Assembly: GCA_034423775.1 (NCBI GenBank)
Contig: CP139918.1
Span: 2,666,001-2,730,000 of the forward strand
Source of the DNA: Alphaproteobacteria bacterium US3C007
Lineage (GTDB): Bacteria > Pseudomonadota > Alphaproteobacteria > Rhodobacterales > Rhodobacteraceae
DNA: 64,000 nucleotides
Direction of reading: 5' to 3'
In this document: positions 1-64,000 of the stretch, piece after piece
How the letters are laid out: every line of letters begins with the position of its first letter
Position numbering within the stretch: the first letter of the stretch is position 1
Program-made: the position numbers and the translations under genes
The notes under the pieces: model-generated
Database searches by the model: none
What the model was told of the DNA's origin: nothing
Seen by the model: the letters and a program-made list of their open reading frames with translations, nothing else

Positions 1-1
1 C

Positions 2-1498
2 AAAGAGGGTGTCGATCAGGAAACTGTTGACGCGGTGCGCGAAGTTGGCGGTGCCTATAAATACGGGTGGGATACCGAGATTGAAATGGAATACGCCCCG
101 AAAGGCGTGAACCCTGATATCGTGCGGCTGATCTCGGAAAAGAATGATGAACCGGACTGGATGACCGAGTGGCGTTTGCAAGCTTTTGCCCGCTGGGAGC
201 AAATGCAAGAGCCGGATTGGGCGATGGTCAGCTACCCGAAAATAGATTTTCAGGATCAATATTATTACGCGCGCCCCAAATCAATGATTGAAAAGCCAAA
301 ATCGCTGGATGAGGTGGATCCAAAGCTTTTGGCAACGTATGAAAAGCTGGGGATTCCGTTGAAGGAACAAATGATCTTGGCCGGAGTGGAATCCGATCAA
401 GAGGTTCCCGCCGAGGGCCGTAAAGTGGCAGTTGATGCGGTGTTTGACAGCGTTTCTGTGGGCACCACGTTTAAAGAAGAGCTGAAAAAAGCGGGTGTGA
501 TCTTCTGTTCGATCTCCGAAGCGATCAAAGATTACCCCGAATTGGTGCGCCAATATCTTGGCTCGGTTGTGCCGGTGTCTGACAATTACTATGCGACGTT
601 GAACAGCGCTGTATTTTCGGATGGTTCATTCGTTTACATTCCACCGGGCGTGCGCTGCCCGATGGAGCTGTCTACCTATTTTCGCATCAATGCGGAAAAT
701 ACCGGTCAGTTTGAACGCACACTGATCATCGCCGATAAGGGCGCCTATGTCAGCTATCTGGAGGGCTGCACGGCCCCCAAGCGGGACACCACGCAATTGC
801 ACGCGGCGGTCGTTGAGTTGGTGTTGCTAGAAGATGCCGAAATTAAATATTCGACGGTTCAAAACTGGTTCCCGGGCGATGAGGAAGGCAAAGGTGGCAT
901 TTACAACTTTGTGACCAAACGTGCAGATTGCCGCGGCGATCGCGCCAAAGTCATGTGGACGCAGGTTGAAACCGGGTCGGCCGTGACTTGGAAATACCCC
1001 TCTTGCATTCTACGCGGTGATGAAAGCCAGGGCGAGTTTTATTCGATCGCGATCGCGAACAATCACCAGCAGGCGGATACTGGCACAAAAATGATCCATT
1101 TGGGTAAAAACACAAAATCTCGGATTGTCTCGAAGGGGATCTCTGCAGGCGTGGCGCAAAACACCTACCGTGGGCAGGTTTCAATGCATCCCAAGGCCAA
1201 AAACAGCCGTAATTATACGCAATGCGATAGTCTGTTGATCGGTGATAAATGCGGGGCGCATACGGTGCCTTACATCGAGGTGAAGAACAATTCTTCGCGC
1301 GTTGAGCATGAAGCGACCACGTCAAAGGTTGATGATGATCAGCTGTTTTATTGTCGACAGCGCGGAATGGATGAAGAAGAGGCTGTCGCGCTGGTTGTGA
1401 ATGGCTTTTGTAAAGATGTTTTGCAGGCTTTGCCGATGGAGTTTGCGATGGAAGCGCAGCAATTGGTTGCGATCAGTCTGGAAGGCTCGGTGGGCTAG
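2..1498 (+). CDS. sufB: SufB, Fe-S cluster assembly scaffold subunit (5' end cut by window)
   Basis: SufB is the core scaffold of the cytosolic SufBCD complex, on which new Fe-S clusters are built. The frame is open from base 2 ([12 protein letters not shown]...), so the GTG at 35 is an internal Val codon and the real start lies just left of the window. 498 residues are visible; the family is about 500-510, so only a few are missing. The C-terminal half holds the conserved SufB/SufD beta-helix core ([20 protein letters not shown] region with [26 protein letters not shown]). It heads a run sufB-sufC-sufD-(two membrane genes)-sufS on the same strand. A 107-base gap to sufC holds no gene. Identification is firm. 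Confidence 0.96.
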
Positions 1499-1605
1499 CC
1501 GCGCCGTTGTGGCGATCCGGGGCAAGCTGCGTGCGATGAAAACGTTAGATCGGGTGTGTCAGAGTGGAAGAACAAACCCGTTAATCAATCAATTTGAGGT
1601 AAGAG

Positions 1606-2361
1606 ATGTTAGAAATTAAAGATCTTCACGTGTCGTTGGAAGAAGAAGATAAGCAAATTTTAAAAGGCGTGAATTTAACGGTTGAAGCGGGCAAAGTGCA
1701 CGCGATCATGGGGCCGAACGGATCTGGAAAATCCACTTTGTCTTATGTCTTAAGCGGTAAGGATGGCTATGAGGTGACGGGCGGAAGCGCGGCATTAGAT
1801 TCGGTTGATCTGCTTGAAATGGACCCTGAAGAGCGCGCGGCTGCCGGCTTGTTTTTAGCCTTCCAATACCCGGTTGAAATCCCCGGCGTTGGAAATATGA
1901 CGTTTCTACGCACCGCGGTGAACGCCCAACGCAAGGCACGGGGCGAAGAAGAAATGAGCGCTGCCGAGTTTTTGAAACTTGTCCGCGCCAAGGCGAAAAC
2001 CCTGAAAATCGATGCAGATATGCTGAAACGGCCAGTGAATGTTGGGTTTTCTGGGGGTGAGAAAAAACGCAATGAGATTTTGCAAATGGCGATGTTGGAA
2101 CCCAAAATGTGTATTTTGGATGAAACCGATAGCGGGTTGGATGTGGATGCGATGAAACTGGTCGCCGAAGGCGTGAATGCTCTGCGCGACGAAGGCCGTG
2201 GCTTTTTGGTGATCACGCATTATCAACGTTTGCTGGATCATATCAAACCGGATGTTGTTCACATCATGGCAAACGGGCGGATCGTAAAAACAGGTGGTCC
2301 CGAATTGGCGCTGGAAGTGGAGAATAACGGTTACTCTGATATTTTGGCGGAGGTTGCTTAA
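1606..2361 (+). CDS. sufC: SufC, ABC-type ATPase of the SufBCD complex
   Basis: Soluble ABC ATPase that powers conformational change in SufBCD during Fe-S cluster assembly. At 251 residues it has the family's normal length. Visible motifs are Walker A GPNGSGKST at about residues 36-44, the signature FSGGEKKRNEI near 150, and Walker B MCILDETDSGLD near 170; the DETDSGLD form is typical of SufC. Its stop overlaps the sufD start (TAATG at 2359-2363), indicating translational coupling. Confidence 0.97.
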   Translation: MLEIKDLHVSLEEEDKQILKGVNLTVEAGKVHAIMGPNGSGKSTLSYVLSGKDGYEVTGGSAALDSVDLLEMDPEERAAAGLFLAFQYPVEIPGVGNMTFLRTAVNAQRKARGEEEMSAAEFLKLVRAKAKTLKIDADMLKRPVNVGFSGGEKKRNEILQMAMLEPKMCILDETDSGLDVDAMKLVAEGVNALRDEGRGFLVITHYQRLLDHIKPDVVHIMANGRIVKTGGPELALEVENNGYSDILAEVA

Positions 2362-3644
2362 TGGCCTTGCCACAAGTCAAACTGGGTGCATTAGAGGCGC
2401 GTCTATCTAGGATGCAGCCAATCGATACGGGCTGGAGTGCTTCGGCCCGAGCTGCGGCGCTCAACACTTTAAATGCGATGGGATTGCCCGACCGGCGCGA
2501 TGAATATTGGAAATATACCAACCCCGCGGCGTTGGTGGCGCCCGAGGCTGCGCCGGCTCAGGTTTTAGGTCTGCCCGAAGCGGCGCTTTGCGGTGATCTC
2601 GAGCGCCTTAAAATTGTGTTCGTTGACGGGGTGTTTGACCCCGAGGCTTCGGATGATTTGATTGGCTCTGGGGTTCAAATCGACCGGCTGGCCGCCTGTC
2701 AAGATTTAGATTTGCATTGGGCAAAGCCGGTTTATGGATCCTTAGAGGCGCAGGGGCAGGTTCCGGTGGAACGGCCTTTGGCCGCGCTTAACACCGCGTT
2801 TGCGAGCGATGGTGTATTGATCCATGTCACCGCTGCGGTAAAGCCCATTTTAAATATCGTGTACCGACATGAAAATCCGCTATCCGATGTGATGCTGCAC
2901 CACCTGATCAAGCTTGAACCAAACGCGTCTTTGACGTTGGTTGAAAACGGGCCTGTCGCCGCGCGCAGCAATTTGGTGATGGAGGTTGAGGTCGCGGATC
3001 AAGCGCAATTCCATCACATACGGGCGCAGGGCCGCGATCATGAACAACGCTGCTGCAGCAGCATCTTCGCTTCTTTGGGCCGGGAAAGCGTTTTCAAATC
3101 ATTTACCTTAACGGTGAATGGCGTTTTGACCCGCAATGATTGCGTTTTGAGCTTGAAGGGTGATGATGCGGTTGCGCATGTTGCAGGAGCCTGCGTGGGG
3201 GATGGGGCGTTTCATCATGATGATACGGTTTTTATCACTCATGATGCGGTGAATTGCGAAAGCCGACAGGTGTTCAAAAAAGTCTTGCGGAACGGGGCTG
3301 TTGGCGTTTTTCAAGGCAAAATCCTTGTCAAACCTGGCGCGCAAAAAACCGATGGTTATCAGATTAGCCAATCGCTTTTGCTGGATGAAGACAGCCAATT
3401 TCTGGCCAAGCCTGAGCTGGAAATCTACGCAGATGACGTGATTTGCTCGCATGGGTCCACCTCGGGTGCGATTGATGAAGATGGGCTGTTTTATCTGCGC
3501 TCGCGCGGTGTTCCCACGCCGCTGGCGGTGGATATGCTGACTTTGGCGTTTCTCGCAGAAGCGCTTGATGAAATTGACAATGACATATTGTCAGCCACTA
3601 TGCTTGAGCAATTAGAGGCGTGGCTGGCTCGGCGGCGCAGCTAA
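2361..3644 (+). CDS. sufD: SufD, Fe-S cluster assembly protein
   Basis: SufB paralogue that pairs with SufB in SufBC2D. 427 residues, with the SufD C-terminal signature (GVFQGKILVKPGAQKTDGYQ, then AKPELEIYADDVICSHGSTSG and DEDGLFYLRSRG). The N-terminal helical region contains RRDEYWKYTNP, usual for alphaproteobacterial SufD. It starts on the overlapping TAATG with sufC and ends 2 bases before the next gene. Function follows from family and operon position. Confidence 0.95.
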   Translation: MALPQVKLGALEARLSRMQPIDTGWSASARAAALNTLNAMGLPDRRDEYWKYTNPAALVAPEAAPAQVLGLPEAALCGDLERLKIVFVDGVFDPEASDDLIGSGVQIDRLAACQDLDLHWAKPVYGSLEAQGQVPVERPLAALNTAFASDGVLIHVTAAVKPILNIVYRHENPLSDVMLHHLIKLEPNASLTLVENGPVAARSNLVMEVEVADQAQFHHIRAQGRDHEQRCCSSIFASLGRESVFKSFTLTVNGVLTRNDCVLSLKGDDAVAHVAGACVGDGAFHHDDTVFITHDAVNCESRQVFKKVLRNGAVGVFQGKILVKPGAQKTDGYQISQSLLLDEDSQFLAKPELEIYADDVICSHGSTSGAIDEDGLFYLRSRGVPTPLAVDMLTLAFLAEALDEIDNDILSATMLEQLEAWLARRRS

Positions 3645-3646
3645 GC

Positions 3647-4132
3647 ATGTCAATGTTGCGAAATATCGTAAGAAGCTACACCAAGCCAGGCCAAGTGGTG
3701 AGCGATTTGTTGCAAGCGGGCCCGCGTGAAGATCGCGCCTTGGCGTTTTTGGCCGCCGGTTGCGTATTGGCCTTTCTGGCGCAATGGCCGGGCCTCGCCC
3801 GACAAGCGCATCTTGAAGAAAAAGCTTTGGACATGCTGTTGGGGGGCGCGCTGTTTGGCTGGTTCTTTTTGGCCCCGTTGATGTTTTACATACTGGCCTT
3901 GCTGGTGAAATGGGTCTGGGGCGTTTTTGGGCCATCATTGTCGGCCTATAGCGTTCGCGTTGCTCTTTTTTGGGCGTTTTTAGCCGCCGCGCCCTTGATG
4001 TTATTGCATGGGCTGATCACAGGGTTTTTTGGTCAAACTTGGATTAAAGAAGCCGTTGGCTTTGTTTGGTTCGCGGTGTTTCTTTGGTTTTTGGCGGCGG
4101 GGCTGCGCGCGGCGCGGTCGGTGGCCCCATGA
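3647..4132 (+). CDS. Yip1-family integral membrane protein inside the suf operon
   Basis: 161-residue membrane protein with about four hydrophobic segments (around 40-55, 70-95, 110-135, 140-155), resembling the bacterial Yip1/DUF1282-type fold. Start chosen at ATG 3647, two bases after the sufD stop; an earlier in-frame ATG at 3620 lies inside sufD and is less likely. Its stop overlaps the next start (ATGA at 4129-4132), so the two membrane genes look coupled. I know of no direct role in Fe-S assembly; the operon position suggests only co-expression. Confidence 0.8.
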   Translation: MSMLRNIVRSYTKPGQVVSDLLQAGPREDRALAFLAAGCVLAFLAQWPGLARQAHLEEKALDMLLGGALFGWFFLAPLMFYILALLVKWVWGVFGPSLSAYSVRVALFWAFLAAAPLMLLHGLITGFFGQTWIKEAVGFVWFAVFLWFLAAGLRAARSVAP

Positions 4133-4701
4133 CGGGTAGACTGATGATAAAGCAGCTTTTTCAAGATAGTTTTTTAAAGCCCAGAGAAGCGGCGCAAGAG
4201 GTGATTGCGTTCAACCTGTCTTATGATGCGATCTTTTCTTTGTTTCTGGCGATGGTTTGCGCCAGCACCGCTTTGATGTTCACCATTGATTTCATTTTGC
4301 CGCAAAGCGCCGAGGCGGTTGAGATCCTTGGCGTACCTTGGAAAATTTGCGTTGTCATTTTTGTTGTGACAACCGCGGTCGCGTTTGGCATTGCTTGGAT
4401 TGGCGAGAAGCTGCAGGGCTTGGGTGATTTTAAATCAATTATGGCGCTGATGGCCTGGATGCAGGTGCTACAATTTGCATTGCAAATTATATCCTACCTC
4501 TTTTTACTCACCATGCCACCGGTTGCGGCCTTTTTTCAACTGGCGCTGATTGGGTGGTCATTTTGGATTTTTATCACCTTTATCGATGTGGCCCATGGGT
4601 TTGACAATATGATCAAGGCAACGTTCGTTTCCCTGCTGGGCAGCATGCTCGGGGTACTGAGTTTGGCGATGCTAACCACTTTATTTTTCTTGGGAACCTA
4701 A
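4129..4701 (+). CDS. Second Yip1-like membrane protein
   Basis: 190-residue membrane protein with about five hydrophobic stretches (for example FSLFLAMVCASTALMF, ICVVIFVVTTAVAFGIAW, LFLLTMPPVAAFF). Its overall plan matches the preceding protein: a short cytosolic N-terminus beginning with a QDSFLKPREAAQEV-like motif comparable to SYTKPGQVVSDLL in its neighbour. The start is ATG 4129, overlapping the previous stop by four bases; ATG 4144 is an alternative. Six bases separate it from sufS. The pair may form a hetero-oligomer; that is inference. Confidence 0.8.
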   Translation: MTGRLMIKQLFQDSFLKPREAAQEVIAFNLSYDAIFSLFLAMVCASTALMFTIDFILPQSAEAVEILGVPWKICVVIFVVTTAVAFGIAWIGEKLQGLGDFKSIMALMAWMQVLQFALQIISYLFLLTMPPVAAFFQLALIGWSFWIFITFIDVAHGFDNMIKATFVSLLGSMLGVLSLAMLTTLFFLGT

Positions 4702-4707
4702 ACTGTT

Positions 4708-5931
4708 ATGACCTTTGATATCGCCTCTATTCGCGCAGATTTTCCAATTTTAAGCCGTGAAGTAAACGGAAAGCCTTTGGTGTATTTGGACAATGGCGCT
4801 TCGTCGCAGAAGCCTCAGGTGGTGATCGATGCGGTGACGCAAGCTTACGCGTATGAATACGCGAATGTGCATCGTGGCCTGCATTATCTTAGCAATCTGG
4901 CAACCGATAAATATGAAGCGGTGCGCGGCGTTGTGGCGCGGTTTTTAAACGCCGGCGCTGAAACTGAGATTGTGCTCAATTCGGGCACGACAGAAGGCAT
5001 AAACGCTGTGGCCTACGGTTGGGCAATGGAAAATTTAACCGCAGGCGATGAAATTATCCTTTCGGTGATGGAGCATCATGCCAATATCGTACCCTGGCAT
5101 TTTTTGCGCGAGCGCTATGGGGTGGTGTTGAAATGGGTCGATATCGACGCGCAGGGCAATTTGGACCCGCAAGCGGTTATCGATGCCATATCCGAGCGCA
5201 GCAAGCTGATTGCGATCACGCATATGTCAAACGTGCTGGGCAGCGTGGTGGATGTGAAAACCATTTGTCATCATGCCCGCAGCAGGGGTGTTCCTGTGCT
5301 TGTTGACGGCTCGCAGGCGGCGGTGCATCACGCTGTTGACGTGCAAGATATCGGATGTGATTTTTACGCGATCACCGGGCATAAACTCTGCGGCCCGTCA
5401 GGGTCGGGGGCGATTTTTATGCGCGCTGAACGGATGGCGGAAATGCGCCCCTTTATCGGCGGCGGCGATATGATCAAAGAAGTTCATAAAGACAACGTGA
5501 TTTATAATGATCCGCCGATGATGCTTGAGGCTGGGACCCCCGGCATTGTGCAAACCATCGGATTTGGTGTAGCGCTGGATTACATGATGGGCATCGGGTT
5601 TGAGGCGATTCAGGCGCATGAAAAGACGCTTACCGATTATGCGCAATCTCAGTTGGGCAGTTTGAATTGGCTGACCCTGCAAGGCGCAGCGCAGGATAAG
5701 GGTCCGATTTTCAGCTTCACTTTGCAGGGGGCCGCGCATGCGCATGATATTTCGACGATCCTGGATCGAAAAGGCATCGCGGTGCGGGCAGGCCAGCATT
5801 GCGCGGGACCTTTGATGGAGTTCATGGGCGTCACCGCCTCATGCCGGGCGTCTTTTGCCTTTTATAACTCGCTCGAAGAGGTTGACCGCTTGGTGGATGG
5901 GCTGCATTTGGCGCATGATCTTTTGGTCTGA
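4708..5931 (+). CDS. sufS: SufS-type cysteine desulfurase
   Basis: PLP enzyme that removes sulfur from cysteine as a persulfide for Fe-S assembly. 407 residues, class V aminotransferase fold. The PLP lysine is in ITGHKLCGPSG (about residue 229), the PLP-stacking His in VMEHHANIVPW, and the catalytic cysteine in RAGQHCAGPL (about residue 365) on the short loop typical of group II desulfurases. No SufE or SufU lies beside it here; a NifU-like scaffold gene is at 10181-10636. Last gene of the suf run. Confidence 0.95.
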   Translation: MTFDIASIRADFPILSREVNGKPLVYLDNGASSQKPQVVIDAVTQAYAYEYANVHRGLHYLSNLATDKYEAVRGVVARFLNAGAETEIVLNSGTTEGINAVAYGWAMENLTAGDEIILSVMEHHANIVPWHFLRERYGVVLKWVDIDAQGNLDPQAVIDAISERSKLIAITHMSNVLGSVVDVKTICHHARSRGVPVLVDGSQAAVHHAVDVQDIGCDFYAITGHKLCGPSGSGAIFMRAERMAEMRPFIGGGDMIKEVHKDNVIYNDPPMMLEAGTPGIVQTIGFGVALDYMMGIGFEAIQAHEKTLTDYAQSQLGSLNWLTLQGAAQDKGPIFSFTLQGAAHAHDISTILDRKGIAVRAGQHCAGPLMEFMGVTASCRASFAFYNSLEEVDRLVDGLHLAHDLLV

Positions 5932-6018
5932 TTGATCTCGCTAAACGGCGAAAAAATAAGCCAAGCGCTTTTCGGTTGGGCAGCCCCCGGTTTGATAAAG
6001 CTTTGATTTTTGGGTTTC

Positions 6019-6028
6019 GGGGGGGGGG
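6019..6028. repeat. Homopolymer run of ten G
   Basis: Ten consecutive G in the gap between sufS and the SRAP gene. The gap (5932-6210) holds no convincing gene. Such a tract is prone to slippage, but it is not in or next to a visible promoter or reading frame. Confidence 0.9.
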
Positions 6029-6210
6029 CAACTTCTGAGAGCATTACGTGGGTTTTGAGGTGACTATTTCCTATGAAATGGTCATGCCAGATATCGAATG
6101 AGGGCGTTTTATACATCCTTTTTTACATCCGTAGATTTGCGCATTGGCCGATTTTAGAAACCAAAATGCGCGGCGCTACTTCATTGTTCGGTTTTGCTGT
6201 TGCAGTTGCG

Positions 6211-6876
6211 TTAGGGTGAAACGGGCTGCCATAATTCTGCACCTGTTGATCGGTTTGAATTCACTGCGCTTGACACTTTTTTGATATCCAAACTCTTATC
6301 AGAAACCGGCTTCATAAGCTTTGATGCGCCTTTTCCCTGCTCGCCCAGCCAAAGGGGCCAGTCCTCGGGCTCAAGGATCACAGGCAATCTGTGATGGATC
6401 TGTGCCATTTTGGGATTGGCAATGGTGGTTACGATTGCACAGCTGGTTATTTCGGCGCCATTCAACTGCCAGTTTTGCCATATCCCCGCCATTATAAGCG
6501 GGCTGCCATCCGAGCGCATGACGCGGTAGGGCACCGGCTTTTGACCTGCAACGCGCTGCCATTCATAAAACCCGTCTGCGGGGATTAAACAGCGTCTTGA
6601 TCGACAGGCCTCTTTAAATGCCGGTTTTTCAGCGATCGTTTCTGATCTTGCGTTGATTAGCAAAGGGCCTCCCGCCATTGTTTTGTACCATTTTGGTATA
6701 AAACCCCAGCGCATTGGTTTGAGTTGTCGCATTCCGTCGGCCGCAATAAGCGTATGAATAAGGGTAGTGGGGCAGACATTGTAATTGGGCGTGCTTGGCA
6801 GGTCATTTGCGGGCGTTGCGTGAAACAGGTTGACCAGCGCGTCTTGCGGTATGGTGATGGCAAACCTTCCACACAT
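6211..6876 (-). CDS. SRAP / YedK-family abasic-site processing protein
   Basis: SOS-response-associated peptidase family (HMCES/YedK). These proteins crosslink to abasic sites in single-stranded DNA through Cys2 and shield them. 221 residues, normal length. Cys2 is present right after the initiator Met (MCGRFAIT). Other family motifs are visible: NARSET, CRSRRCLIPADGFYEW, and IHHRLPVIL with the conserved His. The start is fixed by the need for Cys2. A decayed copy of its 5' end lies about 1 kb away on the same strand (7831-7950). Confidence 0.93.
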   Translation of the reverse strand: MCGRFAITIPQDALVNLFHATPANDLPSTPNYNVCPTTLIHTLIAADGMRQLKPMRWGFIPKWYKTMAGGPLLINARSETIAEKPAFKEACRSRRCLIPADGFYEWQRVAGQKPVPYRVMRSDGSPLIMAGIWQNWQLNGAEITSCAIVTTIANPKMAQIHHRLPVILEPEDWPLWLGEQGKGASKLMKPVSDKSLDIKKVSSAVNSNRSTGAELWQPVSP

Positions 6877-7027
6877 CTCAGTCCCCTCTCTTTAACAAAA
6901 ACTGTCTCTGCCCGAAAAATTTTAGCTGACGCGCCCGTTTAATGCCAGTGGCGGTATGAGCCAGCGAGCATTGCAAATGCTGCATGGCGGCAATTCTAAC
7001 TTGGATGATGTTGCTCATGCAGAAAGT

Positions 7028-7039
7028 GCCTAATTAGGC
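7028..7039. promoter_or_regulatory. Perfect 12-bp palindrome upstream of the DUF1127 gene
   Basis: GCCTAATTAGGC is a perfect palindrome 25 bases before the preferred DUF1127 start. It could be an operator half-site pair or part of the 5' leader; only the symmetry is seen. Confidence 0.35.
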
Positions 7040-7064
7040 GGCAATTCAAGCAATGGAGAATGAG

Positions 7065-7286
7065 ATGCTTAGACAAATATTTAAATCATTGATCGTGGCA
7101 CGCCAAGCCAGTGCTGCTTTTGAAACGCTCAGCCATTTAAGCGATCATCAGCTGCAAGATATCGGCTTCACCCGCGCAACCTATGTGAACGAAATCAAAG
7201 CTCAAGTTTTGGCTGAAATGGATGCTGCGGATGAAGAAAAAGCCGTCCAAATGCAGACAAATCCAAATTTGGTAGGGGCTGTTTAA
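7065..7286 (+). CDS. DUF1127 (YjiS-like) small protein
   Basis: 73-residue protein with the short arginine/leucine-rich DUF1127 motif, here LSHLSDHQLQDIGFTRATY, in the middle third. Small DUF1127 proteins in Rhodobacteraceae are often stress-induced and linked to RNA handling; in Rhodobacter sphaeroides one (CcaF1) is encoded just upstream of the CcsR sRNAs. ATG 7065 is preferred over ATG 7053 because GGAG sits 6 bases before it. The stop codon directly abuts an IS5-type end at 7287, so the native C-terminus or 3' UTR may have been altered by insertion. Confidence 0.8.
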   Translation: MLRQIFKSLIVARQASAAFETLSHLSDHQLQDIGFTRATYVNEIKAQVLAEMDAADEEKAVQMQTNPNLVGAV

Positions 7287-7687
7287 GGGCCTTGTTGCAA
7301 GGATCCTAACGGTTCCGTCAAGAAGGGGCTTTCTTGATCTATTCGATATTGAGGATACCGTATAAATCAAATGGCGCCCTTCGAGAAGCGGTCGAGAAGA
7401 CGCGATATCGGCTCACAAACTGGCCCGGCTGTAATAAAAGCCTGCATCAGCGCGGCGATGTGACAATTTGGCTGAGCCGTGAGGTGGAAACCGCATCGTG
7501 CGCAGGGCGCCGCAAGACGCGAGGCGGTCAGACAGTCTATTTGGGGTCAGGCAATCCTGACCTGCTTGAGGTGGCGTATAAACAGCTGCTGCGCCAGCGC
7601 GACGGGTTTTTGCACTGCCTGTTTAAGCTCATCGGTGTAGAATGTCCGCCTGCCTCATTTTTTTACCTTTTCACGCTGCGGGTCTGA
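7287..7687 (+). mobile_element. Decayed IS5-family insertion sequence (left end and transposase N-terminus)
   Basis: GGGCCTTGTTGCAAGGATCC at 7287-7306 resembles IS5-group terminal repeats. From about 7403 the plus frame reads like an IS5 transposase N-terminus: RYRLTNWPGCNKSLHQRGD, then an LRQRDGFLHCLFKLIGVE-like segment matching the usual 'LRQTTGFVESLLKLIGLDW' region. The frame ends at 7687, about 90 residues in, and no catalytic DDE region or right end is visible. The element is a remnant. A 7-bp inverted repeat (TCAAGAA/TTCTTGA, 7318-7337) lies near the left end. Confidence 0.7.
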
Positions 7688-7830
7688 GCTGATATTGGTG
7701 ATGAACTCGCGTGCTGACGCGGATGGCGCGACCCAAGTTTTGGTATATAATACGGGCCTTAAAATATTTGACGCAGGCGAGTAGATATAAAATAAGCATA
7801 AAATAAAACCTAAACGCAAATCTTGGCGTA

Positions 7831-7950
7831 AGCGGCATCTTGGGGCAGGCGAGGTAATTGGGCGCGCTTGGCAAGTCACTTTTAGGTGGTGTATGAGACA
7901 GGATGCCCAGTGCCCTTTGTGCTTTGGTGATGGCAAGCCTTCCACCTAAT
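7831..7950 (-). pseudogene. Fragment of a second SRAP/YedK gene
   Basis: Read on the minus strand, this matches the first ~38 codons of the intact gene at 6211-6876: GRLAITKAQRALGILSHTPP and SDLPSAPNYLACPKMPL correspond to GRFAITIPQDALVNLFHATP and NDLPSTPNYNVCPTTL. The ATG and Cys2 are lost (Leu-Gly instead of Met-Cys) and similarity stops after about 40 residues. A non-coding relic, from duplication or an earlier tandem copy. Confidence 0.8.
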
Positions 7951-8048
7951 GCAGGATACGGCGATATTTTAGAGCATAATCTGCATTTAATCAGCGCGGA
8001 TAAACAGTGTTGCCCTTTGAAAGGTTGGTGGGTCTTTTTCGTCAGAAT

Positions 8049-8069
8049 TTAGGGCGTTTTTGACCCTAA
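8049..8069. promoter_or_regulatory. Inverted repeat TTAGGG-N9-CCCTAA upstream of the DmdA-like gene
   Basis: A 6-bp inverted repeat with a 9-base spacer about 80 bases before the start codon at 8151. Position and symmetry suit a transcription-factor site. A Shine-Dalgarno-like AGGCAGGG lies just before the ATG. Confidence 0.35.
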
Positions 8070-8150
8070 TAAGTAAAATGATCCGTTCTAATACTCGCTG
8101 CGTTTAACTGGGCAGAGCTTACCCAAATTTCAAGCAAAAAGGCAGGGATC

Positions 8151-9305
8151 ATGACAGCAACAGATCAGTTTGGCTTCGGAACTCAGATTAGAAAATCTCC
8201 TTATTTTGACGCCACAGTTCGCTGGGGGGCAAAAGGGTTTTCGGTTTATAATCATATGTATATCCCCCGTGACTTCGGAGACCCTGAGCAGAATTTTTGG
8301 AATTTGGTGAACGAAGCAATCCTATGCGATGTCGCCGTTGAACGGCAGGTCGAAGTGACAGGGCCTGATGCGGCAGCGTTTGTGCAACTGTTAACCCCCC
8401 GCGATCTTTCCAAAATGGCGGTGGGTCAATGTAAATACATTCTTATCACAAATGCCGATGGTGGGCTGTTAAACGATCCAATTCTTTTGCGACTGGCAGA
8501 AAATCATTTTTGGATTTCCTTGGCGGATAGCGATATTTTACTCTGGGCGCAGGGGGTGGCCGTACATTCTGGCTTGGATGTAAGTATTTGTGAGCCGGAT
8601 GTGTCCCCGTTACAATTGCAGGGCCCCAATTCTGGGAAAATCATGAAGGCTTTGTTCGGAGAATCTATAGAAGATCTGCGCTATTATTGGCTGCGCGAGC
8701 TTGAGCTTGAGGGCATTCCACTGCTTGTGTCACGCACCGGCTGGTCAAGCGAATTGGGTTATGAGATTTACCTCAGGGATGGGGCCTATGGAAGTGAGCT
8801 TTGGGAGCGCATCATGGCCGCTGGCGCTCGGTTTGGTCTGAAGCCGGGGCACACGTCTTCAATCCGGCGCATCGAAGGGGGAATGCTATCTTATCATGCG
8901 GATGCGGATATTCACACGAACCCGTTTGAACTGGGTTTAGACCGGTTGGTTAACCTGGATATCGAGGCGAATTTTATTGGTAAATCTTCGCTGCGCCGTA
9001 TCAAGGCCAAAGGGGTAGAGCGCAAACAAGTTGGTTTGGTTTTGGATGGCGCGCCTTTGACGGGACCCAATACCAGTTTTTGGGCCATTACAGATAAGGG
9101 AAAAACGATTGGCAAGGTGACCTCTGCGGTTTTCTCGCCGCGCTTGCAGAAAAATATTGCGCTTGCGATGGTGTCTGTAGATCGTACTGCCTTGGGAACT
9201 GAGCTGCGTGTTCTTGCGGGGGCGGAGCAGCGCACCGCATTGGTGGTTGAACGGCCATTTTTTGACCCGAAGAAAAAGATCACGGCCGCCGCGCTCTCAA
9301 ATTGA
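8151..9305 (+). CDS. DmdA-like THF-dependent demethylase / aminomethyltransferase-fold protein
   Basis: 384-residue protein of the GcvT/DmdA fold. It follows DMSP demethylase closely through the N-terminal two thirds: IRKSPYFDATVRWGAKGFSVYNHM, DVAVERQVEVTGPDAA, LTPRDLSKMAVGQCKY, NDPILLRL, WISLADSDILLWAQG, and NPFELGLD. DmdA moves a methyl group from dimethylsulfoniopropionate to tetrahydrofolate. It departs from classical DmdA where I expect SGWSKQGG and IERIESGLLSYG: here TGWSSELGYE and IRRIEGGMLSYHADAD. It may be a divergent DmdA clade or a paralogue for another methylated substrate. No neighbouring dmdB/C/D. Monocistronic, followed by the sRNA locus. Confidence 0.65.
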   Translation: MTATDQFGFGTQIRKSPYFDATVRWGAKGFSVYNHMYIPRDFGDPEQNFWNLVNEAILCDVAVERQVEVTGPDAAAFVQLLTPRDLSKMAVGQCKYILITNADGGLLNDPILLRLAENHFWISLADSDILLWAQGVAVHSGLDVSICEPDVSPLQLQGPNSGKIMKALFGESIEDLRYYWLRELELEGIPLLVSRTGWSSELGYEIYLRDGAYGSELWERIMAAGARFGLKPGHTSSIRRIEGGMLSYHADADIHTNPFELGLDRLVNLDIEANFIGKSSLRRIKAKGVERKQVGLVLDGAPLTGPNTSFWAITDKGKTIGKVTSAVFSPRLQKNIALAMVSVDRTALGTELRVLAGAEQRTALVVERPFFDPKKKITAAALSN

Positions 9306-9466
9306 ACACTCTGTACAAAGCCAAGCTGCCCTTTAAAGCTTGCTTTGGCTATGCGGATGCACCGGCCAATCGGAGCAATTCTTTAGGCCAGCAGTCTCGC
9401 TCGCTTGGGACAGCCGATTGGTATGGTTTTCATGGTGTGATCCGTGGCAATATGGGGTGTACATTT

Positions 9467-9512
9467 TAGTGGCTAGACTCGCTCTCCTCCCAAACAGAGA
9501 GCCTAGCCACTA
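9467..9512 (+). ncRNA. Stem-loop with CTCCTCCC in the loop (CcsR/cuckoo-type element 1)
   Basis: TAGTGGCTAG (9467-9476) pairs perfectly with CTAGCCACTA (9503-9512). After a 4-base bulge, GCTCTC (9481-9486) pairs with GAGAGC (9497-9502). The loop exposes TCCTCCC (motif 9484-9491). The loop motif is the hallmark of the CCUCCUCCC-motif sRNAs of Rhodobacteraceae, which act as anti-Shine-Dalgarno mimics. It has no T-tract of its own, so it may be processed from a longer transcript ending at 9784. Confidence 0.65.
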
Positions 9513-9578
9513 ATGTCTCAAGCCTGACATGACGAGACGATGCAACACAACTCAAGCTGCGTTAAAGCGACAGTAATA

Positions 9579-9593
9579 GCTTAATTATTAAGC
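9579..9593. repeat. Perfect inverted repeat GCTTAAT-T-ATTAAGC
   Basis: 15-base palindrome within the sRNA region. A second perfect hairpin, GCAATGCA-N6-TGCATTGC, lies at 9632-9653. Neither is followed by a T-tract. They may be RNA structure elements or operators for the downstream sRNA. Confidence 0.5.
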
Positions 9594-9685
9594 AACACAA
9601 GAACTTTTAGATTTGCATAGAATGCATATCGGCAATGCAATCTTGTGCATTGCTGACAGAGGCTGGTTTTCGCTATTAAATGGTC

Positions 9686-9784
9686 AGCAAGTTTCTCCTC
9701 CCATTAATTTGCTATTGTTGAAAATTCTCCTCCCAGATGTTTTCAATTTTTTTGGCAGTGCTTTTTAGCACTGCCTTTTTTTTT
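9686..9784 (+). ncRNA. CcsR/cuckoo-type sRNA with two CTCCTCCC-loop hairpins and a terminator
   Basis: Hairpin A: AGCAAGTT (9686-9693) with AATTTGCT (9706-9713), loop containing CTCCTCCC at 9695-9702. Hairpin B: TTGAAAA (9718-9724) with TTTTCAA (9740-9746), loop containing CTCCTCCC at 9727-9734. Then an intrinsic terminator (9754-9784). Two anti-SD hairpins plus a terminator is the architecture described for Rhodobacter CcsR and the wider 'cuckoo' RNA family, which are stress-induced and tune C1 and central metabolism. The 5' end is not defined by a promoter I can recognise. The assignment rests on motif and structure, not on sequence alignment. Confidence 0.75.
9754..9784 (+). terminator. 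Strong intrinsic terminator of the sRNA
   Basis: Perfect 8-bp stem GGCAGTGC / GCACTGCC (9754-9761 and 9768-9775), 6-base loop, then nine T (9776-9784). Confidence 0.92.
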
Positions 9785-10180
9785 GAACGGAGGCAGCGCG
9801 CGCCGTCCGCGATCGTGACGCTACTTTTTCTGGGGTGCTTTTATGCCGGTTTTCAATATTTAGCTTGGGCGGTGCAAAATTTGCGCAAAAGCGCCAAATC
9901 AAAACCTGCCGCGTGATGTTCTTTTCGGCCAGAAAGCAATTACAGAAGCAAAATATGGGTTGCCTAAATATCCGCAAATTTTGACGCGTAGCGTTAAATT
10001 CGCCCTTTTCCTGTAGGAAGGCAGCATCAACCATCCTGCGGGCGGTTTTTTGCCGTTAAGAACGTGGTTTACCCGTTGCGATGGCGTATGAACGCGGCGG
10101 GGTTACGCATCTCAGAAGCCTTGGTATGGGCACTGCTCAAGCGGTTTTGAACGCGATATGCGCGTGCACTTCCCCTAATT
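9785..10180. other. Gene-free stretch
   Basis: No convincing gene. A plus-strand patch near 10085-10135 reads MNAAGLRISEAL, faintly like a tyrosine-recombinase motif, but it is open for too short a distance to call. A minus-strand 89-codon frame over 9765-10034 overlaps the terminator and has no recognisable content. Confidence 0.6.
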
Positions 10181-10636
10181 TCAGCCCGTATTTTTTGATT
10201 TTTGCGCAAGCTCTAATGCCTCGGTGGTGGCCTCAAGAGACAGTAAAATTGAAGCATGGCGGTTTTTAAATTGAGCTGCGGGGTGCAAAACCTCAAGATC
10301 GTTAAACGGATCTGCAGGTATCGGGCCATCTGCGGTTAACATGGCCTGCAATTCTGCGCAGGCCACCCGAACTTGCATGGCGCTGCAGCCGATGATGGCT
10401 TTGGCGGTGATGCACGCGGCGGCCTGTCCCAACGCGCAGGCCTTTACGTCTTGGGTAAAGGCAGCCACGCGCCCTTCGCAGAGTTGGAGTTCAACACTCA
10501 CGCTGGATCCGCAGAGGGGAGAACGTTTTTTTGCGCGAGCTGTCACATGCTCAAGCTCTGCATAATGTGGTAAATCGGCCGCCAAGGCCAAAATCTTTTT
10601 AGAGTATAATTTTATCAGATCTGGGTCGCCCGGCAT
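10181..10636 (-). CDS. NifU/SufU-like iron-sulfur cluster scaffold protein
   Basis: 151-residue IscU/NifU-N-type protein. Cysteines in the expected places are in RSPLCGSSVSVEL, DVKACALGQAAACI and VRVACAELQAML, suitable for binding a nascent cluster or zinc. ATG 10636 is chosen because a longer frame upstream runs into the divergent hisI leader with no family similarity. It lies 4 kb beyond sufS, divergent from hisI; in Rhodobacteraceae it is commonly a stand-alone suf-pathway accessory. Whether it acts as a scaffold or as a SufS sulfur acceptor cannot be read from sequence. Confidence 0.82.
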   Translation of the reverse strand: MPGDPDLIKLYSKKILALAADLPHYAELEHVTARAKKRSPLCGSSVSVELQLCEGRVAAFTQDVKACALGQAAACITAKAIIGCSAMQVRVACAELQAMLTADGPIPADPFNDLEVLHPAAQFKNRHASILLSLEATTEALELAQKSKNTG

Positions 10637-10703
10637 AGTCTTTCCCTTTTTCCCGCAACACAATACATAAGGCGAAGCAGCGCAGAAGCAAAGGTTTGTA
10701 AGA

Positions 10704-11063
10704 ATGGAATTTAACGTTGAGGAACTTGCATTTAACGAAGATGGCTTGATTCCAGCGATTGCGCAGGATGCCAATAGCAACGAAGTGCTGATGATGGCTT
10801 GGATGAATGCCCAGGCGGTAAAGCTCACGCTTCAAACAGGGCGGGTAACCTATTGGTCCCGCTCGCGTCGCGCGATGTGGGTGAAAGGCGAAACCTCGGG
10901 GCATATCCAGAAGCTGGTTGAGCTTCGCGTAGATTGTGACCGCGATTGCCTGCTGTTGTTGATTGATCAAACTGGGCCTGCGTGCCATACGAATCGCCGC
11001 AGTTGCTTTTACATCACCGTGCAGGATGGTGCAGAGCATGAACGCTTGCCGATTCTGTTTTAA
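10704..11063 (+). CDS. hisI: Phosphoribosyl-AMP cyclohydrolase
   Basis: Third step of histidine synthesis, opening the adenine ring of phosphoribosyl-AMP. 119 residues, single-domain form without the HisE part. Family motifs: VLMMAWMN, GRVTYWSRSRRAMWVKGETSGH, then DCDRDCLLLLIDQTGPACHT with the zinc cysteines. Its last bases overlap the 3' end of the convergent gluQ by four. Confidence 0.96.
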   Translation: MEFNVEELAFNEDGLIPAIAQDANSNEVLMMAWMNAQAVKLTLQTGRVTYWSRSRRAMWVKGETSGHIQKLVELRVDCDRDCLLLLIDQTGPACHTNRRSCFYITVQDGAEHERLPILF

Positions 11064-11914
11064 GGCGCTGAAAATAAACGCTCTGTGATATCTTGGGCAG
11101 AGTGGCCGGCTTTTCGCAAACTGCTGAGCGCTTCAGAATCGCTGCGTTTTGCCAAGCGTTTGCCCGTTTCATCCCTTATCAAGGAATGGTGGTGATAACG
11201 AGGGGTCGGAATATTCAGCAATTGTTGTAACACGACATGAATTTGCGTCGCGGCGTTCAGATCTGCGCCGCGCACCACATCGGTGATGTTTTGCGCATCA
11301 TCATCTATGACCACGGCAAGATGATAGGCTGCCCCCTGATCCTTTCTGCGCAGTACCACGTCTCCAACCTGCGCAATAAGCGCCTCTGCTTTGAGCGTGA
11401 TCCGTTTCGAATGCTGCTCGCCAAATTCTTCATAGGTCACGGGTTTTTGTAGGGCTTTAACGGCTTTGCGCATATCCAAGCGCAGCGCGTCGCCGGGGCG
11501 GGCCTGCGACAGGCTGCGATGGCGGCAGGTGCCAGGGTAGATGCGGCCATCGGGCCCAAATTCGGGCACGCCTTCTTGGGGGGCTGCTGCGGCTTGCGCA
11601 ATATCGGCCCGGTTGCAACAACACGGATAGATCAATCCGGCGCGTGCCAGCGCATCAAGCGCTCTTTGATAAGTGTCGGTTTCCTGCGATTGAAACCTAA
11701 CAGGCTCGGGCCAAGCCAGTCCAAACCAGTGCAGATCATCGAAAATTTTCTGCGTCCATTCTGGTTTTGAACGGCTGTGGTCTAGATCGTCTATCCGAAG
11801 CAGCCAAAGCCCGTTTTTTACCTTGGCCAGTCTGTGGCCATATAAGGCAGAATACGCATGACCAAGATGCAGCGGGCCCGTGGGTGAGGGGGCAAATCTG
11901 GTTCGAAACGTCAC
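11060..11914 (-). CDS. gluQ: Glutamyl-Q tRNA(Asp) synthetase
   Basis: Truncated glutamyl-tRNA synthetase paralogue that attaches glutamate to queuosine in tRNA-Asp. 284 residues, catalytic domain only. HIGH-type motif in FAPSPTGPLHLGHAYSA, zinc-binding cysteines in YPCCCNRAD and PGTCRHR, KMSKS analogue in GKRLAKRSDSEA. No anticodon-binding domain, as expected. It overlaps the upstream methyltransferase by four bases, so the two are probably co-transcribed. queA in the same window makes the queuosine precursor. Confidence 0.95.
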   Translation of the reverse strand: MTFRTRFAPSPTGPLHLGHAYSALYGHRLAKVKNGLWLLRIDDLDHSRSKPEWTQKIFDDLHWFGLAWPEPVRFQSQETDTYQRALDALARAGLIYPCCCNRADIAQAAAAPQEGVPEFGPDGRIYPGTCRHRSLSQARPGDALRLDMRKAVKALQKPVTYEEFGEQHSKRITLKAEALIAQVGDVVLRRKDQGAAYHLAVVIDDDAQNITDVVRGADLNAATQIHVVLQQLLNIPTPRYHHHSLIRDETGKRLAKRSDSEALSSLRKAGHSAQDITERLFSAP

Positions 11915-12522
11915 AATTTTTCAAGAATATAAATATTGGAATTGATTTTTTGTTTTGGCAGATGGTCGCCGTAATCCTTCAAATGCAGCGCCGCTTGACC
12001 CTGTTTTACATAATTCTCAACCCGCCCGTCATAAGCAGGGTCTTCCAACGTGTGATCATTGAATGAAAACACCAATAGCCCTTTTGGAGCCAATAGAGCC
12101 ATAATTTGATCCAATACGGCGAGCGGTGCGGCGCCGGCGCCAATCACACCAACCGCGGCAATAATGTTATAAGCCCCCAGTTTCACGTCCGGGCCGGTTT
12201 CGGGCGCAAACACCTCCAAGCGCCGATAGATTTTTTTTTGTGCTGCAACCTCCAGCATTTCATCCGAAATATCCACCCCGTCGATCGTAAGGAACCCCGC
12301 CTCTTGAAACGCCTGCCCAGAAATGCCCGTGCCGCATCCATAATCGAGGATGGGTATGCTCAGATCTTTTACATGCCGCGCCAGCGCCTCGGCAATTCTC
12401 AGCGGTGTGATATAGCCGTTTTCGCCGACTTCCTGATCATAGCTCTGTGCCCATTGGGCGTAAAAGGGCCGCAAATCGGTGCTGTCAGCGCTGTAAATTT
12501 TATCGAGATATGTTTTCGTCAT
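11911..12522 (-). CDS. Class I SAM-dependent methyltransferase
   Basis: 203 residues with a Rossmann SAM site ILDYGCGTGISGQAF (about 58-72) and an acidic end of strand 2 in IDGVDISDEML. The WAQSYDQEV N-terminus resembles the small-molecule or UbiE-like group. The substrate cannot be assigned. Sits between trmFO and gluQ on the same strand, with a 4-base overlap into gluQ, which hints at but does not prove a tRNA-linked role. Confidence 0.85.
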   Translation of the reverse strand: MTKTYLDKIYSADSTDLRPFYAQWAQSYDQEVGENGYITPLRIAEALARHVKDLSIPILDYGCGTGISGQAFQEAGFLTIDGVDISDEMLEVAAQKKIYRRLEVFAPETGPDVKLGAYNIIAAVGVIGAGAAPLAVLDQIMALLAPKGLLVFSFNDHTLEDPAYDGRVENYVKQGQAALHLKDYGDHLPKQKINSNIYILEKL

Positions 12523-12546
12523 GCCGTAAGTTAAGCAAATCAGATG

Positions 12547-13896
12547 CTAGGCGTCCAGAGGGGCTTTGGCCAACCAATCCTGCCAAGCGCTTTTTGCCCG
12601 GTCTGTATAGGCTCTATAGCGCTCTTTGCGTCCTTTACGGCCGTTCTTTGTGCCCTCTATCGGTCTGAACAGGCCGAAATTCACATTCATGGGCTGAAAG
12701 GTTTTTGCATCTGCGCCGCCGGTAATATGCAGCATTAACGCCCCTAAGGCGGTATCTTCCGGCACAGAGGGCAAAGGCTTTCCAAGGATCTCACTGGCCG
12801 CCATACGCCCTGCCAATAACCCCATTGCCGCGCTTTCGACATAACCCTCTACGCCCGTTATTTGGCCGGCAAAGCGCAGATGTGGGGCCGCCTTTAAACG
12901 CATCTGATGATCCAAAAGAGTGGGGGAATTTAAAAACGTATTGCGGTGGATACCGCCCAAACGCGCAAATTCAGCTGTTTCTAACCCGGGTATTTGCCGC
13001 AGAACCTCTTTTTGGGCGCCATATTTCATTTTTGTTTGAAATCCGACAATATTGTAAAGCGTGCCGAGGGCATTGTCGCGGCGCAATTGCACCACTGCAT
13101 AAGGCTTTTGGCTGCTATGTGGATTGGTCAGGCCAACGGGTTTCATCGGCCCGAAACGCAGCGTTTCGCGGCCCCGTTCGGCCATCACTTCAATCGGCAA
13201 GCATCCATCAAAATACCCTGCTGTTTCACCTTCATGAAATTCGGTTTTTTCCGCCTCGAGCAGCGCATCGATAAAGCGTTCATATTGGCTTTTATCCATC
13301 GGGCAGTTTAAATAAGCGGTGCGCTCGGCCTCGGTTTCGCCCTTATCATAGCGCGATTGCATCCAGGCTTTGGACATATCAATACTGTCATAATACAGGA
13401 TGGGGGCGATGGCATCGAAAAAGGCCAAAGCATCGCGGCCAGTTGTTTTTGCCAAAGAGGCGCCCAGTGCAGATGAGGTTAGCGGTCCGGTGGCCACGAT
13501 CCAATGACCTGATTGAGGCAGCGCGTCGATTTCATTATTTACAATTGTGATCTTGGGATGCGCTTTGAGTTTTCGCGTTATGTTTTTGGCAAAAACCTCA
13601 CGGTCAACGGCCAAAGCACCGCCCGCAGGCAAGCGATGCTCATAAGCGGTTTGAATAATCACGCCTTCGGCCTGTAACATCTCCCAGTGCAGCAGGCCGA
13701 CGGCGTTTTGTTCATGATCGTCAGAACGAAAAGAGTTAGAGCATACCATTTCACCCAAATCAGCTGTTTGATGCGCAAATGTTTTCACTTGAGGACGCAT
13801 TTCGTGGATCACCACATTCACGCCCATTTGGGCGGCTTGCCAGGCAGCTTCTGATCCTGCCATGCCGCCGCCAATAATATTTAATACCTCGCTCAT
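12547..13896 (-). CDS. trmFO: TrmFO, methylene-THF/FAD tRNA (uracil-54-C5)-methyltransferase
   Basis: Folate-dependent enzyme that makes ribothymidine-54 in tRNA. 449 residues. FAD-binding [17 protein letters not shown] at the N-terminus; GID-family motifs include [24 protein letters not shown] with the conserved Cys, and [21 protein letters not shown] near 345. Typical of alphaproteobacteria, which lack TrmA. Confidence 0.96.
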
Positions 13897-13977
13897 GCGC
13901 TCTTCCTAACGAAATGCAACGGAATGACCAGCCCAAGACCCGCCTTTATTGAACACAGGCTTGGGGCTTTGGGCCGT

Positions 13978-14763
13978 TTACTGTGTCCAGTTAGGATCGC
14001 GTTTCTCAATGAAGGCGCTGATGCCCTCTTCGGTATCCCGATATAGCATATTTTCGACCATCACGTCGCCTGTGTAATCATAGGCCTCGGATAATGGCAT
14101 TTGCAACTGATTGTAGAACGCTTCTTTGCCAATTTTTACCGCAACGCCGAGTTTGCTGGCCAATAATTCTGCCAAGGCCCGGGTCTCTGCGCTGAGCTGT
14201 TCTTCGCAGACAACCCGATTTATCAACCCGAGGTCTTGCGCGCGCGCAGCATCAATGAATTGCCCCGTGGTTAACATTTCAAACGCTTGTTTTCGGGGGA
14301 TATTACGAGAAAGCGCCACCATTGGGGTAGAGCAAAATAATCCGATATTAACACCGTTAACGCCAAATTTTGTGCCCTCGGCGGCAACCGCTAAATCGCA
14401 GCTTGCCACCAATTGGCAGCCTGCGGCAGTGGCAATGCCATGCACTTGTGCGATCACTGGTTGTGGTAATTTCTGGATTGTTTGCATCATTTTTGCGCAG
14501 CGATTGAACAGTGTTTTGAAATAGGCTTTGCCGCCATCTTCGGCTTGCCGGCCTGCGGTCATCTCTTTGAGATCATGGCCGGCACAAAACGCTTTGCCGG
14601 CGCCCTCTAAAATAACCGCACGGATCGCTTGATCGTTTTTTAGGGCGTCAAATTCGGATTGTAACGCCTCCAGCATCCCCTCTGACAGCGCGTTTAATTT
14701 CTCTGGAGCATTCAATGTGAGATGGGCAATCGATCCCGTATCGTTACGTTCTAATAAAGCCAT
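13978..14763 (-). CDS. Enoyl-CoA hydratase/isomerase family protein
   Basis: 261-residue crotonase-fold protein. The first oxyanion region is AFCAGHDLKEM; the second is IATAAGCQLVASCDLAVA, with no obvious catalytic Glu pair of classic hydratase. Similar to EchA-type enzymes close to human ECHDC3. The C-terminal AFIEKRDPNWT is a family hallmark. Monocistronic, divergent from the thioesterase at 14820. Substrate unknown. Confidence 0.85.
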   Translation of the reverse strand: MALLERNDTGSIAHLTLNAPEKLNALSEGMLEALQSEFDALKNDQAIRAVILEGAGKAFCAGHDLKEMTAGRQAEDGGKAYFKTLFNRCAKMMQTIQKLPQPVIAQVHGIATAAGCQLVASCDLAVAAEGTKFGVNGVNIGLFCSTPMVALSRNIPRKQAFEMLTTGQFIDAARAQDLGLINRVVCEEQLSAETRALAELLASKLGVAVKIGKEAFYNQLQMPLSEAYDYTGDVMVENMLYRDTEEGISAFIEKRDPNWTQ

Positions 14764-14819
14764 CTTGCCCTCCCTCTGATTTTCCGCGACCCTACGCTAA
14801 AATAAAGAGAGAGAAAAGT

Positions 14820-15257
14820 ATGCCATTACCTTACACGGCAGAGACCTTAATGAGCTATCTTGAAAACGTGTTTCCCCAGATCCGCGGTGAGTTTGCCATT
14901 GAGGCGCTGCAGGAGGGGCACATAGAGGTGCGCTTGAAGGTGCAAGAGCGGCATTTGCGCCCTGGCGGCACGGTGTCAGGGCCGGCGATGTTCGCTTTGG
15001 CGGATGTTTCGGTTTATATGAGCGTTCTGGCCGCAATCGGGCCGAAAGAACTTGCCGTTACGACCAATGCATCTTTGGATTTTATGCGCAAACCGGATGC
15101 AGGTCGTGATCTGATTGCGCATTGTAAGGTGTTGAAAATTGGCCGTTTATTGGCTGTTTGCGATGTTCTCATATATTCTGAGGGTAAAGCCGACCCCGTG
15201 GCGCGGGCTTCCATGACATATGCCTTACCGCCCGATAAAACGATTAAAACGCAGTAA
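14820..15257 (+). CDS. PaaI-type hotdog thioesterase
   Basis: 145-residue hotdog-fold acyl-CoA thioesterase. Visible features are HLRPGGTVSGPAMFALADV, with the helix-start acid, and a TTNASLDFMRKP beta strand. Divergent from an enoyl-CoA hydratase, with 56 bases between starts, which suggests joint control. The physiological thioester is not determinable. Confidence 0.85.
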   Translation: MPLPYTAETLMSYLENVFPQIRGEFAIEALQEGHIEVRLKVQERHLRPGGTVSGPAMFALADVSVYMSVLAAIGPKELAVTTNASLDFMRKPDAGRDLIAHCKVLKIGRLLAVCDVLIYSEGKADPVARASMTYALPPDKTIKTQ

Positions 15258-15272
15258 GATGTAATCGGAACG

Positions 15273-15307
15273 AAAAATGCGCTCAGCTCGCGAAGAGCTG
15301 GCGCATT
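15273..15307 (-). terminator. Intrinsic terminator for the bactofilin operon
   Basis: On the minus strand: AATGCGC, AGCTC, loop TTCGC, GAGCT, GCGCATT followed by TTTT. A nearly perfect 12-bp stem just after the bactofilin stop; it may also slow plus-strand transcripts from the thioesterase. Confidence 0.8.
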
Positions 15308-15326
15308 ATCTGTTTATGCCTGATAC

Positions 15327-15839
15327 TCAGACTTTGGCGGCGGTTTGCCGGGGCGCTGGAGCCGCTGCGGCAGGCTTCGCGGCGGCCGTTTTGGTTAATG
15401 GATCGTCTTGCCGCTGAACAGAACCTTCGAAATGCGCACCCGATTCAATCGCGATTGTTTTGTGAATGATATCGCCTTCCACGCGCGCCGTCGCCGTTAG
15501 GCGAACTTTCAGACCCCGCACCCGACCGACGATTCGGCCATTTACAACCACATCATCGGCAATCACCTCGCCCTTGATCGTGGCGCTTTCGCCCACCGTC
15601 AGCAGATGCGCGCGTATATCGCCCTCAACCGTGCCTTCCACTTGAATGTCGCCCGTGGTTTTCATGTTTCCGGTAACGTGCAGATCAGATGACAGAACGG
15701 ATGCAGGTGGTTTTGCCTTAGGTGCTGATGGCTTTGTTTCAATTTGATCAGCCGCATAAGCCGTGGGCGCAGGGGCGCTGGGCGTTGCTGCATCGCTGTC
15801 TTTTTGACCTGGTTCGTTTATTTTGCTTTTAGAAAACAT
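15327..15839 (-). CDS. Bactofilin-family cytoskeletal protein
   Basis: 170 residues: a disordered Ala/Pro/Lys-rich N-terminus (about 1-50), then the beta-helical DUF583 core (about 52-145: SDLHVTGNMKTTGDIQVEGTV, repeated G-I/V patterns) and a short Ala-Pro tail. Bactofilins polymerise without nucleotide and place cell-wall enzymes. The gene overlaps the M23 peptidase by 11 bases, a pairing seen in many bacteria that fits a peptidoglycan-shaping module. Confidence 0.93.
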   Translation of the reverse strand: MFSKSKINEPGQKDSDAATPSAPAPTAYAADQIETKPSAPKAKPPASVLSSDLHVTGNMKTTGDIQVEGTVEGDIRAHLLTVGESATIKGEVIADDVVVNGRIVGRVRGLKVRLTATARVEGDIIHKTIAIESGAHFEGSVQRQDDPLTKTAAAKPAAAAPAPRQTAAKV

Positions 15840-17178
15840 CTTTCGCTGCCTTAATATAATTCATCGGATTTAACGCTTTGCCTTTATAGCGCAATTCATA
15901 GTGCAGATGCGTCCCTGTGGAGCGCCCAGTATTTCCCATACCACCGATTGCCTCTCCACGAGATACTCTTTGCCCCTTTTTTACACGGATCTTTGAAAGA
16001 TGACCATAGCGTGTTTCATAGCCAAAGTCATGCTTGATTTTTACAAGTTTTCCATAGCTGGAAAACGTGCCGGCGAACGTTACAACGCCATCCGCCGTTG
16101 CCAGAATTGGGGTGCCCTTGGGCGCGGCAAGATCAATGCCGCGGTGCATGCGCCCCCAGCGGGGGCCGAATCCAGAGGTAAAGCGATGCGCTGCAGTGAC
16201 TGGTGGCGCGAAAGGCAGTTTGTTTATTGCGATGCGGTAGTGATCCAGCTTAGCCACAGAGTTTAAAATGCCAAGCGCTCGGGCTTCTTCGGCAGAGAGG
16301 TCAGCGAGGTTCGTTTCAAGCCCGAAAGCTGGGCCACCGCGCCCCGAATATCCTTGGCGCACGGTGTTTAAAAGCGAGTCTGAGTTTAGGCCGCTGGCGC
16401 GTAAAACTTTATCCAATGGCTTTACGGATATTGTCAGGGCTTCTTCGATCTGGCGGAATAACTGTTCGTATTTCTGCTCAATGAGGCGAATTTCCAACTC
16501 AAGCGCATCTCGCGCGCTCAGCGCGGCGGCAAGATTTTGTTCGGTTTCCAGCTTGGCTTTGGCTGTTTGCGAAAGCGCTTGCGACACTTTGTCGATCGGC
16601 GAGGCTTGTTCGGGGCGCGGGGGCACTGATAATGCGTTAGGGGCGATGGACCCTTCAGCGCTTGCATTCCGTTCACCTGCATGCTGCCGCTTTAATGCCT
16701 GTAATTCGTTGAGCGCCAAAGCCAGCTTATACTGTAGCTGCTCTTGCTGTTCGCTTGCGGTTATTTCCGCGTTTTGCATTTGGCGCATTTCAACAAGCGC
16801 TGCTGAAAGCTGTGACTTAACTGATAGGCTTTGTTGCGTAATTGCGTTCAATTCTTCTGCAAACACCTCAGTTTCTGACGTGTTGATTGCGTTGTTTATG
16901 GGGCTTGCCGGGATTGATGGCGCGCCAATTCCCTTCGAAAACAGCATAAGGCCGCTAAAGCTGATCCAGAAAACCACTCCAATAGCGCAAATAAAAGCTA
17001 AAATCTGCGCCCTTGATGACAGGCTGAGCCTTGTGGTTTGCCCGGCAGTTTCCACGTAGATGGTTTTTTCGCTAAACCAAAAGAAAGATCTTTTTGAGGG
17101 GGGTCGCACAGTTTTCCTGCAAATTTGTAAGGCCAGATATATTGTATCGGTGATACTGATCGCACGCGATGAGGTCAA
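15829..17178 (-). CDS. Membrane-anchored M23 (LytM) peptidoglycan endopeptidase
   Basis: 449 residues: cytosolic N-terminus, one transmembrane helix (about 58-80, ILAFICAIGVVFWISFSGLML), periplasmic coiled coil (about 100-260, Ala/Glu/Gln-rich) and a C-terminal LytM domain. Zinc ligands are intact: HRGIDLA gives H and D, and THLHYEL gives the HxH. It should cut peptide cross-links in the periplasm. Translationally coupled to the downstream bactofilin gene. Confidence 0.94.
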   Translation of the reverse strand: MTSSRAISITDTIYLALQICRKTVRPPSKRSFFWFSEKTIYVETAGQTTRLSLSSRAQILAFICAIGVVFWISFSGLMLFSKGIGAPSIPASPINNAINTSETEVFAEELNAITQQSLSVKSQLSAALVEMRQMQNAEITASEQQEQLQYKLALALNELQALKRQHAGERNASAEGSIAPNALSVPPRPEQASPIDKVSQALSQTAKAKLETEQNLAAALSARDALELEIRLIEQKYEQLFRQIEEALTISVKPLDKVLRASGLNSDSLLNTVRQGYSGRGGPAFGLETNLADLSAEEARALGILNSVAKLDHYRIAINKLPFAPPVTAAHRFTSGFGPRWGRMHRGIDLAAPKGTPILATADGVVTFAGTFSSYGKLVKIKHDFGYETRYGHLSKIRVKKGQRVSRGEAIGGMGNTGRSTGTHLHYELRYKGKALNPMNYIKAAKDVF

Positions 17179-17270
17179 TCAGCTTGCGGCGCCGCAATCG
17201 CATCTGATGCGCGGGTCATTTTTCTGGGGCGCTGTTTTCTAAAGGCGCTGTGCCGCGTTCTGTCGCTTTT

Positions 17271-18125
17271 TCAACCAGGCGCGTTTTTACCACCAAGAAA
17301 GGCAGGGTATTCAATATTTTCGGTTAAAGGCCAGTAAAAATCTGGCGGGATGCCCGCATCTGCCCGCTTTTCGGCGTTAAAGGGTGGTTTCAGATTGCCT
17401 TTGAAATATTTTCGCACCAGCGCATGAAAAACTTGCTTTGGATCTTTATCATCGCGCCCACACAAGAAATTAAACCATTTTGATCCATACGCTACATGTG
17501 TCACTTCTTCTGAATAGATCAGTTCCAGCGCGTCAACGGCTTGGGTTTCTTTTGCCTGTTTGAATAGTTTTATCATATTCGGCGTCACATCCAGGCCACG
17601 GGCCTCTAGCACCATGGGCACCACGGCCAACCGCCCTAAAAGGTCGGTTTTTGTATCTTCGGCTGCCCGCCACATTCCGGCATGGGCCGAAAGCGCGCCA
17701 TAAAAGCTGCCCAAATTTTCTAAGCAATCGCACATTAAATTGAAATGTTTGCTTTCTTCTGCAGCCGCCTGCACCCAATCATCAAAAAAACCGGTTGGCA
17801 GGCGGGTCTCGCTGAACCGAACGATAATATCCCAATGCAGATCCACGGCATTCAGCTCGATATGGGCGACCGCATGCAACAGCGCGATCCGGCCCTCGGG
17901 TGATCCGGGCTTGCGCTTCGCCACGTCTTTTGGCGCGCATAAACGGGGGGCCTCTGGACGCGCCGGGTGATCTGGTGCCGGCGCCGTTCCAATTTCAAGC
18001 GTGTTGCCTGCAGCGCGCGCCTCTTGCCAGGCTTGGGCATATTGCAAAGACAGGGCGGTCTTTGCGCGCCCATCCGCAGTGTTCAGTACTTGTGCGCCCA
18101 TTTCAGCAAGGCTTAATCCCATCAA
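17271..18125 (-). CDS. DUF455 ferritin-like protein
   Basis: 284 residues with metal-ligand motifs of a ferritin-like four-helix bundle: HAVAHIELNAVDLHWD, AAAEESKHF and YSEEVTHVAYG (E/H pairs). DUF455 proteins resemble MiaE-type di-iron enzymes, but their reaction is not established. Bcp is directly upstream on the same strand (15 bases), so an oxidative-stress link is plausible inference. Confidence 0.9.
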   Translation of the reverse strand: MMGLSLAEMGAQVLNTADGRAKTALSLQYAQAWQEARAAGNTLEIGTAPAPDHPARPEAPRLCAPKDVAKRKPGSPEGRIALLHAVAHIELNAVDLHWDIIVRFSETRLPTGFFDDWVQAAAEESKHFNLMCDCLENLGSFYGALSAHAGMWRAAEDTKTDLLGRLAVVPMVLEARGLDVTPNMIKLFKQAKETQAVDALELIYSEEVTHVAYGSKWFNFLCGRDDKDPKQVFHALVRKYFKGNLKPPFNAEKRADAGIPPDFYWPLTENIEYPAFLGGKNAPG

Positions 18126-18140
18126 GCGACCTCGTTTTGG

Positions 18141-18602
18141 TTACAGGGTTTGCGCCGCGGCCAAGACAGCTTCGACATGCCCGGCCACTTTAACTTTGCG
18201 CCACTCCTGCACCACTTGACCAGAGCCATCAATCAAAAAAGTGGAGCGTTCAATGCCAAAATAGGTTTTACCGTACATGGATTTTTCTTTCCAAACGCCA
18301 AATTGTTCGCAAATATCGCCCTCTTCATCTGACAGCAGGGGCATGCCGAGCGCCTGCTTTTCGACAAATTTATCATGGCTTTTCACGCTGTCTTTTGAAA
18401 TGCCGACAATTTTAATGTTTAACTTTTCAAACGCTTCCTGATGGGCGGTAAACGCCTGAGCTTCTTTCGTGCAGCCACTTGTATTATCGCGGGGGTAGAA
18501 AAACAGGATAACCGAAGATGGCTGCAGCTCTGAGAGCGCTAATTCGCCGCCACCATCCCGCGGCAGCTGTACAATTGGAGCGGGATAAGGCAATTTTGTC
18601 AT
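18141..18602 (-). CDS. bcp: Peroxiredoxin of the Bcp/PrxQ type
   Basis: 153-residue thiol peroxidase that reduces hydroperoxides. The peroxidatic cysteine is Cys44 in YPRDNTSGCTKEAQAF. The usual second cysteine five residues later is absent (Ala/Phe instead), so this is a 1-Cys form or resolves through Cys near 98 (EGDICEQFG). First gene of a bcp-DUF455 unit, divergent from the AsmA-like gene. Confidence 0.92.
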   Translation of the reverse strand: MTKLPYPAPIVQLPRDGGGELALSELQPSSVILFFYPRDNTSGCTKEAQAFTAHQEAFEKLNIKIVGISKDSVKSHDKFVEKQALGMPLLSDEEGDICEQFGVWKEKSMYGKTYFGIERSTFLIDGSGQVVQEWRKVKVAGHVEAVLAAAQTL

Positions 18603-18685
18603 GATGCATTCCTTGGTGAAAATTTGGCGTTCGCGCTATCAGTTAGAACTAAATGACTGCGAAAAAAGAGTAGGGTGATAAAAGA

Positions 18686-21600
18686 GTGAGCGAAGAAGGG
18701 AAGAAAGTGATCGTTGCGCGTCATCCCTGGCGCTGGCTTGCTGCATTGGTCTCTGCGCTTAGCGCGCTTTTGGGAGCGTTGATCCTGTGTTTGTTGCTGT
18801 TGATCGCGGTTTTAAAGGGTCGCGATCTTCCGCTGCCATACTGGGTTGAAGAACGCATTGCGAGCGTTTTAAGCGAAAATCTTCCAGACGTTGAAGTTAA
18901 GTTTTCTGATTTATTCCTGACATTATCTGAAAACTGGGCGCCTCAATTTCAGTTTGAGAATGTTTCGATTTCGTTGCCAGGGGCGTTAGATGCGCCGCTT
19001 GATGTAAGAGCCCTGCGCGTTGAACTGAATTTACCAGCGCTTTTAGAGGGTCAGATCAGGCCAGAAACGCTCATAGCTGATGGCGTTTTTATGGCGTTAA
19101 GCCGGCAGAAGACGGGCGATATTTACGTTCAAAGCGTGGATTTGAAGCCAAGCGATGTGGCGATGACGCTGTTTCCAACATTGATCATGCCGATGGATCA
19201 AATAGTACAATCCGCCCTCTTTGAAAGTTTGAAGACAATTGCGATCAATAACATTGCGATTACTTATCAAGATTTTCTCAGCCGGCGAAATTGGGTGATT
19301 GATGGGGCAGGGCTTGTTTTGAAAAAACAAGGGGCGGCTTTATCGCTTGACGTCAGCATGGGGCTGCTGGCTGGAGGAGCGGATTATGCGAGCTTGCGCC
19401 TGGGCCTCGAACGACAAATTGGGGAGAGCGCTGCACAATTTGATGTCGCGTTCGAAGATTTGCCAGCGCAGGACATGGCGAGCCAGCTGCCCTTTTTTGC
19501 ATGGTTGAACGCGGTTGAGGGGCCAATTTCCGGCGCGATAAGCGGCGCGATAGATGGATCAGGCGCTTTGGGGGCGCTCAGCGTGAGTTTGCAGGTAAAG
19601 CAAGGCGTGGTCAGACCCAATGAAACAGCGGTGCCGATCCAGTTTGAATCGGCGCAAACGTATTTCACCTATGATCCGCTGGATCGCCGTTTAGAGTTTG
19701 ATCAAATTAAAGTTGTAGGTTCTGATGTGTCGTTTCTGGGGCAAGGTTACGCCGCGCTTGAGATGAATGAGGCTTGGCCCGATAGCTTGTTTGGCCAACT
19801 TAGATTGTCCGAGGCGAAAGCAAACTTTCAGAACAGTCAACTCGATGCAGTTATCTTGGATGACGCTTTGGTTGATTTCCGTCTAAATTTAACCCCGTTT
19901 CAGCTTGATATTGGGCAGTTTTACGCAACAAACAGTGCAAAAGAGATTTCAGTTCGGGGTCAGGCGCGGGTGAGCGCTGAGGCGCTGGGTTGGTCTGTGG
20001 CGCTCGACGCGCGCAGCCCAGTTTTAACCAAGGCCGCCTTAATGGAGTATTGGCCCGCTGGATTTAAACCCAGATCCAGAGATTGGGTGTCAAAAAATGT
20101 ACAGCATGCGAGCTTACGTGATGTGCGTTTCGCCTGGAGATTGCCGGCAAGCCAGCCCCCTGTGCTAGAGCTTGGGTTCGCCTATGAGGATACTGCGCTA
20201 CGGGTTACAAAATCATTGCCGATGATCACGCGGGCGCGGGGGCAATTTTCGTCAAATTCAAATCGGCTTGCAACGAATTTGAGTGCCGGATTTATGACCG
20301 CCAGCGGGGCCCGGCCAGTCGATGTTTCCGGAACGCGCTTCGTGATCCCCGATACGAAAAAAATCCCATCGGATGGGGTGGCGGATGTTGTCGTGTCGGG
20401 GCAGCTGGCGGATGTGCTGCCGCTTGTTGATATCATCGTGTCTGCGCGAAATAGCGAAACAAAAATTCCCAAAATACCGGGGGCGGGCGAGGTTGCTTTG
20501 ACCGCGTCTGTTTCATTTTCGATGGTTGAAAATGGCGGCGACTCTGTTGAAATTTTTGCGAAAGGCGATGTGAAGAATTTTGAAGGTGAGCTCGGTGACA
20601 CAGGCGCTGTGATCTCGAGTGATTTGGTGCAAATCGCTTTATCTCCCAAGCAATTGGAACTCATCGGAACAGGCCGGTTTGACCAGGTACCTTTCACGGC
20701 AAAGTTTCAAAAGGGATTGGGCCCAGATCAGGCGGATGTGCCCGCCCTGCTTGAGGCTGAATTGGATCTTTCCTCTGAATTGGTAAACCGCTTTACAGGG
20801 GCTGAGATCGAAGGCTTGATCAGCGGCAGCAGCCCTGCCCGGATAACCGCAAGCTTGCCAAGCGGCGCAGAAGCATCATTTTCGCTCAGCTCTGATTTGG
20901 TGGGCTTAGGAGTAAACGCAAAGCAAATAAATTGGCAAAAACCGGCTAATAAACCTGCTCAATTTCTGCTGACGGGGCGCTATAATACGCGGGCGCTGAC
21001 CGATCAATTCTCCCTAACCGGCGCTGGTTTGAATTTGGAGGGCGCGGTAGATTATGCGGAACCAGGGGAGTTTAAATCGTTATCAGTGTCTAAGCTTCGA
21101 GTCGATGATACGCTGGATGTGTTCGGCAAGTTTGACCCTGCGATGGGCGTTGAAATATTTGGCGGATGGCTTAATTTTCCAAATCTGATGGCAGGCATGC
21201 CCGAAACAAGCGGTGCGCAGACGGCGCCGCTTGCGTTGAAGGTGGCTTTGGATGAGGTGGTATTGGGTGAAAATAAACTTACCGAATTTCGTGCGGATTT
21301 GATCAGCGCACCGCAATTGTCGGGTCCGTTTTCGGCAAAAGTGAACGGCGTGGCACACATTGAGGCAGTTTTATCGCCGCTTTATGGCCGCACGGCATTG
21401 GACGTTACGTCAGAACAGGCAGGGCGTTTGCTGACATCGGTTGGAGCTTTGCAAAGCGCCACAGGTGGGCGGCTGAAATTAAATTTAAGTCCAACGCAGC
21501 AAATGGGTGAAACTGATGGGCTTTTGGAAATCCGGAATGTCAAAGTTCAAAAAGCGCCCGTTTTTGCAGAGCTTTTGAACGCAATCAGCATTGTTGGCCT

Positions 21601-21961
21601 ATTAGAGCAATTGACAGGGCCGGGTATTCTTTTAACGGAGGTGGATGCCAAATTCAGAAGCACTGAGGAAGAAATTATTGTTGAATCAGCCTCTGCGTTT
21701 GGGCCGTCCATCGGTTTGTCTTTGGATGGCTATTACAATCGAAAGGCAGAGAGCCTTGATATGCAGGGGGTTTTATCGCCAATCTACTTTATCAACGGTA
21801 TTGGCTCGGCTCTGACCAGAAAAGGCGATGGTCTCTTTGGCTTTAGTTTTAACTTAGATGGAAAAAAAGGACAGCCCAGTTTAGAGGTTAACCCTTTGTC
21901 GATTTTAACGCCCGGGATTTTTCGCGATGTGTTCCGGCGCCCTCCCCCCAAACTTGAGTGA
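18686..21961 (+). CDS. AsmA/YhdP-like large envelope protein
   Basis: 1091 residues with a GTG start (18686), a basic N-terminus and one signal-anchor helix (about 17-43), then a very long periplasmic region of repeated amphipathic beta strands. The C-terminus holds an AsmA_2-type domain (GGRLKLNLSPTQQMGETDGLLEIRNV-type region, then LLNAISIVGLLEQLTGPGI). Such proteins bridge inner and outer membrane and are thought to move phospholipid. Close upstream of queA (9 bases), probably one operon. Confidence 0.88.
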   Translation: MSEEGKKVIVARHPWRWLAALVSALSALLGALILCLLLLIAVLKGRDLPLPYWVEERIASVLSENLPDVEVKFSDLFLTLSENWAPQFQFENVSISLPGALDAPLDVRALRVELNLPALLEGQIRPETLIADGVFMALSRQKTGDIYVQSVDLKPSDVAMTLFPTLIMPMDQIVQSALFESLKTIAINNIAITYQDFLSRRNWVIDGAGLVLKKQGAALSLDVSMGLLAGGADYASLRLGLERQIGESAAQFDVAFEDLPAQDMASQLPFFAWLNAVEGPISGAISGAIDGSGALGALSVSLQVKQGVVRPNETAVPIQFESAQTYFTYDPLDRRLEFDQIKVVGSDVSFLGQGYAALEMNEAWPDSLFGQLRLSEAKANFQNSQLDAVILDDALVDFRLNLTPFQLDIGQFYATNSAKEISVRGQARVSAEALGWSVALDARSPVLTKAALMEYWPAGFKPRSRDWVSKNVQHASLRDVRFAWRLPASQPPVLELGFAYEDTALRVTKSLPMITRARGQFSSNSNRLATNLSAGFMTASGARPVDVSGTRFVIPDTKKIPSDGVADVVVSGQLADVLPLVDIIVSARNSETKIPKIPGAGEVALTASVSFSMVENGGDSVEIFAKGDVKNFEGELGDTGAVISSDLVQIALSPKQLELIGTGRFDQVPFTAKFQKGLGPDQADVPALLEAELDLSSELVNRFTGAEIEGLISGSSPARITASLPSGAEASFSLSSDLVGLGVNAKQINWQKPANKPAQFLLTGRYNTRALTDQFSLTGAGLNLEGAVDYAEPGEFKSLSVSKLRVDDTLDVFGKFDPAMGVEIFGGWLNFPNLMAGMPETSGAQTAPLALKVALDEVVLGENKLTEFRADLISAPQLSGPFSAKVNGVAHIEAVLSPLYGRTALDVTSEQAGRLLTSVGALQSATGGRLKLNLSPTQQMGETDGLLEIRNVKVQKAPVFAELLNAISIVGLLEQLTGPGILLTEVDAKFRSTEEEIIVESASAFGPSIGLSLDGYYNRKAESLDMQGVLSPIYFINGIGSALTRKGDGLFGFSFNLDGKKGQPSLEVNPLSILTPGIFRDVFRRPPPKLE

Positions 21962-21970
21962 CCGCAAAAG

Positions 21971-23029
21971 ATGAACTTAACAGAATTTGATTTTGAGCTA
22001 CCCGAAGAATTGATTGCCACGCGGCCGGTTTCTCCGCGCTCTTCGGCCCGATTGCTGGTGTCAAATGGGGAAGGGCTCGCGGATCGGTCTGTGGCAAACT
22101 TGCTGGATTACCTCGGTCCTAAAGATCGCCTCGTTCTGAATGATACGAAAGTCATTCCGGCCCGCCTCAGCGGCATTCGCCGGCGCAGCGCCGCTTCAGG
22201 TGGCAGTGGCGAAGCCCGGATCGAGGTGACATTGCTGCATCGGCAAGAGAATGGCGATTGGATGGCGCTGATCAAGCCGTTGCGAAAAGTCGCCCTTAAC
22301 GAGAGGATCGAATTCGCCGGTGGCCTGTCGGCGCAGTTGCTCGACAAACAACAAGGGCAAGCAGTGCTGCGCTTTGATAGAAGCGAAGCGGCGTTTGAGA
22401 GCGCGCTAGATCGTTTTGGGATGATGCCTTTGCCGCCTTACATCGCGTCAAAACGAGCCGCTGATGCGCAAGATCGACAGGATTATCAAACCGTATTCGC
22501 GCGGCATCAAGGCTCTGTGGCCGCGCCCACGGCCTCGCTGCATTTTGATGCGCCGCTCTTGGCGCAATTGGCGGAGCAAAAGATTGGCATAACCTATGTG
22601 ACGTTGCATGTGGGCGCGGGCACTTTTCTGCCCGTAAAAGTTGAGGATATTCGAAGCCATAAGATGCATTCTGAATGGGGAAGTGTTTCCCCGCAAGCCG
22701 CCGAAGAAATAGCCGCAACGCAGGCTGCGGGGGGGCGCATTATTCCAGTAGGAACAACCGCGCTGCGTTTGCTGGAAACCGCTGCGCGGCGCAGCGGCCA
22801 GATTGAGGCGTGGACGGGGGAAACCGATATTTTCATATTTCCTGGCTTCCAATTCAACGTTGCAAGCGCATTAATGACCAATTTTCATTTGCCAAAATCA
22901 ACATTGTTGATGCTGGTTTCAGCGCTTATCGGGCTTGAACAGATGAAATCCATTTATTCCCATGCGATAAAACAGAAATATCGGTTTTTTTCCTATGGTG
23001 ATTCCTCGCTTTTGGTTCCACAGAGATAG
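21971..23029 (+). CDS. queA: QueA, S-adenosylmethionine:tRNA ribosyltransferase-isomerase
   Basis: Makes epoxyqueuosine in tRNA from preQ1 by transferring the ribosyl part of SAM. 352 residues, normal length. Motifs: [18 protein letters not shown] at the N-terminus, [18 protein letters not shown], [34 protein letters not shown], and the C-terminal [17 protein letters not shown]. tgt is not adjacent here. Confidence 0.97.
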
Positions 23030-23115
23030 ACAGAAGTAAGCGATTCGATTAGGGTGAACAGGCGGGCCTTTCTACCGTTCTGCCTGTCGTTCTGCGTGGT
23101 GATTGGAGCCTTCCC

Positions 23116-24387
23116 ATGCTGTCAGTTTTTAAGAATTCTTGGGCCCTTTTATTGGGCATGATGTTGTTAATGGTTGGAAACGGTCTGCAAAGCACCTTGT
23201 TGGGGGTGCGTGGCGGCATAGAGCAGTTTTTACCTTTCGAAATGTCACTGATTATGTCCGCCTATTTCGTTGGGTTTTTGGGCGCCAGCCGTATGGTGCC
23301 CTCGCTCATTCGCCGCGTTGGCCATGTGCGCGTCTTTGCGGCGCTTGCCTCCTTCATTTCGGCTGTGCTGGTGCTGTTTCCATTATATTTAAATCCGATT
23401 TTTTGGATGTTTGGGCGTTTGGTCATCGGGTTTTGTTTTTGCGGCGTTTATATTATCGCTGAAAGCTGGCTGAACAACGCCGCCACAAATGAAAACCGTG
23501 GCCAATCCCTTTCGCTCTATTTGATATTACAAATGGTGGGGATCGTTGTTGGGCAAGGCTTATTGGTCACCAGTGATCCTGGAGGCTATGCGTTATTTAT
23601 CATCATTTCGGTTTTCGTTTCCGTGTCATTTGCGCCGATCCTTCTGTCGATCAGCCCGACACCCGCTTTTGAAACCACCAACCCAATGCCGTTGAAAAAG
23701 CTGATTGAAACCTCACCTTTGGGCTGCGCGGGGATGTTTGTGCTGGGCGGGGTGTTTTCAGCACAATTTGGCATGGCGGCGGTTTATGGGGCGGAAGTGG
23801 GTTTGTCGCTGGGTGAGATTTCGCTTTTCGTTGCTACTTTTTATATTGGGGCGGTGTTCCTACAATACCCGATTGGTTGGTTGTCTGATCGAATGGACCG
23901 GCGCCGCTTGATCATGAGTGTGGCTGCAATCGGGGCCTTTGGGGCGCTTATTGGGGTGTTTATGGGGCAGAATTTTACTTTGTTATTGGTTTCAGCCTTC
24001 ATCGTAGGGGGGACGTCAAATCCGCTTTATTCCTTGCTGATTGCACATACCAATGACTTTTTAGAATATGATGATATGGTATCGGCCTCTGGAGGTTTGC
24101 TGTTCATCAATGGGATTGGTGCAATTGCCGGTCCTTTGATCGTTGGATGGGTTATGCAGGCCATCGGAGCCTTTGGGTTTTTTGTGCTTATTTCACTTTT
24201 GATGGCAGGTCTTACGCTTTACGCGGCCTATCGCAGCACGCAGCGGGCGGCCCCATCCGTCGAAGAGGCAAATGCCTATCAAACTGTTATGCCCACGGCG
24301 TCTCTTTTATCGGTTGAGTTCGCGCAAGAAATCGCGATTGAGACCGCGCTGGAAGAAGAAGAAGAAAGCCAAGATGTTGATGGATGA
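23116..24387 (+). CDS. Major facilitator superfamily transporter (YcaD-like)
   Basis: 423 residues, about 12 membrane helices. The region GFCFCGVYIIAESWLNNAA and the loop LSDRMDRRR are typical of the YcaD/UMF2-like MFS group. The C-terminal ~40 residues form an acidic cytosolic tail (ALEEEEESQD). Substrate unknown. Starts 86 bases after queA. Confidence 0.88.
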   Translation: MLSVFKNSWALLLGMMLLMVGNGLQSTLLGVRGGIEQFLPFEMSLIMSAYFVGFLGASRMVPSLIRRVGHVRVFAALASFISAVLVLFPLYLNPIFWMFGRLVIGFCFCGVYIIAESWLNNAATNENRGQSLSLYLILQMVGIVVGQGLLVTSDPGGYALFIIISVFVSVSFAPILLSISPTPAFETTNPMPLKKLIETSPLGCAGMFVLGGVFSAQFGMAAVYGAEVGLSLGEISLFVATFYIGAVFLQYPIGWLSDRMDRRRLIMSVAAIGAFGALIGVFMGQNFTLLLVSAFIVGGTSNPLYSLLIAHTNDFLEYDDMVSASGGLLFINGIGAIAGPLIVGWVMQAIGAFGFFVLISLLMAGLTLYAAYRSTQRAAPSVEEANAYQTVMPTASLLSVEFAQEIAIETALEEEEESQDVDG

Positions 24388-24482
24388 AGTTTTATACATC
24401 TATATATAGAAAAATATTGAAAAACCTTTCATTTTCATTAATAAAAACCACAGAAGAACTGTAGCAAAATAAGGGAGCGGCC

Positions 24483-25058
24483 ATGGCCCCTGATCAGATC
24501 TTAAAATTCTGGCTTGATGAGACTGCGCCAGAAAAATGGTATTCTGTTGATTTGGACCTTGATGCGGAAATCAAGCATCGCTTTGAGCCTGCTTGGTGCG
24601 AATTGATGCAGGGACGCTATGGCTTGTGGTTGACATATCCGAGCGGGGCTTTGGCTTATATCATTCTCGCAGATCAATTTTCGCGCAATATGTTTCGTGG
24701 TCAAGATAAAGGCTTTTCATCTGATACTGTGGCCTTGGCGGCGTCAAAATCGGCCATCAATCAGAAATGGGATTTGCGCGTTGATGAACCTGCGCGGCAA
24801 TTTTTTTACCTGCCGCTGATGCATTCTGAGAATTTGATCGATCAGGATCGATGCGTGCGTTTGCTCAAAGAGCGCATGTGCGATGGCGGCGGCCAAAATT
24901 TGCTGCATGCCAGAGCACATCGTGAGGTTATTCGTAACTTTGGCAGGTTTCCTGAAAGAAACAGCGCGTTGTCGCGCAAGAGCAGCCAGGCCGAAACTGA
25001 TTTTATTCGCGATGGCGGCTATGGCAGCCTGTTTCAAAATTTGACCGTTGCGATTTGA
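24483..25058 (+). CDS. DUF924 protein
   Basis: 191 residues of the TPR-like DUF924 family (ILKFWLDETAPEKWY, ALAYIILADQFSRNMFRG, FFYLPLMHSENL). Function unknown across the family. An AT-rich 95-base leader separates it from the MFS gene. Confidence 0.88.
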   Translation: MAPDQILKFWLDETAPEKWYSVDLDLDAEIKHRFEPAWCELMQGRYGLWLTYPSGALAYIILADQFSRNMFRGQDKGFSSDTVALAASKSAINQKWDLRVDEPARQFFYLPLMHSENLIDQDRCVRLLKERMCDGGGQNLLHARAHREVIRNFGRFPERNSALSRKSSQAETDFIRDGGYGSLFQNLTVAI

Positions 25059-25131
25059 TTTCGTGCTGGCCCATTGAACTCGATTCCAATTTAGTTTAAC
25101 GTTAAACAAATTCTTTGAGATGAGGGAAGTG

Positions 25132-26526
25132 ATGGCAGAGCGTGCATTTGATCTGGTGGTTATTGGGGCGGGGCCCGGCGGCTATGTGTCTGCAATACGG
25201 GGCGCCCAACTTGGCTTGAAAGTCGCCATTGTCGAACGCGAGCATATGGGCGGCATCTGTCTCAATTGGGGCTGTATTCCAACCAAAGCGATGTTGCGAT
25301 CGGCGGAGGTGTTCCACTTAATGCAGCGTGCAAAAGAATTCGGATTAAGCGCCAAAGGCATCGATTACGATCTTGAGGCTGTGGTGGCGCGCTCGCGCGG
25401 AATTGCCAAACAGTTAAATCAAGGCGTTGGCTTCTTGATGAAGAAAAATAAGATCACCACCCTGATGGGCGAGGCGCGTATCTCAAGCGCCACCAGCGTG
25501 GATGTAACGACGAAGAGCAAAACGGAAACGCTGAAAGCCAAGCATATCATTCTGGCCACGGGCGCCAGAGCGCGCGAATTGCCCGGGCTTGAAGCCGATG
25601 GCGATCTGGTTTGGACGTATAAGCACGCGCTGACGCCGAGCCGCATGCCCAAAAAACTATTGGTTATTGGGTCGGGCGCGATTGGAATTGAATTTGCCAG
25701 CTTTTACAACACGCTGGGCACAGATACCACGGTTGTAGAGGTTATGGACCGGATCCTGCCCGTAGAAGATGCCGAAATAAGTGCTTTTGCGAAAAAACAG
25801 TTTGAAAAGCAGGGCATGCATATTCTGGAAAAGGCCATGGTCAAAAAACTTGATCGGGCAAAGGGCAAAGTGACGGCGCATATTGAACAGGCCGGTAAAA
25901 TCACCACCGAAACGTTTGACACGGTTATTTCTGCGGTTGGAATTTTGGGGAATGTTGAAAATTTAGGCTTGGAAGATACGGGCATTGCTGTTGATCGCAG
26001 CCATATCGTAACCGATGCTTGCTGCCGCACTTCTATCCCAACCATTTTCGCAATCGGCGACGTGGCTGGCGCCCCATGGCTTGCGCATAAAGCCAGCCAT
26101 GAAGGGGTTATGGTTGCCGAGTTAATTGCGGGTAAAAAGCCGCATCCCGTGCGCCCCGAAACAATTGCAGGCTGCACCTATTGTCATCCTCAAATCGCCA
26201 GCGTCGGGTATACCGAAGCGCAAGCGCGCGAGAAGGGCCATGAGATTAAAGTTGGGCGGTTTCCATTTATCGGCAATGGCAAAGCCATCGCTTTAGGCGA
26301 GCCTGAGGGATTGGTAAAAACCATTTTTGATAAAAAATCGGGCGAATTGCTCGGGGCCCATATGATTGGCGCCGAGGTGACCGAGTTGATCCAAGGCTAT
26401 GTGATCGGGCGTCAATTGGAAACCACAGAGCAAGATTTGATGGAAACGGTTTTCCCACATCCGACGCTGTCTGAAATGATGCATGAAAGCGTGTTGGATG
26501 CGTTTGATCAGGTGATCCACGTTTAG
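25132..26526 (+). CDS. lpd: Dihydrolipoyl dehydrogenase
   Basis: FAD enzyme that reoxidises lipoyl groups in 2-oxoacid dehydrogenase or glycine cleavage complexes. Redox-active disulfide in GGICLNWGCIPTKAML, FAD site VVIGAGPGGYVSAIRGA, NAD site LLVIGSGAIGIEFASF, and C-terminal His-Glu dyad in HPTLSEMMHE. ATG 25132 is preferred over ATG 25120, since GAGG lies 6 bases before it and only the shorter form begins in the usual place. No E1 or E2 genes nearby, so the partner complex is unknown. Confidence 0.94.
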   Translation: MAERAFDLVVIGAGPGGYVSAIRGAQLGLKVAIVEREHMGGICLNWGCIPTKAMLRSAEVFHLMQRAKEFGLSAKGIDYDLEAVVARSRGIAKQLNQGVGFLMKKNKITTLMGEARISSATSVDVTTKSKTETLKAKHIILATGARARELPGLEADGDLVWTYKHALTPSRMPKKLLVIGSGAIGIEFASFYNTLGTDTTVVEVMDRILPVEDAEISAFAKKQFEKQGMHILEKAMVKKLDRAKGKVTAHIEQAGKITTETFDTVISAVGILGNVENLGLEDTGIAVDRSHIVTDACCRTSIPTIFAIGDVAGAPWLAHKASHEGVMVAELIAGKKPHPVRPETIAGCTYCHPQIASVGYTEAQAREKGHEIKVGRFPFIGNGKAIALGEPEGLVKTIFDKKSGELLGAHMIGAEVTELIQGYVIGRQLETTEQDLMETVFPHPTLSEMMHESVLDAFDQVIHV

Positions 26527-26594
26527 ACCATATCGGGCGAGCAGCACAAACTCGCTAAATGCGTTGCACTCCGCCGCCCAAAGATTTGCACTAG

Positions 26595-26638
26595 TCTGCG
26601 GCTTGCCCGCTTGAACTGCGGCAGATGTGCGCGTTTTT
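26595..26638 (+). terminator. Possible terminator after lpd
   Basis: TCTGCGGC at 26595-26602 and GCGGCAGA at 26618-26625 can pair with one mismatch, followed shortly by GTTTTTTA. Imperfect stem and long loop; it sits between the convergent lpd and EF-hand genes. Confidence 0.35.
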
Positions 26639-27114
26639 TATTGGTCCAACCTGAGCGCTGAGCGTAACGTGACATTGATAATTGAGTGTTTCAGCATCTC
26701 ATCCTTTGATAATCGTCCATCGCGATCTTCATCGGCTTGAAAAAAATCTGCGGTTATGCCACGCAGCTGCTCTTTTTGGGTAAGCTTCCAGTCATCTGAG
26801 CGATCCCAAAGGTCAAACACAACTTTTCTTGCAGTTTCATAGGCCTGTGACCGCTGCGAGTCATCCGCAATAAGTTCCATTCCAAATCCCCAAAAAGAAA
26901 ATTCTCTCCAGCTGAGCAGTCCGTCATCATTGGCATCCATTGACAGAAATATGTTTATAGCCTGTTCTTGATGCTCGCCCAGACTGACAAACCCGTCCTC
27001 ATTGCTATCCTCGCTGGCAAAGGCAAGCGCCGCTAGATCTCTTCCCGGAGATTGCGCCACGGCCATCGTCCCAAAAATCGCATAAGCAACGATCCCCAAT
27101 ATGACTTTCTTCAT
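26638..27114 (-). CDS. Secreted EF-hand calcium-binding protein
   Basis: 158 residues with a cleavable signal peptide (about 1-20, ending AVAQ). Three EF-hand loops are visible: DSNEDGFVSLGE (about 35), DANDDGLLSWRE (about 58) and DEDRDGRLSKDE (about 130), each with acidic ligands at positions 1, 3, 5 and 12. Probably a periplasmic or secreted calcium sensor or buffer. No partner gene next to it. Confidence 0.88.
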   Translation of the reverse strand: MKKVILGIVAYAIFGTMAVAQSPGRDLAALAFASEDSNEDGFVSLGEHQEQAINIFLSMDANDDGLLSWREFSFWGFGMELIADDSQRSQAYETARKVVFDLWDRSDDWKLTQKEQLRGITADFFQADEDRDGRLSKDEMLKHSIINVTLRSALRLDQ

Positions 27115-27545
27115 AAAAATCTCTCCACTTAACTAATTAACCATATGCTCAGCCGTGACTGAGACAGACGCTGTTTCAGTTTTTCGCTGTGCAGGAACAC
27201 CATGGGCATGGAAAAATGTTAAAAGTGAGGCATTCTTGCGTCAGGGTGTTTTTTCTTATTTTCAAAATTTGTTTTTAATTTTGGCCTGCTTATGCTTGCT
27301 GGGCGTTTTGTCTCATCGGCGGCGATCTTCTTGCTGGCGCGTCTTCTCATCATGTAGGATTTGATTTGAGGTCAAGAAATCGGGCCTGTGTCAGGAAAAA
27401 TATTTTTCAGCGTATGGTAAGTTGGCTCAAAGAGGTTTTTTATCTGAATTTTGCAAAGTCAATTTCAAAAAAACGGATCTTTACTTTTAATCCTGCGCGG
27501 AAAACGCTGAGGTTGCCCATAAAAAAAGTGCTCTGCCGCCATATG
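27115..27545. other. Gene-free stretch
   Basis: Two short plus-strand frames (27155-27364, 27366-27572) have no SD, no family signal and unusual composition. I see no gene, RNA or repeat. Confidence 0.6.
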
Positions 27546-28574
27546 TTAATTTGCGCCCCATGTATCGGATAGGCGGTAGCCCTGTGGCCATGGGTCATCT
27601 GGATCCAGCATATGCTGGTGAATGCCAGTGATCCAACCACGGCCGCTTATTTCAGGTAGAATGGCCGCGGTGCCATTTACGTCAGACAGACCCACAATGC
27701 GTCCGGCAAACTCTGACCCGATGATAGAGTGCGCTGTGAGCGTTTGGCCGAGGCGCATTTTGCCCTTTTTATGCAGAACAGCCATCATCGCAGAGAGGGC
27801 AGTGCCGGTTGGCGAGCGGTCAATCTTTCCTGGTTGAATGGCCACAGCAGATTTCATCCGCAGCTCCTCTTGATCTTCTTCCAATGGGCTTGCGAATTGG
27901 CAAAACGAAAAATGCCTCCAATCGGCATTGGTGGGATGAGAAAAGCGCAATTGCTGGTTGGCCGCGTCGGTTATTTTGCGGCCCAATTTGGCAAGATCAG
28001 CGGCTTCATCCGGGGCAATTTGAAATCCTAAAGCGGCGGCATCCACCATCACAAAACTATCGCCACCAAAGGCTGTGTCGACGCTCAGCGTGCCAATCCC
28101 AGCAACCTCAAGGGGCGCGGCAATTTGTTGGGCGAAACTGGGAAGATTTTGAACAAATATCCGTTCAGCCTTCCCGTTCTTGCATTGGGCTTTAATCTGC
28201 ACCAGCCCTCCGGGGGCCTCAAGGCTAAATTCGGTGATCGGCTCTTGCATCGGAAGAAGGCCGCCATCGAGCAAAACAGTGGCCACGCAGATCGAGTTTG
28301 AGCCGGACATCGGCGGAGTATCTTCGGGCTCCATGATGATGAAAGCGGCGGCGGCATCCGGGCTTTTGGGAGGGACCAAAAGATTGACGTGGCGAAATAC
28401 GCCGCCACGCGGCTCGTTCAGCATAAATTGACGCAGCGTTTCATCTTTTGCGATCCAGTTTCGTTGCTCCCAGATCGTGGCGCCCGGCGGCGGCGCAACG
28501 CCCCCAACGATCACATCTCCAACTTCGCCTTCTGCATGCGCCGAGATGACGTGGATGGTTTTTGAACTTCGCAT
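27546..28574 (-). CDS. Proline racemase superfamily enzyme, probable trans-3-hydroxyproline dehydratase type
   Basis: 342 residues of the proline racemase/hydroxyproline epimerase fold. Racemases and epimerases use two cysteines, in MCGH and DRSPCGTG. Here the sites read [10 protein letters not shown] and [11 protein letters not shown], so both cysteines are replaced (Ser and Thr). Thr at the second site is the pattern of trans-3-hydroxy-L-proline dehydratases, so dehydration is more likely than racemisation. No pyrroline-carboxylate reductase or transporter lies beside it. Monocistronic. Confidence 0.8.
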
Positions 28575-28795
28575 ATATCCTCCGCTTTATATGGCGAGGA
28601 TGCGGGTGATTGCCGGCGCTTACAAGAGCGATTTGGCGGAGATCAGCTTTGCGCCGTAAAGAATTGCAATGCCCGTCATTATGGGATGATCTGTGCAGGG
28701 ATATTTTGGGTCGATCCAAAGCAATTGATTTGGATCAAAGCGTGGCAGTGGGTTGTTTTAAGCCCGTTCTTGGGTGTTTTTGTATTTATTGCGTG
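28575..28795. other. Stretch with no intact gene
   Basis: Lies between the proline-racemase-family gene and the tape-measure remnant. The minus-strand reading continues past the remnant's stop without recognisable phage similarity. Nothing else seen. Confidence 0.5.
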
Positions 28796-29049
28796 CTATC
28801 TGCCGCCTGCTATGCGCTGTGCGGTAAGGTTGGCTGTATGCCCGCCGCTGATCTTAAGGCCATTGCCGAATTTTTCGACTTGTTTGGTTGCTTGTTTTAA
28901 CTGCGCAGCGCTGGCCTTTGCCGATGAGCCCAGTTTTTTCGCGCTTTTTTCGGCCTTATCACCGGCTACGGTCAAGTTTTTAGCTTCGCCTCGCCCTGCT
29001 CAAGATCTGATGTATCCAACTCAAGCACGAGCTTTGCAAAATCAACCAT
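28796..29049 (-). pseudogene. Frameshifted N-terminus of a phage tail tape-measure protein
   Basis: Starting at ATG 29049, with a good GGAGG site before it, the minus strand reads MVDFAKLVLELDTSDLEQGE, a common opening of tape-measure proteins. A stop follows after about 27 codons, but one extra base restores NLTVAGDKAEKSAKKLG and QLKQATKQVEKFGNGLK, the helical lysine/alanine-rich continuation. The break is in a run of five A near 28975, consistent with loss of one A. The second frame ends at 28796. The rest of the gene (normally hundreds of codons) is missing. Confidence 0.75.
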
Positions 29050-29270
29050 GAGGCCTCCTTTTTGAAATTGTAACAACTTGAGTGACCCTTGGTCTTTTCA
29101 ACCAAAGGTTTTTTCTGAGCCATTGTAATGAAGATTACTTAAGCAGCGCTTATGGCGCTTGGATTATCCAGCGCAGCGCAAGCATGGAAGAATTACGGGT
29201 TAATCAGGATGAAGATAGAAAGGGCAATGATGTTTCTGAAATCTTGGACATCAGTTTTTAATAGCGATAA
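29050..29270. other. Gene-free gap in the prophage remnant
   Basis: Contains a small hairpin with a bulge (29086-29108) followed by TTTTTT on the plus strand, but no plus-strand gene precedes it. No reading frame of note. Confidence 0.5.
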
Positions 29271-30161
29271 CTACCTATAATCCTCATACTCTACGTAACC
29301 AATCATAGGTGTCAGAACCTGGGTCACTTTGCCATGATGATCAACCAAGGATGAACAAATAATATCAGCCTTTATTAATATGTTATTAATGGTTCTGTCT
29401 TCTCGAAAGTCCGAATTTGCTGGCCACGTTTTAACTTCTGAAAAAATGACAGTCGATTTCATATCCACTGCAGTAAAAGTTTGCACACCATTATAAAACT
29501 TTTTAGCATCGTTAATGTCACACGGCAAAATGTGAAAGGGTCAGAACAGTTTAGTAAAGAAAGTTTCGTCTTCCAAAATATCTACAGGCTCATAGCCATA
29601 ATATCTGTCCACTGAATAGCGTTTGCCGTTACGGGTTTTGATAGTGTCATGATTATCAAAAATATGTTCGCCATAAATTTTGATATTATTATACGTCACT
29701 CTAGGAACTAAAAAGAAATCGCTGGTAACCTTTCTCTCTATGAAAACCGAATGGGCAATCCCTTGCAGATGGGGCTCGGACTCCTCATCGACGTTGAAAA
29801 GTTCTCCTACAGGGTCGTATGGCAGATAGCTAGCGCTTGAGAAGAACTGATCAGTGTAAAAAAAATATTCCTCGTCCGCATTATAGTACAATTCATCCCT
29901 TAGCGTTTCTGTCGGCAGAATTGCGAAGGATGGAATGGCGTTTTTCACAGAACGCTCTTGTCGCGCCTTAAATTTTGCGATGGGTTCAAACTGCGATTTC
30001 TTTAGAGGAAAGGTGTTTGCAAACTCTTGCAGTCTCGCTCTTGATACAGCTTCAACGCTCTCTCCTAAAACAAAAGGGCATTGATCTACCTCTTCTGCCA
30101 GTGCGGGCTTGGTGAACATCATACAGGTTACTAGGAGGATTTTGAAACGCTTTAACGACAT
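29271..30161 (-). pseudogene. AT-rich secreted-protein gene split by an in-frame TGA
   Basis: The 5' part (30161-29541) encodes 206 residues with a signal peptide (FKILLVTCMMFTKPALA) and no recognised domain; it is rich in Asp, Glu, Tyr and Phe. It ends at TGA 29543-29541. The same frame continues at once for about 89 more codons to 29271 (PFHILPCDINDAKKF... ending MIGYVEYEDYR) with normal-looking protein composition. Removing the stop gives one protein of about 296 residues. Base composition is more AT-rich than the neighbours. It lies between tail-chaperone and tape-measure remnants, so it could be a phage cargo gene. A truncated functional 206-residue protein is the alternative. Confidence 0.6.
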
Positions 30162-30313
30162 GAAACTCTTTACAAAAACATCTATACTATTGGTTACGTT
30201 AAAATACTGCGGTCATTTTCGCTGCACTAAGGCAATGATATGCAAACCTCCTCACCATAGAAAAAGGGCTTTTTTGTGGCTGAAAACCTGTGTTTCAAAC
30301 CCGTAACCCTGCG

Positions 30314-30637
30314 CTATTCGGCCATTGGCTCGATTCCGAGCGGATTTACCCCGCGCCGATGGCCTTCGCAAAACTCCTGAGACAACCCATGTAATAGCTG
30401 CGCCTCTCGCGTGGTTTCGATCAAATCGGAGCAGCTACAAAACGCAGTGATTTCGGCCCAGCTTTGAGAGGTTAATTCTCCGCTCTGCATGTAAGTAAAT
30501 GGCCCCATTTGTTGAAGCGCTTCGATCAAAAACTCACCGCCGTCGATATTTGGATAGCGCAGCGAAATATTGCGTTTGTTTAAGATTTCAGTACAGCTTT
30601 CTGTCCAATCTTTCGGCTTACCTGAATAAAACCCCAT
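30314..30637 (-). CDS. Phage tail assembly chaperone-like protein (remnant)
   Basis: 107 residues whose C-terminal half follows the pattern of small phage tail proteins encoded just before the tape measure: FLIEALQQMGPFTYMQSG, LTSQSWAEITAFCSC, then a LHGLSQEFCEGHRRG-like stretch and a Pro-rich end. The frame stays open upstream of ATG 30637 (ALRLYARQMGFYSG), and another frame further up reads SFAEQVLEFASS, so the 5' end may itself be shifted. Position and strand match the classic order chaperone then tape measure. Similarity is by pattern only. Confidence 0.5.
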   Translation of the reverse strand: MGFYSGKPKDWTESCTEILNKRNISLRYPNIDGGEFLIEALQQMGPFTYMQSGELTSQSWAEITAFCSCSDLIETTREAQLLHGLSQEFCEGHRRGVNPLGIEPMAE

Positions 30638-30778
30638 TTGCCGCGCATAGAGCCTTAATGCAGTTTCGAGTTTCCCAAAAAATTTGCACGACTTGAAGCA
30701 AACTCTAAGACCTGTTCGGCAAAGCTGGGCAGGTCAGCCTGTTTTGAACACTTTATTCAGATGTGGCAAACAGCGCGC

Positions 30779-31834
30779 TTATGCGCGCCGCCGCCCGCCG
30801 CGTCTGCCGCCACGCCCGCCGGCCTCGCCGCCGCTGCCAGCGGGTTTATTAAACTGGATCCATGCGCCGCCATGCGGATCATTATTGGTTAATAAATTGG
30901 CGGCCCGTATGGCCTCCATCTCTTTGCCGGGGCGCGCTTGGGTGGATCCAAGGCCGAACAGGGTGACAAAGGTTTCGTCATCCATTTCGGGGGGCAGAAT
31001 GATTCCAGCAGCTTCGACCGCGGCCTTCTTCTCGGCAATTTTGGCTTGGGTCACAGGCAAAGCAACCGGGTTCATGATCGCAGAGGTCATCCCCGCGCCC
31101 ATCGCCATGGGCAAAAAGGCGTTGTTGATCCCATGGCGGTTTGGCAGGCCAAACGATACGTTTGAAGCACCGCAGGTCGTATTTACGCCCAATTCCTCGC
31201 GCAGGCGACGCACCAATGTAAAGACTTGCTGGCCCGCTGTGGCCATTGCTCCAATCGGCATAACCAACGGGTCAACAACAATATCATAGGCGGGAATGTT
31301 GAAATCAGCGGCCCGTTCAACAATTTTTTTGGCGACGGCAAAGCGCACATCCGGATCTTCCGAGATGCCGGTATCATCGTTTGAAATCGCGACCACGGGC
31401 ACATTGTATTTCTGCACCAAAGGCAGAACAAATTCTAAGCGATCCTCTTCGCCGGTCACCGAGTTTAAAAGCGGGCGGCCTTCTGCCATTTGAAGGCCCA
31501 TTTCAAGCGCTTCAGGAACCGAGCTGTCGATGCAAAGCGGTACGTCGGTTAGGCCTTGCACCAGTTCGATCATTTGCTTCATCAAAGGGGGTTCGGTTTC
31601 ATTCGGGTTTGGGTTGGAGTTATAGACCACCCCCGCATTGATATCCAAAATATTGGCGCCCGCGGCGACTTGCGCCAACGCATCTTTTTCAACGGTTGAA
31701 AAATCACCCGCCTCTAATTCTGCGGCAAGCTTTTTGCGGCCCGTCGGGTTGATGCGCTCCCCAATCACACAAAACGGTTCATCAAACCCCAGTGTTGCTG
31801 TTTTTGTCTTTGATTCAACGACTGTGCGCGTCAT
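30779..31834 (-). CDS. Methyl-THF:corrinoid methyltransferase (pterin-binding domain protein, split MetH type)
   Basis: 351 residues with a dihydropteroate-synthase-like TIM barrel: CVIGERINPTGRKKLA, ANILDINAGVVY, LCIDSSVPEAL, LLNSVTGEEDR, and GASNVSFGLPNRH near 235. It should move the methyl group of 5-methyl-THF to a corrinoid protein. It stands alone without B12-binding or homocysteine-binding domains; split methionine synthases are known in Phaeobacter and Dinoroseobacter. The last ~25 residues form a Gly/Arg-rich tail (AGGRGGRRGGRRRA), unusual for the family. Four bases after the MetF-like gene. Confidence 0.88.
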   Translation of the reverse strand: MTRTVVESKTKTATLGFDEPFCVIGERINPTGRKKLAAELEAGDFSTVEKDALAQVAAGANILDINAGVVYNSNPNPNETEPPLMKQMIELVQGLTDVPLCIDSSVPEALEMGLQMAEGRPLLNSVTGEEDRLEFVLPLVQKYNVPVVAISNDDTGISEDPDVRFAVAKKIVERAADFNIPAYDIVVDPLVMPIGAMATAGQQVFTLVRRLREELGVNTTCGASNVSFGLPNRHGINNAFLPMAMGAGMTSAIMNPVALPVTQAKIAEKKAAVEAAGIILPPEMDDETFVTLFGLGSTQARPGKEMEAIRAANLLTNNDPHGGAWIQFNKPAGSGGEAGGRGGRRGGRRRA

Positions 31835-31837
31835 GGT

Positions 31838-32770
31838 TTATCCTTCCACGATTTGGGCTGGTATGCCCGATTTTCCGCCATGTTCGGTTACCCAAGTGGC
31901 GCTTGTTTTTATTCCACCCAGCGGGAAGATATGAACGTTGGTAATGTTAAAATCTGGATTTTTTGCTTTGTGCTGCGCAAGCTGCGTTAACACTTCGGTG
32001 GGTTCATAGGGCAGCAAAAGCTTGGTCACATCCATTGCGCGCTTTTGAAGAACCTTCAACGAGGGCCCAACGCCGCATGCGATCGCAAATTTTATCATGG
32101 TTTGTAATTTCGCCGGCCCTGCAATCCCGATATGTATCGGAATATCAATGCCAGCGTCTTTGATGGCGTTTGCCCATTCGATAATCGGGCCGGCCTCAAA
32201 GGCAAATTGGGTGGCCAAAGCCATCTGCGCGCCCGTTCTTTGTGAAAAGGCCTGCTTCCAGTGCAACGCGGCTTCGACATTTTTCATGCTGCCATCGGGA
32301 TCTATGTCTTTATTGCCTTCAGGATGCCCGGCCACGTGCAGGTGTTTAAACCCCGCTTTGTCGAATAGCTCGGTTTCAAGCAGCTGCATTGAGCTGTCAT
32401 AATCGCCATGAGGCGTGGTGACGCCGCCGGCGAGCAGCAGGGCCTGATCTACGCCCGCTTCGCCTTGATATTGTGCGATCCAATTTTCCAGCGTGGCTTT
32501 ATCCTTGATGATCCGCGCTGGAAAATGCGGCATCACCGCAAATCCTTCTTTTGCCAATCGCGCTGCGGTGGCCACCATGTCTTCGATTGGCGTACCTTCG
32601 ATATGCGCGATATAGACCCGCGTCTCTTGCGGCAGGATCGCCCGAAAATCTTCAACCTTTTGGGCGGTTCTGGGCATCACCTCGATCGAATAATCTGCGA
32701 GAAAGCTTTCCAGATCTTGATTAAGTACGCCGGTCTGGTTTGGTTTTTTTGTAAAGTTGAATAAAGCCAT
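31838..32770 (-). CDS. Methylenetetrahydrofolate reductase-like protein
   Basis: 310 residues of the MetF barrel: VYIAHIEGTPIEDMVATAARL, VMPHFPARI, LLLAGGVTTPHGDYDSS, ALATQFAFEAG (flavin/folate region) and PIHIGIAGPA. A divergent group, distinct from classic MetF, always near the methyl-THF:corrinoid enzyme in roseobacters. It probably interconverts methylene- and methyl-THF for methionine synthesis or methyl-group oxidation. Middle gene of a three-gene operon. Confidence 0.85.
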   Translation of the reverse strand: MALFNFTKKPNQTGVLNQDLESFLADYSIEVMPRTAQKVEDFRAILPQETRVYIAHIEGTPIEDMVATAARLAKEGFAVMPHFPARIIKDKATLENWIAQYQGEAGVDQALLLAGGVTTPHGDYDSSMQLLETELFDKAGFKHLHVAGHPEGNKDIDPDGSMKNVEAALHWKQAFSQRTGAQMALATQFAFEAGPIIEWANAIKDAGIDIPIHIGIAGPAKLQTMIKFAIACGVGPSLKVLQKRAMDVTKLLLPYEPTEVLTQLAQHKAKNPDFNITNVHIFPLGGIKTSATWVTEHGGKSGIPAQIVEG

Positions 32771-32793
32771 TTTACCCTCGGGTTTTGCGCGTG

Positions 32794-33090
32794 TTACGCC
32801 CAGCCATCATTATCGATTAACGCTTTTAATCGCGTTTTGTCATATTGTTCTTCGAGCGCTTGCGCTTCGGCTAAAACAATCTCTTCGGCGTTGCCGTCGC
32901 GCGCTTCGGGGGCGCTTTTGCGCCATTCGGCCAGATAGTCATCCGTGCCCGCCAATCCGCCTTTCATTGCTGCGCGGTCGATCGCCTGTTCAAAGCGTTC
33001 GCTGAGCTGTTGTTTGCAGCCCCGGCGGCCTTTGCCCACGATAACTTGCGCTGGGATATCGCGCCAATACACTATGGTGACGTCGGGCAT
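32794..33090 (-). CDS. Virulence-factor-domain small protein (DUF, PF13769-like)
   Basis: 98 residues, starting MPDVTIVYWRDIPAQVIVGKG. AGGAGG lies 8 bases before ATG 33090, which decides the start; an upstream ATG at 33129 lacks a site. The family name is historical and no virulence role is implied. It is the first gene of the operon with the MetF-like and methyltransferase genes, so a role in that folate/corrinoid step is likely but unproven. Confidence 0.82.
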   Translation of the reverse strand: MPDVTIVYWRDIPAQVIVGKGRRGCKQQLSERFEQAIDRAAMKGGLAGTDDYLAEWRKSAPEARDGNAEEIVLAEAQALEEQYDKTRLKALIDNDGWA

Positions 33091-33144
33091 GGATGATTCC
33101 TCCTTTTCGGTGCGCTGTGTGTATGACACTAGGCTTGGGTTCTT

Positions 33145-33187
33145 AAGTCGGTTTTCGACTTTTACACAGCTGTCAGCGACCTCTGTG
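33145..33187 (-). promoter_or_regulatory. Two stem-loops in the leader of the methyl-THF operon
   Basis: AAGTCG-GTTTT-CGACTT (33145-33161) and CACAG-N13-CTGTG (33165-33187) lie 55-97 bases upstream of ATG 33090. The stretch 33091-33387 holds no gene. They do not match a SAM or cobalamin riboswitch consensus that I know. Confidence 0.35.
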
Positions 33188-33387
33188 CTTTTACTTTTAA
33201 AACGCCCTCTAGACCAGTTTCTCTGGCCCTCAAAATTTACAAGATAGATATGAATTTATCGGTTCTTTTCAGCCGGCGTGCTGCGGGATATCGGCGCCTT
33301 GATCCGAAAAACTTTAACTGCTCTCTTGCGGGGGCACAGGATGCAGCCTATCGTGGGGCTAACTTAAAAATTTAGGAGGGCGCAGAT

Positions 33388-34500
33388 ATGGCGCCTAAGC
33401 GTCTCAAAGGTGCAGGCGCGTTCCCGAAACCGGTAGAAAGCCCTGCGCCGATACCGCCCAGCCCAACCGAGCTTTACGCCGCTTTGGATCTGGGTACGAA
33501 CAGTTGTCGGATGCTGATTGCCCAACCCAAGGGCAGCCAGTTTCACGTGGTTGATAGCTTTTCCAAATCTGTTCAATTGGGGACGGGCTTGGAAAAAACG
33601 GGCCGGCTTAGCCGCAGCTCAATGCAGCGCACGATTCACGCGCTTCGGGTGTGCCAGCTGAAGTTGAAACAGCATGGCGTGACGCGGATGCGACTGGTCG
33701 CCACCGAAGCATGTCGGCGCGCGGCCAATGCGCGTGAGTTTATCCGCCAGGTGAAGCGCGAGGCGGGCTTGCAGCTGGAAATCATCGAGCCGGAAGAAGA
33801 AGCGCGGTTGGCGGTGATTTCCTGTGCACCCTTGGTGAGCACTAAAACCGAGCAGCTTTTGGTGGTAGATATTGGCGGCGGCTCTACCGAATTGGTTTGG
33901 ATTGACTTATCTTCTGTGCCACAGCGCGAGCGGCCGCGGGCCATCATGCGGCTGCACGCCGGTTTTCACCCGGCCGAAAGCCCCTTTGCCGCCGCGAAAG
34001 TTGTCGATTGGATAAGCGTGCCGCTGGGCGTTGCCACATTGCGCGATCAATTCAATGATGTTGAAGACGATTCAGCCCGCTATGCATTGATGAGCTGGTT
34101 TTTCGAAGAAAACTTGGCAGAGTTTGCCCCTTATCGCGATGAGCAACCCCGTGATGGATTTCAAATCATTGGCACATCGGGCACGGTCACGACGGTTGCA
34201 GCCAGTCATCTTGGGTTGAAGCGCTATGATCGAACCAAAGTGGATGGGTTGCGCATGACCTCGGATCAGATTGACCGTGTGATCAATTCTTACTTAGCGC
34301 TGGGCCCGGCCGGGCGGCAGTTGGATCCGCGTATCGGCAGCGACCGGCAGGCTTTAATCATGTCGGGATCGGCCATCCTGCAAGCTTTGTTGCGCTGTTG
34401 GCCAACCGAGCGTCTTTCAGTTGCGGATCGCGGTTTGCGCGAGGGTTTATTATACGCCCAAATGAGCCGCGATGGCGTATTAGAGGATGCACCGCTGTAA
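33388..34500 (+). CDS. Exopolyphosphatase / guanosine pentaphosphatase (Ppx/GppA)
   Basis: 370 residues, actin-like ATPase fold. Phosphate-binding motifs are [16 protein letters not shown] (about 30), [11 protein letters not shown] and [15 protein letters not shown], with [11 protein letters not shown] further on. Shorter than E. coli Ppx (~500) and typical of the alphaproteobacterial form without the C-terminal HD domain. Degrades polyphosphate and/or pppGpp. SD AGGAGG precedes the ATG. The stop overlaps rlmE (TAATG). Confidence 0.92.
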
Positions 34501-35216
34501 TGGATCAGGACAAGAAAAATACATCTGGGCGCGGTCAGCGTGATTTAAAGGTGAAGGTAAAATCGGCGCGCGGCCGCTCGGTATCTCAGGTGCGCTGGTT
34601 GCAGCGGCAATTGAACGATCCTTACGTAAAAAGAGCCCAATCCGAAGGATATCGGGGGCGCGCCGCGTTTAAAATTTTAGAACTTGATGACAAATACGGA
34701 TTTTTGAAACCTGGGGTGCGGGTTGTTGATTTGGGATGTGCGCCAGGGGGCTGGTGCCAAGTGGCGGCGCGGCGGGTCAATGCGTTGGGCGATAAAAAGA
34801 ACAAACCCACAGGTTATGTGTTGGGCATAGATTTACAAGAAGTCGAGCCGGTTGCGGGGGCTGAGATATATCAGCTGGATTTCTTGGAAGAAGAGGCTGA
34901 TCTAAAGGTCAAAGACTGGCTTGGGGGCACGGCGGATGTTGTGATGTCGGATATGGCGGCGGCCAGTTCCGGCCATAAGCAGACGGATCATTTGCGGATT
35001 ATTTCATTATGCGAGGCCGCTGCTTATTTTGCCTTTGACGTTTTGGAAGAAGGGGGAACCTTCGTGGCAAAGGTGCTGTCTGGCGGAGCGGAAGGTGAGT
35101 TGCAAAAGCTTCTTAAGCAAAGGTTTACCAAAGTGGCCAATGTCAAACCACCGGCCAGCCGAGCCGATAGTTCAGAAAAATTTGTCGTGGCTTTGGGCTA
35201 TCGCGGCGCGCCCTAA
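34500..35216 (+). CDS. rlmE: RlmE (FtsJ/RrmJ), 23S rRNA U2552 2'-O-methyltransferase
   Basis: 238 residues. SAM motif [18 protein letters not shown], and the K-D-K-E tetrad is visible in [32 protein letters not shown] and the SEKFVVALG region. A basic N-terminus aids RNA binding. Starts at ATG 34500 on the overlapping ppx stop; longer frames upstream lie inside ppx. The 3' end overlaps the convergent regulator gene by 45 bases. Confidence 0.95.
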
Positions 35217-36158
35217 CTGGGCAATTTGGCTTGGGCTGGCACCAAAACGCTGTTTAAAAGCCCGGCTCAGGGCCGATTGGTTTTCATAGCCGCAGCGCAA
35301 GGCAATTTCAGCCATCGTTAACGAAGTGCTTTCCACCAATTGGCGGGCAACGCTCAAACGTATATGCCGGTAAGCCTGGCCTGGGCTTGCCCCCAATTGA
35401 GCTTTGAATTGGCGCTCAAGGGTTTTGGGCGGACAAGCGATCTTCTGGGTGATTTGAGAAAGCGTTAAGGGCCGTTCGATATTGTTTTGCATCACAGCGA
35501 GCGCCCGCTGCAGGGGCGTGCCCGCGCGTTGGCTTTGGGTGTTTTGTAAGGCGGGAAACGGATCATCGCGTAGCATCAGGGCATCGATATCCAGCACCAT
35601 AGAATTGCCAAGATGGCTTTGAATGATCTGACGCGTTAAGTCAAAGCTGGCCATCGCGCCTGCGCAGGTGATCCGGTTGCCATCCTTCACAACGCGGTGG
35701 CGCACACTGTCTACGCTCAGGAATTTTTCGGCAAAGCTTTCCAAAACATCCCAATGAATCGTGGCCCGCCGGCCCTCTAAAAGCTCTGCGGCGGCCATCA
35801 GCCAGGGGGCTGTGTCCAAACCAATCATTACTTTGCATTGGCCTGCGGCATTGCGCAGCGCTTTACGGGTTTTTGCGTCGTCATGCAGGTGATGCTGATA
35901 GCTTGACAGCACAAATAAATAATCGACGAATTCAAGATCTTTCAACTGTCCTTGGGGCAGAATCGGCAATCCGCTTGAGGTGTGCACTGCCGCGCCATCC
36001 AGCGTCAGAAAGCTCCAGTCGAACACACGCTGATGCGCAAGCGTATTGGCTGCGCGCATGGGCTCAAGACAGTTTGCCAAACACATATTGGAAAACTGGT
36101 CGAATAAAACGAAGGCCACTTTGATCGCAGCAGCAGGATGTTTTGACCATTTCTGCAT
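35172..36158 (-). CDS. GlxA-family AraC-type regulator of the carnitine operon (CdhR-like)
   Basis: 328 residues: N-terminal DJ-1/PfpI-like sensor domain (about 10-190, [26 protein letters not shown]) and C-terminal AraC helix-turn-helix pair (about 225-315, [40 protein letters not shown]). Divergent from the carnitine operon, like CdhR of Pseudomonas, which senses carnitine. The 80-base shared intergenic region would hold its operator. Confidence 0.85.
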
Positions 36159-36238
36159 AATATTTGTCGTTTAAGGCAAATATAAACGGGCTGCCAGCGC
36201 GTATTGTTGGACTTGGATCAAGCGATAAGGGATTTGAT

Positions 36239-37150
36239 ATGCCGCTTACAATGAATCGTGACGTGTTTATCACATGCGCCGTTACTGGATCAGGCGCCAC
36301 GCAAGATCGCAGCCACCATGTGCCGCGCAGCCCGCAGGAAATCGCCGATAGCGCCATTGCAGCTGCCCGCGCAGGGGCGGCAGTGGTGCATTGTCATGTC
36401 CGCGATCCTGAAACCGGTGCGCCTAGCCGCAACCTGGCCTTTTATCGCGAGGTGACCGAGCGCATCCGCGCCTCGGAGGTTGATATGGTGTTGAACCTGA
36501 CCGCGGGGATGGGCGGGGATATCGTGTTCGGGGATGCTTCGGCGCCTTTGCCGTTGCAACAGGGCACCGATATGGTGTCGGCCGAAGAACGCATTGCGCA
36601 TATTGCTGAATGCCTGCCCGAAATATGCACCTTAGATTGCGGCACAATGAATTTTGCCGAAGCCGATTACGTGATGACCAATACCCCGGGGATGTTGCAG
36701 GCAATGGCGCGCCGGATGAGCGAACTGGGCGTAAAGCCCGAAATAGAGGCCTTCGATACGGGGCATTTATGGTATGCCAAACAGCTGGTACAGGATGGCG
36801 CGCTGGCCCCACAAGCTTTGGTTCAATTATGTATGGGGGTGCCGTGGGGCGCGCCTGATGATCTTAATACGTTTATGGCTATGGTGAATAATGTTCCCGA
36901 TGATTGGACGTTCAGCGCGTTTTCTTTAGGCCGCAACCAAATGGCTTATGTGGCAGCGGCGGTGCTGGCCGGGGGCAATGTACGCGTTGGGCTGGAAGAT
37001 AATTTATGGCTGGAAAAAGGCGTTTTGGCTGAGAATTATCAATTGGTCGAGCGCGCAAAGACCATAATTGAAAATATGGGTGCCCGCGTGATGGGACCTG
37101 CAGCTTTGCGTGAAAAGCTTGGGCTGATCAAACGCGCCCCGCGGGGCTAG
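36239..37150 (+). CDS. Beta-keto acid cleavage enzyme (BKACE), probable dehydrocarnitine cleavage
   Basis: 303 residues of the DUF849 Zn-dependent family. Zinc-site motif VVHCHVRDPETG, plus VLNLTAGMGGD, LDCGTMNF, GHLWYAKQLV and GGNVRVGLEDN. These enzymes condense a beta-keto acid with acetyl-CoA; next to carnitine dehydrogenase the expected reaction is 3-dehydrocarnitine + acetyl-CoA to betainyl-CoA + acetoacetate. ATG 36239 is favoured by AAGGG 7 bases before it; an ATG at 36164 would add 25 unrelated residues in the regulator's promoter region. Confidence 0.88.
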   Translation: MPLTMNRDVFITCAVTGSGATQDRSHHVPRSPQEIADSAIAAARAGAAVVHCHVRDPETGAPSRNLAFYREVTERIRASEVDMVLNLTAGMGGDIVFGDASAPLPLQQGTDMVSAEERIAHIAECLPEICTLDCGTMNFAEADYVMTNTPGMLQAMARRMSELGVKPEIEAFDTGHLWYAKQLVQDGALAPQALVQLCMGVPWGAPDDLNTFMAMVNNVPDDWTFSAFSLGRNQMAYVAAAVLAGGNVRVGLEDNLWLEKGVLAENYQLVERAKTIIENMGARVMGPAALREKLGLIKRAPRG

Positions 37151-37155
37151 CGTAG

Positions 37156-37917
37156 ATGGCACGGCGGGTTGTGCTGACCGGGGCAGCTTCTGGCATTGGC
37201 TTGGTGATGGCCAAACGATTTTCTGATCTGGGCGATCAGGTGGCGCTGTGCGACAGCTCGCCCGCGCATCTGGCCGCAGCGCAAGAGGCGCTTCCAAATG
37301 CTATAACGGCATTGGCTGATGTGACCGACGAAGATCAAATGCAGCACTTTTTTGCACAGGTAACGGAACGTTTCGCGGGGGTTGATATTTTTATCAGCAA
37401 TGCGGGCACGGGCGGGCCGGCAGGGCCGCTTGACGAATTGCAATATGACGCGTGGCAAGCCTGTCTGTCGGTAAATTTAAACGGTGCTTTTCTGGGTGCG
37501 CGTTGGGCCTCAGAGATGATGCGCGCGCAGGGCGCGGGCGTGATCTTGTTTATGTCGTCAAGTTCTGGGCTGCATGGCGTCCCCATGCGCAGCCCCTATG
37601 TGGCGGCAAAATGGGGCTTGATTGGCCTAACCAAAACATTGGCGATGGAGCTTGGCCCCAGCGGCGTGCGGGTAAATGCGATCTGCCCCGGCGCGGTGGA
37701 GGGCGATCGCATGCAGCATGTGCTTGAGATCGAGGCAAACGCAACCGCGCGCAGTCTAGAAGAGATACGCCAGCAATATAGCCAGGGCGTGTCGTTGCGG
37801 CGTTTCGTCAGCCCAGAAGATATTGCCGATATGGCGGTGTTCCTAAGCTCAGAGGCAGCCCGACAGGTGACTGGTCAGGCCTTGGCGGTGGATGGGCATA
37901 CCGAAAGTATGGTTTAG
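37156..37917 (+). CDS. Short-chain dehydrogenase/reductase
   Basis: 253 residues. NAD(P) site TGAASGIG at 8-15, SNAGTGG, catalytic Ser in MSSSSGLHG and Tyr/Lys in SPYVAAKWG. Position 2 of the carnitine operon, 5 bases after the BKACE gene. It could oxidise D-carnitine or another 3-hydroxy quaternary ammonium compound, since L-carnitine dehydrogenase is the next gene; substrate unproven. Confidence 0.85.
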   Translation: MARRVVLTGAASGIGLVMAKRFSDLGDQVALCDSSPAHLAAAQEALPNAITALADVTDEDQMQHFFAQVTERFAGVDIFISNAGTGGPAGPLDELQYDAWQACLSVNLNGAFLGARWASEMMRAQGAGVILFMSSSSGLHGVPMRSPYVAAKWGLIGLTKTLAMELGPSGVRVNAICPGAVEGDRMQHVLEIEANATARSLEEIRQQYSQGVSLRRFVSPEDIADMAVFLSSEAARQVTGQALAVDGHTESMV

Positions 37918-37950
37918 CGCAAAGGCGCGCAGGCAAGGGGAATATGTGAA

Positions 37951-39366
37951 ATGGTTCAGAAAACGGCAGCAATAATCGGCGGTGGAGTGATTGGCGGCGG
38001 TTGGCTTGCGCGCTTTTTACTGAATGGCTGGAACGTCAATTTATTTGATCCCGATCCACAGGCTGAGCGCAAAATTGCCGCCGTTTTGGAAAATGCCCGC
38101 CACGCATTGCCAATGCTTTATGAGCGGGATTTACCCAAAGAAGGTGAATTGACGATCTGCAAAACCATCGAGCAGGCGGTCAGTGCTGCGGATTGGATCC
38201 AAGAAAGCGTTCCTGAGCGGCTCGAGATTAAGCATAATGTGATTTCAGATATTCAAAAATACTGTTTGCAAAACGCTATCATAGGTTCTTCAACATCGGG
38301 GTATAAGCCGTCTGAATTGCAAGAAAAATCAGATTTTCCAGATCAAATAGTTGTCGCCCATCCGTTTAACCCTGTCTATTTGCTGCCTTTGATTGAACTT
38401 GTTCCTAGCCCCCGCAGTGGCACAACGCATATTGCCCAAGCGCAGGCGCATCTAACCGCGCTGGGCATGTTTCCTTTGCTGGTGCGCAAGGAAATTGATG
38501 CGCATATTGCCGATCGTTTTTTAGAGGCTGTTTGGCGCGAGGGCTTGTGGTTGATCAAAGATGGGATCGCCACGACAGAAGAAATTGACAATGCTATTCG
38601 CTATGGGTTTGGATTGCGCTGGGCGCAGATGGGGCTTTTTGAGACGTATCGGATTGCGGGCGGTGAAGAGGGCATGGCGCATTTTATCGCCCAGTTTGGG
38701 CCATGCCTCGATTGGCCTTGGACCAAATTGATGGATGTGCCCGAATTGACAGATGAGTTGGTTCAACAAATTGCCGATCAATCTGACGCCCAATCGGGGA
38801 ATTTGTCGATCCGCGCTTTAGAGCGCAAACGCGATAACAATTTGGTGGCGATTTTGCGCAGCCTTAAGCAGCAGGGCAATGCCGCTGGGGCTTTGATTGG
38901 CAAACATGATCGTAATCTACAGCCCAAGTTTAAGCCCGCGACGAAACTGCGCAGCGTATCGCGGGTGATCCCCGTTGATTGGACGGATTACAATGGCCAT
39001 ATGAATGAGGGGCGCTACGGGCAAGTGTTTTCCGATGCTGCGGATAGTTTTATGATTTCGATCGGGGCCGATGCTGCATATATCGCCGCTGGGCATAGCT
39101 ATTTTACCGCCGAAACCACTGTGAAATATCTGCAAGAAGCCCATGCCGGGCAGCATATCTACGTTGAAAGCGAGGTTTTGCTTGCCGAGGGCAAAAAATT
39201 GAAGCTGCGCCATTTTATGCGCGCCGATGATGGTACGACCTTAGCAAGCTGCGAGCAATTCATGCTGCATGTCAGCCTGAGCACCCGAAAATCATGCGCG
39301 CCTTTGCCCGAGGTGGCGGATCGTTTGAATGCGTTGAAATTGGCGCTTAAGGAGCAAAGCTTATGA
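37951..39366 (+). CDS. L-carnitine 3-dehydrogenase fused to a hotdog thioesterase (betainyl-CoA thioesterase)
   Basis: 471 residues. Residues ~1-310 form a 3-hydroxyacyl-CoA dehydrogenase-type domain (AAIIGGGVIGGGWLARFL at 6-23, STSGYKPSEL, VVAHPFNPVYLLPLIELV, then a YGFGLRWAQMG helix), as in L-carnitine dehydrogenase. Residues ~325-455 form a 4HBT hotdog domain (IPVDWTDYNGHMNEGRY, TAETTVKYLQEA). The fusion joins carnitine oxidation with hydrolysis of betainyl-CoA made by the BKACE enzyme. Stop overlaps the next start by 4 bases. Confidence 0.9.
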   Translation: MVQKTAAIIGGGVIGGGWLARFLLNGWNVNLFDPDPQAERKIAAVLENARHALPMLYERDLPKEGELTICKTIEQAVSAADWIQESVPERLEIKHNVISDIQKYCLQNAIIGSSTSGYKPSELQEKSDFPDQIVVAHPFNPVYLLPLIELVPSPRSGTTHIAQAQAHLTALGMFPLLVRKEIDAHIADRFLEAVWREGLWLIKDGIATTEEIDNAIRYGFGLRWAQMGLFETYRIAGGEEGMAHFIAQFGPCLDWPWTKLMDVPELTDELVQQIADQSDAQSGNLSIRALERKRDNNLVAILRSLKQQGNAAGALIGKHDRNLQPKFKPATKLRSVSRVIPVDWTDYNGHMNEGRYGQVFSDAADSFMISIGADAAYIAAGHSYFTAETTVKYLQEAHAGQHIYVESEVLLAEGKKLKLRHFMRADDGTTLASCEQFMLHVSLSTRKSCAPLPEVADRLNALKLALKEQSL

Positions 39367-40523
39367 ATTTTGGATTGAGCGAAGAGCAGGAGATGATCGT
39401 CAACACGGTGCGCAGCTTTGTTGAAAAAGAGATTTACCCGCATGAAGATCTGGTCGAGCAAAGCGCAGAGGTACCCCGCGAAATCGCCCAGGACATCAAA
39501 CAAAAAACCATTGATATGGGTTTTTACGCGTGCAACTTTCCCGAATCTGTGGGCGCAGCTGGTCTTTCCCATGTTGATTTTGCCTTGGTCGAGCGCGAGT
39601 TGGGCCGAGGCTCGATGGCGCTAACGCATTTCTTTGGCCGCCCTCAAAATATCCTAATGGCTTGTCAGGGCACGCAGGTGGAACGTTATCTGCGACCCGC
39701 CATACGTGGCGAAAAAATGGATGCGCTGGCGATGACTGAACCGGGCGCAGGATCCGATGTGCGCGGCATGGCCTGCAGCGCCCAGCGCGCGGGAGGTGAT
39801 TGGGTTTTAAATGGCAATAAGCACTTTATATCAGGCGCGGAACATGCTGATTTTGTTATTGTATTTGTTGCCACAGGGGTGGATGAAACGCCGCGGGGCC
39901 CAAAGAAACGCATCACCACATTCTTAGTGGATCGGGGCACTCCCGGTTTCACCATTCGCGAGGGCTATAAATCGGTCAGCCATCGCGGATATAAAAATAT
40001 GATTTTGGAGTTTGACAATTGCCGATTGCCAGATGCGCAAGTGTTGGGTGAAGTCGATGGCGGATTTTCGGTTATGAATGAATGGCTTTATGCAACGCGA
40101 ATCACGGTGGCCACGATGGCGGTTGGGCGCGCCCGCCGGTGCTTTGAATATGCATTAAACTATGCTGCTGAACGCAAACAATTCGGGCAACAGATTGGGA
40201 AATTTCAGGGCGTAAGTTTTCAAATTTCTGATATGATCACCGAGATCGACGCGGCCGATTGGCTGACCTTGGCCTCTGCATGGCGGCTGGATCAAGGGCT
40301 GCCCGCAAACCGCGAAATTGCCAGCGCGAAGCTTTATGCCAGCGAAATGCTGGCGCGCGTCACCGATACCACGCTGCAAATATTTGGCGGTATGGGCTTG
40401 ATGAGCGATTTCCCAATCGAACGGTTTTGGCGCGATGCCCGCGTTGAGCGGATTTGGGATGGCACGTCGGAAATTCAGCGCCATATCATCAGCCGCGATT
40501 TGTTGCGCCCATTAAATGCTTAG
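39363..40523 (+). CDS. Acyl-CoA dehydrogenase, probable gamma-butyrobetainyl-CoA dehydrogenase
   Basis: 386 residues, full ACAD fold: N-terminal helices, ALAMTEPGAGSDVRGM and GDWVLNGNKHFISGA (FAD/substrate), the RKQFGQQIGKFQ region, and C-terminal RVERIWDGTSEIQRHIIS. Length and context, followed by an acyl-CoA synthetase and CaiD, suggest oxidation of gamma-butyrobetainyl-CoA to crotonobetainyl-CoA rather than fatty acid oxidation. Substrate is inferred from the operon. Confidence 0.85.
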   Translation: MNFGLSEEQEMIVNTVRSFVEKEIYPHEDLVEQSAEVPREIAQDIKQKTIDMGFYACNFPESVGAAGLSHVDFALVERELGRGSMALTHFFGRPQNILMACQGTQVERYLRPAIRGEKMDALAMTEPGAGSDVRGMACSAQRAGGDWVLNGNKHFISGAEHADFVIVFVATGVDETPRGPKKRITTFLVDRGTPGFTIREGYKSVSHRGYKNMILEFDNCRLPDAQVLGEVDGGFSVMNEWLYATRITVATMAVGRARRCFEYALNYAAERKQFGQQIGKFQGVSFQISDMITEIDAADWLTLASAWRLDQGLPANREIASAKLYASEMLARVTDTTLQIFGGMGLMSDFPIERFWRDARVERIWDGTSEIQRHIISRDLLRPLNA

Positions 40524-40553
40524 GTTGCTTTGAGATAAGGCAAGGGGGATAAA

Positions 40554-42614
40554 TTGCAGGATCTCAATCGATTGTTAAACCCGAAATCCATCGCTGTGAT
40601 TGGCGGCGGCGTCTGGGGGCGATCGGTCATTGCGCAATGCCAGAAAATAGGCTTTGAGGGACCGATTTTTCCGGTACATCCCTCTGCTCAAACGCTTGCA
40701 GGTTTATCAGCATTTCAGGATATTTCAGATCTGCCGATGGCGCCTGATGCCGTGTTTATCGGGGTAAACCGCCATGCAACCATCGACTGTCTTGGCAAAT
40801 TGTCTGCATTGGGGGCAGGGGGCGCGGTTTGCTTTGCCTCCGGGTTCTTAGAGGCGCAAAACGAAACCGAAGATGGAGAGGCCTTGCAAGAGGCTTTGCT
40901 TCAGGCCGCGGGCGAGATGCCCTTCATCGGGCCCAATTGTTATGGGTTTGTAAATTATCTTGAGGGGGCTGCGCTCTGGCCTGATCAGCATGGTGGGGTG
41001 CGTGTGAATTCGGGTGTGGCCATCCTCACGCAAAGCTCAAATATTGCGATTAATATCACCATGCAGCAGCGTGGCCTGCCAATTGCCTATGCGGTGACGG
41101 TTGGCAATCAGGCGCAGATCGGGATGTCAGAAATTGGTCTGGCCTTGCTGCGCGATGCGCGTGTCACCGCCTTGGGGTTGCATATTGAAGGCGTGGGAGA
41201 TTTGCGGGCGTTTGAAGCTTTGGCGGCAGAGGCGCGGCGCCTTGGAAAAGGCATTGTTGCGTTAAAAGTTGGCCGCTCGCTGCAAGCGCAGGCGGCCACT
41301 TTATCGCATACCGCCTCGCTTGCGGGCGATGCTGCGGCGGGCGATGCGTTGCTTGCGCGGCTGGGCATTGGGCAAGTGCGCTCGTTGCCCGAATTGGTCG
41401 AAACTTTGGTGCTGCTAAACCAGATTGGGCCACTTACGAGCCATCATATCGCTTCGCTTTCCTGTTCGGGGGGCGAGGCCAGCCTGATTGCCGATACTGC
41501 TTTGGACTATGATGTGGTATTTCCACCTCTTGATGGGCAGCAGCTTAGCGGGTTGCGCGCTGCTTTGGGGCCAATGGTGTCTCTGGCCAACCCTCTGGAT
41601 TACCACACTTATATTTGGGGCGATGAGGCGCGCATGACGGCGGCGTTTGCGGCAATCCTCAGCGGTGATGTGGCGCTGGCTTGCGTGATCGTTGATTTCC
41701 CCCGCTCTGATCTATGCGACCCCTCGGCTTGGCGCTGCGTGATTGCTGCTGCGCGCGCGGCCGCTAAGACGAGCGGCAAGCCAGTGGTCCTTCTGGGCAG
41801 CTTTCCAGAAAATATCCCTGAAGCGTTGGCCTTAGACCTATCCGGCGGCGCTGTTGTTGCGTTGCGCGGCTTGCCCGAGGCGCTCTGCGCAATCGAAGTG
41901 GCGGCCTTTATCGGCCGCCGGCACCTACCGCATCTGCCGCCGCCCCTTGTTTTAGGCGCACCGCCGCGCCGCATCCAGCTGATCTCTGAGGCGCAGGCCA
42001 AGCAAGATCTTGCCAAATTCGGGGTTTTAATCCCGGCAGGTGCGCTGGTGGCTTCCGCGGCCACGGTCGAGCGGGAAGCGGAAGGGCTTGGCTTTCCCGT
42101 CGTTTTGAAAACCATGGGCTTGGCGCATAAATCGGAAGCAAATGCAGTGCATTTGAACCTTGGCAATCTGAAAGAGGTTCAGCGCGCCTTGTCTGAGATG
42201 CCGCAGGGCAGTTTTCTGATCGAAAATATGGTGCAGGGGGCGGTGGTAGAGCTATTGCTCGGGGTTGTGCGCGATCCGGCGCATGGGTTTTTGTTAACGC
42301 TGGCAGCTGGCGGTGTGCTGACTGAGCTGCTGGAAGACAGTGCGTCCTTATTGTTGCCGGTGACCGCACAGGATGTTGAGCATGCGCTGGACAGCTTGAA
42401 AGTTAACAAAATTCTTCGGGGCTTTCGGGGCAGGCCAAGTGGCAACCGGGCCGCGGTGATTGCTGCTGTTTTGGCGCTTCAGGACTATGTGCTTGCGCAT
42501 AAAGATCAGATCGAAGAAGTTGAAATCAACCCGCTTATTGTGACGCCAAACGCGGCGATTGCGGCGGATGCATTGATCAGAATAGGACAGTTAGATGACA
42601 CAGACTCCGATTAA
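40554..42614 (+). CDS. NDP-forming acyl-CoA synthetase (probable betainyl/gamma-butyrobetainyl-CoA ligase)
   Basis: 686 residues with a TTG start (40554) after a strong AAGGGGGAT site. N-terminal CoA-binding domain (SIAVIGGGVWGRSVIAQC), ligase-CoA domain with the putative phosphohistidine in TLSHTASLAGD, and C-terminal ATP-grasp domain (LISEAQAKQDLAKFGV, GFPVVLKTMGLAHKSE, VEINPLIVT). It would activate gamma-butyrobetaine or carnitine with CoA. Its last 20 bases overlap the CaiD-like gene. Confidence 0.86.
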   Translation: MQDLNRLLNPKSIAVIGGGVWGRSVIAQCQKIGFEGPIFPVHPSAQTLAGLSAFQDISDLPMAPDAVFIGVNRHATIDCLGKLSALGAGGAVCFASGFLEAQNETEDGEALQEALLQAAGEMPFIGPNCYGFVNYLEGAALWPDQHGGVRVNSGVAILTQSSNIAINITMQQRGLPIAYAVTVGNQAQIGMSEIGLALLRDARVTALGLHIEGVGDLRAFEALAAEARRLGKGIVALKVGRSLQAQAATLSHTASLAGDAAAGDALLARLGIGQVRSLPELVETLVLLNQIGPLTSHHIASLSCSGGEASLIADTALDYDVVFPPLDGQQLSGLRAALGPMVSLANPLDYHTYIWGDEARMTAAFAAILSGDVALACVIVDFPRSDLCDPSAWRCVIAAARAAAKTSGKPVVLLGSFPENIPEALALDLSGGAVVALRGLPEALCAIEVAAFIGRRHLPHLPPPLVLGAPPRRIQLISEAQAKQDLAKFGVLIPAGALVASAATVEREAEGLGFPVVLKTMGLAHKSEANAVHLNLGNLKEVQRALSEMPQGSFLIENMVQGAVVELLLGVVRDPAHGFLLTLAAGGVLTELLEDSASLLLPVTAQDVEHALDSLKVNKILRGFRGRPSGNRAAVIAAVLALQDYVLAHKDQIEEVEINPLIVTPNAAIAADALIRIGQLDDTDSD

Positions 42615-43380
42615 AACCTCGCGGCGTGGCCATGTGTTAGAGGTGACTATTGACCGCCAAAAAGCCAACGCGATTGATCTGGCCACCAGCCGGATTATGG
42701 GAGAGGTGTTTAAAAGCTTTCGCGATGACCCTGACTTGCGCGTGGCGGTTTTAACATCAGCGCATGATAAGTTTTTTTGCCCGGGCTGGGATTTAAAAGC
42801 GGCGGCAGAGGGCGATGCGGTTGATGGTGATTATGGCGTGGGGGGCTTTGGCGGCCTGCAAGAATTGCGCGGGTTGAACAAACCGGTGATCTGCGCGGTG
42901 AACGGTATTTGTTGCGGGGGCGGATTGGAAATTGCCCTGTCTTGCGATCTGATATTGGCCGCAGATCATGCCCGCTTTGCGCTGCCCGAAATTCGCAGCG
43001 GTACCATCGCCGATGCGGCCAGTATCAAGCTGCCCAAACGCATCCCCTATCATATCGCGATGGAAATGTTGTTGACCGGACGGTGGTTAGAGGCCGAAGA
43101 GGCCGCGCGATGGGGCTTGATCAACCATCTTTATCCCAAAGAAGATCTGATGCAAAAGGCGCGTGATCTCGCCGATCTTTTGGCCTCGGGTCCGCCCTTG
43201 GTTTACGCCGCGATCAAAGAGGTGGTGCGCGAGGCGGAAGATATGAAATTTCAAGATTGTCTGAATAAAATCACGCAGTCACAATTTGAAACGGTTGAGA
43301 GGCTGTATACATCCGAAGATCAATTGGAGGGGGCGCGCGCGTTTGCAGAAAAGCGCGATCCCATATGGAAAGGCAAATAA
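42595..43380 (+). CDS. caiD: CaiD-like carnitinyl-CoA dehydratase
   Basis: 261-residue crotonase-fold protein very close in pattern to E. coli CaiD: MGEVFKSFRDDPDLRVAVLT, GWDLKAAAEGDAVDGDYGVG, GGLQELRGLNKPVI, and the C-terminal AFAEKRDPIWKGK. It would hydrate crotonobetainyl-CoA to L-carnitinyl-CoA. The Glu after GGGLE is present, but the second oxyanion side reads RSGTIADAASIKL where CaiD has KLGIVPDSGG, so one catalytic acid may differ. Last gene of the operon; convergent with gmaS. Confidence 0.87.
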   Translation: MTQTPIKTSRRGHVLEVTIDRQKANAIDLATSRIMGEVFKSFRDDPDLRVAVLTSAHDKFFCPGWDLKAAAEGDAVDGDYGVGGFGGLQELRGLNKPVICAVNGICCGGGLEIALSCDLILAADHARFALPEIRSGTIADAASIKLPKRIPYHIAMEMLLTGRWLEAEEAARWGLINHLYPKEDLMQKARDLADLLASGPPLVYAAIKEVVREAEDMKFQDCLNKITQSQFETVERLYTSEDQLEGARAFAEKRDPIWKGK

Positions 43381-43461
43381 AGGCAAACCCGCGTTAGGCG
43401 TCAAATCATTCTTAGGCTGATCAGGCGGGATCCGGGGCTGTTGCGTTTGCGGCAGTTTGGG

Positions 43462-44778
43462 TCAGATATCCAGCGTATTCTCTTTTTCCCAGGTTGAAAA
43501 ATGCGCGGCGAATGCATCCCATTCCTGATGCTTTAACTTCAAATAAGCGGCTGAAAACTCATCTCCCAACATCGATTTTAAGCCTTTATTCTTGTTAAAT
43601 TCACGCAATGCGTCCAACAGGTTCAAAGGCAGGCGCGGGGCACCGCGCACCTTATGCCCTTCGGCATACATATCAATGTCATAGCGTTTGCCTGGATCGG
43701 CATTGGTGCTCACCCCATCCAGACCAGCGGCAATAATCACGGCTTGCAATAAATAGGGGTTGGCGGCTCCATCCGGTAGACGCAGCTCAAACCGGCCAGG
43801 CCCGGGCACGCGCACCATATGGGTGCGGTTATTGCTGGTCCATGTTACGGTATTGGGTGCCCAAGTGGCCCCCGACATCGTCCGCGGCGCATTGATTCGC
43901 TTGTAGCTGTTGACCGTGGGGTTGGTAATTGCGGCCAATGCGCTGGCATGTTTCATAATGCCACCCAAAAAGTGCCGCCCAGATTGCGACAGGCCCAGAT
44001 CCATCGCATCATCGGCAAAAACATTTGTTTTTGCCGCATTGCCGGCACCATCCCAAACCGAAATATGGGCATGGCAGCCATTGCCGGTGAGCCCTTCAAT
44101 GGGTTTTGGCATGAAGGTGGCGCGCAGACCGTGCTTTTCTGCAACGGATTTGGCCATGAATTTGAAAAAGCTGTGCTTATCGGCGGTTTTTAACGCGTCA
44201 TCGAATTCCCAATTCATTTCGAATTGGCCATTGGCGTCTTCATGATCGTTTTGATAGGGGCCCCAGCCCAATTCTAACATATAATCGCAAATTTCGCGGA
44301 TCACCTCATAGCGGCGCATCACAGCTTGTTGATCATAGCAGGGTTTTGCGGCGGTATCGAACGGATCGCTGATTTGATCGCCCTGTGGCGTGAGTAAAAA
44401 GAATTCAGCCTCAATGCCGGTTTTCACATGCAACCCCTGATCTGCAGCCCGATCAATAAGCTTGCGCAGCACGTTGCGCGGGGCCTGCGCGACATCTTCG
44501 CCCTCCATCACGCAATTCGCGGCCACCCAAGCCACCTCTGGCTTCCACGGCAATTGAATAACCGAAGACGCATCAGGCACCGCCAGCATATCAGGATGGG
44601 CGGGGGTCATATCAAGATAGGTTGCAAATCCGGCAAATCCGGCGCCATCCTCTTGCATTTCGGCGATGGCCTGCGCGGGTACCAGCTTGGCGCGCTGACC
44701 GCCAAAAAGATCGGTAAATGACACCATAAAATATTTGACACCTGTTGCTTTTGCAAATGCGGCGAGATCAGTGGTCAT
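43462..44778 (-). CDS. gmaS: Gamma-glutamylmethylamide synthetase
   Basis: 438-residue glutamine-synthetase-fold ligase that joins methylamine to glutamate with ATP. GS motifs: GIEAEFFLL, NDHEDANGQFEMNW, PKPIEGLTGNGCHAHISVW, NSYKRINAP, and PGRFELRLPDGAANPYL. N-terminal TGVKYFMVSFTDLFGGQRAKLVP is typical of roseobacter GmaS. Identity is supported by mgsABC directly upstream in the same operon and by mgd and tmm nearby. Distinct from the 492-residue paralogue at 60720. Last gene of mgsABC-gmaS. Confidence 0.92.
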   Translation of the reverse strand: MTTDLAAFAKATGVKYFMVSFTDLFGGQRAKLVPAQAIAEMQEDGAGFAGFATYLDMTPAHPDMLAVPDASSVIQLPWKPEVAWVAANCVMEGEDVAQAPRNVLRKLIDRAADQGLHVKTGIEAEFFLLTPQGDQISDPFDTAAKPCYDQQAVMRRYEVIREICDYMLELGWGPYQNDHEDANGQFEMNWEFDDALKTADKHSFFKFMAKSVAEKHGLRATFMPKPIEGLTGNGCHAHISVWDGAGNAAKTNVFADDAMDLGLSQSGRHFLGGIMKHASALAAITNPTVNSYKRINAPRTMSGATWAPNTVTWTSNNRTHMVRVPGPGRFELRLPDGAANPYLLQAVIIAAGLDGVSTNADPGKRYDIDMYAEGHKVRGAPRLPLNLLDALREFNKNKGLKSMLGDEFSAAYLKLKHQEWDAFAAHFSTWEKENTLDI

Positions 44779-44825
44779 CTTTTTTATCCTTTCGACTGTG
44801 ACAGGGGGCTTGGCAGTTTAAGAGT

Positions 44826-46172
44826 TTAAAATGGAGCCTCCGCGCCGGGTATCCAGCTGGTCCCGGCAAGCGGTACGCCAGCCATGGCGGCAGCTTCAAT
44901 CGTGAGGGCGCAGAGATCTTCGGGTTCCAAATTGCGCAAATTGTTTTTTCCGCAGGCGCGGGCGATGGTTTGTGCCTCGAGCGTCAAAACCTTAAGATAG
45001 TTCTTTAACCGTCGGCCAGCTTCGATCGGGTCCAGCCGGGCCATCAGTTCGGGATCTTGGGTTGTGATGCCAGCAGGGTCATTGCCCTCATGCCAATCAT
45101 CATAGGCGCCCGCTGTGGTGCCCAATGCCTGATACTCGGCCTCCCATTTGGGATCATTATCGCCCAGCGCAATCAAAGCGGCGGTTCCGATGGAAACAGC
45201 ATCTGCCCCCAGCGCCATGGCTTTGGCGACATCCGCGCCATTGCGAATTCCGCCCGAGACGACCAATTGAACTTTTCGGTGCATCCCCAGATCTTGCAGC
45301 GCTTTTACCGCCGGGCGAATGCAGGCCAAAGTGGGCAGGCCGACATGTTCGATGAACACATCCTGCGTGGCCGCTGTGCCGCCTTGCATCCCGTCAATCA
45401 CCACAACATCTGCCCCTGCTTTCACGGCAAGAGTTGTATCAAAATACGGGCGGGTTGCGCCTATCTTTACATAAATCGGTATTTTCCATTGGGTGATTTC
45501 GCGCAGTTCGGTCAGCTTGATTTCAAGATCATCGGGGCCGGTCCAATCGGGGTGCCGGCAGGCTGAGCGCTGATCAATACCCTTTGGCAGATTGCGCATA
45601 TCGGCCACGCGGTCCGATATTTTTTGGCCCAAAAGCATTCCGCCACCGCCGGGTTTCGCCCCTTGCCCGACCACCATTTCAATTGCATCGGCTTTGCGCA
45701 GATCGTCGGGGTTCATTCCATAGCGCGAAGGCAAATATTGATAGACCAGCTTATCAGAATGCCCGCGCTCTTCTGCTGTCATGCCGCCATCGCCGGTGGT
45801 GGTTGAAGTTCCCGCTGCTGTGGCGCCGCGCCCCAGCGCTTCTTTTGCAGGCCCAGATAGGGCGCCAAAGCTCATCCCCGCGATGGTGATCGGAATATCC
45901 AGTTTAATCGGATTTTGCGCGTAGCGCGTGCCCAATGTAACCGAGGTATCGCAGGTTTCACGGTAGCCCTCTAAAGGGTAGCGAGAGACCGAAGCACCCA
46001 AGAATAAAAGATCGTCAAAATGGGGAACCGCGCGTTTTGCGCCGCCGCCGCGTATGTCATAAATACCGGTCGCCGCAGCGCGGCGGATTTCGGCGTTTAC
46101 CGCCGGCGTAAATGTGGCGGATTGTATCGGTTCGGTGCGCGGCGTTGCCGCGGTTTCAGGGGGTTTGTTCAT
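44826..46172 (-). CDS. mgsC: N-methylglutamate synthase FMN subunit (GltB2-like)
   Basis: 448 residues with the FMN-binding glutamate synthase barrel: IAGMSFGALSGPAKEALGRG, TSTTTGDGGMT, VDVVVIDGMQGG-type strand (ADVVVIDGMQGGTAATQ) and VSGGIRNGADVAKAMALGAD. It makes N-methylglutamate from gamma-glutamylmethylamide and/or methylamine with 2-oxoglutarate together with MgsA and MgsB. The amidotransferase and GXGXG domains, fused in GltB, are separate genes here. 8 bases after mgsB. Confidence 0.9.
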   Translation of the reverse strand: MNKPPETAATPRTEPIQSATFTPAVNAEIRRAAATGIYDIRGGGAKRAVPHFDDLLFLGASVSRYPLEGYRETCDTSVTLGTRYAQNPIKLDIPITIAGMSFGALSGPAKEALGRGATAAGTSTTTGDGGMTAEERGHSDKLVYQYLPSRYGMNPDDLRKADAIEMVVGQGAKPGGGGMLLGQKISDRVADMRNLPKGIDQRSACRHPDWTGPDDLEIKLTELREITQWKIPIYVKIGATRPYFDTTLAVKAGADVVVIDGMQGGTAATQDVFIEHVGLPTLACIRPAVKALQDLGMHRKVQLVVSGGIRNGADVAKAMALGADAVSIGTAALIALGDNDPKWEAEYQALGTTAGAYDDWHEGNDPAGITTQDPELMARLDPIEAGRRLKNYLKVLTLEAQTIARACGKNNLRNLEPEDLCALTIEAAAMAGVPLAGTSWIPGAEAPF

Positions 46173-46180
46173 TCTTCACC

Positions 46181-46864
46181 TTAATAATCGCCGGCATGAT
46201 CGACGTCAAAATTATAGAGTTTGCGCGCCGATCCATAGCGCTTGAACTCGCTGGGTTTGGCCGTGCTTTCGGCGCGCTCAAGCAAAGCCTGCACTTCCGC
46301 CAAATCTTCGGGCCGCATCTCTTTTTCTATACAATCCGCACCTAAGGATTTAACTGCCCCGCGCACGAACAGCTTTGCCTCATATAGGCTATCGCCAAGC
46401 GCTTCGCCCGCGTCACCGCAGACAACCATTGTGCCGGATTGCCCCATAAAGGCCGACATATGTCCGATATTGCCATGCACCACGATATCAATCCCCTTCA
46501 TAGAGATCCCGCAGCGAGAGGAGGCATTGCCTTTGATCACCAAAAGCCCCCCATGGCCCGTTGCCCCTGCATACTGGCTGGCATCGCCCTCAATAATCAC
46601 CGTGCCGGACATCATATTTTCCGCAACGCCCGGGCCTACAGAGCCATTAATGCGCAGACGCGCCTGTTTGTTCATTCCTGCGCAATAATAGCCGGTTGAG
46701 CCCTCAACCGTGACGTCAATTGGTGCGTCTAATCCAACCGCAATCGCGTGGGCGCCTTTGGGGTTTAAGATCTGCCACGCTGTGAGCTTGGTGGCGGTGT
46801 TTTGATTTTGCAACTGCGCATTGGCCTGTCGCAGGTCTGTTTGGTCTAGATCGATTATCTGCAT
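46181..46864 (-). CDS. mgsB: N-methylglutamate synthase GXGXG subunit (GltB3-like)
   Basis: 227 residues of the right-handed beta-helix (GXGXG) domain of glutamate synthase: GYYCAGMNKQARLRINGSVG, GTVIIEGDASQYAGATGHGG, and GTMVVCGDAGEALGDSLYEA. Structural subunit with no catalytic residues of its own. Its ATG follows the mgsA stop directly. Shorter than the paralogue beginning at 63198 (over 267 residues). Confidence 0.9.
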   Translation of the reverse strand: MQIIDLDQTDLRQANAQLQNQNTATKLTAWQILNPKGAHAIAVGLDAPIDVTVEGSTGYYCAGMNKQARLRINGSVGPGVAENMMSGTVIIEGDASQYAGATGHGGLLVIKGNASSRCGISMKGIDIVVHGNIGHMSAFMGQSGTMVVCGDAGEALGDSLYEAKLFVRGAVKSLGADCIEKEMRPEDLAEVQALLERAESTAKPSEFKRYGSARKLYNFDVDHAGDY

Positions 46865-47761
46865 TTAATGGGTCCAAAAATAGACAGTTGCGGGCTCCGG
46901 CTCCCAAATATGGGCGTCGGCTATTCCGGGTAAATTCACCAAAGCCCGATATTCCGAGCCGAAGGCAACATATTGATCGGTTTCGGCCATCACCGCCGGT
47001 TTGCAGGCAATCGGATCGCGCAGCACGCCAAACCCATCCTTGGTGCCAACGACAAAGGTGAAAAACCCGTCCAGATCATCAAGGCTGCTTTGCAGCGCTT
47101 CGCCCAACGAGCTGCCGTTTTGCATTTTCCAAGTCAAATAGGCCGCGCCTACTTCGGTGTCATTTTCGGTTTCGATCACCACGCCTTCGCGCTGCAATTG
47201 ACGGCGCAGCGAATTGTGGTTGGACAAGGATCCATTATGCACCAAGCATTGATCCGGGCCGGTGTTAAAGGGGTGGGCGCCCATCGTGGTCACCGCGCTT
47301 TCGGTGGCCATTCTTGTATGGCCAATGCCGTGGGTGCCTTTCATCAGCGGGATATCAAACCGCTCTGCAACGCTTTTCGGGAGGCCAATATCTTTGTAAA
47401 TCTCGATATTATCGCCCGTGCTCATAACTCTGATGCCGGGATGAGCCCGGCGAATTCGGGCGCGGAGCTCACCGACCTGGTTTTGCACAATTTCAAAAAC
47501 CGCATGGCTGTTTTTGCGCTGCAAAGCTAGCGGCTGCTGGAAGGTTGATTTGAAATCTGCCTCTAGGGCGGCAAAATCTTGATCCGGGTGTGCAGATTGG
47601 ATGGTGATTTTGGCGCGATCCTCCACAGCCTCGCTATAGATGGCGATCCCTGCGCTGTCGGGCCCGCGATCCGACATAGTGACGAGCATATCCGTGAGCA
47701 TGCGCCCCAACGCAGCTTCCAGCGAGGGGTCTTTTAAGAAAAGCCCAACAATTCCGCACAT
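46865..47761 (-). CDS. mgsA: N-methylglutamate synthase amidotransferase-type subunit (GltB1-like)
   Basis: 298-residue class II (Ntn) glutamine amidotransferase domain. The nucleophile Cys2 follows the start Met (MCGIVGLFLKD), with GIGHTRMATES and HNGSLSNHNSLR as ammonia-channel and substrate motifs. In this pathway it would act on gamma-glutamylmethylamide instead of glutamine. First gene of the mgsABC-gmaS operon; an intrinsic terminator lies about 155 bases upstream, so it needs its own promoter in 47762-47914. Confidence 0.91.
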   Translation of the reverse strand: MCGIVGLFLKDPSLEAALGRMLTDMLVTMSDRGPDSAGIAIYSEAVEDRAKITIQSAHPDQDFAALEADFKSTFQQPLALQRKNSHAVFEIVQNQVGELRARIRRAHPGIRVMSTGDNIEIYKDIGLPKSVAERFDIPLMKGTHGIGHTRMATESAVTTMGAHPFNTGPDQCLVHNGSLSNHNSLRRQLQREGVVIETENDTEVGAAYLTWKMQNGSSLGEALQSSLDDLDGFFTFVVGTKDGFGVLRDPIACKPAVMAETDQYVAFGSEYRALVNLPGIADAHIWEPEPATVYFWTH

Positions 47762-47914
47762 TATATAATCCTATGAGTCTGTCGTAAGTTACTGCGTTGC
47801 AATTTTTGGCTGCAACCGGGCCCCTGCAAAATACTTTAGTAAGAAAATTATATGTTTCCAGTCTTGATTGGAGCTTGTTTCAAAAAACAGAGAATTTGCA
47901 TAAAATTTCTGCAC

Positions 47915-47944
47915 AAAAAAGGGCAGGCTTGCATAAGCCTGCCC
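47915..47944 (-). terminator. Intrinsic terminator between the amt unit and mgsA
   Basis: Perfect 10-bp stem GGGCAGGCTT-GCAT-AAGCCTGCCC (47921-47944) followed on the minus strand by six T (47920-47915). It ends the amt/small-protein transcript. Confidence 0.9.
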
Positions 47945-47963
47945 AATTCTTTTATGTCGGCCT

Positions 47964-48152
47964 CTATTTTTCGGCGTTTTTGTATTTTTGCGCTTCAGAG
48001 CTGTTGCCCATCACCAAAACCACAATGCAAATGATGACCGCAATCAATGTATACCAGCCTGGCGCGCTGCCGCCCCATCCGGTAAACATCACGCCGCTTG
48101 CACCTTCGGCAAAGATCCCCGACCAATCGCCGGTGTCATATGGAAAACCCAT
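47964..48152 (-). CDS. Small single-pass membrane protein next to amt
   Basis: 62 residues: a Gly/Trp-rich N-terminal half (GFPYDTGDWSGIFAEGASG, GWGGSAPGW), one membrane helix (about 34-50, TLIAVIICIVVLVMG) and a short charged C-terminus. 21 bases downstream of amt and ended by the terminator at 47915-47944, so it is co-transcribed only with amt. No family name known to me; a transporter accessory subunit is a reasonable inference. Confidence 0.75.
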   Translation of the reverse strand: MGFPYDTGDWSGIFAEGASGVMFTGWGGSAPGWYTLIAVIICIVVLVMGNSSEAQKYKNAEK

Positions 48153-48173
48153 TGTTTTTCTCCCTTTTCTAGA

Positions 48174-49574
48174 TCAATTGGATGCGGGCGCAGAGGCAGG
48201 AATGCCCTCTGGATAGCCCTGAGCAGGCACTTTAACAGGATCAAGCCCGGCCAGTTCTGCCGCTTCCGGAGTGCGCAGCATACCCAACCCTTTGAGGATC
48301 AAGGACACCACATAACCCGGGACAAAGCCCAGCAAGAAGAACACAACCGCACCCACGATTTGCCCCGTCAGCGAAATGGTAGGCCGTACGGCATCGCCCA
48401 TAAAGGCATCTAAAGCGGGATATCCACTGGCAAAGACCCCCAGCATAATCAAACCAAAGAGGCCGATCGTGCCATGCACGGTGACAGCGCCAACCGCATC
48501 ATCTATCCCCATCCGCTCAAGAATATTCGCGCAAGGCTGCAGAATAACACCTGCGGCAAAGGCGATGATAAAGGCCAGACCCGGGAAATAGATATCCAAG
48601 CCCGAGGCCACCGAAATAATACCGGCCAGCGCGCCAGACATCATCCAGAACGGATCTTTGGTGTAAATCCAAGCACCAATAATCCCGCCGGCAATGCCCA
48701 TTAGGATGTTGAAGGCCAAAGCTGAAAGCGTGATCGGCGTGCCATAAATCGTTGCCGGTGCGTTTTCATACCACGACCAACCTTCGCCGGGCACAATCAC
48801 GCAGGCCATCAAAAAGCCCCAGAAGCCAACGATAATCAACATCAAGCCCGTCACCGTCATCGGCATGTTATGTCCAGCGATGTGATTGGCGCTGCCATCG
48901 GCGTTGAATTTGCCAATTCTGGGTCCAAGATTCACCAAAACGCCAAGCGCGAAGAAGCCTGCCACTGCGTGTACAAGGCCTGCCGCGCCAAAATCATGTA
49001 GCCCCCATTGCGTGACCAGCCAGCCATCCGCGTGCCAGCCCCAGGCCGCCGCAACCACCCAAGCAAAAGAACCGAGAACGATCGCCAGAATGGTGAAACC
49101 CACCGTTTGAATACGCTCGATCACCGCGCCGGACATGATAGAGGCCGTGGTGCAGGCAAACAGCGCGAAGGCGCCAAAGAAAACGCCCGAGGCTTGATCG
49201 GCAATATTTGGCCCCATAGCGGCCGCGCCATCCCCCCAACCCAAAGCGATTGAGCTTGCATATTCGGCGCCGGAAATTTCCATGGCGCCCATAGATAGGC
49301 TGAGACCGGTTGGAAACGCCCAATAAATCCACCAACCAAAGAAGTAGAAAGTGGGAATCATAAAGGCAAAAGCCAGAATGTTTTTAACGCCTGAAGAGAG
49401 CACATTTTTCATTCTAGAGGCGCCCATTTCATAGGCGAGAAATCCCGCGTGAATGATGATCATTAGCGGAATCGTTAAATAATAATAGGCTTCTGCAAAC
49501 ATCGTGTTTGTCACGCTGCTGCTGGCTTGAAGAGCGGCAACTTGCGCAGCCAATTCTGCAATTTGTTCTTCCAC
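48174..49574 (-). CDS. Amt-family ammonium (or methylammonium) transporter
   Basis: 466 residues, about 11 membrane helices. Pore histidines are in DFGAAGLVHAVAGFFAL and VHGTIGLFGLI; the periplasmic gate Phe-rich and Trp motifs fit Amt. GTG 49574 is chosen as start because GAAGGGA precedes it at good spacing; an ATG at 49625 would add a basic 17-residue extension. The mature N-terminus begins with a short helix (EEQIAELAAQVAALQ) before TM1, unusual for Amt. Context next to gmaS/mgs and tmm suggests uptake or recapture of ammonium or methylammonium. Confidence 0.9.
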   Translation of the reverse strand: MEEQIAELAAQVAALQASSSVTNTMFAEAYYYLTIPLMIIIHAGFLAYEMGASRMKNVLSSGVKNILAFAFMIPTFYFFGWWIYWAFPTGLSLSMGAMEISGAEYASSIALGWGDGAAAMGPNIADQASGVFFGAFALFACTTASIMSGAVIERIQTVGFTILAIVLGSFAWVVAAAWGWHADGWLVTQWGLHDFGAAGLVHAVAGFFALGVLVNLGPRIGKFNADGSANHIAGHNMPMTVTGLMLIIVGFWGFLMACVIVPGEGWSWYENAPATIYGTPITLSALAFNILMGIAGGIIGAWIYTKDPFWMMSGALAGIISVASGLDIYFPGLAFIIAFAAGVILQPCANILERMGIDDAVGAVTVHGTIGLFGLIMLGVFASGYPALDAFMGDAVRPTISLTGQIVGAVVFFLLGFVPGYVVSLILKGLGMLRTPEAAELAGLDPVKVPAQGYPEGIPASAPASN

Positions 49575-50013
49575 GATCTGTTCCCTTCGTTTTTTAATTT
49601 TGCTCCCGTGCCGCTCCGCGGGCATTCTGATGTGCCATTGCGGTTTGGCCGCTTAAGCAGGGCCTAAGCGTGGCTGATGATTGCAAATTTTCAGGTTATT
49701 TTAACGAATAGTTTTTGGGGCCTAAGCCCTTATTAATTAGAGGCTGAAGAGTGAATGAGAAAATTAATAGCAATTATTTTCAGTGCTTTAGAAGGTTTCT
49801 ATGGAAGGGGGCAGGCTATTGAAAGATTTGTTTTTATTATTTTTTGAGATTTAAAACCGCAGGTGGCGCTCTGTCCGCTTTGACGATCTTGAAATTGCAG
49901 TTGGTTTTGCGTTTCCTGGGCTGTGAGGAAAATATCGCGGCGCGAATGAATAAGAATGAGATGGCAGAACCTGTGATCGGCGAGGGCTCTCTGCCTGGAA
50001 AAGTGAGGAATGC
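49575..50013. promoter_or_regulatory. Divergent control region between amt and tmm
   Basis: About 440 bases between two divergent starts, AT-rich around 49680-49850, with no gene on either strand that I can support. It must hold promoters for both. A small GGGCCTAAGCCC repeat (49719-49731 region) is visible. No sigma-54 site recognised. Confidence 0.55.
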
Positions 50014-51357
50014 ATGCAAAAACGTATCGCAGTGATCGGAGCCGGGCCATCGGGGCTTGCACAATTGCGTGCATTTCAATCCGCCGCCACCACAGGCGCT
50101 GAAATTCCAGAGGTGGTCTGCTTCGAAAAACAGGCCACGTGGGGTGGTTTATGGGCCTATGATTGGCGCACTGGTCTGGACGCAAATGGCGAGCCCTGCC
50201 ATAGCTCAATGTATCGCTATCTTTGGTCAAATGGGCCCAAAGAGGGCCTTGAATTCTCGGATTATAGTTTTGATGCGCATTTTGGTCGATCCATTGCTTC
50301 TTACCCTCCGCGTGCCGTTTTGTTTGATTATATCGAGGGTCGCGTAAACGCCGCTGGGGTCAAAGATTGGATCCGCTTTAACACGGTGATCCGTTGGGTG
50401 TCTTACGATCCTGCCAGCGAAAAATTTCACGTCACTGCCCATGATCATGAAAAGGACAGCAGCTATACTGAGCTCTTCGATCACGTGGTGGTGGCTTCGG
50501 GTCATTTTTCAACACCAAATATGCCGTATTATGAGGGGTTTGAAAGCTTTAACGGGCGGATTTTGCACGCGCATGATTTCAGAGATGCGCGCGAATTCAC
50601 CGATCAGGATATCTTAATTTTGGGCACTTCTTATTCTGCAGAGGATATTGGATCGCAATGTTGGAAATATGGCTGCCGCTCGGTGACTGTGGCGCATCGA
50701 ACCGCGCCGATCGGGTTTGATTGGCCCAAAAATTGGCAAGAAGTGCCCGCGCTAAAGCGCGTAGAGGGCAAAACTGCATATTTCATTGATGGCAGCAGTC
50801 GCGAGGTTGATGCAATCATTCTATGCACGGGTTACAAGCATTTCTTTAATTTCCTGCCGGATGATTTGCGTTTGGTCACGGCCAACCGGCTGGCTGCAGC
50901 TGATCTTTATAAAGGGGTGGCTTGGGTCCATAACCCGAAATTATTTTACCTTGGCATGCAGGATCAATGGTTCACTTTTAATATGTTTGACGCTCAAGCA
51001 TGGTGGGTAAGGGATGCGATTATGGGGCGGCTTGTGATACCTCAGGATAAAGCCCGTTTGCTGGCAGATGTGGCCGAGCGGGAGGCGCGCGAAGAGCGCA
51101 GCGATGATGCAAAATATGCAATCGCCTATCAGGGGGATTACGTGAAAGAGTTGATTGGCGAAACCGATTACCCAGATTTCGATGTTGATGGCGCCTGCGA
51201 GGCGTTTTTCCAATGGAAGGCGCATAAGGGTCAGGATATTATGGGTTTCCGTGATAATGGCTACAAGTCGGTGATCACTGGGAAAATGGCACTGGTTCAT
51301 CACACGCCCTGGAAAGAGGCTCTGGATGATTCATTGGAAAGCTATCTTCAAAGCTGA
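50014..51357 (+). CDS. tmm: Trimethylamine monooxygenase
   Basis: 447-residue flavin-containing monooxygenase that oxidises trimethylamine to TMAO with NADPH and O2. FAD site [16 protein letters not shown] (6-21), NADP site [14 protein letters not shown] (about 205), FMO-type motif [18 protein letters not shown], and [13 protein letters not shown]. The [17 protein letters not shown] and [17 protein letters not shown] stretches are diagnostic of bacterial Tmm. SD GTGAGGA lies upstream. No tdm or tmoXWV gene is adjacent, unlike several roseobacters. Confidence 0.96.
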
Positions 51358-51445
51358 AAGGTTTTAGCCAGGCAAGGCGTCTTTGCTTCTTCGAAAGAGC
51401 CTTGTTCTTCTGCCTCCGCAGCGCTTTGTGCACTTGCGTTTTGCC

Positions 51446-52021
51446 TCATTGAACGTTGTGGATCGATGTTTCGAGCGCATGTAAAAACGATTTTGCCGAT
51501 GAACTGGCCGAAAACAGCCAATAGGTTTCGTGATCCACGCATAAAATTATTGTGCCCAGATGCTCCATCTGCGTGCGCGCAACCGCGTCAATCGCGAACC
51601 GCTCGGGGTGCAAATCAATTGGACAAATGCGCTCAAGCGCGCTGCGGCACCCAGGTCCGGATATTTCCAAACCAACCCAATTATGGCTTTGATCTGTTGT
51701 ATAAACGGCGCTTGTCATCAGGGTTTTAATCTGTTGCTCCGCGCGCCCGATATTCTGCGCTCGCGGGAAAAGCACAAACATCTGATCCAATCCCATGCGT
51801 AGCACCCGCGAGTCCAGTGGTGCCGCGCATTGGCTCTGCCCAATATCGGGCATATCGATACCAAAGCCTGCTTTCAAAGCCTTTTGCACGGCTTGCTCCT
51901 CTGCCAAGGGAACCGCCATCGAGACCATGCATATATCGCTGATCTCGCGCAGGCTGATTGGTCCAAATTGTGCTTGATAGCCGTTAAGAAATTCTTCCGA
52001 GGTTAATCTATACTCAGCCAC
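51446..52021 (-). CDS. mgdD: N-methylglutamate dehydrogenase gamma subunit (SoxG-like)
   Basis: 191 residues related to sarcosine oxidase gamma: FGPISLREISDICMVSMAVP at the N-terminus, LDSRVLRMGLDQMFVLFP, HNWVGLEISGPGCRSALERICPIDLHP, and MEHLGTIILCVDHETYWL. GTG 52021 is preferred because GGAGG lies 8 bases upstream; the longer frame from ATG 52045 has no site. It overlaps the alpha-subunit stop by 8 bases. Last gene of mgdABCD. Confidence 0.87.
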   Translation of the reverse strand: MAEYRLTSEEFLNGYQAQFGPISLREISDICMVSMAVPLAEEQAVQKALKAGFGIDMPDIGQSQCAAPLDSRVLRMGLDQMFVLFPRAQNIGRAEQQIKTLMTSAVYTTDQSHNWVGLEISGPGCRSALERICPIDLHPERFAIDAVARTQMEHLGTIILCVDHETYWLFSASSSAKSFLHALETSIHNVQ

Positions 52022-54962
52022 GTTGCCGTCCTCCATCCGGATCATAGAAATGAGGCGATACGATCTTTACTTGCACCTCTTTCTTCTGGGCCGGGTTGAC
52101 CGCGCGCACCACTTCTCCCATGCGTTCATGTCCCGCCTTTATAAAGCCCAAGCCGATCGAATGCCCCAAAACTGGTGAGTAGGCCACCGACGACATCCAG
52201 CCTTGATCATTGGCCATTGTTGCTGCGTCACTCAGCGCAATGAAATGCGCCCCTGCAGACAGCGCTTGGCTTTGATCTACGGGTTTAAACCCGACAAGGC
52301 GGATCGCATCCTCGCGGTTCATTTCCGGACGTTGAGACAGGGTTTTGCCGATGCAATCCTTCTTGGCGCTGACAAATCCGCCCAGCCCCAAATTCAACGC
52401 TGATGTTTGCCCGTTTAATTCATTGCCCGCGGCATGGCCTTTTTCGATTCGCATCACCCCAAGCGCTTCGGTGCCATAAGGCACGGCGTCAAATTCCTGC
52501 CCCGCTTGCATCAAGCAGTCCATCATTGCAGTGCCAAAGCGCGCGGGCACGGCGATTTCAAAGGCCAATTCACCCGAAAAAGAAATTCTGAACAAACGGG
52601 CTGGCGTGCCGCCGCAGACGGTTGTTTCCGCGCAAGCCATGAAGCCGAAGCCTTCATTTGATAAATCGAACGGTTTATCGACGAGCTTTTGCAACAGCGC
52701 GCGCGAATTCGGCCCGGCTACCGCAAATTGCGCCCAAGCATCCGTGCTGGAAATCATATGAACATCAAGCTCAGGCCACAGGCATTGCCGCGCAAATTCT
52801 AAGCGCCGAAAGACCAAGACGGCATTGGCCGTCGTGGTGGTCATCACAAAATGGTTTTCGCCCAACCGAGCTGTTGTGCCATCATCATAAGCGATGCCGT
52901 CTTCGCGCAGCATCAGCCCATAACGCACTTTGCCCACGGGCAGTTTCAGAAAGGCATTGGTGTAAACCTGGTTTAAAAACAGGGCAGCGTCTTTGCCTTG
53001 GATATCAATTTTTCCTAAAGTTGTGACATCGCAAATGCCCACCGACGCTCGGGTCATTTCTACTTCGCGATCAACGCTGTCGCGCCAGCCTTTTTCCCCG
53101 GGGCGAGCATACCATTGGGCGCGTAACCAATTCCCTGTTTCCACGAAGGTCGCGCCATTTTCTGTGGCCCAGCGATGGCTGGGGGTCAGCCGATAGGGGC
53201 GGAAATCCTTGCCGCGCGCGCGCCCAGCCAAAGCGCCCATGGGCACCGGCGTGTAGGGGGGGCGGAAAATCGTGGTGCCGGTTTCTGGGATCGTTTTGCC
53301 CGTACATTCCGCCATAATCGCCAAAGCCGGTATGTTGGAGGTTTTGCCCTGATCCGTGGCCATACCCAGCGTGGTATAGCGTTTGAGATGTTCAACCGAG
53401 CGAAACCCTTCCTGATAGGATTGGCGAATATCCTTGACCGTCACATCGTTTTGTAAATCTATCCAAGCGCGGGCTTTGCTAGCGCCGACATGCCAGAACG
53501 CGGCCCCCATGCTGGCTTCATCGCTGGCTTTGGGTGCGGCTTTTCGCGTGGCTGTGAAGCCCAGATCTTTGACCATCTCTTTGGCCTTTTGATGCGCGCC
53601 GCTCATCGCTTGCGACAGTGTTAGATCGCCTTGTGCGGCCCCCACAACCTGCATTCCTGAGGGAAGATGTTTGCCGGGTACAAACGCGTTTATGTCTTCT
53701 GCCCAGCTTGGTCGGCCACGTTGATGGCAGGTTAAATGGACATTCGGGTTCCAGCCACCAGAAACGGCTAAGCAATCTGTCGTAATCCTCTGGCCGGTTG
53801 TTAGGGTGATCTCTTTCAAAGCCTTGCGTCCGGATGTGTCCATCACGCCTGCGCCCATGACAATCTTAGCATGTGGAATGTCGGTCAATGGCGCAATATC
53901 CCGGCTGTCAATAACCGCAGCCACCGACACGCCCTGAGCGCTGAGATCGCGCGCTGTGCGCCACCCATCGTCATTATTTGTAAAGATGCTGATCCGCTTT
54001 CCCGGTGTGGCAGCAAACCGGTTTACATAGCTGCGCACCGCGCCCGCAAGCATAATACCGGGGCGATCATTATTGCCAAAGGCAATCGGGCGTTCCGTTG
54101 CGCCCGCGGCCAAAACGGCGCGCTTTGAATAGATGCGCCACAGGATTTGCCGGGGTTTTCCCCCAGAATGGGGCAAGTGGTCGGTGCGGCGCTCAAGCGC
54201 GCCATAAATGCCGTGATCATAGGCCCCATAGATTGTGGTGCGCGACATCAGCCTTACATTGGGCAGGCTTGCCAGCTCTTGCCAGAGCGCCTGCGCCCAA
54301 TCCGCCCCCTTTTTTCCATCAACCTCGAAGGTTTCGCTGTTGAGCCGCCCCCCCCCTCGGAAATCTTCATCTGCCAGAATAACCTGTGCCCCGCTGAACG
54401 CGGCGGCGCGCGCAGCGGCCAAACCACTAGGACCCGCGCCGATAACCAAAAGATCACAATGCAAAAACCCTTTGTCATAAATGTCTGGATCGTCTTCTAA
54501 AGACAGACTGCCCAAGCCAGCCGCCGCGCGAATGGCTGGTTCATACAGTTTTTCCCATGCAAATTTGGGCCACATGAAGGTTTTATAATAAAACCCGGCG
54601 CTTAAAAATGGCGATAGATAATCGGTAAAGGCCATCAGATCGAACTCTAAAGAGCCACGATGATTTTGGCTTTTCGCGCTGAGCTGGTCGAATAACTCGA
54701 CAGTGGTGGCCCTGGTATTCGGCTCTTGAAAGGCACCTTTGCGCAGTTCAACCAAAGCGTTTGGTTCCTCAGAGCCGGCGCTAAAGATACCGCGCGGGCG
54801 GTGGTATTTAAAACTGCGCCCCACCAGCGTTTGGCCATTCGCGATCAATGCTGAGGCCAGCGTGTCACCCTGATAGCCTTCAAAGCGCCGGCCATTAAAC
54901 TCAAAACTTAAGGGTGTTTTGCGATCGATAAAACCACCCGCGATACGACGAATTTGTTTCAT
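52014..54962 (-). CDS. mgdC: N-methylglutamate dehydrogenase alpha subunit (SoxA-like)
   Basis: 982 residues: N-terminal ferredoxin-like segment (RRFEGYQGDTLASALIANG), dinucleotide-binding domain ([21 protein letters not shown] near 170), and a C-terminal GcvT-like THF-binding half (about 600-975, ENGATFVETGNWLRAQW, AGPNSRALLQKLVDKP, GTEALGVMRIEKGH). It receives the methyl carbon as methylene-THF while the enzyme releases glutamate. Heterotetrameric sarcosine oxidase is the alternative; the choice of Mgd rests on gmaS/mgs context and the beta and delta subunits. Overlaps the delta gene by 4 bases. Confidence 0.87.
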   Translation of the reverse strand: MKQIRRIAGGFIDRKTPLSFEFNGRRFEGYQGDTLASALIANGQTLVGRSFKYHRPRGIFSAGSEEPNALVELRKGAFQEPNTRATTVELFDQLSAKSQNHRGSLEFDLMAFTDYLSPFLSAGFYYKTFMWPKFAWEKLYEPAIRAAAGLGSLSLEDDPDIYDKGFLHCDLLVIGAGPSGLAAARAAAFSGAQVILADEDFRGGGRLNSETFEVDGKKGADWAQALWQELASLPNVRLMSRTTIYGAYDHGIYGALERRTDHLPHSGGKPRQILWRIYSKRAVLAAGATERPIAFGNNDRPGIMLAGAVRSYVNRFAATPGKRISIFTNNDDGWRTARDLSAQGVSVAAVIDSRDIAPLTDIPHAKIVMGAGVMDTSGRKALKEITLTTGQRITTDCLAVSGGWNPNVHLTCHQRGRPSWAEDINAFVPGKHLPSGMQVVGAAQGDLTLSQAMSGAHQKAKEMVKDLGFTATRKAAPKASDEASMGAAFWHVGASKARAWIDLQNDVTVKDIRQSYQEGFRSVEHLKRYTTLGMATDQGKTSNIPALAIMAECTGKTIPETGTTIFRPPYTPVPMGALAGRARGKDFRPYRLTPSHRWATENGATFVETGNWLRAQWYARPGEKGWRDSVDREVEMTRASVGICDVTTLGKIDIQGKDAALFLNQVYTNAFLKLPVGKVRYGLMLREDGIAYDDGTTARLGENHFVMTTTTANAVLVFRRLEFARQCLWPELDVHMISSTDAWAQFAVAGPNSRALLQKLVDKPFDLSNEGFGFMACAETTVCGGTPARLFRISFSGELAFEIAVPARFGTAMMDCLMQAGQEFDAVPYGTEALGVMRIEKGHAAGNELNGQTSALNLGLGGFVSAKKDCIGKTLSQRPEMNREDAIRLVGFKPVDQSQALSAGAHFIALSDAATMANDQGWMSSVAYSPVLGHSIGLGFIKAGHERMGEVVRAVNPAQKKEVQVKIVSPHFYDPDGGRQRG

Positions 54963-55246
54963 TTGCTGCGGCCTCTTTCTTTTGCGACATCGCGGGCCAA
55001 TCGAACCGCTGTGATGTCATGGGTCAGCGTGTCGCGGGTGACCACCAGCCAAGACCGGTCGCCTTGTTCATGATACCAAAGTTCCTCATGCATCCCGGCC
55101 GGATTATCGCGCAGATAGCCATATTCAAAAAACCGATCGGCGGCATCTGCTGCATTTGGATCAGGCCGGTCGATCAGGCTTGCATCGCCCAAATAGACAA
55201 ATTCGGCTGCGTCGCGCGGGCCCAGCAGTGGGTGGTTGATAATCAT
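54959..55246 (-). CDS. mgdB: N-methylglutamate dehydrogenase delta subunit (SoxD-like, without zinc cysteines)
   Basis: 95 residues aligned in pattern with sarcosine oxidase delta (FFEYGYLRDNPAGMHEELWYHEQGDRSWLVVTRDT). SoxD begins with a Cys-X2-Cys zinc site and has a third Cys near GCGKW; here the start is IINHPLLGPRDAAEF and the later motif is QGDRSW, with no cysteine at all. This is consistent with MgdB, not SoxD, and is a useful marker for the operon's identity. Confidence 0.86.
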   Translation of the reverse strand: MIINHPLLGPRDAAEFVYLGDASLIDRPDPNAADAADRFFEYGYLRDNPAGMHEELWYHEQGDRSWLVVTRDTLTHDITAVRLARDVAKERGRSK

Positions 55247-55353
55247 GAAAAATCTCCTGCGCGCGCTCTGCTGCTAAGCTCGAGCGCGGGTAAGAAAGGA
55301 AAGCGGTATTGCGGGTATATAATCATTTCAAGTTCAACGCTTCGGTGCTGGGG

Positions 55354-56604
55354 TTAGTGTAAATTCGGTTGTGAGCCTTGGCCCTTTTCATCGATCAAAT
55401 GGCCGCGTTTGAACCGATCAAGGCGCAGCTCTGTTGCGACAGGGTGGGGGGCATCAGTCGCGAGCAAATGGGCATAGCATAAGCCACTGGCCGGGGTGGC
55501 TTTAAACCCGCCATAGCACCAGCCGCCATTGAAATAGAGCCCGTCAATATGGGTTTTGTCGATAAAGGGCGAACCATCCATAGACATGTCCATAATGCCG
55601 CCCCAGCTGCGCAACAAACGCGCCCGCCCGATCATCGGCATGATCGCCATTCCGCCCTCAGCCACATCTTCAACCACCGGTAAATTGCCGCGCTGGGCAT
55701 AGGTGTTATAGCCGTCAATATCACCACCAAAGACCAACCCGCCCTTGTCAGATTGGCTCACGTAAAAATGGCCGGCACCAAAGGTGATCACGCCGGGCAG
55801 GGTGGGTTTCAGACCTTCGGTGACAAACGCTTGCAACACGTGGCTTTCGATTGGCAGGCGCATGCCGGCTTGGGCCATCACGCGGCTGGATGATCCGGCC
55901 ACGCAAACGGCCACCTTGCGCGCTTTGATGGGCCCTTGACATGTTTCCACCCCGCTGCATTGGCCGTTTTCAATGTGAAACCCGGTGACTTCGCAATTCT
56001 GAATGATATCTACGCCTCGGCTATCAGCGCCGCGCGCGTAGCCCCAGGCCACGGCGTCATGGCGCACGGTGCCGCCCCGTCTTTGGTACAGCCCACCCTT
56101 GATGGGAAACCGCGCATTGTCAAAATCCAAAAAGGGAAGTTCGCGCCGCAATTGCTGCTGATCGGCCAATTCCGCATCTGCTCCGGCCAACATCATCGCA
56201 TTGGCGCGGCGCACAAACGCGTCGCGTTGTGGATCAGAGTGAAACAGATTGAGGATCGAGCGTTGGCTGACCATCGCATTATAATTAAAATCTTGTTCAA
56301 GGCCCTCCCAGAGCTTCAATGACAATTCGTAAAAGGGTTCGTTGCCCGGCAGCATGTAATTTGAGCGGATAATTGTTGTGTTGCGCCCTATATTGCCCGA
56401 GCCAAGCCAGCCTTTTTCTAACACTGCAACATTGGTGATCCCGTAGGTCTTGGCCAGATAATGCGCCGTCGATAGCCCGTGGCCGCCACCGCCCACGATC
56501 ACAACGTCATATCTGTCTTTCGGCTTTGGATCCCGCCAAGCAGGTTTCCAACCTTTATTTCCAGTCAATCCCTGCGTTAGAATTTTGAATGCGGAATAAT
56601 TCAT
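55354..56604 (-). CDS. mgdA: N-methylglutamate dehydrogenase beta subunit (SoxB-like)
   Basis: 416-residue FAD oxidoreductase, the catalytic subunit oxidising the N-methyl group. FAD site DVVIVGGGGHGLSTAHYLAK (about 33-52), the GSGNIGRNTTIIRSNYML region with the covalent-flavin environment, and the C-terminal NGGWCYGGFKATPASG with the conserved Lys. ATG 56604 is preferred over 56652, since AAGGTG precedes it and MNYSAFKIL is the usual opening. First gene of mgdABCD, divergent from the AraC-type regulator with about 80 bases between. Confidence 0.88.
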   Translation of the reverse strand: MNYSAFKILTQGLTGNKGWKPAWRDPKPKDRYDVVIVGGGGHGLSTAHYLAKTYGITNVAVLEKGWLGSGNIGRNTTIIRSNYMLPGNEPFYELSLKLWEGLEQDFNYNAMVSQRSILNLFHSDPQRDAFVRRANAMMLAGADAELADQQQLRRELPFLDFDNARFPIKGGLYQRRGGTVRHDAVAWGYARGADSRGVDIIQNCEVTGFHIENGQCSGVETCQGPIKARKVAVCVAGSSSRVMAQAGMRLPIESHVLQAFVTEGLKPTLPGVITFGAGHFYVSQSDKGGLVFGGDIDGYNTYAQRGNLPVVEDVAEGGMAIMPMIGRARLLRSWGGIMDMSMDGSPFIDKTHIDGLYFNGGWCYGGFKATPASGLCYAHLLATDAPHPVATELRLDRFKRGHLIDEKGQGSQPNLH

Positions 56605-56686
56605 GCTGACAACACCTTTGTTCCAATACCAGCTTACCGGATCACTTTGCATATACTTTTCTAAAAAGGACGCTTATTATAAATAA

Positions 56687-57661
56687 ATGGAAAAAATTGG
56701 TACAATGCCTGACCAAAGAGATCAGACGGATATCATCCGAATTGGCGTTTTGCCGATCGATGGCTTTGCCTTGATGTCTTATGCATCCACGGTTGAGCCG
56801 TTTCGCGCGGCCAATATGTTGAGCCGGCGTATGCTTTATGAGGTTGTGAATATTGGCCCATCGCTTGAGCTAATATCGAGCTCTGGCGCTGCCAGTGTTG
56901 CGCCGCAGGCGACGCTTTTGACCGCACCGCGCCTTGATTATCTGTTTGTTGTTGCCGGTGGCAACCCCGCCACCTTTGCGGATATGGCTGTCTGGAATTG
57001 GCTGGCGAAGATCGCCCGATTTGGCGTGCGCCTCGGTGGGGTGTCGGGTGGGCCAGTCATCTTGGCCAATGCCGGCTTGATGGCAGAGCGGCGCATGACC
57101 GTGCATTGGGAACATGCCGCAGCGCTTGAAGAAAGCGCGCCGCATCTGCTGCTTGAACGCAGCCTCTACGTTATCGACCGGGATCGTTTGACATGCGCGG
57201 GTGGAACGGCTGCGCTGGATTTGATGCTGGCCTTGATAACGCAGCATCAGGGATCAGTTTTTGCCAGTTTGGTCAGCGATTGGTTCTTACATACGGAAAT
57301 TCGCCCCGCGATCGGACCTCAGCGCAGCGGGTTGATCGCGCGGATCGGATCAACCAACGCACAGGTGTTAGAAACGGTGAAAGCGATGGAGGCGCATGTT
57401 GCGGATCCGCTGACGCTTGAACAATTGGCACAGGTGTCAAAGATTTCACCGCGCCAGCTAAACCGGTTGTTTTCGCTTAAGTTGGGGCGGTCAACGATGG
57501 GCTATTATCGCGATTTAAGGCTAGATAAGGCGCGCAATTTATTAACCAACTCACCGCTGTCACTTACCGAAATTGGGCTGGCAACCGGCTTCTCAAGCGC
57601 CTCGCATTTTTCGCGCGTATTTCGGGAATATTTCGGCCGCGCACCGTCGGAATTTCGCTAG
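56687..57661 (+). CDS. GlxA-family AraC-type regulator
   Basis: 324 residues: DJ-1/PfpI-like domain (about 15-190, RIGVLPIDGFALMSYASTVEPFRAAN; GGVSGGPVILANAGL, no Cys at the nucleophile elbow) and AraC HTH pair (about 225-320, DPLTLEQLAQVSKISPRQLNRLF; GFSSASHFSRVFREYFG). Relatives control betaine, carnitine and dimethylglycine catabolism. Divergence from mgdA suggests control of the N-methylglutamate dehydrogenase operon, maybe of both methylamine and downstream modules. Confidence 0.88.
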   Translation: MEKIGTMPDQRDQTDIIRIGVLPIDGFALMSYASTVEPFRAANMLSRRMLYEVVNIGPSLELISSSGAASVAPQATLLTAPRLDYLFVVAGGNPATFADMAVWNWLAKIARFGVRLGGVSGGPVILANAGLMAERRMTVHWEHAAALEESAPHLLLERSLYVIDRDRLTCAGGTAALDLMLALITQHQGSVFASLVSDWFLHTEIRPAIGPQRSGLIARIGSTNAQVLETVKAMEAHVADPLTLEQLAQVSKISPRQLNRLFSLKLGRSTMGYYRDLRLDKARNLLTNSPLSLTEIGLATGFSSASHFSRVFREYFGRAPSEFR

Positions 57662-57714
57662 ATACTTGTCTAAGGGGCTGAGAAATGCCTATGTAAACGC
57701 AGCTAGGAGGGCAC

Positions 57715-58434
57715 ATGCATTTACTTGTTTTACAACATGCTCGGGCAGAACATCCCGGTATTTTCCGCCAATTTTTGCAAGAAGATGGTCACAGTTGGGA
57801 TGCGGTGCATCTTGACGAGGGAGAGGCTTTGCCTGCCCTAGAAGGCTATGATGGGCTTTGGGTTATGGGCGGACCGATGGATGTTTGGCAAGAAGAGGCG
57901 TATCCTTGGCTCATCGCTGAAAAAGCCTTTATTCAAAAGGCCGTTGAAGAAAAAGGCCTGCCGTTTCTTGGGCTTTGCCTTGGCCATCAATTGCTGGCGG
58001 AAGCACTGGGTGGCAGCGTTGGCAAATCGGAAATTCCGGAAATTGGGGTCTGTGAGGTTCAATTAACCGAAGCCGGTGCCTCCGGAATTTTATGCGATGG
58101 ATTGCCCGAGCGCATGCATTGCCTGCAATGGCATGGGGCGGAAATTAAAACGCTGCCGGCAGGGGCAAAAGTTTTGGCAACATCGCCCAATTGCGCCGTG
58201 CAAGCGATGAGCTGGGGCCCTCGAGCTTATTCGCTGCAATTTCATATTGAAATAGAACAGAGCACGGTGCAGGACTGGGGCAAAATTCCAGAATATGAAG
58301 CCAGCTTGACCGCGGCGCTGGGCGCCAATGGCCAAAAGACGCTTGAAGCGGATTGCGCTGCTCAAATGCACGCGTTTAACGCCATGGCCGAGCGTCTATA
58401 TCTGAATTGGTTGCAAACTGCGGCCCGCGCGTAA
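57715..58434 (+). CDS. Class I glutamine amidotransferase-like protein
   Basis: 239 residues of the GuaA-N/YfeJ-like group. Nucleophile Cys in LGLCLGHQLLAEALGG, with the catalytic His and Glu in LQFHIEIEQ. No fused synthetase domain. A strong AGGAGG site precedes the ATG. Such stand-alone proteins include gamma-glutamyl hydrolases acting on glutamylated amines (PuuD has a different but related fold). Flanked by amine modules on both sides, so hydrolysis of a gamma-glutamyl intermediate is a sensible but unproven guess. Confidence 0.85.
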   Translation: MHLLVLQHARAEHPGIFRQFLQEDGHSWDAVHLDEGEALPALEGYDGLWVMGGPMDVWQEEAYPWLIAEKAFIQKAVEEKGLPFLGLCLGHQLLAEALGGSVGKSEIPEIGVCEVQLTEAGASGILCDGLPERMHCLQWHGAEIKTLPAGAKVLATSPNCAVQAMSWGPRAYSLQFHIEIEQSTVQDWGKIPEYEASLTAALGANGQKTLEADCAAQMHAFNAMAERLYLNWLQTAARA

Positions 58435-58444
58435 CGCCGCGCTC

Positions 58445-59131
58445 CTATGCCGCGGCAGCCCGCGTTAGGGATAGGCGCGCCGTTTCAAGATGTTCTTTCA
58501 TATTGCTTGCGGCAGCTTCAGGCTCACGGCTGTAAAGCGCGTTTAAGATGCGCCTGTGTTGCGCGTTATATTGCTGTATAATGGCAGTGTTCAACGTCAA
58601 ACTGCGCATTCTTGTCCAATCGCTTTGACCGCGCACTGATGTGATCTGATCCATGATCCAGATTAAAAGAACGTTGCCAGTGCATTCGACCAAGGCGCGG
58701 TGAAACTCTGTATCGGCTTCTGCGAAGGCGGCGGCGTTGTCAACGCTGGCCTCCATTTTTGTGCATAATTGCCCCAAACGATCGAAGTCAGCACGGCGAC
58801 CATGCAGAACAGCCAAGCGGCAAATATGCGGTTCTAGGGCAAAGCGGGCATCAATCAGCTCAAGCGGATTCGCCGTTTGGATGACGCTGGGCTGGGGAGG
58901 CGGCGCCTCAAATGTTACATAAGTGCCGCTGCCTCTTTTGATATCAACCAGATCTGTGTCCATCAATTTGATCAGAGCTTCGCGCACGGTGCCGCGCGAC
59001 ACGCCATAAGTTTCGGCCATCTCGCGCTCGGCGGGAAGTTTTTCATGCTGGGCAATAACGCCTTGAATGATTTCCCCACGCAATATGCTGGCCAGATCAG
59101 CCGCATTCATCTTTTTCTTCTTCACCTGCAT
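58445..59131 (-). CDS. GntR-family FCD-type transcriptional regulator
   Basis: 228 residues: winged helix-turn-helix (about 10-75, LPAEREMAETYGVSRGTVREAL, RGSGTYVTF) and FadR-C/FCD ligand domain (about 85-220; metal His pattern in FHRALVECTGN, HRRIL and MKEHLETA). Divergent from the FAD oxidoreductase at 59311. Inverted TGGTNCA-like half-sites lie in the shared promoter region. Likely the local repressor of the 59311-64000 module. Confidence 0.9.
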   Translation of the reverse strand: MQVKKKKMNAADLASILRGEIIQGVIAQHEKLPAEREMAETYGVSRGTVREALIKLMDTDLVDIKRGSGTYVTFEAPPPQPSVIQTANPLELIDARFALEPHICRLAVLHGRRADFDRLGQLCTKMEASVDNAAAFAEADTEFHRALVECTGNVLLIWIMDQITSVRGQSDWTRMRSLTLNTAIIQQYNAQHRRILNALYSREPEAAASNMKEHLETARLSLTRAAAA

Positions 59132-59142
59132 TAGATCCCTTT

Positions 59143-59199
59143 TTGGTCCAATTTTGTACCAATAATAGGAAATGTCAAGTAAAATTCAGCAAGTGGTAC
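59143..59199. promoter_or_regulatory. Candidate GntR operator half-sites
   Basis: TTGGT (59143-59147) and ACCAA (59158-59162) form an inverted repeat, and TGTACCA (59155-59161) is inverted again against TGGTAC (59194-59199). TTGGT..ACCAA resembles operators of FCD-type GntR repressors such as PdhR and LldR. It sits 12-70 bases upstream of the regulator's start, in the divergent promoter. Confidence 0.5.
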
Positions 59200-59310
59200 G
59201 AAATAGGTTGACTTTTGGTTTGCTTTTATCAAGCTCGACTTAGGTCTGGGCGGAAAAGCTGCCGCATAACGAAGGCAAAGCAGTTGGAACACTTTTAGGG
59301 AGATGGGTGA

Positions 59311-60654
59311 ATGGCGTTCCCCACACATGTAGACTACCTCATCATTGGCGCGGGCATTCATGGGTTATCCACAGCCTGGCGCTTGGCGGATCGTTTGATC
59401 GCTCAGGGTCAAGATGTTGAGGGCCGCGTTGTTGTTTTGGACAAATCGGGGATTGCGTCCGGAGCGTCGGGAATTGCCTGCGGCGTGGTACGAAACAATT
59501 ATTTTCAACCTGCGATGCGGGAACTTATGGCGCATTCCGTGGATGTTTGGGAAAGCGATCCGGCCGGACTCAGCTATCATCCTGTGGGCTATATGCAGAT
59601 TTCTTGCGAATCGATGCGTGAAGACGTGACCTCGATTTATGAGCAACAGCGAGCAATCGGTTATGAAAGCGAGTTTATCGAGGGTGCGGATGCTTGCGAT
59701 TCTTACATGAAATCCATGTTTAGCGATTGGCAGGCGCAAGGTATTACCTCGGTCCTGCATGAGAAGCGGGGGGGGTATTCGAACAACACCAAATCGATGT
59801 ACGGGCTGGCCAAGAAGGTCGAAGAGCGCGGGGTTCGGATTATCTCTGGTGTCGAGGTGAAGGGTCTGACAAGCGAAAGCGCCAGTTCTAGCATCAAATC
59901 TGTTGAGACATCCCATGGCACGCTATCTTGCGCGCATGTGGTTGTGGCGCCCGGTCCCTGGGCCCGAGATTTCTGGGATATGCTGGGCATGCCCAAAAAG
60001 ATCAGCCTAAAAGATTTAACGGGAAAGATGCATCACGACATCGATATGTGGCGATTCTGGCAACTTGAAGAAGGCGTTTTGCAATTGCCGCCTGAGGTGC
60101 TGCAAACCAATGATGGCAAAATACCACCGGTGATACATGTCGATACCGATGCCCCGCTACACTCTTGCGTGGATGGCAGCGTAATTACCGAAGATCTGTG
60201 GGGCATTTATTACAAACCTGATTGGCATTTTAACGGTATTCAAGGGGGCGCCTCGCCCTATAAAGTGGATACGCCGGTTGAGCGGGTTGCAATTGACCCT
60301 TACGGCCCCTCGTCTCCTGAATTTGTGGCCTCTGACGGTTTTGCTCATATGTGGGTCTCGGCCTTGGCGCATTGCCATCAGCGCTTTGAAGGCATGATGG
60401 GTAAATATCACCGTGAAGCATCCGGTGGCATCGGCTGTTTCACCGCCGATAGCTTTCCGGTTTTTGACCATTTTCATGAGAATGCCACGCTGATTGCGGA
60501 TAGTAATCATGGGTGGAAAATGCTGGGCGTCGGACATTTGATCGCCGATGAAGTGCTTGGCGAAAAGCAGAGCTTGTTAGAGCCTTTCCGCTTTGACCGT
60601 TTCGAAAAAGGAAATCTGCACCCAGTATCAAACAGCCCATATCCTTGGAGTTAG
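59311..60654 (+). CDS. FAD-dependent amine/amino-acid oxidoreductase (DAO family), substrate unknown
   Basis: 447 residues of the DadA/sarcosine-oxidase-beta/PuuB superfamily. FAD site YLIIGAGIHGLSTAWRLAD (about 9-27), flavin-contact region SGIASGASGIACGVVRNNYF, and C-terminal DSNHGWKMLGVGH. It shares the GIHGLS and RNNY features with the N-methyl amino acid dehydrogenases of mgdA type but is a separate branch with no alpha, gamma or delta partners nearby. First gene of the module with the GS-like ligase, class II amidotransferase and GltB3-like genes. Possible substrates are N-alkyl-glutamates or glutamylated amines. Confidence 0.85.
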   Translation: MAFPTHVDYLIIGAGIHGLSTAWRLADRLIAQGQDVEGRVVVLDKSGIASGASGIACGVVRNNYFQPAMRELMAHSVDVWESDPAGLSYHPVGYMQISCESMREDVTSIYEQQRAIGYESEFIEGADACDSYMKSMFSDWQAQGITSVLHEKRGGYSNNTKSMYGLAKKVEERGVRIISGVEVKGLTSESASSSIKSVETSHGTLSCAHVVVAPGPWARDFWDMLGMPKKISLKDLTGKMHHDIDMWRFWQLEEGVLQLPPEVLQTNDGKIPPVIHVDTDAPLHSCVDGSVITEDLWGIYYKPDWHFNGIQGGASPYKVDTPVERVAIDPYGPSSPEFVASDGFAHMWVSALAHCHQRFEGMMGKYHREASGGIGCFTADSFPVFDHFHENATLIADSNHGWKMLGVGHLIADEVLGEKQSLLEPFRFDRFEKGNLHPVSNSPYPWS

Positions 60655-60719
60655 TGGCTGGTGAAATCAAAAATATAAAAAAAGGCAAAAAAATAAAGAT
60701 ATAAAAGGGGAGAATTAAA

Positions 60720-62198
60720 GTGGCCGAAATGGACCTTGAACGTTTTGTGGAAGCGCCTGGGCGCGATGCGAAGATCAAAGAAGTGCGTAAGATGATCGAT
60801 TCCCTCGGCATCGAATATCTGTATCTTCAGTTTGTCTCTGTAACCGGAAAAATTATGGGCAAAGGCATTCCCTCAGATCATTGGGAAACCGTTGCTAAAA
60901 AAGGCTTTCAGCTGGTTTATGGCGCAACCGTCAACTTGTTCACGGATCGCGCGGGAAATTATATGGGATATGGACCCGAGGCTGCGGAATTGGTTGGTAT
61001 TCCCGAGCCTGAGACGTTTATGCAATTGCCTTGGGCACCGGAAATTGGACGGTTTTATTGCACTTTGTTTCGCAACCGCGAAGAGAAAGTGGATCCTGGC
61101 GCTTATTTGACTGCAGACTCTCGGGGCAATCTGCGCCGCATGCATGAAGAATTTAAGGCCAAGCATGGGCGCCAGCTGCGCATCGGCACCGAGCCCGAAA
61201 TGATGTGGCTGAAATTTGACGAGAATGGCAAGCCAAAAGACGGATTTTCAAAACCTTATTGTTATCACATTGATCAATTTGAAAGCCTGCGCCCCGTGAC
61301 CATGAAGGTTATGGAATACACTCGTAAAATGGGTTTGGATATGATTCAGGGCGATCATGAAGATGCGCCTGGTCAGCTTGAATTAAACTGGATGTTTGAT
61401 GATGTGCTGCGCAATGCCGACCGTCTGACAACTTACCGTCAGATCTGCGCGCAAGTGGCGCGCGAGCATGGTATTTTTGCATGCTTCATGACGAAACCGT
61501 TCATGGGCGTGTCAGCCTCTGGGTGCCACCATAACATGTCGCTCTGGCGGGGCGGCGAAGATCAGTTTGTCAAATGCGGAAATGATCCGGATAACCTGCC
61601 GGGCATGCGTGATAATTACATGTATGTAAAGGGCGGCAGCAACACGTTTATGCCCGATGATGATGATCCGCAAATGCCGGGCGCCGAAGGGCTGGTTGCG
61701 ATTGGCGGCGTGGTGAAAAACCTGCAAGCGTTGACCGCGATTGGCTGTTCGACGGTGAATTCTTACCGCCGCTTGTGGGATACGGGCTTTTGGGCGCCGG
61801 TATTTGCCGATTGGGGCTTCCAAAACCGGACCACGGGCTTGCGCGTCTCGGCGCCGGGCCGGTTCGAATATCGCTCGGTGGATTCAATGGTCAACCCGTA
61901 TTTGATGGGCACAACATTACTGGCCGCAATGGATGATGGGATTGATAACAGCATCAGCCCGGGCGAGCCTGAAGAGCGCAATATTTATGAGGCGATCAAA
62001 GAGGGCAAAGAAGTCAAGAAATTGCCAATGTCTTTGGGTGAGGCGCTGAGCTATCTCGAGCAAAGCGAAGTGGTGCGCCGCGGCATGCCGGGCGAAATGT
62101 ATCGTTTGTACCATGAATATAAATATGACGAATGGGCCCGCTTCATGTCCACGTCAACCGATTGGGACAATGAGATGTATATGGAGTGCTTGCCATAA
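60720..62198 (+). CDS. GlnT / type III-like glutamine synthetase paralogue (amine-glutamate ligase)
   Basis: 492 residues with a GTG start (60720) and GGGGAG 7 bases upstream. GS catalytic motifs are present: RIGTEPEMMWLKF, GDHEDAPGQLELNW, TKPFMGVSASGCHHNMSLW, NSYRRLWDTG, and APGRFEYRSVDSMVNPYL. It differs from gmaS by a longer N-terminus and an insertion near 290-320 (DDDDPQMPGAEG). The acceptor could be ammonia or an alkylamine. It sits exactly where gmaS would be relative to the GltB1/GltB3 genes downstream, so a ligase for a different amine is inferred. Confidence 0.87.
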   Translation: MAEMDLERFVEAPGRDAKIKEVRKMIDSLGIEYLYLQFVSVTGKIMGKGIPSDHWETVAKKGFQLVYGATVNLFTDRAGNYMGYGPEAAELVGIPEPETFMQLPWAPEIGRFYCTLFRNREEKVDPGAYLTADSRGNLRRMHEEFKAKHGRQLRIGTEPEMMWLKFDENGKPKDGFSKPYCYHIDQFESLRPVTMKVMEYTRKMGLDMIQGDHEDAPGQLELNWMFDDVLRNADRLTTYRQICAQVAREHGIFACFMTKPFMGVSASGCHHNMSLWRGGEDQFVKCGNDPDNLPGMRDNYMYVKGGSNTFMPDDDDPQMPGAEGLVAIGGVVKNLQALTAIGCSTVNSYRRLWDTGFWAPVFADWGFQNRTTGLRVSAPGRFEYRSVDSMVNPYLMGTTLLAAMDDGIDNSISPGEPEERNIYEAIKEGKEVKKLPMSLGEALSYLEQSEVVRRGMPGEMYRLYHEYKYDEWARFMSTSTDWDNEMYMECLP

Positions 62199-62274
62199 GG
62201 CATTTCCAAAATTGTAATGCGGCGGGCTAACCCCGCCAAACTTCTGACGCAACCCGATGGAGGTGGGATGTAAT

Positions 62275-63210
62275 ATGTGTGGTATCGCAGGATTAATTCA
62301 TAAGGGCAAAAGCTCAAATGTGGGGGGGGAGATGACAGCAATGTTGCAGGCCCTCAAGCATCGCGGGCCGGATTCGACGGGCTACGCTGTCTATGGCGAG
62401 CCAACCGAAGGCGATTATGTGCTTCGTTTGAAAGTGGCGGAAGCCGAAGATATGGCCAAAGGCCGTGGCATTCATCAGGTTTTGGCGGATCGCATCACGG
62501 AGGTGGAAGCGATCATGCAAGAGCATGGCGTGACGGTGAAAACGAAAGAGCACGCAACCGAATATGCTCTGCGCTATCTGATTTCCCATGAGGGGGATAC
62601 CACCGCACTGGCCGAGCATATTGAAGAAACCGATGGCGTTGAAATTTTATCGCTTGGAAATGGCCTAGAGCTGATCAAAGATTTGGGCGATGCGTCAGAT
62701 GTGGCCGGGCTTTATGGTCTGAATGAATTTAACGGAACGCATGGCATTGGCCATACGCGAATGGCAACCGAGTCGGATGTGGATATTCGCTCCGCGCACC
62801 CCTATTGGGCCTTTCCCTATAATGACGTGAGCGTTGTACATAACGGACAAATCACAAATTATTGGATTATGCGCCGCCAGATGGAGCGCAAAGGCCATCG
62901 CTTTATGTCAAATTGTGACAGCGAACTTTTGGCTGTTTACACTGCGAACAATTTAGCAAATGGCGTAACGCTTGAGCAATCATTGCGCAATTCAATCGAA
63001 GAAATTGACGGCGTCTTTACCTATTTGGTCGCTACCAAAGATCAACTGGGCATGGCCAAAGATACGATGGCTGCAAAGCCATTGGTGCTTTACGAAAGCG
63101 ATGATTTGATCGCTATGGCATCAGAAGAAGTCGCTATTCGGGCCATTCTTCCCCAAGAAATTGACACTTACGATCCCTATGATGAGGAGGTACGCGTATG
63201 GCAAGCCTAA
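62275..63210 (+). CDS. Class II glutamine amidotransferase domain protein (GltB1-like, paralogue of mgsA)
   Basis: 311 residues. ATG 62275 is chosen because it places the nucleophile at Cys2 (MCGIAGLIHKG); ATG 62257 would bury it. GIGHTRMATESDVD and VVHNGQITNYWIMRRQ motifs match the Ntn amidotransferase of split glutamate synthases. Its 3' end overlaps the GltB3-like start by 13 bases. Parallels mgsA at 46865. Confidence 0.88.
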   Translation: MCGIAGLIHKGKSSNVGGEMTAMLQALKHRGPDSTGYAVYGEPTEGDYVLRLKVAEAEDMAKGRGIHQVLADRITEVEAIMQEHGVTVKTKEHATEYALRYLISHEGDTTALAEHIEETDGVEILSLGNGLELIKDLGDASDVAGLYGLNEFNGTHGIGHTRMATESDVDIRSAHPYWAFPYNDVSVVHNGQITNYWIMRRQMERKGHRFMSNCDSELLAVYTANNLANGVTLEQSLRNSIEEIDGVFTYLVATKDQLGMAKDTMAAKPLVLYESDDLIAMASEEVAIRAILPQEIDTYDPYDEEVRVWQA

Positions 63211-64000
63211 GCGATACTGAACTAAAGCAAATGAGTCAGGAAGAGCGGGTGACCGCGCTTGGAATGCGCACCGAGGCACTGACGGGAAAATCGCTTTACA
63301 TTGAGTTTGATCCGGATGCGGAAGAGCGCTTCACATACCCTTGGGCGCCCGAAGTCGATTACAATAAGCGCACCGAACTTGATACAGATGAAATGACCAC
63401 CACCGAGGTGAATTCCAAAATTCGGGCCCTCATGGCCGAAGGCTATGGCACGATTGTGCTGAAAAATCCGCGCGGAAAGCATTCGCTGGGCGTGGGGATC
63501 CTAAGCCGGTTGAATTTAATTATTGAGGGCTCGTTGGGCTATTTTGGTGTTGGGTTGATCGATGGTCCGAATGTGCGCATCAACGGGCGCGTGGGCTGGT
63601 CTTGCGGCGAAAATATGATGGCTGGAACGATTGTCATTGAAAAAAACGCCGGTTCGACCTTTGGCGCTGCGATCCGCGGCGGGGATCTGGTCTGTCGGGG
63701 GTCGGTTGGCTCTCGGACAGGTATTGACCAAAAAGGCGGTACGATACTTGTCGGTGGTGACACGGGGGCTTTATCGGGCTTTATGATGCAACGCGGTCGG
63801 ATGGTTGTGTGTGGAAATGCGGGTAAAAACCTTGGCGATTCAATGTATGACGGCACCATTTTTGTGGGCGGTAAGATTCAATCGCTTGGAGTGGATGCAA
63901 TCGAGGCGGAATTGACTGACCTTGATCGCGACTGGCTCACCGCAAAGCTGACCCAATATGGCATGATGCCCGATAAGGGTGTTGACCATTTTACAAAGAT
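63198..64000 (+). CDS. GXGXG-domain glutamate synthase subunit (GltB3-like), 3' end cut by window
   Basis: Open from ATG 63198 to the window edge, 267 codons visible, no stop. The N-terminal ~70 residues (EERVTALGMRTEALTGKSLYIEF) are not found in mgsB. The beta-helix core follows: SLGVGILSRLNLIIEGSLGY, INGRVGWSCGENMMAGTIVI, GSVGSRTGIDQKGGTILVGG, and GRMVVCGNAGKNLGDSMYDG. An FMN subunit (GltB2/mgsC-like) is expected next, beyond the window. Confidence 0.85.
   Translation, partial: MASLSDTELKQMSQEERVTALGMRTEALTGKSLYIEFDPDAEERFTYPWAPEVDYNKRTELDTDEMTTTEVNSKIRALMAEGYGTIVLKNPRGKHSLGVGILSRLNLIIEGSLGYFGVGLIDGPNVRINGRVGWSCGENMMAGTIVIEKNAGSTFGAAIRGGDLVCRGSVGSRTGIDQKGGTILVGGDTGALSGFMMQRGRMVVCGNAGKNLGDSMYDGTIFVGGKIQSLGVDAIEAELTDLDRDWLTAKLTQYGMMPDKGVDHFTK

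Follow-up and report, generated by a model that had tools for sequence, protein, structure and literature searches.

We identified an operon that starts near the end of the window (a 64,000-nt stretch of contig CP139918.1) and likely encodes a route for dimethylamine (DMA), the product of Tdm, standing in for DmmDABC. The gene content of the operon, its conservation, its exclusion with dmm, the amine-pocket residues kept in its ligase, and its existence in two versions are observed here; we infer that DMA is the substrate, as well as all the intermediates. An earlier note on this DNA had proposed a complete analogous route for another amine. The other amine stands, and is probably DMA because of the mutual exclusion of the ligase with dmm, but the route is not self-contained, since it seems to feed N-methylglutamate into the N-methylglutamate dehydrogenase Mgd.

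The operon lies in a cluster for methylated amines

Coordinates follow the numbering of the window, and those past its end are positions of locus L012 plus 58000. On the forward strand, the operon starts with a single-subunit DAO/SoxB-like FAD oxidoreductase of 447 aa (FADox, 59311..60654; PF01266), followed by a glutamine synthetase (GS)-like ligase of 492 aa (GSlig, 60720..62198; PF00120), a class II amidotransferase similar to GltB1/MgsA (glxB2, 62257..63210; PF13522/PF13537), and a GXGXG protein similar to GltB3/MgsB (glxC2, 63198..64067; PF01493), which the window cuts at 64000. These genes and the divergent FCD-type GntR gene are all where the earlier note had placed them. The true start of glxB2 is probably, to judge from its sequence, the internal MCGI at about 62275; MCGI occurs within the first 40 residues in 120 of 129 GlxB2 rows. 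The enlargement of the GXGXG protein, claimed from the truncated gene, is real, since GlxC2 has 289 aa at full length vs 227 aa for the MgsB of the window. A GltB2/mgsC-like gene and a transporter, for which the note had pointed beyond 64000, are indeed there: glxD2 (64090-65454), assigned to a GltB2/MgsC-like FMN protein by downstream gene order and its Glu_synthase domain, lies just past the window end, followed by the genes of a 137-aa protein (p137, 65467-65880), a C-N hydrolase (65885-66742), and a 194-aa protein (66739-67323), by a LysR gene on the opposite strand, by TmoXWV-like genes (68808-73088) of what looks like a TMAO-type ABC transporter, and by Tdm (73098-75482; NF053776, 1191.2 bits, above the cut-off of 1100). 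Gaps within the operon are below 80 bp and some genes overlap.

Upstream in the window are the known methylamine module gmaS-mgsABC (43462..47761, reverse strand; GmaS passes TIGR03105 with 662.5 bits), a Tmm-like trimethylamine monooxygenase (50014..51357, forward strand), recognised by eye from its sequence and the cluster and used as a query, and the mgd genes (51446..56652, reverse strand, smallest subunit left aside). Since the operon runs on past the window towards the TMAO-type transporter and Tdm, we place it inside a TMA/TMAO/methylamine cluster. The divergent regulator (58445..59131, reverse strand; PF07729 FCD and PF00392 GntR above cut-off) adjoins the operon in many relatives and is possibly TmoR-like. 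Between it and FADox, an imperfect inverted repeat (59148..59207; 14-nt arms, 86% complementary, 32 nt apart) is a candidate operator, although short repeats can arise by chance. The idea of an R. pomeroyi copy of the operon placed right behind tmoR was rejected, SPO1557 being fhs-1 in the available part of PMC4744692.

A scripted count over the 66 public loci whose sequence extends 4.2 kb or more past the ligase found the order glxB2, glxC2, glxD2, and p137 directly behind it in 58, or 59 with L050, so that the arrangement is not due to chance; the other seven have a P450 in that place. Among 69 long loci, 18 show no gene for TMA or methylamine use along the locus stretch covered, and 10 of these are titled Roseovarius.

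The ligase and synthase differ from those of the methylamine module

GSlig scores below the cut-offs of the models for GmaS/type III GS (TIGR03105; 295.8 bits, and 290.8 bits for the SAR11-like GSlig, cut-off 469.6), for GlnA (TIGR00653; 242 bits, cut-off 429), and for the gamma-glutamylputrescine synthetase PuuA (NF045547; 209.8 bits, cut-off 650), the last of which rules out a PuuA-type ligase. The amine-pocket and catalytic residues of GmaS (K30, Y147, Q175, D177, E179, E186, and N188, in the RhGmaS numbering of the available part of PMC7948447) are conserved throughout the 106 GSlig rows, each of which has V at the position of the ammonia-binding Asp50. These residues and models rule out an ammonia GS, in agreement with the earlier reading of the ligase. 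The position of N176 holds G in all 106 rows vs N in 16 of 16 GmaS, and one may guess that this goes with a larger pocket. GmaS itself accepts DMA, with a Km of 16 mM vs 27 uM for methylamine (Table 1 of PMC7948447, available in part).

The operon resembles gmaS-mgsABC-mgdABCD in having a GS-superfamily ligase with the same pocket residues, a three-gene GltB1/B3/B2 synthase (class II amidotransferase, GXGXG, and Glu_synthase-domain genes side by side, according to Pfam and gene order), and Mgd downstream. It differs by the additional p137 and FADox, by its association with tmm/tdm instead of gmaS, and by a CxxCx4C motif present in 90 of 90 GlxD2 rows vs 2 of 11 MgsC rows, the other nine lacking it. 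Identity to the window's own methylamine set is 28% for the ligase, 33% for GlxB2 and MgsA, 41% for GlxC2 and MgsB, and 54% for the GltB2 subunit.

The operon and dmm exclude each other

A number of observations associate the operon with the production of DMA. First, in a family survey with a single genome for each genus (295 in all), tmm or tdm is present in 71, of which 26 carry GSlig, 40 carry dmm, none carries both, and five carry neither (Fisher p about 1e-14, kinship ignored). Second, GSlig occurs in none of the 224 genomes without tmm/tdm, 37 of which bear gmaS, so the operon tracks the steps producing DMA and not the use of methylamine. gmaS accompanies GSlig in 21 of the 26 genomes; it is missing in the other five, one of them a single contig, and in 2 of 41 dmm genomes, both less than 85% complete. 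Third, among 10 Tmm-positive genomes from eight family groups outside the family, nine have GSlig with no PF11927 match above 52 bits, and the tenth (G434) has dmmDABC without GSlig. In 27 further GSlig genomes (the search drew on 28 loci out of the 80 named ones and did not cover L065), the top two PF11927 matches are not DmmC and the remainder score at most 192 bits. Ruegeria arenilitoris (L058) likewise has no match at the level of DmmC, and tmm adjoins the operon both there and in Pseudaestuariivita atlantica (L032). The genome of the window has no true DmmC, i.e., no PF11927 protein at least 68% identical to the DmmC of G010 with DmmA/B/D alongside: its sole match is 24% identical and has no Dmm neighbours.

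The dmm genomes number 42 (41 of the family sample and G434). The DmmC locus was inspected in 18, with DmmA, B, or D beside DmmC in 17 and the other (G274) at the end of its stretch; the remaining 24 were called by PF11927 score alone (at least 215 bits), an imperfect marker, given that the matches at 228 bits in G543, at 200 bits in G533, and at 272 bits in G434 (one of its two) share just 25-30% identity with DmmC and lack Dmm genes alongside. Ligase matches at 51-52% identity in G046, G254, and G282 were not counted, being assigned to another subfamily; they form a separate clade with neither TMA genes nor glxBCD beside them. If G046, which carries dmm, were counted, dmm and such a distant homologue would coincide in one genome.

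Only 3-4 independent switches between GSlig and dmm are resolvable. The larger Tdm tree, where L034 and L065 were labelled by the ligase alone and the Tdm of four further loci was left out, has four changes and yields three independent pairs, each of which agrees with the expected direction (p 0.25 by a sign test); of the three pairs in the smaller tree, an average of 1.9 agree with it and 1.1 show no difference (p 0.5). The nearest Tdm relatives of the window (G010, G166, and G288) carry dmm, and in G010 dmmDABC is placed between mgs and mgd, a swap in place.

A proposed pathway in two versions

The proposed pathway would involve 1) coupling of DMA to the gamma-carboxyl of glutamate by GSlig and ATP, giving gamma-glutamyl-dimethylamide; 2) a reaction like that of glutamate or N-methylglutamate synthase by GlxB2-C2-D2, probably with p137, in which DMA would be freed from the amide and channelled to 2-oxoglutarate, and the iminium reduced to N,N-dimethylglutamate, regenerating glutamate; 3) removal of one methyl by FADox, the putative N,N-dimethylglutamate demethylase, to give N-methylglutamate, or by another flavoprotein, such as Mgd, where FADox is missing; and 4) transfer of the second methyl onto tetrahydrofolate by Mgd. 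FADox scores below the cut-off of the model for SoxB, the beta subunit of heterotetrameric sarcosine oxidase (TIGR01373; 75.3 bits, cut-off 529), vs 673 bits for the beta-like MgdA of the window. The earlier view of FADox as a single-subunit oxidase replacing Mgd is not supported: MgdC is found at 52% identity or more in 24 of the 26 GSlig genomes and as a 46-47% homologue in the remaining two, and FADox in just 12. Three of the 14 GSlig genomes without FADox (G083, G219, and G239) have the P450 version; in the other 11 we found no FADox and saw no P450 next to the ligase, which leaves the third step without a named enzyme there.

The gene directly behind the ligase is glxB2 in 126 locus rows and a P450 in another 13, which represent ten distinct loci; no row has both, and the sole row with neither is L050, which does have glxB2. 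The loci with a P450 include L070, of Salipiger bermudensis HTCC2601. In these ten loci, which lack glxBCD2, we propose that the P450 takes one methyl off gamma-glutamyl-dimethylamide, leaving gamma-glutamylmethylamide, usable by an ordinary mgsABC. Since the P450 replaces the synthase behind the ligase, the ligase product appears to need an oxidative step, unneeded for a methylamide, and this version slightly raised our already substantial confidence in the proposed DMA route.

The operon shares with DmmDABC the place in the TMA pathway, the cluster in G010, and the proposed substrate. Unlike it, and with no sequence relation seen between them, the operon would spend ATP and glutamate to produce N-methylglutamate, whereas Dmm, by its Pfam names a haem-type N-demethylase with a reductase, yields methylamine. 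In the PuuABCD and IpuC routes the amine is glutamylated before oxidation, as proposed here, and in the isopropylamine route the amide is oxidised while glutamylated, which the P450 version resembles. To our knowledge, these routes have no synthase similar to GOGAT.

Alternative explanations

The operon might instead be an isoform of gmaS-mgsABC, a second route for methylamine with, e.g., high affinity or other regulation, whose bearers excrete DMA as in the published bottleneck model. We regard this as improbable: the enzyme classes match, GSlig keeps the GmaS pocket, and glxBCD2 could serve methylamine in the SAR11-like genome G478, where the stretch around gmaS showed no mgsABC, but such an isoform would be expected neither to miss all 37 genomes with gmaS and no tmm/tdm, nor to exclude dmm while co-occurring with gmaS, nor to exchange its synthase for a P450 in ten loci. 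Furthermore, growth of strain HTCC1062 on TMAO as sole nitrogen source requires full demethylation (PMC8918994, available in part).

Less probable still is that FADox itself oxidises DMA to methylamine, as the unnamed Dmm isoenzyme suggested in the available part of PMC8918994, with ligase and synthase only handling methylamine. This would fit the position of FADox next to tdm in G478, its absence from all 40 dmm genomes, and its presence near the ligase in 7 of the 9 GSlig genomes outside the family; yet it is missing in 14 of the 26 GSlig genomes, all without dmm, whereas p137 is present in 22, and the five GSlig genomes without gmaS would go unexplained. We give equally little credit to another amine met by TMAO users, e.g., from the breakdown of carnitine, choline, or glycine betaine, with the exclusion reflecting two inherited versions of the cluster. 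The few independent switches favour it, and kinship accounts for most of the raw p value, but the swap recurs in different parts of the Tdm tree (G010/G166, G288, G434) and outside the family, and the ligase is absent from all 224 genomes without tmm/tdm. The family survey also led us to reject a separate amine unrelated to TMA. Catabolism of homarine was rejected as well: our searches turned up no paper on a homarine operon, and the available part of PMC13390433 ties homarine to Mgd only.

SAR11 and marine dimethylamine

The available text of PMC8918994 reports no dmm homologue in HTCC1062 and leaves the enzyme open, and that of PMC5520151 takes the lack of dmmDABC in SAR11 and abundant gamma- and deltaproteobacteria as an argument for a bottleneck in DMA breakdown. 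In G478, tmoX is found with tdm-FADox-GSlig-glxBCD-p137-amt, an order that fits the HTCC1062 tags SAR11_1302, 1303, 1304, 1305, 1309, and 1310. The operon is a concrete candidate for the missing DMA step of this strain. We lean, by a small degree, towards the broader view that a main DMA route of the ocean has gamma-glutamyl-dimethylamide and N,N-dimethylglutamate as intermediates and, in its most frequent version, needs no oxygenase. On this view it would be used by SAR11, SAR116, and many roseobacters, probably also by SAR324 and some gammaproteobacteria, and the published bottleneck at DMA would not exist. If the operon does act on DMA, surveys restricted to dmm understate the marine use of this compound, which feeds marine aerosols.

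Operon content and genomic context

The operon behind the divergent FCD-type GntR gene (58445-59131, reverse strand) is best read as a glutamylation route for dimethylamine (DMA) standing in for the monooxygenase DmmDABC (dmm), which would make it a new version of the known gamma-glutamylmethylamide pathway. The four genes that the earlier note had described beside this regulator do exist where it placed them, i.e., an FAD oxidoreductase (FADox, 59311-60654), a GS-like ligase (60720-62198), a class II amidotransferase (GlxB2), and a GXGXG protein (GlxC2). The GltB2/mgsC-like subunit gene (glxD2) and the transporter that it had proposed to look for past 64000 are both present, and the genes there (locus L012) run GltB2/mgsC-like, 137-aa protein (p137), C-N hydrolase, 194-aa protein (p194), LysR, TMAO-type ABC transporter, and TMAO demethylase (Tdm), which passes its curated cut-off (1191 bits vs 1100). 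Upstream of the operon, the window holds gmaS-mgsABC, an ammonium transporter, a gene like that of trimethylamine monooxygenase (Tmm), mgd, and an AraC-type regulator. The operon is thus part of a TMA-TMAO-methylamine cluster and no free-standing amine island. The GntR-FADox intergenic region contains an imperfect 14-nt inverted repeat; PMC13390433 describes TmoR, a GntR regulator of R. pomeroyi, as a repressor of tmm whose effectors are DMA or TMAO.

The genome (3.62 Mb in one contig; window at G000:C1:2666001-2730000) shares a 100% identical ligase with Rhodobacteraceae bacterium SB2 (L017). A class I glutamine amidotransferase gene (57715-58434; PF00117, weak Peptidase_C26) recurs between the AraC and GntR genes in many relatives. 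Adjoining the TMA cluster, 35172-43380 carries an AraC gene and BKACE-, SDR-, 3-hydroxyacyl-CoA dehydrogenase/thioesterase-, acyl-CoA dehydrogenase-, acyl-CoA synthetase-, and enoyl-CoA hydratase-like ORFs, by eye resembling a carnitine or betaine breakdown set. At 5256-9971 of locus L015 (G000:C1:112001-126000), two more GS-like ligases, both falling short of all five NCBIfam GS models matched, stand with class I amidotransferase-like and FAD oxidoreductase-like ORFs behind an ABC transporter for amino acids; this could be a glutamylation cluster of the Puu kind.

The order GntR (reverse strand), FADox, ligase, glxB2, glxC2, glxD2, p137, C-N hydrolase, p194, with FADox and the hydrolase optional, recurs in Rhodobacteraceae, SAR116, and one Granulosicoccaceae MAG, and with variations in Hyphomicrobiales. 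By script, glxB2, C2, D2, and p137 lie directly 3' of the ligase in 58 of the 66 loci with enough sequence; L050, where the script had missed glxB2, is on inspection the 59th. Of 69 loci of at least 12 kb, 51 have a TMA or methylamine gene within reach of the ligase; ten of the remaining 18 are titled Roseovarius.

Mutual exclusion with dmm

Our survey covered 295 genomes from the family, each of a different genus, using the same set for ligase (E 1e-100), Tmm, GmaS, Tdm, and DmmC, whose marker PF11927 gave scores split between at least 215 bits (41 genomes, counted as dmm) and at most 199 in the rest. Among the 71 genomes with tmm or tdm, the ligase (at least 69% identity) is in 26 and dmm in 40, none has both, and five have neither (G032, G033, G155, G183, G271); G033 is 74% complete, and the cluster of G271 meets a contig end. 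The ligase was found in none of the 224 genomes without tmm/tdm, one of which (G156) has dmm, and in none of the 37 having gmaS but no tmm/tdm. Homologues at 51-52% in G046 (which has dmm), G254, and G282 form a separate clade and were left out of the ligase count. Between mgs and mgd, G010 has four consecutive genes (Pfam names): one with a GcvT domain, one like DmmA, a reductase gene, and the PF11927 gene. The surroundings of DmmC were retrieved for 18 of 42 dmm genomes (the 41 and G434, below); DmmA, B, or D adjoins in 17, and in the other (G274) DmmC lies at the end of the retrieved stretch. PF11927 proteins 24-30% identical to DmmC, including the window genome's own, had no Dmm neighbours.

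The raw Fisher p of ~1e-14 for this exclusion takes no account of kinship. The ligase/dmm labels need three changes on a Tdm tree with 69 genomes and four on one with 83 rows. Each tree yields three independent pairs; in the larger one all three go the expected way (sign test p 0.25), and for the smaller the p is 0.5. The exclusion is thus without exception in the sample, yet few events underlie it. In the larger tree, rooted at midpoint, a single clade takes in 36 of the 40 dmm rows, and ligase genomes are found on several deep branches. The most telling switch is local: the window's Tdm groups among those of G288, G010, and G166, all with dmm instead of the ligase.

A sample of 241 genomes drawn from the class held 12 with Tmm, ten of them outside the family (eight family groups). 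Nine of these ten carry the ligase at 66-74% identity (partial in G446), with a best PF11927 match of at most 51 bits; G434, the remaining one, carries dmmDABC and lacks the ligase. As far as checked, no DmmC was found in 27 further ligase genomes, reached via 28 loci chosen from 80 named (L065 left out): their two top PF11927 matches are only 25-27% identical to DmmC, and the others score at most 192 bits.

G478 (1.2 Mb, GC ~0.32, one contig), a genome called SAR11-like by size and GC only, has tmoX followed by tdm-FADox-ligase-glxB2-C2-D2-p137-amt-gmaS, its ligase having homologues at 77% named from SAR324 and Arenicellales. For HTCC1062, published accounts list SAR11_1302 as opuAC, 1303 as gcvT-like, and 1304 as monomeric sarcosine oxidase (PMC3160333), 1305 as the glutamine synthetase glnT (PMC5069961), 1309 as hypothetical followed by amt at 1310 (PMC2704228), and a glnT at 1316 with glxBCD at 1313-1315 (PMC3160333). 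Judged from this locus numbering, the nine-gene order fits that of G478, and SAR11_1306-1308 are predicted to be glxBCD2. According to PMC8918994, HTCC1062 grows on TMAO as sole nitrogen source and has no dmmDABC but some replacement that the paper does not name; PMC5520151 sees a bottleneck in the lack of dmm from SAR11 and from abundant gamma- and deltaproteobacteria.

Ligase and proposed pathway

In a phylogeny, the ligase forms its own clade with the set-aside subfamily, apart from GmaS, long branches making the joining unsure; its identity to the GmaS of the window is 28%. An ammonia-specific glutamine synthetase, named by the earlier note as the case against its reading, does not fit: the ligase is below the cut-offs of the GlnA, type III, and PuuA models, and has V at the ammonia-binding Asp50, where GmaS has A. 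The seven residues that PMC7948447 gives as lining the amine pocket of RhGmaS are all retained in 106/106 ligase rows (position mapping drifts beyond ~250, and positions 300 and 312 were left out). The residue preceding catalytic Asp177 is G in 106/106 ligase rows vs N in 16/16 GmaS. RhGmaS takes DMA with a Km of 16 mM vs 27 uM for methylamine (Table 1 of PMC7948447), and since it already accepts DMA, a DMA-tuned ligase is chemically reasonable.

We consider it likely that DMA is the substrate of the glutamylation route; the exact intermediates, about an even bet, are less sure because FADox is not universal. FADox occurs in 12/26 ligase and 0/40 dmm genomes, and near the ligase in seven of the nine ligase genomes outside the family, with none seen in G449 or G457. 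Oxidation of an amide N-methyl by a flavoenzyme of this kind is unlikely chemistry, which is why FADox would be placed after the synthase. The motif CxxCx4C, present in 90/90 GlxD2 vs 2/11 mgsC rows, resembles that of an iron-sulphur glutamate synthase. MgdC reaches at least 52% identity in 24/26 ligase genomes and only 46-47% in G004 and G054, a level also attained by sarcosine-oxidase-like paralogues. With a cut-off of E 1e-120 and scoring limited to five candidates in each genome, gmaS is missing in 5/26 ligase genomes (G064, G079, G101, which is one contig, G102, and G195) and in only 2/41 dmm genomes, both less than 85% complete, a pattern that fits a route giving N-methylglutamate without free methylamine. 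p137 occurs in 22/26 ligase genomes (missing in G083, G219, G239, and the fragmented G160) and 0/40 dmm genomes.

The p137 protein itself (L012 7467-7880; 65467-65880 in window numbering) regularly accompanies glxD2. Across 29 sequences, 64 of its 137 columns are invariant; no known domain and no clear fold match were found.

A cytochrome P450 version

A cytochrome P450 gene lies directly behind the ligase in ten loci, i.e., the seven non-glxBCD2 loci among the 66 (L044, L065, L069, L070, L073, L076, L083) and G083, G219, and G239, identified by Pfam in L044, L065, L073, and the three genomes and by similarity in the other four. Neither glxBCD2 behind the ligase nor FADox was found in these ten. 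Over all 140 ligase rows of at least 60% identity with room downstream (several genomes counted twice), the next gene is glxB2 in 126, P450 in 13, both in none, and neither in one by script (L050, which has glxB2). In L043, L045, and L053, also without FADox, a P450 stands after p194. The P450 could remove one methyl from gamma-glutamyl-dimethylamide, and the resulting gamma-glutamylmethylamide would enter ordinary mgsABC; G083, G219, and G239 all have gmaS, with mgsABC adjoining it in G083.

A GMC-type oxidoreductase gene, called at 59% identity or more to that of L073 (itself assigned by Pfam), occurs in nine of ten ligase-P450 loci: the seven above, L136, and L139. Beside the ligases of a sister GS-like subfamily (L177, L181, L182; 50-51% identical to the ligase), glxBCD and TMA genes were not found; a P450 lies ~2.8 kb upstream in 3/3, perhaps another glutamylate-then-oxidise route.
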